DNA of 40,616 bases from Myxococcales bacterium (GTDB lineage Bacteria > Myxococcota_A > Polyangia > Fen-1088). Shown piece after piece: positions 1 to 40,616 of the stretch. The notes below the pieces were generated by a model. The model was not told the origin of the DNA. It made no database searches and saw nothing but the letters and a program-made list of their open reading frames with translations. Location of the stretch: the NCBI GenBank assembly GCA_003158735.1, contig PMLB01000194.1, positions 47,054-87,669 on the forward strand, written 5' to 3'. Both the position numbers and the translations under genes were made by a program. Position 1 is the stretch's first letter. The number at the start of each line of letters is the position of its first letter.

Positions 1-112
1 GAAATTCAATCAGTAGTGCTAGACGGGCCGGCGTGAGCCGCTTCCAGTGTTGGGCCAACTCGACAAGGTGACGTTCGTCATTGGTGCAACCAATGAAACC
101 CGCGTCCGTCAC
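1..112 (-). CDS. Partial CDS running off the left edge; possible GTG start at 112; N-terminus VTDAGFIGCTNDERHLVELAQHWKRLTPARLALLIEF
   Basis: Open minus-strand frame from a GTG just downstream of the SBP gene stop; no recognisable family. Confidence 0.3.
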   Translation of the reverse strand, partial: MTDAGFIGCTNDERHLVELAQHWKRLTPARLALLIEF

Positions 113-134
113 GCACGTTGCTAGCCTGTTCCAG

Positions 135-1400
135 TTATGGGACCGGAGGAGTATCCACGAAAACCTGGAACAACGCGGCCTTGTCTCCATTTTGGGCAAA
201 GGCAAGCATGGCGGTATCCCAAACGTCTTTGCTCACCGTCAGCATGCTGTAGCTCGCGTTCTTGAAGTCCGCGTAGGTCACCTGCGCTTCTGAGTCGAGC
301 CTGCTTAGGGGAACATCCATACGAATGGGCGTAGATCCTTTGTAGCTGTTGAAGGCAACTTGGGCGTCAATGCTGCCTATTGTCTGGAAGAAGTCATAGG
401 TGCCGTTAGGGTGTTTTGCGCCGACAGGGAGGGAGAAGGTGTCCACCCCATACCAGAACAGGTCGGACGCGCCTGGCATCCCGCTGACGCCAAAGTCCAT
501 GCCTGGCGTCCAACCAAGCGTTTGAAAGTACCCCTTCGCCCAATCGCCGTGAAGGAACATGGCTGCCTTTCCAGACTGCATGGCCGCCGCTGCATCATCC
601 CAGCCGAAATTCGTCGAGTCAGACGCTCCAGTGGAGTCTACATAGTTCGCAACCACCGTGCCGAACAGGTCAATGGCGGCTTTCAGAGCGACATCGTCGC
701 GCGGTCCCCCTGTCATGTAGTCGTAGAATGCGGCCGTCCCCATGGAGGCCATCGCAAGATCGTTGAAGAGAATTCGCATAACCCAGCCCTGGTACGCGAT
801 CGCCACGGGCGGGATGCCAGCCGCTTTCAACGCCTGGCAAACCGCCAAGAACTCCGCAAGTGTCGTCGGCGGGGCAAGACCTTGGCTGGCAAACACGTTC
901 TTGTTGTAGAAGAAGGCGTTCTCTCGGTGGATGTTGTTGGGCATTGACTGGACATGGCCACCCACGCTGACGTCCTTGAGGACCTGTGGGAAGATGACGC
1001 TGGTTAGGTTTTGGGTGGCCAGAAATGCATCCAGGGGCTGAAGGGCCCCAGGATTGGCCGTGAGAAATGCCCCAAGGGTGGCGGCAGTGTCCTGGAACAG
1101 ATCGGGAGGATTCCCGCCTGCGAGCCGCTGTTGGAGCGTGGCGCGACTGTCGGCCCCGCTCGTGAGCGCCGCATTGTAGATGATGTCCCCCAGGTGCGTC
1201 TCTTCGTCGAGTGACACAAGTGCCTGAAGCGCCTGGGCCTCACCCGGTGCCGTCCACCAAGAGAACATTTCGATCACCGTCGTACCTGAGCCGCTATCCT
1301 GGCTGTTCGGCCCTGCTTGACTGCCATTAGAACCACAAGCAATGGCTCCGGAAAACAGTGCCAACGACAGCATCGTCGCGTGAGTAGATCGGCGTGACAT
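135..1400 (-). CDS. Extracellular solute-binding lipoprotein, carbohydrate ABC transporter type (family 1)
   Basis: Lipobox-like SGAIAC; SBP motifs (LFQDTAATLG..., NNIHRENAFFYNKNVF, GKAAMFLHGDWAKGY) typical of sugar-binding SBPs. Confidence 0.85.
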   Translation of the reverse strand: MSRRSTHATMLSLALFSGAIACGSNGSQAGPNSQDSGSGTTVIEMFSWWTAPGEAQALQALVSLDEETHLGDIIYNAALTSGADSRATLQQRLAGGNPPDLFQDTAATLGAFLTANPGALQPLDAFLATQNLTSVIFPQVLKDVSVGGHVQSMPNNIHRENAFFYNKNVFASQGLAPPTTLAEFLAVCQALKAAGIPPVAIAYQGWVMRILFNDLAMASMGTAAFYDYMTGGPRDDVALKAAIDLFGTVVANYVDSTGASDSTNFGWDDAAAAMQSGKAAMFLHGDWAKGYFQTLGWTPGMDFGVSGMPGASDLFWYGVDTFSLPVGAKHPNGTYDFFQTIGSIDAQVAFNSYKGSTPIRMDVPLSRLDSEAQVTYADFKNASYSMLTVSKDVWDTAMLAFAQNGDKAALFQVFVDTPPVP

Positions 1401-1635
1401 ATGATCCTTTCGTTGATTCCCGCCCTCGTCTTCTGAAGGTCGCCCAATTCATGCCGCGCAGCTGGGCGCGGACGATGGCTTCCGCCCCTAGTACTCGGTT
1501 CTCCCCTGCAGTAGCTTGAGCGGTCTTGCTTGCCCCCTTGTCCTGCGCAGACCGCCGCCGGTGAAACCCAGCGTCCTTGGTGGGTGGCAGCCCGCTAAAG
1601 TCTGCCCCTATCCTGACGATGGACGACACGGGAAC

Positions 1636-4041
1636 ATGGCACAACCACGGCGGCAGTCGACCGCGACCCAGAAGACTGCTCGCGGCCGGCGGCTTGTCGT
1701 GGCGGTGGGAGGGCGGAACTTCCGGCGCCGTCAGGCCCCACTGTGGCGGCCGGCAGTGACCGTTGCCGCGCTCCTGGTGTCGCTTGCCGCGGAGAGGAAC
1801 GCACTCCACGCAGCCGAATCGCCACCACGGCCTGCGGGGGACGCGGCCCCGGATGCAGGGATCCCCGCGATCTTTCCGGACGCGGAAGCTCCGGCCGCGC
1901 TCGACACGGCTGCGATCGCAGTCGAACCCGAGAGCAGCGAACCAACCAACCCGCTCGACCCCTTTGCGGGCGAAACCTGGCGGGATATGTCCGAGTTGGA
2001 TCTGGAAACGCTCATGCAGACGACCATCGTCACTGCGACCAAATCAGAGGTCAAGGAGGACGAGGCGCCCGCCATCGCGACGGTCATCAGCCGGGACGAG
2101 ATCCTGCGTTGGGGCTACCGCTCGGTTCAAGAAGCCCTCACGCACGTCGCTGGCATATACATGATCGATGACCAGAGCATTCCCAATATCGGCGTCCGTG
2201 GGGTTTCCGGAGGCCTTCGCTCTGAAAGTGGCCTGGTCAAGGTCATGATAGACGGTCACTCCGTCGCATTTCGTTCCACCGGCGGTAACTGGCTTGGACC
2301 TGAGTTGATCCCTCTGTCGGCGGTGCAACAGATCGAGGTGATCCGGGGACCGGCCTCCGCTCTCTACGGCGCAGATGCCTTCTTGGGAGTCATCAATGTC
2401 GTCACCCGCCACCCCGAAAAGATGAACGGCGGTGAGATCGGCGTCAACGGCAACTACGCGGGGAGCGCCCTCGCCTCGGGGCAGGACGCCAGCCTGGGCA
2501 CCGAGATCGGCAAGTTTAAGCTGCTCGCCGCCTACCGGATGCACACGGAAGACCATTCCGGGCTGCAGCTCTCGCCTCTGTCGCCCGCTCCCAAGCTGGC
2601 CAGCACCGCGTCTCCAGATTTGAGGGCCCGCGACCTCACCCAGGGGTCGAACGTGGTCTTCCTGAAGGCATCAGGGCAGGCCACGCCGACGGCCCGGATC
2701 TCCCTGCTCGGTTCCTACTCGCAACTCGACCGTGGGGCGGAGTTTGCCGACTGGGCGCAACTCACCCATGGCCTTGATGCCAATGGCCACGCCAGCGGAA
2801 CGAACATCTCCCTCCGCCAAGGGATGATCGATGCCCGGGCTGAACTCGCCCTGTCGCCGAATCTCGACCTGACCGTCGACGGGCTCCTCTTCGCCGGTGG
2901 TCCCACCTCGCGCGATCGCATCGAGGTCGGCAGCGACATCTACTACGTCAAGCGCGACTTCGGCTACCGGGGCATGGATCTCGGGGCCGAGGTGAGCTGG
3001 CGTCCGCATCGGACTGTGGCGGTCCTGTTCGGGACGGGCTACATCCTCGATTCCGAACAGCTCACTGTGGCGAATGACATCCTCAAGACCACGATCCCCC
3101 CGATTCCTGCCGGTGGCATCAGCACGTCCCGCTCCGGGGCTCTCGACCACGTCAATTTCACCAATCCGGCGGCGCACGCGCAGGTGATCTGGTCCCCCGA
3201 GAAGTCGAGACTCAGTGTCACGGCAGGCGCGCGCTACGACCACCACAACATCTACGGGGATCGCCTGAGCGCTCGCCTGGCCGGCGTGCTCAACCTTTCC
3301 AAACGGCTGCACGTCAAGCTCCTGTATGGCAATGCCTTCAAGGCCCCTGCGCCCCAGCTCCTGTACGGGTTCCCGCTCACCTCGGGCGACATCATGGGCA
3401 ACCCGCAACTGAAACCGAGCGCCGTTCACACGATTGAGGCCCAGATCTCGTACCGCTACGGCAAGTACTTCTTCTTGAGCACCGGGCTGGCCGGCAACTA
3501 CCTTCTGGATCAGGCCGAGTTCACCCAGCAGGGCGACAACCAGGTGGCGCACAACCTCGCCCGGACGCTATCGCTGTCCTGGGAGACCGTGCTGCAAATC
3601 AACTATCGGAAGCTGGTGGCCGCGTATGTCAACACGGCCTTCAATCACACAATTCGGCACACTGATGATCGGGACTACGTTGCGGCTCTGACGAACTATG
3701 GCAATCTGGCGTACCCAACGTTCATCGCCAACGCTGGGATCAGTGCCAGGCTGGCGCAGCTCCCCCTGCGGCTTGGCGTCGAAGGTTCCTTGGTATCGGC
3801 GCGCCGGGCGAGCTCCTCCGACATTCTGGAACACGGGGCACTCTATGAATATAGGCCCTATGTCGTCGTCGGCGGCAACCTGCAGACAGTCGGGCTCCGG
3901 TTGTTGCCCAATCGGGCGACCGTGATCCGCCTGATCGTTCGCAATCTGTTTGGCACGCAGATTTTCGATCCGGGCTTCGCCGGCGTGGACTACCCGCAGC
4001 TCGGCCGTACCGTGGTGCTCGACCTCATCCAAGAATGGTAG
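1636..4041 (+). CDS. TonB-dependent outer-membrane receptor
   Basis: Plug domain motifs (IVTATKSEVKEDEAPAIATVISRDEI, VQQIEVIRGPASALYGADAFLGVINVVTR); long beta-barrel region. ORF opens at 1516 but ATG 1636 is the more plausible start. Confidence 0.9.
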   Translation: MAQPRRQSTATQKTARGRRLVVAVGGRNFRRRQAPLWRPAVTVAALLVSLAAERNALHAAESPPRPAGDAAPDAGIPAIFPDAEAPAALDTAAIAVEPESSEPTNPLDPFAGETWRDMSELDLETLMQTTIVTATKSEVKEDEAPAIATVISRDEILRWGYRSVQEALTHVAGIYMIDDQSIPNIGVRGVSGGLRSESGLVKVMIDGHSVAFRSTGGNWLGPELIPLSAVQQIEVIRGPASALYGADAFLGVINVVTRHPEKMNGGEIGVNGNYAGSALASGQDASLGTEIGKFKLLAAYRMHTEDHSGLQLSPLSPAPKLASTASPDLRARDLTQGSNVVFLKASGQATPTARISLLGSYSQLDRGAEFADWAQLTHGLDANGHASGTNISLRQGMIDARAELALSPNLDLTVDGLLFAGGPTSRDRIEVGSDIYYVKRDFGYRGMDLGAEVSWRPHRTVAVLFGTGYILDSEQLTVANDILKTTIPPIPAGGISTSRSGALDHVNFTNPAAHAQVIWSPEKSRLSVTAGARYDHHNIYGDRLSARLAGVLNLSKRLHVKLLYGNAFKAPAPQLLYGFPLTSGDIMGNPQLKPSAVHTIEAQISYRYGKYFFLSTGLAGNYLLDQAEFTQQGDNQVAHNLARTLSLSWETVLQINYRKLVAAYVNTAFNHTIRHTDDRDYVAALTNYGNLAYPTFIANAGISARLAQLPLRLGVEGSLVSARRASSSDILEHGALYEYRPYVVVGGNLQTVGLRLLPNRATVIRLIVRNLFGTQIFDPGFAGVDYPQLGRTVVLDLIQEW

Positions 4042-4045
4042 ATCT

Positions 4046-5335
4046 ATGCAGCTGGACACCACAAACGAGACGCAAATCACTCGGGCGCGACGGGCTGGTT
4101 CGCTCAGCTCACCCATTGCCCACAGCCGGGCCAGGATCCTCGTGACCATCGGGTGTCTGTGCGGATCGCCAGCGTGCGGAGGCAAACCAACGGGCGACAC
4201 CCTAAACGTGGGACTGCTGCTTCCCTTCACGGGTGGGGATGCGGCGATGGGTAACAACCTGGAAGAGGCCGCTATGATGGTGGCCGACAACGTAAACGCG
4301 AACGGCGGACTGACGGGGAGGCCCCTGCGGCTCATCGTCGGGGACACGCATTCGGACGGCCCCCGAGCCCTCGAATCCCTGACCCGAATCCTGAACCAAG
4401 GTGTGGTCGCCGTCGTGGGGCCCGCGAGCACAGTTGCGGCGCTCGCGATCCTCCCAGTCCTCAAGGAACAGAGGATCGTCCTGGTTTCACCCTATGGCAC
4501 CGACTCGATCGACAACTCCATCGCCGACGCGGACTACCCCTGGTTTCGTCTGGAGCCGACGCCCATCGCGTTCGGGCAGGCTCTTGCCAAGCGCATGATT
4601 GCTGATGGGGCGACCGCCGCGACGATTCTCTACACCAGCGACGAGTACAACTCGAGTTTTGCGGACGCAACGGCCGATATGCTGAGGCAACTCGGCGGCA
4701 CGGTGTCGGCCGCGATCCCACTCCCGGTGGGATACAGTGACTACTCCGCGTCGCTGGTACAAATCTCGCCGTCGATCCTCAGGGTAGTCGTGCTCGCTGC
4801 CGATCCGATCTCCGGTGCACGGATCGCGAATGATTTGTCCGTCGTCAATCCAACGCAAGCGCGGCAATGGTATTTCCCACCCTCTCTAAAGACCGGGGAG
4901 TTCGTGAGCAACGCGCTTCCCGAGAAGATCGAGGGCGGCATTGGCGTCGCTCCCGACATCTTCGCTGCGACCGACAGGTTCAACGGCGACTTCGCGACGG
5001 CCTGGAACGGTGACGTTCCTTCCGACGGCGCCTACTATTACTACGATGCGCTCACGTTGATGGCGCTCGCCGTCGAGCAAGCTTGGGTCGCAACCGGCGC
5101 GCAGACTCCTGCATTCGAGGTGTTGCGCGACGACCTCCGCGCGGTGGCTCAGACTCGTGGCGTCGTCACCCAGTGGGATCAGACAGCGATGGCGCTGGGT
5201 TTCGTCCGCGCTGGCATGACCACCTACTACAGCGGCCTATCGGGCCCCATCCTTCTCGAGAACACGGGCGAACGGGAACTGGGTATGGCGGCTTTCTGGA
5301 AAGTCCTCGACGGAAAGATCGTTACCGCGAACTGA
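4046..5335 (+). CDS. Branched-chain amino acid type (periplasmic-binding protein 6 family) ABC substrate-binding protein
   Basis: LNVGLLLPFTGGDAAMGNNLEEAAMMVADNVNANGGLTGRPLRLIVGDTHSD and VVAVVGPASTVAALAILPVLKEQRIVLVSP are characteristic; ATG at 4046 in frame. Confidence 0.85.
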   Translation: MQLDTTNETQITRARRAGSLSSPIAHSRARILVTIGCLCGSPACGGKPTGDTLNVGLLLPFTGGDAAMGNNLEEAAMMVADNVNANGGLTGRPLRLIVGDTHSDGPRALESLTRILNQGVVAVVGPASTVAALAILPVLKEQRIVLVSPYGTDSIDNSIADADYPWFRLEPTPIAFGQALAKRMIADGATAATILYTSDEYNSSFADATADMLRQLGGTVSAAIPLPVGYSDYSASLVQISPSILRVVVLAADPISGARIANDLSVVNPTQARQWYFPPSLKTGEFVSNALPEKIEGGIGVAPDIFAATDRFNGDFATAWNGDVPSDGAYYYYDALTLMALAVEQAWVATGAQTPAFEVLRDDLRAVAQTRGVVTQWDQTAMALGFVRAGMTTYYSGLSGPILLENTGERELGMAAFWKVLDGKIVTAN

Positions 5336-5592
5336 AACGGCGTCCAGAAATCGGGTTGGACCGCCGTGAGGAGATGTGCCTCACCACCCTGCAGCGAGTC
5401 CAAGCACGTCACCGCCGGGCGCACCACGCGATTAGGGCAGTGGTGCACCCGTCACCGCCCGTGCCCGCAAGCACCAGGGATGGCGCGACCCAGATTGCAG
5501 CACGCATCTGGCGAGCCCCTACCGCCAACCTTCCCGGTCGAACCTTTGGTGGATCCGGCCACCATCGGCAGGGTCGCCGACGTCCCGATGAG

Positions 5593-6633
5593 CTACTCCA
5601 ATGCCTTGTCGATGTGCTTCAGGGCGTCGGGTTGAAGGCCGAAGTTGGCCCGCACCAGGTTGACGTCCACCACCGTCTTCACCGAGAGGGGCAGCTCGAC
5701 GGGATGTCTTTCAACCTGCCAGTCGTTCTCCGATAGGTCGAATATGAGATTCGCTGCCTGCAATCCGAGGGCTTCGTAGTCAGGCACGACAGCCAAGGTC
5801 CCGAGGGGCGAACTAGGCTCTACGAAATTGGACACGCCCACAATGAGCGGAAGTCTTGCATCAGCCGTCTCTGCGCGCCACGCTTCGTCAACGAACTCCT
5901 CGTCCCGCACCAGGGCGTTGTCGTTGAGCATCCAGATGGCGTCAACTTTCTTGCCCTTGGCAAGGTCGTGAAGCGCGCCGCGCAATCCTGCGGCGGTTGC
6001 GTCGTTGGCTACAGAGGCGGGAACAAGCTCGACGTGTTCCTTGGCTGCTAGCGCTTTCTGCCGCTCTATGAACTTTCGGAATGCGGGGCGATAGATGACC
6101 CCCACGCGGTTGATCGGGGTGGTGATTACAGAGCGTAGGTGCACGAACGCAGTGATGCCGGGAACCTCGTAGGCTATGCCCGTGGCCCGCCGGATCTGGG
6201 GCTGCACTTCTTCTACAAAAGAGGCCATCAGCAGCACCGCAGGGAGAGTTGCCGTGGTCGGACTGGCCATCTGGAGCTGGCGATAGAGGCTGATGGTTGC
6301 GTTGTTCATCAACACCAGGCATACCGGTTTCGCGGTTTGGATGGCTGCGGCCAGATCGGCGGCTTTGGTTTCCGGTCCGACTGCGAAGGTGTTGACGTTG
6401 AAGTTATTCTGCACCTCTGATACCAGGCTCCTCCGCACTTCCAGGAAGTTGGGTGAGGTGGGAATGGCGATGAGGAGCGTGGGAGCGCCCGCTCGCGCTG
6501 GCGGATCCACGATGGCCACAGGCCCCTGGCCGGGCGCGCCGGTTTCGCTGCCGGTCGTCGCGCAGTCGGCGAGGCCCAAGAGCATGATGGGCAATACAGC
6601 CACCAGCCAGTTCATGTTCTTGTCGCCGGTCAT
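5593..6633 (-). CDS. ABC transporter substrate-binding protein, ABC_sub_bind (COG2984)-like lipoprotein
   Basis: Lipobox-like LGLADC; EVQNNFNVNTFAV..., IWMLNDNALVRDEEFVDEAW, LIVGVSNFVEPSSPLGTLAVVPDYEALGLQAANLIFD resemble the family; start set at ATG 6633 to avoid overlap. Confidence 0.7.
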   Translation of the reverse strand: MTGDKNMNWLVAVLPIMLLGLADCATTGSETGAPGQGPVAIVDPPARAGAPTLLIAIPTSPNFLEVRRSLVSEVQNNFNVNTFAVGPETKAADLAAAIQTAKPVCLVLMNNATISLYRQLQMASPTTATLPAVLLMASFVEEVQPQIRRATGIAYEVPGITAFVHLRSVITTPINRVGVIYRPAFRKFIERQKALAAKEHVELVPASVANDATAAGLRGALHDLAKGKKVDAIWMLNDNALVRDEEFVDEAWRAETADARLPLIVGVSNFVEPSSPLGTLAVVPDYEALGLQAANLIFDLSENDWQVERHPVELPLSVKTVVDVNLVRANFGLQPDALKHIDKALE

Positions 6634-6739
6634 GGGACTCGATCGGCTACGGAGTCTGGTCATAGGTCGGCAGGGGCGAGCCCCAGCAGGTTCGGACTTG
6701 TTCCGGAATCCGAAGGTTCGGAGGGTTGAGGGAGGAACT

Positions 6740-8398
6740 TTAGCGACTCGGGGACGCGACCAGCTTGTAGATCGTATAGCGCTCGTCGCCCGTGACATGG
6801 TCGGCAAAGCGCGCGACGACCTCGGTGCTAGCCCTCCACGCCCGCAGCTCCTCGGGCGACCACGAGAAGGTTCGGCCGAAGCCATAGTTAAGCGACCGGG
6901 CGCTGCCAGAATCGCCGAATGGATCGCTCCCTTTTAGGTGACCGAGCGCGATGAGAACCTCGCGCTTCTGCTCGGCGTGGACTCGCAATGCCTCACGCAG
7001 AAGTTCCCCGAGACTGAGGTGCAGTTTCGATCGGCGAGTGAACCTCACGATGTCGCCGAAGCGCTGCTCGCGAACGATGTAGATGGGGTTTTGCGCGTAG
7101 TAGGGCATCGATTCGATATAGAAGTCGGGTTCGGCGATAAGGATCGCGCCTTGGTGCTCCGCGTGTGCAGCTAGATAGGCGCCAAAGTCCCGGCTTGCGC
7201 TCATGTCGTAGACGATATCCATTGCAAGCTTGTAGATCCCGCTCGCAAGGGAAATCACCAGCAAGATCGGCAGACAGCCATAGAAGCCAACACGCGCAAG
7301 CACCATGGTAACGCGTGCTTGGGGCGGCGCAGGTCCAGCATCGACGGCCATCCAGGTGAGGGTGAGCAAGAAGACAATGAACAAGCCCTGGTGTCGGTAG
7401 CCGCCCGGATACACTACGGCGAACAGCACGCTCAGCGCGAAGATGGCTGCCCACGCCACCGCGAACAGCGCCGGTCGCCGCAACAGCCCGAATGTGGATC
7501 CGATGAAGACCAGATTGATGAGCACCGCGACGAGACCAGGCAGGCGCGGAGCCACCGAGCCGAATTGTTGCGCGGGATCAAGCAACGCCGACCCGATGGC
7601 ATAAAGCACGTTCCAAGCGTTGTAGCGCGTGGGTTCTGACGAGACGATCTGATCCGAGGGCAATACGGTGAGGACAGCCACGACGGCACCTGCAGCCAGA
7701 AGCGCGGTCGCGAGGTAGAGCCCGCCGGCCGTGCGGCTTGCGAAAGCTGTCCGCCGGTTGCCAAATTCGTCCCAAAGCCAGAAGGCCATGAGCAACCCGG
7801 CAAGGAGAAGCGAGTGGATGTTGGTGTTGGCGAGACAGGCAAGTACCACGCCCATCCACACCGACCGTCGCCGGTGCTGACGGTAGAGCCAGGCAAAGGT
7901 GAACAGCAAGAGCATGGAGATCCCGTAGTTCCTGGCAACGACCGAGCATTCATAGAGCGGCATGCGCCCGAAGACGAATAGAGCCTTGAGCCAAAGGGGG
8001 AGCGGCGAGCGGAAGATCAAGACAGCGACTGCGGCCATCGCGACGGCCAAGCTGAGGATCGGCAGAACCAACTTTGACGACGTGACGACGTAGCCGGCAT
8101 GGAGCAGGAGATACCAAAGCGCCGGGTGCCCTTCGTCCTTGAGCAACGCGAACAGATCGGGCAGCGACTTCGCGCCTCGTACCAGGCTGAGAGCCCGAAC
8201 CTCGTCGCGCCAGAACTCGTGGCGGAGCGTGCCCAAAACCACGACCGCACACCAAAGCAAGAACAGCAGCCAGCGCAGCCGCTTCTCGCGCAGCGCCCGG
8301 GCATCGACCGCGGAGGCTAGCTCGGTACTTGCTACGACCGCTGGCAACTTCGCCTCTCGATCTGGCGCTAGCGGCCCGAATTGAGAGTGGTTTCGCAT
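6740..8398 (-). CDS. Polytopic membrane protein, glycosyltransferase family 39-like
   Basis: Many hydrophobic segments; N-terminal EFWRDEVRALSLVRGAKSLPDLFALLKDEGHPALWYLLLHAGY matches the GT39/ArnT-type first-loop Asp pattern. Confidence 0.55.
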   Translation of the reverse strand: MRNHSQFGPLAPDREAKLPAVVASTELASAVDARALREKRLRWLLFLLWCAVVVLGTLRHEFWRDEVRALSLVRGAKSLPDLFALLKDEGHPALWYLLLHAGYVVTSSKLVLPILSLAVAMAAVAVLIFRSPLPLWLKALFVFGRMPLYECSVVARNYGISMLLLFTFAWLYRQHRRRSVWMGVVLACLANTNIHSLLLAGLLMAFWLWDEFGNRRTAFASRTAGGLYLATALLAAGAVVAVLTVLPSDQIVSSEPTRYNAWNVLYAIGSALLDPAQQFGSVAPRLPGLVAVLINLVFIGSTFGLLRRPALFAVAWAAIFALSVLFAVVYPGGYRHQGLFIVFLLTLTWMAVDAGPAPPQARVTMVLARVGFYGCLPILLVISLASGIYKLAMDIVYDMSASRDFGAYLAAHAEHQGAILIAEPDFYIESMPYYAQNPIYIVREQRFGDIVRFTRRSKLHLSLGELLREALRVHAEQKREVLIALGHLKGSDPFGDSGSARSLNYGFGRTFSWSPEELRAWRASTEVVARFADHVTGDERYTIYKLVASPSR

Positions 8399-8681
8399 AT
8401 GCCTCTGACTGTACGTATCACGAAGTCGGGCGCTTGGACAAACGGACGTCTTGCCCGCGTTTCATAGTAGGCCAGCGTGCGCTGCATTCGCTCGTTGATC
8501 GCGCACGCGATCATCGCGATGACAAATTGGAGCGTCTCCGGGAGCATCGGGCATCACCATGCCGGTTCGCGCATGCCGTTTTCAGGCTGCGTATCTCCGC
8601 GAATTCGTGCCAGCATTTCGGCGACGACTTTCCGGACACCAAGGGTGGCCAGGGCTCGCGGAAGCCGGCAAACTACCGGTC

Positions 8682-9812
8682 ATGCGGTACTGCTCGTTCC
8701 CCAAGATCCCCGGCCTCCCCATCTCGGCGCTGGGGTTCGGATGCATGCGTCTGCCCACCGTCAGCGGTGATCCGGCGCGCATCGACGAAGAAGCGGCTGC
8801 GCGCCTCGTGCACCGGGCTATCGACGCGGGCGTGAACTACTTCGACACAGCGTGGCCCTATCATGGCCAGCAGAGCGAACCTTTCCTGGGACGCGCGGTT
8901 GCGGGACGGCGCCACCAGGTGCAGTTGGCAACCAAGCTGCCGGTGTGGGGGGTCGAAAAGGAGAGCGACTGGGAGCGTTTCATCGACCAGCAGCTGGTCC
9001 GGCTGGGAACCGACCGAATCGATTTCTACATGCTGCACGGCTTGGCGGCCGAGTCCTGGGACAAGGTCAAGAATTTGCGCGGCCTGGCTGCCCTGGAACG
9101 CGCCAAGGCTGACGGCCGCATCGGGCACATCGGCTTTTCGTTTCATGGCTCACCTGACGACTTCCGCGCCATCATCGACGCGTTCGACTGGGAATTCTGC
9201 CTCATCCAGCTCAACTACCTGGACCAGCAGTACCAGGCTGGCCTGCAAGGCCTGCGCTACGCCGAAAGCCGCAGGGTGGGCGTGGTGGTCATGGAGGCCC
9301 TGCGCGGCGGGGCCTTGGCCAGGGTGCCGCCCGCGGTGGAGAGCATCTGGGCGCGCTCGCCGCGGCCCTGGTCGCCGGCAGAATGGGCTTTGCGCTGGGT
9401 GTGGAATCTACCGGGCGTGGTGAGCGTCATCTCGGGGATGAACGCCGCCAGCCAACTCGAAGAGAACCTGCGCGTGGCGAGCCATCCCATAGCGCTCAAC
9501 TCCGACGACCGCGCGTTGGCCGACGAGGTGGCGCGCTTCTTCCACGCGCGCATGCCCGTGGCCTGCACCACCTGTGGCTACTGTCTGCCTTGCCCGGCCG
9601 GGGTTTTCATCCCCGAAGTGCTGTCCACCTACAACACGGCCTCGATGTTCGACAATCAGGCTGGACCACGCTTTACCTACGATGCCTTCCTGGTCAAAGC
9701 CGGCGCCGGCGCCGACCAATGCACCGAATGCGCCGATTGCGAGCCCAAGTGCCCACAGAACATCCCTATCATCGAGATGCTGGCCAAAGCCCACGCCCAC
9801 CTCACTGGGTAG
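8682..9812 (+). CDS. Aldo/keto reductase with C-terminal 4Fe-4S ferredoxin-like domain
   Basis: LGFGCMRLP, NYFDTAWPYHGQQSEPFLGRAV; C-terminal CTTCGYCLPCP and CTECADCEPKCPQNIPI cysteine motifs; ATG 8682. Confidence 0.88.
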   Translation: MRYCSFPKIPGLPISALGFGCMRLPTVSGDPARIDEEAAARLVHRAIDAGVNYFDTAWPYHGQQSEPFLGRAVAGRRHQVQLATKLPVWGVEKESDWERFIDQQLVRLGTDRIDFYMLHGLAAESWDKVKNLRGLAALERAKADGRIGHIGFSFHGSPDDFRAIIDAFDWEFCLIQLNYLDQQYQAGLQGLRYAESRRVGVVVMEALRGGALARVPPAVESIWARSPRPWSPAEWALRWVWNLPGVVSVISGMNAASQLEENLRVASHPIALNSDDRALADEVARFFHARMPVACTTCGYCLPCPAGVFIPEVLSTYNTASMFDNQAGPRFTYDAFLVKAGAGADQCTECADCEPKCPQNIPIIEMLAKAHAHLTG

Positions 9813-9864
9813 TGTGGGATGTTCGGAGAAAGTCTACCCGCCACGATGATTTGTTGAGGTCCCC

Positions 9865-10836
9865 ATGGAAAAGACGCGCAGCCTAGCCAATTTGATCCAG
9901 TCGGCCCGAGCCTTCCAAGAAAGTCGAGTGCTGCTCACGGCCCTGGAATTGGACGTGTTCTCGACGGTCGGGGAAGGCGGCGCCACGGCCGCAGATGTCG
10001 CCCAGCGCCTGGGCACTGAGTCGCGCGCCACCGAGATGCTGCTGAACGCACTCGTGGCGCTGGGCGCGCTTCTGAAGCGCGATACCGTCTTTCGCTGTAC
10101 CGCCGAGTCGAAGGCTCTGGGGCCTGCGCGGCCAGGCCTGTTGCACACGGTCCATTTGTGGAACACGTGGTCCACCCTCACCGAATGCGTGAAGGTGGGC
10201 AGGGCGGTCCAGTCGCGCGGCCCCGAGGGCTTCCCCGAAGAGCGCACGCGCGACTTCATTGCCGCCATGCACGCGCGGGCTCAGGACAGCGCCAAAGAAA
10301 CCGTGCGCGTCTCGGGCATCCACCATGCGAAGCGAATGCTCGACGTGGGCGGCGGATCGGGCGCCTTCTCCATCGCCTTTGCCCAGGCTTGTCCCGAACT
10401 GCGCGCGGAAATTCTGGATCTGGGACCGGTGGTTCTTCTGGGCGAGCGCTACATTCGCGAGGCGGGACTGCAGGACCGTGTCCGCGTCCGACCCGGGGAC
10501 ATGCGCACGGCGGAACTTGGCCAAGAATACGACCTGATATTGCTCTCCGCCGTCTGCCACATGTTCGGCGAGGACGAGAACCGCGCGCTCATCCAGCGCT
10601 GCGCCCGGGCTTTGGTACCAGGAGGTCATCTCGTGATCCGCGAATTCATCCTCGAGGAAAATCGCGCCGCGCCCCCGTTTGCAGCGCTTTTTGCCCTCAA
10701 CATGCTCGTGGGCACCGAACACGGAAACACCTATACCGAAGGCCAATACCGCAGCTGGATGGCAGAAGCCGGCCTGGGCAGCATCACTCGCCCCGACCCC
10801 GACGGCGATGTTTTGGTTGCAGCCCAATCAGGCTAG
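9865..10836 (+). CDS. SAM-dependent O-methyltransferase (Methyltransf_2-like)
   Basis: MLDVGGGSGAFSIAFAQ motif I; ALVPGGHLVIREFIL; N-terminal winged-helix dimerisation-like region. Confidence 0.85.
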   Translation: MEKTRSLANLIQSARAFQESRVLLTALELDVFSTVGEGGATAADVAQRLGTESRATEMLLNALVALGALLKRDTVFRCTAESKALGPARPGLLHTVHLWNTWSTLTECVKVGRAVQSRGPEGFPEERTRDFIAAMHARAQDSAKETVRVSGIHHAKRMLDVGGGSGAFSIAFAQACPELRAEILDLGPVVLLGERYIREAGLQDRVRVRPGDMRTAELGQEYDLILLSAVCHMFGEDENRALIQRCARALVPGGHLVIREFILEENRAAPPFAALFALNMLVGTEHGNTYTEGQYRSWMAEAGLGSITRPDPDGDVLVAAQSG

Positions 10837-10860
10837 AAGGTCAGGGCGCAAGGAGACACC

Positions 10861-11421
10861 ATGGAAGAGACAGAAATCGGGGAAGTCAGCGTCGACAAGC
10901 AGGCGGAGGCAGCGCACGAGAAGGCCCGGGAAGAAAGGCATCGGGCGCCCTGGCTGCGCGGGCTGGCAGTCTCGACGGCATGCCTGGCGGTTGTGGCAGC
11001 CGTGGCCTCATTGAAATCCGGGCAATGCGCGAACGAGGCGTTGCTCAAGCAATCTCGGGCCACTGATCAGTGGGCCTACTATCAGGCAAAGGGAAACAAG
11101 GCGGCGACGAAGGTTTCGGAATTGGAGATTCTCACCGAGCTGCACGCGGCCCCCGAACGACTCGAGATCATTCGCCGTGACATCCAGAAACACGCGCACG
11201 AGCAAGACGAGATTCGCGCCGAGGCTCAACACCTGGAGGCCGAATCGCGCGACGATCTCGCCAAGCATGAGTGGTTCGCGCTCACCGTAACCTTGCTTCA
11301 GGTGTCCATCGGATTGTCCGCAATCGGGGCGTTGCTAGAAAGCCGCAAGATCTGGCTCGCTTCAATGGCCACTGGCGGTGCGGCAACGATCATCTTTGTG
11401 GCGCGCTGGATCTTGAACTGA
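10861..11421 (+). CDS. DUF4337-like membrane protein
   Basis: AVSTACLAVVAAVASLKSGQCANEALLKQSRATDQWAYYQAKGNKA plus two C-terminal TM segments; strong RBS aaggagacaccATG. Confidence 0.65.
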   Translation: MEETEIGEVSVDKQAEAAHEKAREERHRAPWLRGLAVSTACLAVVAAVASLKSGQCANEALLKQSRATDQWAYYQAKGNKAATKVSELEILTELHAAPERLEIIRRDIQKHAHEQDEIRAEAQHLEAESRDDLAKHEWFALTVTLLQVSIGLSAIGALLESRKIWLASMATGGAATIIFVARWILN

Positions 11422-11568
11422 TGGTTGCCGCCGATCGATGAGCTCGGCCGCGCTACAGAGCATAAGGGCAACTGGTTTGGCTACCTGAACCAGCTCGATG
11501 GGCGTGACCTTGATGCGCTCGATCTTCATTCTATCGAGGGAACTCTGGACATCGTTCGGTTGGGTCAT
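11362..11568 (-). CDS. Small hypothetical ORF (68 aa, MTQPNDVQSSLDRMKIERIKVTPIELVQVAKPVALML...)
   Basis: Minus-strand caaggagacacgccATG is a strong Shine-Dalgarno, but the 3' end overlaps the DUF4337-like gene antisense. Confidence 0.3.
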   Translation of the reverse strand: MTQPNDVQSSLDRMKIERIKVTPIELVQVAKPVALMLCSAAELIDRRQPSVQDPARHKDDRCRTASGH

Positions 11569-11744
11569 GGCGTGTCTCCTTGGCCTGGGCAAAAGCCAAA
11601 GATGCTCATGAACGGCTCTCCTTTGGTTCGGCTGTGCCGCTGTCACATTCGATCACAGCGATAGTCCAGCCCGCTCCTTGGTCAGGTGACGCAGAAGATA
11701 ATTCTTCTTGACGGGACGGAATTTGCCTCGATAGAAGACAACCG

Positions 11745-14700
11745 TTGTTGTGGGATCAACGTTGCGTTCAACCTATGGAGGCTCCAGTGAACAGAAACGA
11801 TGAGGGACGGACGAGTGGTAGCAAGGTCAGCAGTCTTGCGGATCGGCTTTCAAAGGGCATAGCGGTGGCCGCGCTGGCAACGCTGGTCGGGCCGCTCGGC
11901 AGTTCCGCCTGCCGCAGGGCCGAACCCGGGCCTGGGGCCGGGCCCGGGGGGCCGGTGGGCTCAACGCAAAAGGCGCTCGATGTTGGTCCTCACCTGCTCA
12001 CGGGAACGGTGTTCGGCGGCGGCACCGCCATGCCAGGTACGCTGGTCGAGGCCCTGACCGACGGTACCACCACCGTGGTCGTATCGAGCACGACCGACGC
12101 CAGCGGCGGCTACTCGCTCTCGCTGCCGCCTGGGACCTACGATCTGCGGCTGACCCCGCCGGCCGGCAGCGGATATGACGTACAAACCGTACAGAACGTC
12201 GTGATCGCCGACGCCGACAAGCGGGACGACATTGTCCTTATCGCCGAAGGGGGAATGGTCGCGGGGCACGTGCGTGGCTATGGTGGGGTAGCGATAGCGG
12301 CGGCGACTGTGTATGTGTACACGCCGAGCTGGACATGGGTTACCTCGACAACGACAGACGACCAGGGGCAATACCAGCTGAGCCTCGGGCCCGGGACCTA
12401 CATGTTTCAGGTCCAGACACCCTACCCGCCGCCCGCGGGTGCGCCCAATGGCTCCTGGTCCGAGGATCTATACAATCAAACCATCAGCAACAGCACGACG
12501 CTCGACTTCAACCTTCCGGTGGCCAGGGTTCAAGGGGCGGTGACCGACGCGAACGGCGCCCCGGTGCCCGGTGTTTCAGTCGCGGCGAATGGGAACAGTT
12601 ACCCAGTGTCGGGGAGCGCCTCCTTCAACGCCAGCGCAAAGACCGATGCCAGCGGCCACTATGAACTCCTGGTCTTCACCGGGACGAACCTCACCTTTGC
12701 CGTGACCCCGCCGCCAGCCAGCGGTTTCTCGATCACCGTTCTTTCGAACGTCGCGGTTTCGGCCGACTTCAGCCAGACCATCATCCTCGAAAGCCCGGAT
12801 CTTTCGCCGCCCATCATTGTGGCTGGGCCGACTGTGGTTCACCTGAGCGATACCTCGGTTTCAATCAATTGGGAGACCAATGAACCGGCCAATTCGCTGG
12901 TCGACTATGGAATTGGCGGGCTGACATTGTCTGCCTCGTCGGCGAACCTTGTCATCAAGCACGAGGTGACCCTGACCGGGCTGGCCGTCTCCACCGTGTA
13001 CCAGTACCGCGTCAGTTCCACTGACGGCAGTGGCAACGGCCCGACCACCTCGGCGATCCTCACCTTCCGAACCGAAGATCCGCCTGGGGACATCACGGCT
13101 CCGGTGATCACCGCGGGCCCGACCGTGACCAGCATTGGGCAGACCACAGCCATTGTCATTTGGAGCACCGACGAGCCAGCCTCCACCGTGGTTCACTATG
13201 GAACCAGCGGCGGCCTTGGCACCGATGCCACAGTCGCCGGGTTCACAGTGGCCCACCAGACGACACTTTCCAATCTGACTCCGGGGACAACCTATTTCTA
13301 TGTCGTCGCGTCGACCGATCCCGACGGCAACGGCCCGACCTCGAGCGCCCAGGCCACGTTCACCACTGCGGCCATCCCCGACACCACGCCGCCTTTGATT
13401 CTCACCGGTCCCAAGGTGACCGACACGACCGACACGACCTTGAAAGTGGTCTGGACCACGGACGAGGCAGCGACCAGCGGCGTGTCCTACAATGACGGCA
13501 CGACCTACTTTGTGGTCAGCGACGCCACCCTGGTCACCTCGCACGAGGTGGTGCTGGCGAGCCTCAACCCGGCCACCACGTACCACATCACGGTCTCGTC
13601 GAAGGATCTCGCGGGCAATGGCCCCACCCTTGGCGGACCCATCGACGGCACAACCCTGGCGTCACAGACCAACGCATCTCCGGTCGTGACCGTGCCGGCC
13701 GATCAGGTTGCCGAGGCCACTGGGCCGACTGGCGCTGTCGTAAGTTTCGTCGCCAGCGCGAATGACGCCGAGGATGGCCCGCTGACCCCGGTGTGCACGC
13801 CAGCTTCGGGCGCGACCTTCCCACTTGACGTCATCACGGTGACCTGCACCGCCACTGACAGCAAGGGCGCAAAGGGCACGGCATCGTTCAAGATCACGGT
13901 GCGCGACACCACCGCGCCGGTGCTGAAGTTGCCGGATCCCATTACCGTCGACGCCGACGCCAGCGGCGTGGTGGTGGTCACCTTTGTCGTAACTGCCACG
14001 GACGCCGTGACTGCCTCAATTACACCGATTTGCTCGCCAGCGTCGGGCAGCGCATTCCCGATCGGCCCCACCACTGTCACCTGCACAGCGAAGGATGCCG
14101 CCAACAATAAGGCGAGCGGCAGCTTCCCAGTGACTGTGCGCAAGCCGAACACGCCGCCGGTTGTGTTGGTTCCGAGTGGCATCGTCGTGGAGGCGACCGG
14201 ACCCGCCGGCGCGACTGTGGTCTTTGCGGCGAGCGCGAACGATGCCGAGGATGGTCCGTTGCCTGCGACCTGCTCGCCAGCCTCAGGCACCATCTTCCCG
14301 ATCAGCGCCTCAACGGTGACTTGCACAGCAGCCGACCACCAGGGCGCCAAGGGTTCGGCGGCATTCTCGGTCGCGGTTGTCGACACGACGCCCCCGACGC
14401 TTGTCCTGCCAGCGCCGATCGCCGTGGATGAGGACGGGACTGGCGGCGCGACGGTCAGCTTCACTGTGACAGCAACCGACATAGTTTCGGGGTCGGTGAA
14501 GCCGGTGTGTACGCCTGCCTCGGGCAGTCGCTTTGTGGTCGGCGCAACGACCGTGTCGTGCGACGCCGCAGATGCGGCCGGCAACCATGCGAGCGGCACT
14601 TTCCAGGTCACGGTGCGTGCGGTCAACAAGCCACCGACCGTGAAGGTTCCTGCCAACATGACAGTCGAAGCCGCGGGACCGGCGGGCGCAGTGGTCACGT

Positions 14701-15797
14701 TTGTGGCCACCGGCAGCGATCCCGAGGATGGGACGATCGCGCCCGTGTGCACGCCAGCATCGGGCGCGACCTTCGCGCTCGGCGCGACGACGGTAACCTG
14801 CAAGGTGACCGACCACGCCGGGGCCAGCGCCTCGGGTTCGTTCACTGTCACGGTCGTTGACACAACACCCCCGGTGTTCGCCTTCGTGCCTCCGTCTGTG
14901 ACCATTTCAAACTGTTCGACCGCCAACCTTGGCCAAGCGACCGCCACGGACAAGGTCGGGCCAGTGACTATCACGAACAACGCCCCGGCGGTGTTCTCCG
15001 ACGGGTCGACCGTGGTGACCTGGACGGCGAAGGACGGCGCCGGCAATACCGCGAAAGCAACCCAGACGGTGACGGGAGCTTGCCTAACCTGCGTGTTTGG
15101 CGGACAGGAACTGGACATCAACGATCGCACGCATATCAACGGCGGGGCGGTTGCGGCCGGCAAGCTGTACATCGGCGCCGACGGACGAATCGCGGGCGAC
15201 GCCAAGGCCTCGGGCAATGCCGATCTGCGGAGCCGCGCCACGGTGACTGGAACGTTGCGGGTGGCCGGAGCGCTCAGCCGGACCTCAGACGTGGTGATCG
15301 GCGCGCTGGTCAATCCTGCCAGCGTCATTGCGCCGACCTTGCCGAGCAAGACCTTCACTGTCGGCACGGGGAGCGTGTCGATCGCGGCGAACGCCACCAA
15401 GGTACTGGCGCCAGGAAACTTTGGCAACATGACCATTTCAAGTCGCGCCAACGTCACCCTGACGGCTGGGACCTACAACTTCGCATCGCTCGACATCGAG
15501 TCCTACGCACAGCTGACGCTGAACACGGCCGGCGGTCCCATCACCATCAACGTCCAGGGCGCGTTGGTCTTCAAGAGCCAGATCACCTATGCGGCGACCG
15601 CTCCTGCGAGCATCACCTGGTACAGCAACACATCGATCGACGTTGAGCCACAGCAGCTGCCCACATTCCCGGGCACCCTGGTGTCGCCCAACGGGCTCCT
15701 CAGGATCGCGTCGCAGAACACCATCAACGGCTGCGTTGAGGGCGGCAAGATCGTCGACATCGAGCCCGACAACACGATCAACGGGCGCAGTCTATAG
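11745..15797 (+). CDS. Large secreted/surface mosaic protein: carboxypeptidase-regulatory-like, FN3-like and HYR-type repeats, C-terminal beta-helix-like region
   Basis: LxGTVFGGGTAMPGTLVEA..., repeated WxTxExAxSxVxYG units, repeated EATGPxGAxVxFxAxANDAEDGP...CTPASGxxFPxGxTTVTCTA units, C-terminal GKLYIGADGRIAGDAKASGNADLRSRATVTGTL. Confidence 0.85.
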   Translation: MLWDQRCVQPMEAPVNRNDEGRTSGSKVSSLADRLSKGIAVAALATLVGPLGSSACRRAEPGPGAGPGGPVGSTQKALDVGPHLLTGTVFGGGTAMPGTLVEALTDGTTTVVVSSTTDASGGYSLSLPPGTYDLRLTPPAGSGYDVQTVQNVVIADADKRDDIVLIAEGGMVAGHVRGYGGVAIAAATVYVYTPSWTWVTSTTTDDQGQYQLSLGPGTYMFQVQTPYPPPAGAPNGSWSEDLYNQTISNSTTLDFNLPVARVQGAVTDANGAPVPGVSVAANGNSYPVSGSASFNASAKTDASGHYELLVFTGTNLTFAVTPPPASGFSITVLSNVAVSADFSQTIILESPDLSPPIIVAGPTVVHLSDTSVSINWETNEPANSLVDYGIGGLTLSASSANLVIKHEVTLTGLAVSTVYQYRVSSTDGSGNGPTTSAILTFRTEDPPGDITAPVITAGPTVTSIGQTTAIVIWSTDEPASTVVHYGTSGGLGTDATVAGFTVAHQTTLSNLTPGTTYFYVVASTDPDGNGPTSSAQATFTTAAIPDTTPPLILTGPKVTDTTDTTLKVVWTTDEAATSGVSYNDGTTYFVVSDATLVTSHEVVLASLNPATTYHITVSSKDLAGNGPTLGGPIDGTTLASQTNASPVVTVPADQVAEATGPTGAVVSFVASANDAEDGPLTPVCTPASGATFPLDVITVTCTATDSKGAKGTASFKITVRDTTAPVLKLPDPITVDADASGVVVVTFVVTATDAVTASITPICSPASGSAFPIGPTTVTCTAKDAANNKASGSFPVTVRKPNTPPVVLVPSGIVVEATGPAGATVVFAASANDAEDGPLPATCSPASGTIFPISASTVTCTAADHQGAKGSAAFSVAVVDTTPPTLVLPAPIAVDEDGTGGATVSFTVTATDIVSGSVKPVCTPASGSRFVVGATTVSCDAADAAGNHASGTFQVTVRAVNKPPTVKVPANMTVEAAGPAGAVVTFVATGSDPEDGTIAPVCTPASGATFALGATTVTCKVTDHAGASASGSFTVTVVDTTPPVFAFVPPSVTISNCSTANLGQATATDKVGPVTITNNAPAVFSDGSTVVTWTAKDGAGNTAKATQTVTGACLTCVFGGQELDINDRTHINGGAVAAGKLYIGADGRIAGDAKASGNADLRSRATVTGTLRVAGALSRTSDVVIGALVNPASVIAPTLPSKTFTVGTGSVSIAANATKVLAPGNFGNMTISSRANVTLTAGTYNFASLDIESYAQLTLNTAGGPITINVQGALVFKSQITYAATAPASITWYSNTSIDVEPQQLPTFPGTLVSPNGLLRIASQNTINGCVEGGKIVDIEPDNTINGRSL
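13672..15090 (+). repeat. Roughly six tandem HYR-like repeats (~80 aa / ~240 bp each), two alternating subtypes
   Basis: Alternation of EATGPxGAxVxFxAxANDAEDGP units with DTTxPxLxLPxPIxVDxD units in the translated protein. Confidence 0.8.
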
Positions 15798-15817
15798 CTG
15801 GCAAGGGCTGCCACCCC

Positions 15818-15855
15818 GCGCCCCTTCCCGGGTGCACTTCGCCCGGGAAGGGCGC
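15818..15855. terminator. Long GC-rich inverted repeat downstream of the 1350-aa gene, likely transcription-terminating hairpin
   Basis: gcgccccttcccggg-tgcacttcg-cccgggaagggcgc: near-perfect ~14-bp stem between convergent genes; no strong U-tract. Confidence 0.5.
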
Positions 15856-16079
15856 GAAAGTAAGCCGCCATTTCACTCACCCCCCCAACGAAGGGGACAG
15901 CCAACCGCGCAAGAAGCAAGGCAGAGCCGGGCTACTGCTCCTCGATCAGGCGGGCATGCGGCACCCGTCCGCTGGGATATCCCCCTTCGAGCCAGCCTCC
16001 CGAGATAGATGTCATGAGCGCGAATCGATTCCAACCTGCCATATGTTCCGCCTATGCTCTCCACGGACAACCATGGAAG

Positions 16080-17345
16080 CTACTTGCGTCTTTGCAGCCA
16101 ATACGCCAACAGGCCAACCGCCAGCGTGGCCAAACCCACCAGGCTCTCCCGCGGCCGCTCGGCCACGGTGAAGCCTGTGGCGCCGATCACGAAAACCAAG
16201 AACAGGGCCGGCACCCAGGGCCAGCCCGGAACCTCCAGGGCCGGGCCTCGCTTATGCCGCTCCCACACCAGTCCCAGCACGGTGGCCGCAGTCATCAGGC
16301 TCAGGGTGAAGCCGACATAGGTGAGCAGACTGGCAAAGGCTGCCGTCCACAAAGCCACGATAGCGATCACCGTCTGCGCGAGGAGCGCGACGCGCGGGGG
16401 CCGGCCCGGCCGTACGGCCAACGCCCGCGGCAGAAAGCCGTCGGCGGCCATGCGCGCCGCGACCTGGGGCCCGGCCATGGCGAGGGACGAGACGCAGATC
16501 GCGAGCACGAAGGCGATCAGGCCCGAGACCAACTTGGCCAGGCGCGGCCCGCCCAACACCAGGGCGGCGATGCGGCCCACGTCGACCTTTCCCGCCAGCA
16601 AGGACGCCGGCGCGCCCAACACGAACACGGCATTCAGCCCGAGGTAGAGCACGGTCACGAGCACAGTCCCCAGCACCAAGGCCCGCGGCAGATTCCTCTT
16701 CGGCTGCGCCACCTCGCCGCCCACATACACAGCCGCGTTCCAGCCCTGGTAGCTGTAGGAGACAATCACCAGGGCCACGCCCAAGCCCGCCACTCGGCCC
16801 GGAGCCGCCACGTTGTGCAGTCCTTCGTGCACCAACTGCCCCATGCCGAACCCGGTGAACAGCGCGATCACGACCAGCTCGACGGCCACAGCGATCGCTT
16901 GCGCCCGCGCCCCGGCCGTCAGAGACACCGCGTGCACGGCTGCCGCAAACAAGATGATCACCGTCCCAGTCAGCCGCGGGGACGCCGAAGCAACGCCGCC
17001 CAGTGCGGACATGTACTGCCCGAAGGCAAAGGCCAGCGCGCCCAAGGGAACAGCAAACCCCACCAGCAGCGAAACCCAGCCGGCCAAGTAGCCGAGCGCC
17101 GGGTGCAAAGTTCGCGACAGGAACACATACTCTCCGCCCGATTCGGGAATGTGGCGAGCCAGTGCGCCGTAGCACAAGGCGCCGAGCAAGGCGACCGCGC
17201 CCCCCAAAACCCAGACCAGCAACACCAGCCAGGCCGAACCCAGATCAGCGATCAGGAGACCGCTCGTGGTGAACACACCCGTGCCCACCATGTTCGCCAC
17301 CACCAGGGCTGTGGCGCTACTCAGCCCGAGGCGTCGCTCGCTGTC
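16080..17345 (-). CDS. APC superfamily amino acid permease
   Basis: LGLSSATALVVANMVGTGVFTTSGLLIADLGSAWLVLLVWVLGGAVALLGALCYGALARHIPESGGEYVFLSRT; ATG at 17345 preferred to upstream 17438. Confidence 0.9.
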   Translation of the reverse strand, partial: DSERRLGLSSATALVVANMVGTGVFTTSGLLIADLGSAWLVLLVWVLGGAVALLGALCYGALARHIPESGGEYVFLSRTLHPALGYLAGWVSLLVGFAVPLGALAFAFGQYMSALGGVASASPRLTGTVIILFAAAVHAVSLTAGARAQAIAVAVELVVIALFTGFGMGQLVHEGLHNVAAPGRVAGLGVALVIVSYSYQGWNAAVYVGGEVAQPKRNLPRALVLGTVLVTVLYLGLNAVFVLGAPASLLAGKVDVGRIAALVLGGPRLAKLVSGLIAFVLAICVSSLAMAGPQVAARMAADGFLPRALAVRPGRPPRVALLAQTVIAIVALWTAAFASLLTYVGFTLSLMTAATVLGLVWERHKRGPALEVPGWPWVPALFLVFVIGATGFTVAERPRESLVGLATLAVGLLAYWLQRRK

Positions 17346-17355
17346 CATCGCAGTG

Positions 17356-18111
17356 CTATTTGCGCTTGCGCCGCAGGGCCAGGACCAGCTGGGCCCAGGC
17401 ATTGCGCTCGTCGTCCGATGTGAACGAGAACTCCACACTGGCCACCCGCGCCGCGCGCTTGCGTTTGCCGCTCTTCTCCACGCGCAGGACTTTCCCAGCG
17501 ACTTGACGTGCGTTCTTGGCCACAGCCCTGGCCTTCTCAGGCACAGTCAGATTCACGCCATCGCCGGCCGCGAGTGGCAACGAAGTTTCTACCGACACAC
17601 CGCCCGCACCCAGATTGCGGACACTGGCCCGCACATCACTTTGCTCGCCAGCCGCTTGCGGGGACTCCTCCCCTGCGGCCAGCGTCGCTGGCAGCCGCAC
17701 GCTGAGGCGTGAAAATCGTCGGCGCTGCTCGGTCTCAACCCTCACAAGTCGCTTCAGGGCCGCCGTGACTGGTGGACCGCCAGACACGCGCAGAATAGCC
17801 GCATGGCCGGTGTGGCGACCTGGGCCGCTCGCGTAGCGAACCACCACATCATGCCCCGCCTCAAGACCATCCGGGGCCGCGAGCAGGTCGGGAAAGGTAA
17901 AAAGCACCTCGCCGGGCCGCAAGCTGAAGACGAATCCATGGAGCGGCGTCAGGGAGCCGTTCGCGAAGATCTCCGCCCACTGGCCCAGGACGAGCTGGGC
18001 GTCCGGCGCAACAGTTTCTTTTCCCTGGCGAGGCTTGGGAACCGCGCGGGGCAATGGAAGCGGAGCCATAGAGTTCCCGACAGGCGTATCGACTCGCTCG
18101 TCTGACCACAT
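17356..18111 (-). CDS. PilZ domain-containing protein
   Basis: RRRFSRLSVRLPATL ... VRNLGAGGVSVETSLPLAAGDGVNLTV match PilZ pattern. Confidence 0.75.
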   Translation of the reverse strand: MWSDERVDTPVGNSMAPLPLPRAVPKPRQGKETVAPDAQLVLGQWAEIFANGSLTPLHGFVFSLRPGEVLFTFPDLLAAPDGLEAGHDVVVRYASGPGRHTGHAAILRVSGGPPVTAALKRLVRVETEQRRRFSRLSVRLPATLAAGEESPQAAGEQSDVRASVRNLGAGGVSVETSLPLAAGDGVNLTVPEKARAVAKNARQVAGKVLRVEKSGKRKRAARVASVEFSFTSDDERNAWAQLVLALRRKRK

Positions 18112-18148
18112 AAGAGCTATTCAACCTCCAGGGCTGAAGAATCAAGCA

Positions 18149-19306
18149 TCATAGGGCACCCCTGACAATATCGCCTAGTTCCTCGTCGGAAAGTTGCACG
18201 GGGTTGCCGCTCATGCTGCTGGCGGCCTTGGCCTTGGCCACCAGTGCCGGGATTTCGCTGATCGCCAAACCGTGATGACCGAGGCCACGCACCTCGAGGG
18301 CCTGGCAGATCTCGCGCACCCAGGCCACACCGTCGTCGGCTTCGGCGCCCTGCCGTCCCGTCACGATCTCGGCGATCCTACGATAGCGACTGCGGGCGGG
18401 ATGCTCGGGCGCGCGCTCGGCCAAGGCCCGCAGGTTGGCTTCCATCACGGGCGCCATCAAAGCCGCGCACAACGCCCCATGGGGTGCGTGCACCATCCCT
18501 CCCAGGGGCGCTGCGAAGCCATGCACAGCGCCCAGACCTCCATTGGCCAAGCACAGACCGCCGCACAGGCTCGCCAGCATCAGGTCCTCGCGCGTGTCCG
18601 CTTGCAGTCCCGAGGTGTAGGCCCGCCGCAAAGCCCGCGCCGAATGCCGCAGCCCCTCGGCGCCCAGCGCATCGGTCAAAGGATTGGCCCGGCCTGAAAC
18701 CAGCGCCTCCACCAGGTGCGACAGGGCGTCGAGGCCGCTGGAGGCCACCACCGACTTGGGTAGACCGCCGAGCAGATCCGGATCGAGCACCGTCAGAATA
18801 GGCAGCAAATGCGGACTGCGCAGGCTGACTTTGACCTTGGCCGCTGGCACACCGATGACCGCGTTGCGGGTCACCTCAGCGCCGCTGCCAGCCGTGGTGG
18901 GGATGGCCACATAGGGCAGCGGCCGCGACTGCAAGGGCTGCCCACGGCCCACCACCTCTAGATAGTCGAGCAGGACACCTCGGTTGGTGGACAGCGCGGC
19001 CACGGCCTTGCCCGTGTCCATGGCGCTGCCACCGCCCAGCCCGATCACGCCGTCACAACCCTCGCGTCGGCTCCGTGCCAAACCAGCCGACACCGATTCC
19101 ACCGTGGGTTCCTGATCCACGAGCCACGCCACCGACTCGATACCAGCCGCGGTCAGCAGGGATCGCAAGCGCTCGGCGCCTGGGCCGGGCAGATTAGTTG
19201 AGACCAAGGTGCGACGCACGCCCTGCGCGCGCAGAGCAGCCGGCACCTCCGCCAGCTTGCCGGGACCAAACAGCAAGCGCGAGGCAGTCGCGAATTCGAA
19301 GCTCAC
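18149..19306 (-). CDS. Iron-containing alcohol dehydrogenase
   Basis: [75 protein letters not shown] start at 19306 overlaps preceding stop (GTGA). Confidence 0.9.
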
Positions 19307-19617
19307 CACGTGGCGTCCTCGGTGACGTTGAAGTACTTCTTGCTCGTGCGCGGCTCGGCCATCATGGATGCCACGGTATCGCGCCATTTCCGATAGTGAG
19401 CGGTCTCCTTGTGCGCAGCCGCACCCTCGGGTCCGTGGTACGCCTCAATCAAGACGAAACGCGTGGGATCGTCGAGATCCTGCACGACATCGAAGCGCGC
19501 CACGCCCGGCTCCTTGACGCTCTCGCTGGCATTGGTCAGCGTGGCCGCGCGAAAGGTCTCGACCAGGTGAGGCTGGACGTGGACAGAAACCAGTACGATG
19601 TGAAGTGTGTGGGCCAT
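19303..19617 (-). CDS. Antibiotic biosynthesis monooxygenase (ABM / putative quinol monooxygenase) family
   Basis: [71 protein letters not shown]. Confidence 0.85.
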
Positions 19618-19718
19618 GGCCGGAGAATGGTGCTCTGCCGCGAAACCCGATGGACTGGGATGGCATCATAATCTATATCGCGGCCGGACTGAACCAGTTG
19701 GCCTTTTCCGACAAATAG

Positions 19719-20021
19719 GTGATATTGCCTGTGACCGAAACCACAGATGGGGTAGCCTTAGAAGCAATGGAATCTCAATCGTGGCCCACTTCAGCCTTGG
19801 CCGTCGAAGACTTCGACGAAGCCATATCTGGCTTTCGTCTGGTCGAGGTCAAGGTTTTTAGCGCCACCAAGCGCAAGGACCGAGACCGCCTGGACGAGGT
19901 GGCCACCGCCTGGTTGCAGGAGCATCAGAGCTTCGACCGTCTTACCGCCCGGGTGACGCTGTCATCGGATCTGGAGTACCACTGCCTGTCCATCACTTTC
20001 ATGGGCTGGCAGCGGATCTAG
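19719..20021 (+). CDS. Small hypothetical protein (100 aa)
   Basis: Uninterrupted ORF in an otherwise unassigned gap; no family recognised. Confidence 0.45.
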   Translation: MILPVTETTDGVALEAMESQSWPTSALAVEDFDEAISGFRLVEVKVFSATKRKDRDRLDEVATAWLQEHQSFDRLTARVTLSSDLEYHCLSITFMGWQRI

Positions 20022-20360
20022 CTAGAGCTTGTCGAGAAATTGCCGGCCGCCCGAAGGGACGGCCCGCGGGTCGCGTGGGCAAGGGCGTGAGGGTGAGCGA
20101 GTTCGTGTGAGGTGCGTGGGCGGCGGAAGGCGTGCCGCGTGCCGCGCGCCCCACAAGGGGGCTTCGGGACGGACAGCCCACCCCACCCGCCCCGCGCTTC
20201 GCGCGCCCATCGCGCGAGTCGCCCACGCAAGCCGCTTTCCGCTGGTCGCTCACGCTACCGCGACCGCTCACGCCCGCGCGGGCCGCTCTGCGCGTGGAGG
20301 CGCCAGTCGGCCCTCCTTGCCAGCAGCCCGGCGAAGGCGCGGCAAAGCGCGGGACTTGCT

Positions 20361-20419
20361 CTTGCCGACAAGGCAAGGCAGGGTAGCGGCTTTCCCACCC
20401 CGTACGGAAGGAAGCCGCT
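20361..20419 (+). promoter_or_regulatory. Two consecutive hairpins in the likely 5' leader of the dedA-like gene
   Basis: cttgcc-gacaa-ggcaag (20361-20377) and agcggctttcc-...-ggaagccgct (20385-20419) immediately upstream of ATG 20435. Confidence 0.35.
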
Positions 20420-20434
20420 GTCTTGCAATCATTG

Positions 20435-21085
20435 ATGGACCTGTTTCACAAGATCTACAACGTCCAGGGCATCATCCAATGGGGCGGCATGGCCGCTCTG
20501 GTGGCGGTGATCTTCTCCGAAACGGGGCTTCTGGTCGGTTTCTTTCTGCCAGGCGACTCGCTGCTGGTCACCGCAGGCATCTTCTGCACCTCGGCCAACC
20601 CCACCGGCAAGCCGCTGCTCGACATCGTGTGGCTGAACCTAGCGGTTTGCATCGCAGCCGTGGCGGGCGACCAGGTGGGCTTCTACATTGGCCGCAAGAC
20701 CGGGCCCAAGATCTTCAAGCGCGAGAGCTCGCTTCTCTTCAACAAGAAGCACCTCATCCGCACCCACGAGTTCTACGAGCGCCACGGCGGCAAGACCATC
20801 ATCCTGGCGCGCTTCATACCCATCATCCGCACCTTTGCCCCGGTGGTGGCGGGCGTGGGCAGCATGAACTACCGCCGCTTCGTCAGCTACAACGTCTTCG
20901 GCGGTATCGGCTGGGTGCTGAGCATGACCCTCATCGGCTACGGTCTGGCGACCACCTGGCCCGGGGTGACCAAACACATCGAGAAGCTGATCATCCTGAT
21001 CATCTTCCTTTCGCTCCTGCCTGGTATCATCGCCTACGCCAAGAACTACCTGGCCAACCGAAAAAATGCCAAGAACGCCGCCTGA
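20435..21085 (+). CDS. DedA family membrane protein
   Basis: FSETGLLVGFFLPGDSLLVTAGIF, GDQVGFYIGRKTG, FYERHGGKTIILARFIPIIRTFAPVVAGVGSMNYRRF. Confidence 0.92.
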   Translation: MDLFHKIYNVQGIIQWGGMAALVAVIFSETGLLVGFFLPGDSLLVTAGIFCTSANPTGKPLLDIVWLNLAVCIAAVAGDQVGFYIGRKTGPKIFKRESSLLFNKKHLIRTHEFYERHGGKTIILARFIPIIRTFAPVVAGVGSMNYRRFVSYNVFGGIGWVLSMTLIGYGLATTWPGVTKHIEKLIILIIFLSLLPGIIAYAKNYLANRKNAKNAA

Positions 21086-21578
21086 AAAAAAGACCGCTGC
21101 ACACAAGACCCAGCCGGCGCCAGCCGCGCCACGGCTGGCCCGAGTGCCACCACCGCCGCGGGTCGCGTTCCCCAAGAAGAACCAGCCGCCCACACCAGCG
21201 GCCTTCACGGCTCGGCTGCCATTGGCCCTGGGCAGGCGCTTCGAGGCGGCGCGCACTTTTCTCCTCAAGCAGAAAGAAGTCGTCGAGGACGTCTGCTTCT
21301 ACGGTCCCTCGACCGGATGGGCCTTGCGCTACCTAGTCGGCGGCAAGCCTCTGTGTGCCCTGCTCCTGCACAGCGATCTCCCGGTGGCCATCGTGTCCCT
21401 GGAAGCTGCAGCCAGCGCGGCGGTGGATTGGCAGGCCCTGTCGCCGGTTGGCCAACGCGCCCAGAAGGCGGCCCACGGCAGCCCCTCGCAGCTGTGGCTC
21501 GACATTCCGCTGGCTGGCACGGGCGCCGCGGACTTCAAGATGATCGTTCGTGCCAAGCTGGCAACCATGGCGACTTGA
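21066..21578 (+). CDS. Hypothetical protein, weak resemblance to DUF3788
   Basis: RFEAARTFLLKQKEVVEDVCFYGPSTGWALRYLVGGKPLCALLLHSDLPVAIVSL; overlaps dedA end by 20 nt. Confidence 0.55.
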   Translation: MPRTPPEKKTAAHKTQPAPAAPRLARVPPPPRVAFPKKNQPPTPAAFTARLPLALGRRFEAARTFLLKQKEVVEDVCFYGPSTGWALRYLVGGKPLCALLLHSDLPVAIVSLEAAASAAVDWQALSPVGQRAQKAAHGSPSQLWLDIPLAGTGAADFKMIVRAKLATMAT

Positions 21579-21621
21579 GTAACCCGGCCGGCAGCGGTGG
21601 CATCTGAAGGGAACAGGTCGA

Positions 21622-23856
21622 ATGGCTGACTTCGGCGCCATTTGTGTCCTCATCGCTTTGGTGCTGGCGACCTACGCCGGCGCGGCATCGCTGCTGGGCG
21701 CCCGGCGCGGGAGTGCGCGTCTGCTCGAATCCGGGCGGGCCGCGGTGTATGCCTTGACCGCCGTGCTCGGGCTGGCCAGCGTGGCCATGGTGCAGGCCTT
21801 CGTGTCGGGCGATTACAGCATCAAGTACGTCCAGCACTACTCCGATGCGCAAGCCCCGCTGGCCTACAAGATCTCGGCGTACTGGGGCGGGCTGGACGGA
21901 TCCATGCTGTTCTGGGTGGCCCTGCTGGCCGTGTTCGCGACCCTCGCGGTCCACGCCAACCGGCACCGCCAGCGAGAAATCCTGCCCTACGCCATCGCGG
22001 TGATGGCCGCGGTCGCGGACTTCTTCCTCTACCTCATCATCTTCGAGAAGAACCCCTTCGACACCTTCCTGGTGGAGATTCCAGCCTCGGGCCAGGGGCT
22101 GAATCCGCTCTTGCAGAATCCGTACATGGTGACCCACCCGCCCGCGCTCTACGGCGGATTCGTGGGTCTGACCATCCCCTACGCCTTTGCCATGGCGGCG
22201 CTGATATCGGGCCAGCTAGACGACGCCTGGCTGGCATCGATTCGCCGCTGGGCTCTCGCCTCGTGGTTTCTGCTCACCCTCGGCCTGGTGCTCGGCATGA
22301 TCTGGGCCTACGAGGTGCTGGGCTGGGGCGGGTTCTGGGCATGGGATCCGGTGGAGAATGCCGGGCTGCTACCCTGGTTGACCGCGACGGCGATGCTGCA
22401 CTCCATGAAGGTGCAAGAGCGGCGGGGACTGCTGCGCCGCTGGACCTTCGTACTGGTCATCCTGACTTTCTTCCTCACCATCTTTGGCACCTTCATGACC
22501 CGTTCGGGCATCGTGCAATCGGTCCACGCCTTTGGCAAGGACACGCGGCTGGCGTGGATCTTCACCATCTTCATGGGCCTGGTGCTGCTGGTCAGTTTCG
22601 GGTTCTTCTTCGCGCGCCTGTCAGTCTTGCGGGCGTCACGGGCGCTGGATTCCTGGCTCTCGCGTGAAGCGGCGACGGTGGCAACCAACTGGCTGTTCGT
22701 GCTGGCGGCGTTGGTGCTGATGTTCGCCACCATGTTCCCCACCTTGACCGAAGCCATCGGCCGCGAGCGCATCAGCGTGGGTGCTCCCTTCTTCAACCGC
22801 TGGATGGTGCCCATCGGAATTGCGTTGCTGCTGCTCACCGGGCTCTGCTCGATCCTGGCATGGCGCCGGACCGCACCGCCGGAGCTGCGTCGGCGACTGA
22901 TCGCGCCAGTGGTCGCGGGAATCGTGGTCGCTGGCGTGTGCGTCGCCGGCGGTTTGGGCTCGTCCAAGGGTGCGCTGCTCTGCCTTGGCTTGTCGGGCTT
23001 CATCGCCGCAGCGGTGATCCAGGAGATCGCCCGGGGCGTGGTCGGCCGCAAACGCAGTACCGGCCAGGGCGCACTGGCAGCGCTCGGCGCGCTCATCTTC
23101 CGCGTCCGCCGCCCCTACGCCGGCTATCTGGTCCATCTCGGCATGGCCCTCATGTTCGTGGGATTCGCTGGCCAGGCCTTTCAGCGCGAGGAGGCGGTGG
23201 TCCTGTCAGTGGGCCAGACGCGCGCTTTTGGCAAGTACGGCATCCGATTTGACGGATTCTCCCAGACCGAAGACCTTCAGAAACAGATGGTCACCGCCGA
23301 GCTCACCGTTCTCATCGACGGCAAGCCCGCGGGCCAGCTTCTGCCCGCGCGCTGGGTGTACCACAAGCGGCCCGACGAGCCGGCCACCCAGGTCGCCATC
23401 TTGCGCGGCCTGGTCGAGGATCTCTACGTCACCATGGGCAAACACGACCTCGACCAGGGCACGGCTGCTCTCAAGCTGGTCAGCAACCCGCTGGTCGACT
23501 GGATGTGGCTAGGCTTTCTGCTCATGGCCGCAGCCACTACTCTCGTGCTCCTTCCCGGCGGCCGATGGGCGAGCGCCGTGCCGCACACGCGCCTTTCGTT
23601 CAGTGGCGTAACCATCACGCTTCTGGGTGCGGCCGCAGCTTTGGTCTTCGGCGTCGTGGTCGCGCGCCTGCCCTGGGGCGCGCCGCTGGCGATACTCAGT
23701 GTGGGCGGACTCATTCTTGGCCTGACCGCGCTGGCCTGGTACCGCGTGCTGGATCCGCTGCTGCGGCAGGAAACCACCACCAGCACAGAACGCCGCGCCT
23801 TCATCGAAGAAGAACTACAGGCGCGGCTTCAGTCCGCCGCGGAGACGACAGAATGA
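21622..23856 (+). CDS. ccmF: Cytochrome c-type biogenesis protein CcmF (heme lyase subunit)
   Basis: WGGLDGSMLFWVALLAVFATLAV, NPYMVTHPPALYGGFVGLTIPYAFAMAAL, LGWGGFWAWDPVENAGLLPWL (WWD-type motif). Confidence 0.93.
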   Translation: MADFGAICVLIALVLATYAGAASLLGARRGSARLLESGRAAVYALTAVLGLASVAMVQAFVSGDYSIKYVQHYSDAQAPLAYKISAYWGGLDGSMLFWVALLAVFATLAVHANRHRQREILPYAIAVMAAVADFFLYLIIFEKNPFDTFLVEIPASGQGLNPLLQNPYMVTHPPALYGGFVGLTIPYAFAMAALISGQLDDAWLASIRRWALASWFLLTLGLVLGMIWAYEVLGWGGFWAWDPVENAGLLPWLTATAMLHSMKVQERRGLLRRWTFVLVILTFFLTIFGTFMTRSGIVQSVHAFGKDTRLAWIFTIFMGLVLLVSFGFFFARLSVLRASRALDSWLSREAATVATNWLFVLAALVLMFATMFPTLTEAIGRERISVGAPFFNRWMVPIGIALLLLTGLCSILAWRRTAPPELRRRLIAPVVAGIVVAGVCVAGGLGSSKGALLCLGLSGFIAAAVIQEIARGVVGRKRSTGQGALAALGALIFRVRRPYAGYLVHLGMALMFVGFAGQAFQREEAVVLSVGQTRAFGKYGIRFDGFSQTEDLQKQMVTAELTVLIDGKPAGQLLPARWVYHKRPDEPATQVAILRGLVEDLYVTMGKHDLDQGTAALKLVSNPLVDWMWLGFLLMAAATTLVLLPGGRWASAVPHTRLSFSGVTITLLGAAAALVFGVVVARLPWGAPLAILSVGGLILGLTALAWYRVLDPLLRQETTTSTERRAFIEEELQARLQSAAETTE

Positions 23857-25142
23857 AGAAGTGGTCGCTGGCGGCTCTCCTGCTTCTTGCCGGGACCGCC
23901 CTTGCGCAACCGCCGGCGCAAGAGGGCGATGCTCAGGCCATGGCAGCGCGTCCTCTGATGGTGGGTGACTTGCCGGTGGGCACCGTGACCGTGCGGGTGG
24001 GTCGCGGCTCGCTGTCCAACGCGGCCGTCGGGGTCGATGTCGTGGCCTCAGTGACAGCTCCGGCTGGCAAGGCCACTGTGCGAACCGAGAAGACCAAGGC
24101 GGATGGTCGCGCAACCTTCGCCGATCTCCCTGTGGGCGCCGAGTTTCAAGCCCAAGCCCTGGTCGACGGCCAGCGGCTGCAAACCGCGTCGTTCGCCATC
24201 CCGGCCGAGGGAGGCGCGCGTCTTATGCTGCTCTCCCAACAGGACCAAGAGGCCGGCGAAGACCAAGCGGCACCCACGCCCGCGAATCCGCATGCAGGGG
24301 CGCACAGTCATGGCGGCAACCCGACCGGGAGTGCCGGCGACGCTGGCGAAGGCACCAGCGATCCGTCGGTCGTGCGTGTGTCCAGCTCGTCCAAGCTGCT
24401 GATTGATCTGCGTGAAGATGCCTTGGCCGTCATGGAAAACCTGGTGCTGGAGAACACATCCGATCGGAGCTTCCGCTCTGACCATGGAGGCATCGCCATT
24501 CCACTCCCAGCAGGGGCCCACGAGGTGGAAGCCATCGAAGGCGGCGCGCGAATGCAACTGGAGCAAGGTTCGACCCTGTTCTTGCGGGAAGCGATTCCAC
24601 CCGCAAGTTCGCACACGCCGCCGGTGCAGGCACGCTTCGGCTTCTTTGTTTCCACCGCCGGCGAAAGCAGCGTCATACTCCGCCAGCCCATGCCCCTGGG
24701 AATCGAAACCCCGGTGGTCATGGTGCCGGAAAGTGTTCACCTGACGCTGGCGGCGCCGGGCCTGCAAGCCATGGCTTCCCAGACCGACGATCGAGGGGCG
24801 CGAATCCAGGTCTTCCAACTCGCCAGCGTGCCTCGCAACGGCGTTCTCAGCATCACGGTGTCGGGCCTGCCCACGCGCGGTGCTCTGGGCAAGACCATCG
24901 CGGCAGTACTGGTGGCGGCTCTGGTGTTCGCGGTAGTCTTGGGCTGGCGCCGCCCCCGGGCCGACAAACGGCCAGAGAAATCCCGCGACCGACGTGATGG
25001 ACTCTTTGCTGAGCTGGTCGAAGTGGAGCGCGCGCGGCGGGCCGCTGGAGCCGGCGATGCGCCGCTCACCCAGCGACGGGCCGAGCTGGTGGCGGCGATC
25101 GAGGCGGCTGACAACGCAAGCCCTGCCGACAAGCCTGCGTGA
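23853..25142 (+). CDS. Secreted, C-terminally membrane-anchored protein of unknown function in the ccm operon
   Basis: Signal peptide MKKWSLAALLLLAGTALAQ; N-terminal region like carboxypeptidase-regulatory/transthyretin-like fold; C-terminal TM GKTIAAVLVAALVFAVVLGW; ATGA overlap with ccmF stop. Confidence 0.75.
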   Translation: MKKWSLAALLLLAGTALAQPPAQEGDAQAMAARPLMVGDLPVGTVTVRVGRGSLSNAAVGVDVVASVTAPAGKATVRTEKTKADGRATFADLPVGAEFQAQALVDGQRLQTASFAIPAEGGARLMLLSQQDQEAGEDQAAPTPANPHAGAHSHGGNPTGSAGDAGEGTSDPSVVRVSSSSKLLIDLREDALAVMENLVLENTSDRSFRSDHGGIAIPLPAGAHEVEAIEGGARMQLEQGSTLFLREAIPPASSHTPPVQARFGFFVSTAGESSVILRQPMPLGIETPVVMVPESVHLTLAAPGLQAMASQTDDRGARIQVFQLASVPRNGVLSITVSGLPTRGALGKTIAAVLVAALVFAVVLGWRRPRADKRPEKSRDRRDGLFAELVEVERARRAAGAGDAPLTQRRAELVAAIEAADNASPADKPA

Positions 25143-25146
25143 ACCC

Positions 25147-25863
25147 ATGAGCGAGCGTGCGTTGCGCCTGATGAATGTCGGCAAGACCTTCGGTCGGCAA
25201 CGGGCACTGGCTGACGTGTCGCTGGCGTTCCTCCCTGGTGAGGTGGCGGCGGTTCTGGGCCCCAACGGCGCCGGCAAGTCCACCCTGCTCAGCCTGCTGG
25301 CGACGCTGTCGCAACCGTCGCAGGGCCGCATCACGCTGGGCGATGAACAACTGTCGCGCCGCAGCCCCTTGCGCGCCAGCATCGGGTACGTGGGTCACGA
25401 GCCGGGCGTGTACGGAGATCTCTCGGCCCGGCACAACTTGCGTCTGTTTGCCTCGCTCTACGGAATCGCAAACGCCGAGCGCCGCATCGACGAGATGTTG
25501 GCCCGCGTGGGCCTGGATGGCGGCCGGCGCGAAGCCGCGGCACGAACCTTCTCGCGCGGGATGCTGCAGCGGCTGGCCCTGGCGCGCGCCCTGCTGCACG
25601 AGCCGGAAATCCTGCTCTTCGACGAGCCCGGCTCCGCTCTCGACCCTGCCGGCGCGGCCTGGCTGGCGAGCGAGTTGCGGCGTGAGCGCGAGGCTGGCCG
25701 GCTGGTGATGCTGGTGACCCATGATCTCGCAGCCGCCGCTTCCGTGGCCACGCATGTGGTGGTCCTGCGCCGTGGCCGCGTGGCACGCGACGAGACGTGC
25801 GCGGGTTTCTCTGCCGACGAGGTTCGCGCGATCTATGAGGAGGCAACCGGTGGCAAGACCTAG
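25147..25863 (+). CDS. ccmA: ABC transporter ATP-binding protein, heme exporter CcmA
   Basis: Walker A GPNGAGKST, signature-like FSRGMLQRLALARALLHEPEILLFDEPGSALD; position before ccmB. Confidence 0.88.
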   Translation: MSERALRLMNVGKTFGRQRALADVSLAFLPGEVAAVLGPNGAGKSTLLSLLATLSQPSQGRITLGDEQLSRRSPLRASIGYVGHEPGVYGDLSARHNLRLFASLYGIANAERRIDEMLARVGLDGGRREAAARTFSRGMLQRLALARALLHEPEILLFDEPGSALDPAGAAWLASELRREREAGRLVMLVTHDLAAAASVATHVVVLRRGRVARDETCAGFSADEVRAIYEEATGGKT

Positions 25864-26551
25864 TTGGGTCTCTCAGGCCGCGCGCATCGCGTGGAAGGAT
25901 CTACACATCGAGGGACGCAGCCGCGAGGTGGTCTACACCATGGGCTTCATGGCCGCGCTGGTGGTGTTGGTGTTCTCTTTTGCCTTCATTTCAGGGCAAG
26001 AAGTCACGGTTGGGCCCGACGCGATCGCCGGCATCCTGTGGGTGGCGGTGTTGTTCTCGGGCACCGTGGCCTTGTCGCGCACCTTCGACCGCGAACGCGA
26101 GAACGAGGCCATCCGTTCGCTTCTGCTATCCCCGGTCCCGCGCTCGGCCATCTATGCGGGCAAGCTGGCGGCCACCGCGGCCATCATGTTGTTGGTGGAA
26201 TTGCTGCTGCTGCCTTTGCTCGCGGCGCTATTTTCGGCTGCTATCTGGCCGCACGCGCTTTGGCTGGGCCTGCTGCTTCTGTTGGGAACCGTCGGCTTCG
26301 CCTCGGTGGGCGTGATCTTTTCGGCCGCGCTCCTGCGCTCCCGCAGCCGCGACGCCCTTCTGGGTGCCCTGCTTTTCCCCATCGTGATCCCGGTGCTGCT
26401 GGCAGCCAGCCGCGCGACAGCCACCCTGCTCGACCCCACGGTCCCGGATCTCGATCCGGCGTTCTTCTGGACGCGTTTTCTGGCTGCCCTGGACGTAGTT
26501 TTCGTCGTGGTCGGGCTGTGGTCCTTCGAACCCGTCGTCATGGGAGAGTGA
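25850..26551 (+). CDS. ccmB: Heme exporter permease CcmB
   Basis: AWKDLHIEGRSREVVYTMGFMAALVVLVFSFAF, RTFDRERENEAIRSLLLSPVPRSAIYAGKL; GTG start at 25850 in frame. Confidence 0.9.
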   Translation: MARPSWVSQAARIAWKDLHIEGRSREVVYTMGFMAALVVLVFSFAFISGQEVTVGPDAIAGILWVAVLFSGTVALSRTFDRERENEAIRSLLLSPVPRSAIYAGKLAATAAIMLLVELLLLPLLAALFSAAIWPHALWLGLLLLLGTVGFASVGVIFSAALLRSRSRDALLGALLFPIVIPVLLAASRATATLLDPTVPDLDPAFFWTRFLAALDVVFVVVGLWSFEPVVMGE

Positions 26552-26554
26552 GCT

Positions 26555-27259
26555 ATGCTTTCGAGTATGCCCTCGGCCCGAAAGTCCAACACCGCCTTCG
26601 TCGTCGGCCTATTGCTGGTTCTCCACGGGTTTTTTGTCGTGACCCTGCTGGTCGCGAACGCGCCGCAGGAGAAAACCATGGGCATCGTGCAGAAGATCTT
26701 CTACTTTCACGTGCCTTGCGCCTGGCTGCTCATGCTGTCCACCTTCGTGTGCGCGGCTGGCAGTCTGGCCTACCTGTTTCGCGGATCAGAACGCGGTGAT
26801 CGTCTAGCCCTGTGCAGTGCCGAGTTGGGTGTGCTGTTTGGTCTGTGTGTGCTGGTGACCGGGCCGCTGTGGGCGCGAGCCGCGTGGGGCGTGTTCTGGA
26901 CCTGGGACGTGCGCCTCACCTCTTCGCTGCTGCTCTGGCTGATGCTGGTCGCCTATGGCCTGGCACGCCGCTATGGCGGCGCTGGTGGCCGTCGGCTGGC
27001 GGCGGCCATGGCTCTCTTCGCGGCGACCGACGTGCCCCTGGTCTACCTCAGCGTCAACGTGTGGCGCACCCTGCACCCGACGACCAGGGTGGTTTCCTCG
27101 TTGGCCCCGGGGATGCGGTTGCCCTTCTTCCTGTCGCTGGCCATTTTCAGCGGCCTGTGGGGCGTGCTGTTGACCTTGCGTATGCGCGTCGAGCGCGCCC
27201 AGTCGCGCCTGCTGGAGTTGACCATCGCCATCGAGGATGCGGAGGAGAAGTCACCATGA
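26555..27259 (+). CDS. ccmC: Heme exporter/cytochrome c assembly protein CcmC
   Basis: MGIVQKIFYFHVPCAWLLML, GPLWARAAWGVFWTWDVRLTSSLLLWLMLVAYGLAR (WxWD motif). Confidence 0.92.
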   Translation: MLSSMPSARKSNTAFVVGLLLVLHGFFVVTLLVANAPQEKTMGIVQKIFYFHVPCAWLLMLSTFVCAAGSLAYLFRGSERGDRLALCSAELGVLFGLCVLVTGPLWARAAWGVFWTWDVRLTSSLLLWLMLVAYGLARRYGGAGGRRLAAAMALFAATDVPLVYLSVNVWRTLHPTTRVVSSLAPGMRLPFFLSLAIFSGLWGVLLTLRMRVERAQSRLLELTIAIEDAEEKSP

Positions 27260-27390
27260 CCTACGTTGCCCTGGCCTACGGTTTCATCTGGGGTGCCGTG
27301 CTTACCTACGTCCTTCTGGTCGGGCGGCGCGTGGCACGAATCGATGCTGAGATCGAAGACCTGCGCCAGCGAGTAAAACCCGGGGCGTAG
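27256..27390 (+). CDS. ccmD: CcmD-like small membrane protein (44 aa)
   Basis: MTYVALAYGFIWGAVLTYVLLVGRRVARIDAEIEDLRQRVKPGA; ATGA overlap with ccmC stop; single TM. Confidence 0.7.
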   Translation: MTYVALAYGFIWGAVLTYVLLVGRRVARIDAEIEDLRQRVKPGA

Positions 27391-27469
27391 ATCTTCTTTC
27401 TGGGCCGCGCGTTCAAAGGCCTAGGTCCCCCGGTCGAGCCGCCACCAGCCCGGGGGCAGGAGGCCCGCC

Positions 27470-28027
27470 ATGCGACGCGCGCACTCGTCGAAGAAGGCTG
27501 CACTCTGCCTTGCTACGTTTGTTTGCACGGGAGGATCACCTATCTTCCGCCACGCCCTGGCCGCCGCGCCCGACCACGCGATAGGCGCGCGGCCCGCGGG
27601 CTTGATCAGCGACCGTCGGCAAATCCCACCCGACCCGCTGGGCGGCCTGCCCGAAGAAGAGCCCGACCACAGGCCACGCGGACGCGACAAAGGAAGAAGC
27701 GGACAGAGTGCGGGAAGCAAGACGACATGCAGGCTTGAGGCAAAACCCGAGAGCGACCGCGAAGTCGGTGACCTGCGCGCAGCGGTCGCGGTCATTCAAC
27801 GTGGGCCGCGCACAGCGCCCTGCACCGCCGCACAGATGGCCAATCCCCTGCGCCTGCGCCTCTCCATCGACAGCGCGGGAAAGATCATGGCGGTCGAAAG
27901 ACTCTCCGGCGACGAGAAGCTGGGCGCCGACCTGGCGGCCAAGCTGGTGGGGCAAGTTTCCCAGTCAAAGGTCACCTCGGCCACCACAGGTGTTGCGCAG
28001 ATCCAATTCAGACGGGCATCGCGGTGA
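27470..28027 (+). CDS. Hypothetical secreted protein sharing a C-terminal domain with the VIT/vWA protein at 28785-31343
   Basis: LRLRLSIDSAGKIMAVERLSGDEKLGADLAAKLVG aligns with LRLRITVDATGKVTKVERLAGDQVLAAAITGKLTD; signal-peptide-like N-terminus. Confidence 0.65.
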   Translation: MRRAHSSKKAALCLATFVCTGGSPIFRHALAAAPDHAIGARPAGLISDRRQIPPDPLGGLPEEEPDHRPRGRDKGRSGQSAGSKTTCRLEAKPESDREVGDLRAAVAVIQRGPRTAPCTAAQMANPLRLRLSIDSAGKIMAVERLSGDEKLGADLAAKLVGQVSQSKVTSATTGVAQIQFRRASR

Positions 28028-28063
28028 GTTGACTCTTCCAGCAGACCAGACCAGACTAAGTCT

Positions 28064-28339
28064 GTGAAATCGATCAACGTCCAGCAGGCCAAGACCCATC
28101 TCTCGCGCCTGCTTGAGGAAGCCTTGGCCGGTGAAGAAATCGTGATCGCCAAAGCCGGACGTCCCTACGTCAAGCTGGTGCCCTGCCCGCCCGACCGAAC
28201 AGCACGTTCGCTGGGTGGATGGGAAGGCAAGGTCCGCATGGCTGACGACTTCGATGAAACACCCGCGAACGTGCTCAAGCTCTTCGAGGGTGGCCCCGTC
28301 CCCGCGGCCAAACCGCGCCCGCGCCGCGGTGCCAAGTGA
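28064..28339 (+). CDS. Type II antitoxin, Phd/YefM family (GTG start)
   Basis: VKSINVQQAKTHLSRLLEEALAGEEIVIAKAGRPYVKLVP is a classic Phd/YefM N-terminus. Confidence 0.9.
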   Translation: MKSINVQQAKTHLSRLLEEALAGEEIVIAKAGRPYVKLVPCPPDRTARSLGGWEGKVRMADDFDETPANVLKLFEGGPVPAAKPRPRRGAK

Positions 28340-28713
28340 AGCTGCTCCTCGACACGCACGCCCTGCTGTGGGCACTCGCACGCCCTGGCGAGTTGGCACC
28401 TGAGGCGCGCCGCCGCCTACAGGATCCGAGCAACACGGTCTTCGTCAGCGTGGCCTCGGCATGGGAGATGGAGATCAAGCGCGCTCTGGGCAAGCTCGAT
28501 GCCCCCGATGACTTGTCGGAACAGATGCAACGCCAACGTTTCGCTGAGCTTCCCGTGCGACTCCGCCACATTCAGGCCCTGCAGGGCCTTCCCGCCCTGC
28601 ACCGCGATCCCTTCGATCGACTGTTGGTCGCCCAGGCTCTGGCCGATGAGCTGGTCGTGTTGACACGAGACGCGCGGATTCGCGCCTATCCGATTCGTTC
28701 GCTCGCGTGCTGA
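28336..28713 (+). CDS. Type II toxin, PIN domain (VapC-like) ribonuclease
   Basis: KLLLDTHALLWAL, SVASAWEMEIKRALGKL, HRDPFDRLLVAQALADELVVLTRD; overlaps antitoxin stop by 4 nt. Confidence 0.92.
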   Translation: MKLLLDTHALLWALARPGELAPEARRRLQDPSNTVFVSVASAWEMEIKRALGKLDAPDDLSEQMQRQRFAELPVRLRHIQALQGLPALHRDPFDRLLVAQALADELVVLTRDARIRAYPIRSLAC

Positions 28714-28784
28714 AGATCCTTTCCCCTCGCCGCGCGTTCTAGGACCTATCGCCCCACTGCATTCCGGGGCAGGAGGTTCCTACC

Positions 28785-31343
28785 ATGCGTTGCACGAGAA
28801 CTCTGAGACTGGTTGACGTTCTGTCCCTCGGCTGTCTTCTGGCTTGCATGCCCACGGGTCGCGCGGCTGGCGAGTCAGGCGATGGCTCTGGCAAACCCAT
28901 GGCCAAGAGCCCGGCCGCTGTGCTCAAGGGACTGCACAACACGGGCGGTGTCGGGTTTGCCTACAGCCAAGGCGATCAGGCGGACCAGGCCGACGATCAC
29001 ACGCTGGCGCCGTACTTCTACGTGGCGGGAGGCAATCCAGAGACCGAGCGCCTGCCACTCAAGGAAACGCGCGCCGAGGTGGACATCGCCGGGGTCATCG
29101 CAGCGGTGAAGGTGCACCAGGTTTTCGAGAACAGCGCCGGCAAGCCCATCGAGGCGGTGTACGTGTTCCCGGCCTCGACCCGGGCCGCTGTGCACGCCAT
29201 GCGCATGAAGATTGGCGCGCGCACCATCGAGGCCCATATCGCGCGCAAGCAAGAGGCACGCGCCGAGTACGAGGCGGCCAAGCGCGCCGGCCAGCGAGCC
29301 TCGCTGCTGGAACAAGAGCGGCCCAATGTCTTCACCACCAGCGTCGCCAACATCATGCCGGGCGACCGCATCGAGGTGGAACTGGACTACAGCGAGATGA
29401 TCCTGCCCGACAACGCCACCTACGAATTTGTCTATCCGACGGTGGTGGGTCCGCGCTACGTCGGCGGGGCCAACCCCAAGACCGATCAGTGGATGGCCAA
29501 TCCCCATCTGTCCGAGGGCGAGAAGGAGCCCTACACCTTTGACATCAAGGTCCACATGCAGACCGGCATCGCGCTCAAAGAGGTTTCGTCGCCCTCGCAC
29601 AAGATCGCAGTCAGCTATGCCGGGCCCACCACCGCTGACATCCGGCTGGACCCAACCGGCGGCGGCAACAAGGACTTCGTGCTGCGCTATCGTCTGGCCG
29701 GCGACAAGATCGAAACCGGCCTGCTGCTGTATCAAGAACCGTCCGCGGATCGAGGAAATGAAAAGTTCTTCGCCCTGCTGATGGAGCCACCGCGCAGGCC
29801 CAGCGACGCCGACATCCCGCCACGCGAGTACATCTTCCTGCTCGACGTGTCCGGCTCCATGCACGGGTTCCCGCTCGACACGGCCAAGGCCCTCATGCGC
29901 GAGCTGCTGTTGCGACTGCGGCCCACCGACCACTTCAACCTGGCGCTTTTCTCGGGCGCAAACTACGTGTGGAGCCCGTCGGGATCCAAGTCGGCCAATG
30001 AAAAGAACATCCGCGAGGGGCTGGACGTGATCCTGCACCAGAGCGGCGGTGGCGGCACCGAATTGATGGGCGGTTTGCAGGCGGCCTACGCGATTCCGTC
30101 CTTGGGTCGGGGAACCTCGCGCACCGTGGTGGTGATCACCGACGGCTACGTGGGCGTGGAAGCGCAGGCCTTTCGCTTCATCCGCGAACGGCTGGACCAC
30201 GCCAACCTGTTTGCCTTCGGCATCGGCTCCTCGGTCAACCACGGGCTCATCGAGGGCATGGCGCGCGCCGGGTTGGGCGAGCCGTTCGTGGTGGCCTGTC
30301 CGGAAAAGGCCGCGGCTGAGGCGGAAAAACTCCGCCACATGATCGAGCGCCCAGTACTCACCGACATCGAGGTGCGCATGCAGGGCTTTGACGCCTACGA
30401 CGTGGCGCCCGAGAAGGTGCCTGACCTACTGGCCGAGCGGCCGCTGCTGCTCTTCGGCAAGTACAAAGGCGACCGGCCGGGTCAGATCACAATCACTGGC
30501 CGCAACGGCCGAGGGAAATTCGGCAACAGTATCGATCTCCGTCCGGCCGACGCGCGCCGGGGAAACGCGGCCCTGCGTGCACTGTGGGCGCGCAAGTGGG
30601 TCGAGATTCTGGAAGACGAGCTGCACATGGGCGGAGGCCAGGAGGTCGAAGCCGCGATCACCGGTCTCGGCCTGAGCTATAGCCTGCTGACTCCCTTCAC
30701 TTCGTTCGTGGCGATTGACTCGCAAGTCGCCAATCGCACCGGCCAGGCAGAAACCGTACGCCAACCGCTGCCCATGCCTGAAGGCGTATCGAATCTCGCG
30801 ATTGGATCAAAGGGAGGCGGGCAAGGGCTGGGAGGCATCGCCTACTCGCACGCCACGGGCGCACCGGCAGCCTTCCCACAGCGTGCAATGAAGCGCGCAG
30901 AGACGCAGCGGGCGTATGCCCCGGCGCCGGCTTCTGTCGAGCCCAGTCCGCCGATCTCGGAACTTACTTCCACTGCGCTAGCGGACGGCAAGAGCCGAGC
31001 CGGGCACGATCTCGCCAAGAGCAGCGACAAGGTCGCCCAGGACGAAAAGACGCCGGTGTGTTCGGTGAAGGTGATACCCGGCAAGAGTCACAGCCTGGGC
31101 GACAGCGCGGCTCTGCTGGCGGTCATTCGCCGCGTGGCTGAGCAACAAGGCTGCGCAAAAGCTGGCCGCACGCTCCGTCTGCGCATCACGGTGGACGCAA
31201 CGGGAAAAGTCACCAAGGTCGAGCGTCTAGCCGGTGACCAAGTCCTCGCCGCTGCCATCACGGGCAAGCTGACCGACGCATCCTCGACGACCACGGCCAA
31301 GTCAGCGCGCGAGGGAACGCTGGAGGTGACAATCAAGTTCTGA
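28785..31343 (+). CDS. VIT domain plus von Willebrand factor type A domain protein
   Basis: VKVHQVFENSAGKPIEAVYVFP..., ARAEYEAAKRAGQRASLLEQERPNVFTTSVANIMPGD (VIT); YIFLLDVSGSMHGFPL MIDAS (vWA); signal peptide. Confidence 0.92.
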   Translation: MRCTRTLRLVDVLSLGCLLACMPTGRAAGESGDGSGKPMAKSPAAVLKGLHNTGGVGFAYSQGDQADQADDHTLAPYFYVAGGNPETERLPLKETRAEVDIAGVIAAVKVHQVFENSAGKPIEAVYVFPASTRAAVHAMRMKIGARTIEAHIARKQEARAEYEAAKRAGQRASLLEQERPNVFTTSVANIMPGDRIEVELDYSEMILPDNATYEFVYPTVVGPRYVGGANPKTDQWMANPHLSEGEKEPYTFDIKVHMQTGIALKEVSSPSHKIAVSYAGPTTADIRLDPTGGGNKDFVLRYRLAGDKIETGLLLYQEPSADRGNEKFFALLMEPPRRPSDADIPPREYIFLLDVSGSMHGFPLDTAKALMRELLLRLRPTDHFNLALFSGANYVWSPSGSKSANEKNIREGLDVILHQSGGGGTELMGGLQAAYAIPSLGRGTSRTVVVITDGYVGVEAQAFRFIRERLDHANLFAFGIGSSVNHGLIEGMARAGLGEPFVVACPEKAAAEAEKLRHMIERPVLTDIEVRMQGFDAYDVAPEKVPDLLAERPLLLFGKYKGDRPGQITITGRNGRGKFGNSIDLRPADARRGNAALRALWARKWVEILEDELHMGGGQEVEAAITGLGLSYSLLTPFTSFVAIDSQVANRTGQAETVRQPLPMPEGVSNLAIGSKGGGQGLGGIAYSHATGAPAAFPQRAMKRAETQRAYAPAPASVEPSPPISELTSTALADGKSRAGHDLAKSSDKVAQDEKTPVCSVKVIPGKSHSLGDSAALLAVIRRVAEQQGCAKAGRTLRLRITVDATGKVTKVERLAGDQVLAAAITGKLTDASSTTTAKSAREGTLEVTIKF

Positions 31344-31886
31344 TCCACGAGCAAGTGGTGCCGATTCGCATGGGCGGGAGGGCACGAACCGACAAACGTG
31401 CTCTCCAGTCTCCCCGAGCAGAACGATCCGTTCGCTCCTGCCCTGAGCGCATGGCGTTACCGAGACTCGCTTGGGCGAGCGCCTGGAGATTGTGCTGGCG
31501 CGTAACTCCGACGGACCACTGGCGGACAGGAATGGTGGGGAGAGTGAGAGCGCGTTGCTGGCCTCCAAGACGTCGTTGGTCAGGGAGTTACAGCTTGTTC
31601 TTCTCCAGCTTGTTGTGCTTGACGGCCGGCAGCCGACAATACGAAGCTGGCACGCGAGCGGGGGAACCCTCGGCCGCATCCTCCTGCCGGAGGGGAAACG
31701 GGATCGGCTCACCTAACGATCTTAGCTTCTGCACGCCAGGCCGAAGTTGTTTTGTATGCGCCACCACGCCTTGCTGCTGCGCGAACAGGCCGTTTCGGCC
31801 ATGGACCTGCCGCTGCTCGCGATCTCGGTCGCAGCGAGCTGACTAGGATCGCAGGCGCGAACTGATTCCTCTGTCCGAGTCATCCT

Positions 31887-33299
31887 TTGCTGTTTTGGCC
31901 GTTCACCCTTTTCGCGACCCTCGCCCTACCGGCATCCGGTGATGCGACGGTGCAGCTACCGGTCGAGCCCGCGCCCGCGTGGTCGGGCGAGCTGTCGCTG
32001 GTGCAGGAGTATCGCGTGCGAGAGGCCCCGTCTGGGTCAGCCGACACGTCCGGGGTGCTGGGGGTGCCAGTCGCCGTCAACCCGAGAACCGACCACGATC
32101 TGCGGCTGACTCTCGATGGGCAAGGCAGGGGCTTTCGCGATCGGCTGCAAGGCCAGATCTCGGCTGCGCTGTGGTGGGACATGGACGGCCATGTGCCGAC
32201 CGGCCAGCCCGGCCAGACCGACCTGTTCGGCGAGTTTTCTGACTACCGCCAGCCCCTCTTCGTGGTCTACGCCCTTTCGGCCGAATGGCGGCACAGCTTT
32301 CCGCTGGAATACCTACGCCTCGGCCGGCAAGTAAGCGAGCATGGCTTGCCCATCACATTCGACGGAGGATCGCTCGGCCTGCGCCTGTGGGAACGCCAGC
32401 TCTCGCTGTTTGGCTACGCGGGACGGACGGTGCACTTCTTCGAGACCCAGCCGGGACTGTTCGAGAACTGGGTGACGTGTGCAGGCGCGGTCTATCGGCC
32501 GAGCGAACACATTCGGCTCGAAGCCGACTCGCGCTTCGAGCACGACACCGTCATTTCCCGGGACGTACCGCAAAGGGTCTGGGTATATGCCCATTCCTAT
32601 GGTCTGACCCTGTCGACGCGCTTCCAAGAAAGCTGGGGCAAACTCTTCGTGCGCGGCCTCGACCGCAGCGCATCCCACGCCGGGGGCGCCTTGCGCCTCG
32701 CCTTTCCGTCGCTCGCCGCAGGGATCGACGCTCAGGCGAGCGCGCAGCTGCGAACCCTGGGCGAGATCAGCGAGAACGAAAACCCGTTCTACTCACTGCT
32801 CGGCCCCAGCCTGCCCAACCTGCGCGCCCGAGTCGAAGTCTGGAAGGAAACCGCGCTCGGCCAGCTCACCACGCTCGGCCTGCGCGCGGGGTGGCGCGTG
32901 CGCCAGCTTCTGCGTGGGACCGAGGGCCCATTCAACCGCAATTTCGGCGGCATCTACTTTCAGAGCGAACTCAACGACCTGGCGGTCAAGGGTCTCTTCG
33001 CCACGGGAATCCTGGAGTGGAACTACGTGCCCTGGTCAGTGAGCAGGGACTCGTTTCTGGCGCTCGGGGGATCGGCCGGCTACTCCGTCCGCAGAATCAA
33101 GGTCGAAGCCGGCACCTACTATCAGCGCTGGAAGGTCAACTACTACCGCGATGTAGAAGAGCTGCAGAACGCCCGCACCGTGTACGCAAGCGCCGGGGTT
33201 CGCGCCCTGCCCTGGCTGGAGCTGCGCGCACGCTACACCTTGGAGATCGTCGACCGGTACATTCAATCGGCGTTCTTCTCGATTCGGGAGGATCTGTGA
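31887..33299 (+). CDS. Putative outer-membrane beta-barrel/porin-like protein (TTG start)
   Basis: Signal-peptide-like N-terminus, alternating amphipathic strands throughout (e.g. VEAGTYYQRWKVNYYRDVEELQNARTVYASAGVRALPWLELRARYTLEI); first gene of a multiheme cytochrome operon. Confidence 0.7.
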   Translation: MLFWPFTLFATLALPASGDATVQLPVEPAPAWSGELSLVQEYRVREAPSGSADTSGVLGVPVAVNPRTDHDLRLTLDGQGRGFRDRLQGQISAALWWDMDGHVPTGQPGQTDLFGEFSDYRQPLFVVYALSAEWRHSFPLEYLRLGRQVSEHGLPITFDGGSLGLRLWERQLSLFGYAGRTVHFFETQPGLFENWVTCAGAVYRPSEHIRLEADSRFEHDTVISRDVPQRVWVYAHSYGLTLSTRFQESWGKLFVRGLDRSASHAGGALRLAFPSLAAGIDAQASAQLRTLGEISENENPFYSLLGPSLPNLRARVEVWKETALGQLTTLGLRAGWRVRQLLRGTEGPFNRNFGGIYFQSELNDLAVKGLFATGILEWNYVPWSVSRDSFLALGGSAGYSVRRIKVEAGTYYQRWKVNYYRDVEELQNARTVYASAGVRALPWLELRARYTLEIVDRYIQSAFFSIREDL

Positions 33300-34018
33300 G
33301 GAGCCGCCTCCGCCCACTCCTGCCACTGGCCGGAATCCTGGTATTTGGCGGACTGGGCTGCCAGCGCAGCCCACTTGGCGACGGTCTCCCGGGCAAGCTG
33401 GACTGTTCCTCGTGCCATGGCAACAAGGACAATGCGGCTCCCCCGCTGGCGCTCAACGGATCGACCAGCACGAGCGACATCGGCGTGGGCGCCCACCAGT
33501 CCCACATGACAGGGGGAACAATTTCCGCCCCAGTCGCCTGTACAGAATGCCACCCGGTGCCCACCTTGATGAACGGTGACGACCATCCGGATTCACTGGC
33601 GCGTGGGACGGTGACGCAATTCCTCGGCCCGCTGGCGCAGACTGGAGGGGCGACTCCGGCCTGGAACCGAAGCAAGGAAACCTGCACCAACACCTACTGT
33701 CATGGCGCCACCCTGCCCGGCACGTTCAAACCAGCGACTCCGCTTTGGACTAAAGTCGACGGCTCGCAAATCAAGTGCAATTCGTGCCACGGCGTCTTGC
33801 CGGCGGATCTGGGCGGTTCGCACCCGTTGCATACCGCATACACCTGCGACACCTGCCACACCCGGGTGACTTCTGCCGACTTGACCATCACCCACCGAGA
33901 CCTTCACGTCGACGGTGAAGTCGACGTCAGCATGGCGGTAGGCAGCTGGGATCCGGTGACCAGGACCTGCGCGGACACCGACACCGCCAACGGCTGTCAT
34001 GGGAGCAATCCATGGTGA
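33296..34018 (+). CDS. Multiheme c-type cytochrome lipoprotein with CX2CH and longer-spaced heme motifs
   Basis: GTG start at 33296 (GTGA overlap); lipobox FGGLGC; CSSCH, CTECH, CTNTYCH, CNSCH, CDTCH, CADTDTANGCH. Confidence 0.85.
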   Translation: MRSRLRPLLPLAGILVFGGLGCQRSPLGDGLPGKLDCSSCHGNKDNAAPPLALNGSTSTSDIGVGAHQSHMTGGTISAPVACTECHPVPTLMNGDDHPDSLARGTVTQFLGPLAQTGGATPAWNRSKETCTNTYCHGATLPGTFKPATPLWTKVDGSQIKCNSCHGVLPADLGGSHPLHTAYTCDTCHTRVTSADLTITHRDLHVDGEVDVSMAVGSWDPVTRTCADTDTANGCHGSNPW

Positions 34019-35361
34019 CCACGCAGAAACCTCCCCCGCTGCCGCCCATGAATGGCAGTGGCCGCCCGTCCCTTCCCTTCGGGCCGGATGCGGGTCGAGC
34101 AGGCAGTGCTCACCAACCTACGGTCGCGGCCGACCGCGGGGATTCGGGTTTCGACCGCCAACTGGCCAGCTTGTTCGGCGAAAGCGTGTTCGGGCCCTGG
34201 CTCGATCCGGGACAGTATCTGGGCGCGACCCGCACGACCCGACGGCATGGTGCTCCCTTCCGGCGACTCGCCCTGCTGACTCTTGTCCTCTGCGTGGGAG
34301 CTGCAGCTGGCTGGATTGTGCGCGCCGGCCTTTCGCGCCGCACGGTCGAAGACCGTGAGCATGTCGCGCGCAATCTGGCGAGCTTTCTCAAAGAGGGTGA
34401 ACTGGATCGGGCCGCGCAATTCCTCACGCTTCTGCGTGGCGCGAATGCCCCTCTCGACCCGCACGATGCTCACCTCGACCTCATGATCCGCGCCGAGGCG
34501 GCTCTGTACCGGTACCAGGATGCTGACCCCGAACGCCTCGCCCGCATCAGGCCCTATCTGTCATCGGTGGCGACCGCGCCCGCATCCGGGCAGCGAATCC
34601 TGGCCAGCCTGGCCGTGGCGTCACGGCAAGAGCGGGCCGCGCGCTTGGCTCTACTGGAGTCGATGCGCCCGGCTTTCGATCAAGATCCCGAGTTCCACTA
34701 TCTGCTGGCCACCGCCCTCGAATACCAGGGCGACGTGAAGGCGGCTCGGCAGGCTTGGGATCGAGGCTTCGAGCTCGGGCCCCTGTGGCTCGCCCACCGC
34801 TACGAACAAGCCTGGTTCGAGGCTCGCCAAGGCAAAGCGGAAGCGGTCAGCAAGCTGGTCGGCCGACTCGTGCTCGTCGCGCCCGAGTCGGCGTGGACCG
34901 GTTTGGCCTCGGAACAGTTCGCCGGCGCACGGGTTGCCAAGCCTGATATCGCCCCGGCGGCTGCGTCGGCGCACCCAACCCCGGCGGTCGCGCTCTATCA
35001 TCAGAATCTCGCTCTAGCCCAAGCCCAGGTGCGCGCCGGCGATCCCATCGCGGGCCGGCGCAGTCTCGGCCAGGCGATTGCGGCGGTGAATGGCCAAGCG
35101 CCCTTCGTGCTTGATGCGTTCGACTGGCTGGTCGAGGCCAAGGCCATGGGGCTGGCGCGCGACCTGACGGCGTTCGAGACCTGGCCGCGACATTCCGAGC
35201 TGGCCGACGCGCGAGTCGCCCGACTGGCCGAGCCCGAGCATCGCCCGGCCGACAATCCGCCGGCCGTATCCGAGTCACAGGCCACGCCTAAGCAGCAGGT
35301 CAAGAAGCCCAGCCGGGGCAAGAAGGCCAAGACAAAAGCAAAGGCGCGACGTAGGAAATGA
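34012..35361 (+). CDS. Membrane protein with N-terminal cytoplasmic segment, one TM and helical-repeat-like extracytoplasmic domain
   Basis: TM LALLTLVLCVGAAAGWIVRAGL; Ala-rich repeats resembling TPR; Lys/Arg-rich C-terminus; ATGGTGA overlap with preceding gene. Confidence 0.7.
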   Translation: MVTTQKPPPLPPMNGSGRPSLPFGPDAGRAGSAHQPTVAADRGDSGFDRQLASLFGESVFGPWLDPGQYLGATRTTRRHGAPFRRLALLTLVLCVGAAAGWIVRAGLSRRTVEDREHVARNLASFLKEGELDRAAQFLTLLRGANAPLDPHDAHLDLMIRAEAALYRYQDADPERLARIRPYLSSVATAPASGQRILASLAVASRQERAARLALLESMRPAFDQDPEFHYLLATALEYQGDVKAARQAWDRGFELGPLWLAHRYEQAWFEARQGKAEAVSKLVGRLVLVAPESAWTGLASEQFAGARVAKPDIAPAAASAHPTPAVALYHQNLALAQAQVRAGDPIAGRRSLGQAIAAVNGQAPFVLDAFDWLVEAKAMGLARDLTAFETWPRHSELADARVARLAEPEHRPADNPPAVSESQATPKQQVKKPSRGKKAKTKAKARRRK

Positions 35362-37442
35362 GACCCCAGTCCACCAGAAGAACGCGCTTCATTGGCCTTG
35401 CCTGCTGGCTGCTGGCGAGCCTGATTGCCATTCCCCTGGTGGTTGCGCAGCAGTCTTTCTTCCGGGTGGCGCCCGGGCCGCTCAACGAGAGTCACGCTGC
35501 CAATGACAACTCGGAGGGCTGTCCCAAGTGCCACGAGGCCAATCACGGCGTCACAGACGCCAAGTGCCTCGACTGCCATAAGCCCCTCAGAGATGAGCTG
35601 GCCAAACGGCGCGGTCTGCACGCAACCTTCACCGGGACGTGCCTACACTGCCATCCTCAGCACAAGGGGCGAGAGTTCAACATCATCGACTGGAAACACG
35701 CAGGCGGACACGAGACCTTCAACCACACTCAGACGGGGTTCTCGCTCCTCAACGACCACGCCAAGCTCGCCTGCGCCTCCTGCCACACCCGGCGCATGAA
35801 GTCGGGTCGTATCACCTATCTCGGCCTTTCCAAGGATTGCCGCAGCTGCCACAAGAGCGTTCACGGGTTCAGCGAGGCCCAGCTGGCACAGAAGTGCGAC
35901 ACCTGCCATCCCGTGGGTCACGTGCTGAAGGGCATGCTGCTTTCCGCCTGGCTTGAGCCGCACGCCCGGTATTCGGGAACTGCCTTTGACGGTAAGCACC
36001 TGGAACAGCCTTGCACCAAGTGCCACCCCAATGCCCAGATGGCGGGCCGCACCCCGCCGCGCAAGTGTGCCGACTGCCACCGTCCCTTCCATCCAGTGAC
36101 CGCCGACACCGCCAAGTGTACATCCTGCCACTTCACCGGGCGTCCCTGGAAAGAGGCCAAAGTCGACCACCGTCGCTTCGGCTTTGCCCTTCTGGGCAAG
36201 CACCAGACGCTGGACTGTAAGAAATGCCACGGCAAGGGCACGCAGCTGACGTACAGCCAAGGCGGCTGCGTGACCTGTCACCAGCACCGGGGCGTGCACA
36301 AGGGGCAGTTCGCAGACAAGCCATGCTCTGGTTGCCACGTGGAGGGCGGCACGCGCACGCGGGCCTTCACCCACAACAAGGATACGCGCTTCCCGCTCAT
36401 CGGCTTCCACGCCGAGCCCAAGGTGCGCAGCAAGTGCGCCAACTGTCACCAGAACGAGATCTACCGCACCAACAAGCTTGCCTGTGTCGACTGTCACAAG
36501 GACAAGGACAAACACAACGGACAGCTCGGCAACGACTGTTCCAAGTGTCACGCGCCCACCCAGCATTTCAAAGACCTGCGCCTGGTCTGGAAGCACAGCA
36601 AGCGATTCCCGCTGGAAGGCCTGCACAAGACCGCCAAGTGCGAAGGGTGCCACGTCAACGGTCGCTACAAACTGGGCGACGTCACCTGCGTGAACTGCCA
36701 CGAGAAGACGGATCCGCATCGCGGCCAGCTGGGCCGGGACTGTGGCAAGTGTCACCGGCCGGAGAAGGGAGCGCCCAAGTTCAACCACGACCAGATGACC
36801 CATTTCGTGCGCGACGGCGCCCATCGCGATCTGGCCTGCTCCTTCTGCCATCGGCCGCGGCCCGATGCACCGCCGGCTGTGGGCTGGACCAAGAAAGAAA
36901 CGGCTCCGCCGCTGGATCGCCGGTTTCCGCTCATGGGGAAGACCTGCGCGGACTGCCACGCGGATCCGCACCGGGGTTCATCCGGGCTCAAGTGCGACGA
37001 TTGTCACACCACGGCCGATTTCCGCGGCCTCCTCGCAGGCGGCCGAATCAAACCGCGCGACCACGATCAAATCTGGCTGCGCTCGCACGCCAATCTGCCC
37101 TGGGACGAGGACGAGGCCGGAGCCGAAGGACGTGCGTGCTCCCGCTGCCACGCCTCGCCGGTTTGCACCAGCTGCCATCGCTCCCATCCGCCCAAGAGCC
37201 ATACAGCGCTGTGGCGGTTGCGCGGGCACGGACCAGCATCGGCCTTCGATCCCGAGCCTTGCCGCGTGTGTCACCAGCCTGGAATGTGCATTCAGTGCCA
37301 CCGAACCACGGCGCCGCTCAACCACCGTGGCGCCTGGGGCAAGGTGCACGGGTTTGCGGCGGGCAGTTTTGCCAACGACAACTGCTACGTCTGTCACCGG
37401 CGTGCCGATTGCCTGGTGTGTCACCAAGCTCCTCCCCGATAG
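35358..37442 (+). CDS. Multiheme c-type cytochrome with 27 CXXCH motifs (694 aa)
   Basis: Signal peptide/TM FIGLACWLLASLIAIPLVVAQ; 27 CXXCH motifs counted by eye in the translation; ATGA overlap with preceding gene. Confidence 0.95.
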   Translation: MRPQSTRRTRFIGLACWLLASLIAIPLVVAQQSFFRVAPGPLNESHAANDNSEGCPKCHEANHGVTDAKCLDCHKPLRDELAKRRGLHATFTGTCLHCHPQHKGREFNIIDWKHAGGHETFNHTQTGFSLLNDHAKLACASCHTRRMKSGRITYLGLSKDCRSCHKSVHGFSEAQLAQKCDTCHPVGHVLKGMLLSAWLEPHARYSGTAFDGKHLEQPCTKCHPNAQMAGRTPPRKCADCHRPFHPVTADTAKCTSCHFTGRPWKEAKVDHRRFGFALLGKHQTLDCKKCHGKGTQLTYSQGGCVTCHQHRGVHKGQFADKPCSGCHVEGGTRTRAFTHNKDTRFPLIGFHAEPKVRSKCANCHQNEIYRTNKLACVDCHKDKDKHNGQLGNDCSKCHAPTQHFKDLRLVWKHSKRFPLEGLHKTAKCEGCHVNGRYKLGDVTCVNCHEKTDPHRGQLGRDCGKCHRPEKGAPKFNHDQMTHFVRDGAHRDLACSFCHRPRPDAPPAVGWTKKETAPPLDRRFPLMGKTCADCHADPHRGSSGLKCDDCHTTADFRGLLAGGRIKPRDHDQIWLRSHANLPWDEDEAGAEGRACSRCHASPVCTSCHRSHPPKSHTALWRLRGHGPASAFDPEPCRVCHQPGMCIQCHRTTAPLNHRGAWGKVHGFAAGSFANDNCYVCHRRADCLVCHQAPPR

Positions 37443-37478
37443 GAGAGATAGACTATGTCACACTAGGAGACACGGACC

Positions 37479-40616: not shown

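Follow-up and report, generated by a model that had tools for sequence, protein, structure and literature searches.

A 27-heme cytochrome in a Myxococcota genus joins a PCC3-type periplasmic wire to the hexaheme tail of barrel-associated cytochromes, suggesting an extracellular-electron-transfer conduit

Results

The operon and its genomic surroundings

The analyzed window spans 40,616 nucleotides of contig PMLB01000194.1 (positions 47,054 to 87,669; assembly GCA_003158735.1). It belongs to a metagenome-assembled genome (MAG) of the Myxococcota class Polyangia, whose named relatives are 'fen' Myxococcales MAGs of Stordalen origin. On the forward strand, which also holds P0005 and the ccm genes described below, the window carries an operon of overlapping or closely spaced genes encoding, in this order, a barrel (P0008), a CxxxxCH lipoprotein, a transmembrane (TM) protein (P0002), a 27-heme cytochrome (P0001) and an inner-membrane protein (P0004). 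P0008 (31887..33299, 470 aa) is probably an outer-membrane beta-barrel and sheath of the conduit proposed below, an assignment based on its strand pattern, C-terminal residues and genomic partners. It is 34-37% identical to the barrels encoded in Myxococcota loci that combine a barrel, an 11-heme cytochrome and a CxxxxCH cytochrome (hereafter trios), and the C-termini of its homologs are outer-membrane-like. Amphipathic-strand peaks numbered 22, versus 13.4 in shuffled sequences, in a crude test that also missed a TonB receptor control. The family profile matched no barrel among PDB sequences, and an AlphaFold2 model computed on a 6-row genus alignment was discarded (pLDDT 25.8).

The next gene (33296..34018) begins at a GTG codon that follows GGAGG and overlaps the stop codon of P0008. 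It encodes a probable lipoprotein cytochrome of the CxxxxCH family, with 4 CXXCH motifs, 1 CX4CH motif and a non-canonical lipobox (TIGR01904, 58.9 bits; cut-off 27). P0002 (34012..35361), a putative accessory of the conduit locus, has one TM segment, matches TPR only weakly and ends in a basic tail rich in Lys/Arg; its homologs were seen only in loci of the same genus (L026-L030). Translational coupling links its gene to the neighbors on both sides, the lipoprotein cytochrome and 27-heme genes, and its stop overlaps the start codon of P0001. Downstream of P0004 lies P0005 (39513..40532), an SGG-rich putative lipoprotein with 2 CXXCH motifs. It may be part of the system as a further surface cytochrome, since a homolog (39%) is encoded close to the genes for an inner-membrane protein and a wire that belong to another family (L038). 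Cytochrome c maturation genes are found upstream of the operon: ccmF (21622..23856; CcmF_C, 177 bits) and ccmA, ccmB and ccmC (24994..27259; ABC_tran, CcmA-like, CcmB and Cytochrom_C_asm matches). In the interval between the ccm genes and the operon, a short Phd-like frame precedes a gene for a PIN-domain protein (28064-28713), possibly forming a toxin-antitoxin pair. A VIT/VWA-domain protein also encoded upstream of the operon (28785-31343) matches TIGR03788 below cut-off and keeps this upstream position in three loci of the genus.

P0001 contains 27 heme-binding motifs in two types of repeat

The 27-heme cytochrome P0001 (35358..37442, 694 aa) starts with an ATG at 35358 and its stop codon ends at 37442. 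Counting in the translation yields 27 CXXCH motifs, one per 25.7 residues, exactly the number and coordinates given in an initial annotation of this DNA. All but one of its 55 cysteines belong to these motifs; the exception, Cys16, is in the signal sequence. Residues 1-30 (35358..35447), with a single hydrophobic segment at residues 11-29, constitute a signal peptide or N-terminal membrane anchor. Shuffles of the same residue composition contained on average 0.38 CXXCH motifs and at most 4 (2000 shuffles), and 27/27 motifs are kept in each ortholog covering them. The open frame is taken as a real gene because substitutions relative to the closest ortholog fall mainly on third codon positions (19/9/68 by position) and because the antisense ORF opposite to it (442 aa) is shortened in orthologs; the latter was rejected as a gene and attributed to a GC artefact.

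Outside the motifs, P0001 has 36 histidines, 33 of them invariant among relatives. Since 29 accompany hemes 1-21 and 7 accompany hemes 22-27, possible distal ligands are sufficient in number for the 27 hemes. Two repeat modules were recovered. Triheme repeats of about 69 aa (cytochrome c7-type; heme spacing 33-37/16-17/18-19) hold approximately four copies of an FxLxGxH unit, all in the N-terminal two thirds. In the C-terminal fifth the repeat is of another type, 41 aa long with two hemes spaced 9+32. The peptides quoted earlier as FxHxxT/FPLxGxH-like units are present. Cytochrome domain models also scored above their cut-offs, both for Cytochrome_C7 (PF14522; 67.2 bits, curated cut-off 24.8) and for Cytochrom_c3_2 (52 bits, cut-off 25). 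The suggestion of an internal repeat with enough histidines for bis-His ligation is backed by homology, repeats and conservation. An AlphaFold2 model of P0001 on the 6-row genus alignment was discarded (pLDDT 26.6), and the sole match of a PDB sequence search with P0001 alone, a zinc-ribbon, was spurious.

P0001 combines two cytochrome families

The initial annotation overlooked both the surrounding operon and the composite nature of the cytochrome. At the sequence level, P0001 is a chimera of two families, with a junction at approximately residues 557-567. Residues 29-557 (35442..37028, hemes 1-21) correspond to a PCC3-type periplasmic wire. An HMM of length 523 built from 18 gammaproteobacterial 21/24-heme wires matched this region over model positions 24-518 with 300.6 bits. 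Pairwise identity with gammaproteobacterial wires is 28-33% (E down to about 1e-78), and heme spacings follow the same order, with a few loops longer or shorter. The gammaproteobacterial loci were designated PCC3 by anatomy and motifs, not by name, and their sampling was centered on a Ferrimonas locus (L031), a weak relative that served only this purpose and whose genome gave no match to the inner-membrane protein. Members of the P0004 family were present in 61 of 369 Gammaproteobacteria genomes, and in 18/18 loci opened the inner-membrane protein adjoins a 21- or 24-heme cytochrome. Nearly all of these loci encode a second cytochrome with 9-69 hemes and most have a large non-heme frame in the porin position, which is the anatomy of PCC3; several run off their contigs. 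One such cytochrome (L098, 660-5771) bears 69 CXXCH motifs on a chain of about 1704 aa and shares its cluster with a 21-heme wire. In other Polyangia, the inner-membrane protein adjoins 20-29-heme cytochromes that match P0001 over residues ~14-565 and have no tail. The idea that Polyangia wires of 760-830 aa share the P0001 C-terminus was rejected: their spacing ends 18-32-16-(24 to 35), and they scored at most 47 bits with the HMM of 11-heme conduit cytochromes.

The remaining part of P0001, residues 567-694 (37056..37439; hemes 22-27, spacing 9-32-9-32-9), corresponds to the C-terminal hexaheme of the trio cytochromes. The 11-heme conduit HMM, built without any member of the genus, scored 140 bits on this C-terminal hexaheme and 23 bits on residues 1-480, while no other multiheme cytochrome or wire exceeded 47 bits and shuffles with the heme motifs preserved did not exceed 33 bits. 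In about 10 Myxococcota loci (L044-L046, L070-L076; in some, one gene of the trio is truncated where the contig ends), the 11-heme gene lies between the gene for a P0008-like barrel and that for the CxxxxCH cytochrome. Among the genes seen beside them, none encodes a PCC3 inner-membrane protein. The window has the same three constituents, a barrel, a cytochrome ending in 9-32-9-32-9 and a CxxxxCH probable lipoprotein cytochrome. Of 379 sampled Myxococcota genomes, 9 encode the tail and 10 the barrel. All 9 tail genomes are among the barrel genomes, and the tenth barrel genome has only a barrel fragment. In two trio loci (L046, 8029-9870; L073, 3217-4557), internal duplication has enlarged the 11-heme cytochrome to 25 and 18 hemes, repeating a 35-24-16-40-9 spacing.

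The inner-membrane partner

P0004 (37479..39371) is an inner-membrane cytochrome b with a four-cluster ferredoxin domain, recognized by its motifs and Fer4 families. Its N-terminus weakly resembles a cyclic-nucleotide-binding domain (PF00027; 15.6 bits, E=0.016), a resemblance only, under the cut-off of 27.5. Sixteen cysteines arranged in four groups of four (residues 191-305) fall within a domain for four [4Fe-4S] clusters (~residues 187-310; 38037..38408). In the PDB, profile matches of this domain were electron-transfer subunits with Fe-S clusters, the strongest being 9mqx_E (E=1.9e-13). Alignment of homologs delimits a di-heme cytochrome b membrane domain at residues 357-630 (38547..39368). 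The motifs WLTVH-X13-H, SGAIG and WNWVH-X13-H occur in the window and its orthologs, and in nine diverse homologs the W/H/H, GxxG and W/H/H columns are all invariant. The signature published for PCC3/PCC4 inner-membrane proteins comprises 5 TM helices, of which TM3 and TM5 each carry WX3HX13H and TM4 carries SGXXG (PMC5566968). P0004 conforms to it, although its TM2 falls short of the hydropathy threshold and was assigned visually. In the P0004 tree, the genus proteins group with those proteins from other Polyangia that carry the Fe-S fusion (support 97/95), and 18/18 gammaproteobacterial proteins are separate from them. The membrane domain is also homologous to the stand-alone inner-membrane protein adjoining a 23-heme cytochrome in Emticicia.

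Discussion

A proposed conduit between inner membrane and cell surface

Wire homology, tail homology, the separate occurrence of the two modules, the co-occurrence of tail and barrel, the P0004 signature, the tight operon and the unbroken fusion in four MAGs together lead us to consider it likely that the locus encodes an extracellular-electron-transfer conduit in which a periplasmic wire is covalently continuous with an outer-membrane plug. A point against this reading is that the extracellular cytochrome of a typical PCC3 has more hemes than the 5 counted here. The inner module would be the PCC3-type pair of P0004 and the 21-heme wire, in which P0004, as a diheme cytochrome b, would act on quinones or be linked to ferredoxin, expose its four Fe-S clusters to the cytoplasm and trade electrons with quinol or cytoplasmic carriers. 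The outer module would comprise the P0008 barrel, the hexaheme plug and, at the cell surface, the CxxxxCH lipoprotein cytochrome as the contact with the outside. Hemes 1-21 would span the periplasm and hemes 22-27 would cross the outer membrane within the barrel, so that electrons could pass, in one direction or the other, between the cytoplasm or quinone pool, P0004, hemes 1 to 27 and the surface cytochrome. MtrA extends 80 A with 10 hemes (PMC7198977); by scaling from it, and not by measurement, the 21 hemes would cover ~180 A and the 6-heme tail ~45 A, close to the dimensions of the periplasm and the outer membrane. We infer a tail lodged inside the barrel, a continuous heme chain, a conduit function and a polarity with the N-terminus inside and the C-terminus in the barrel, as implied by the joining of wire and barrel-associated tail. 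The stricter proposal, that a single covalent 27-heme chain runs from the inner membrane through the barrel and that a plug grafted onto the wire of another family settles how PCC3 wires are oriented and attached, we regard as an even bet.

PCC3 wires with 21, 24 and 27 hemes are on record (PMC10734462), so the heme number of P0001 is in itself ordinary for its class; PCC3 wires are already known and the fusion is the new part. The tail-bearing cytochrome and the barrel are both encoded in 6 of the 7 genomes of the genus, all of them MAGs, and the system is absent from the seventh (G054). The fusion was seen in these six genomes, all of one genus, and nowhere else among the genomes examined. 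One of the six (L030/G100, 8001-10008) carries the 27-heme gene as two pieces in different frames, either a pseudogene or a MAG error, and this speaks for the fusion being an annotation or assembly accident of two adjacent genes. The break, however, falls near residue 337-358, away from the junction, which is crossed by one open frame in four separately assembled MAGs (the window and L026-L028, 86-97% identical to the window), and the tail retains its conserved residues; an accident is accordingly the least credible of the explanations considered. Only marginally more credible is that P0001 is exported and polymerizes into an extracellular cytochrome nanowire, as its high heme density and linear repeats would permit. 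The initial annotation spoke of a nanowire-like or long-range electron-transfer cytochrome; homology, repeats and conservation back long-range transfer, but the extracellular filament lacks support because a sequence search of the PDB related P0001 to none of the OmcS, OmcE and OmcZ filaments and because its partners are an inner-membrane cytochrome b, to which the wire homologs are tied, and a barrel, to which the tail is tied.

A more substantial alternative, though still an unlikely one, is that P0001 serves only as a periplasmic wire or electron store, its hexaheme docking at the periplasmic mouth of the barrel and the lipoprotein cytochrome bridging the gap. In its favor, MtrB and the PCC3 porins are larger than the 470-aa barrel, no solved structure places the tail family within a barrel, and a profile that includes the tail retrieves chiefly linear cytochromes that are soluble, 3ov0 among them. 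Against docking alone, the tail accompanies the barrel in all sampled barrel genomes, bar the one with a barrel fragment, and is found nowhere else in the sample; moreover, the tail family provides the sole periplasmic cytochrome adjoining the barrel in the trios, as MtrA does for MtrB.

PCC3 has been described as functionally unverified (PMC12442390), and no prior test of an outer-membrane link or end orientation of PCC3 wires was found in the literature. Under the conduit reading, the natural fusion of a wire to a barrel-linked tail would constitute evolutionary evidence for an N-inside/C-outside polarity of these wires. It predicts a covalent inner-to-outer path without shuttles, suggests that conduits are assembled from interchangeable inner and outer modules, and would extend such systems to Myxococcota of northern peat.

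Comparison with known systems

The window shares with PCC3 (He et al. 2017, PMC5566968; Gallionellaceae pangenome, PMC10734462) the inner-membrane protein signature and the clustering of that protein with a large wire, P0001 falling within the class of homologous 21-27-heme wires. In PCC3 a porin and an extracellular multiheme cytochrome complete the cluster, for which the window offers the P0008 barrel and the CxxxxCH cytochrome as candidates. It departs from PCC3 in the ferredoxin and cNMP-like parts fused N-terminally to the inner-membrane protein, in the C-terminal hexaheme that P0001 takes from another family, and in its barrel, P0008 being small and akin to the trio barrels, whereas PCC3 porins are usually very large. 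The extracellular cytochromes of PCC3 bear 10-85 hemes, a range that excludes the adjacent surface candidate with its 5 motifs. The hosts listed by He et al. are Alpha-, Beta- and Gammaproteobacteria (PMC5566968), whereas the host here belongs to the Myxococcota. On plasmid pEMTOL02 of Emticicia oligotrophica (NC_018749), a cultured Bacteroidota strain, a PCC3-like cluster (L060, 6664-15360) encodes, besides a candidate porin, cytochromes with 23 and 40 hemes. It has in common with the window the inner-membrane protein family and large multiheme cytochromes, but its Fe-S domain resides on a separate NAD(P)-binding protein and it has no tail fusion.

The Myxococcota trios, for which no published name was found, encode homologs of P0008, of P0001 residues 567-694 and of the 33296-34018 protein, their cytochrome being a separate gene product with mostly 11 hemes. 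P0001 gave no match at E<=0.001 to the MtrA/DmsE model TIGR03508 (cut-off 192.2 bits), and related 11- and 25-heme proteins scored 24.6-27.1 bits, below that cut-off. The same three-part logic, a barrel-held cytochrome with a surface lipoprotein cytochrome, is nonetheless present in MtrCAB (PMC7198977) and OmbB-OmaB-OmcB (PMC6148476). MtrA protrudes ~20 A on the periplasmic side and depends on shuttles, whereas P0001 would reach the inner membrane in one chain.
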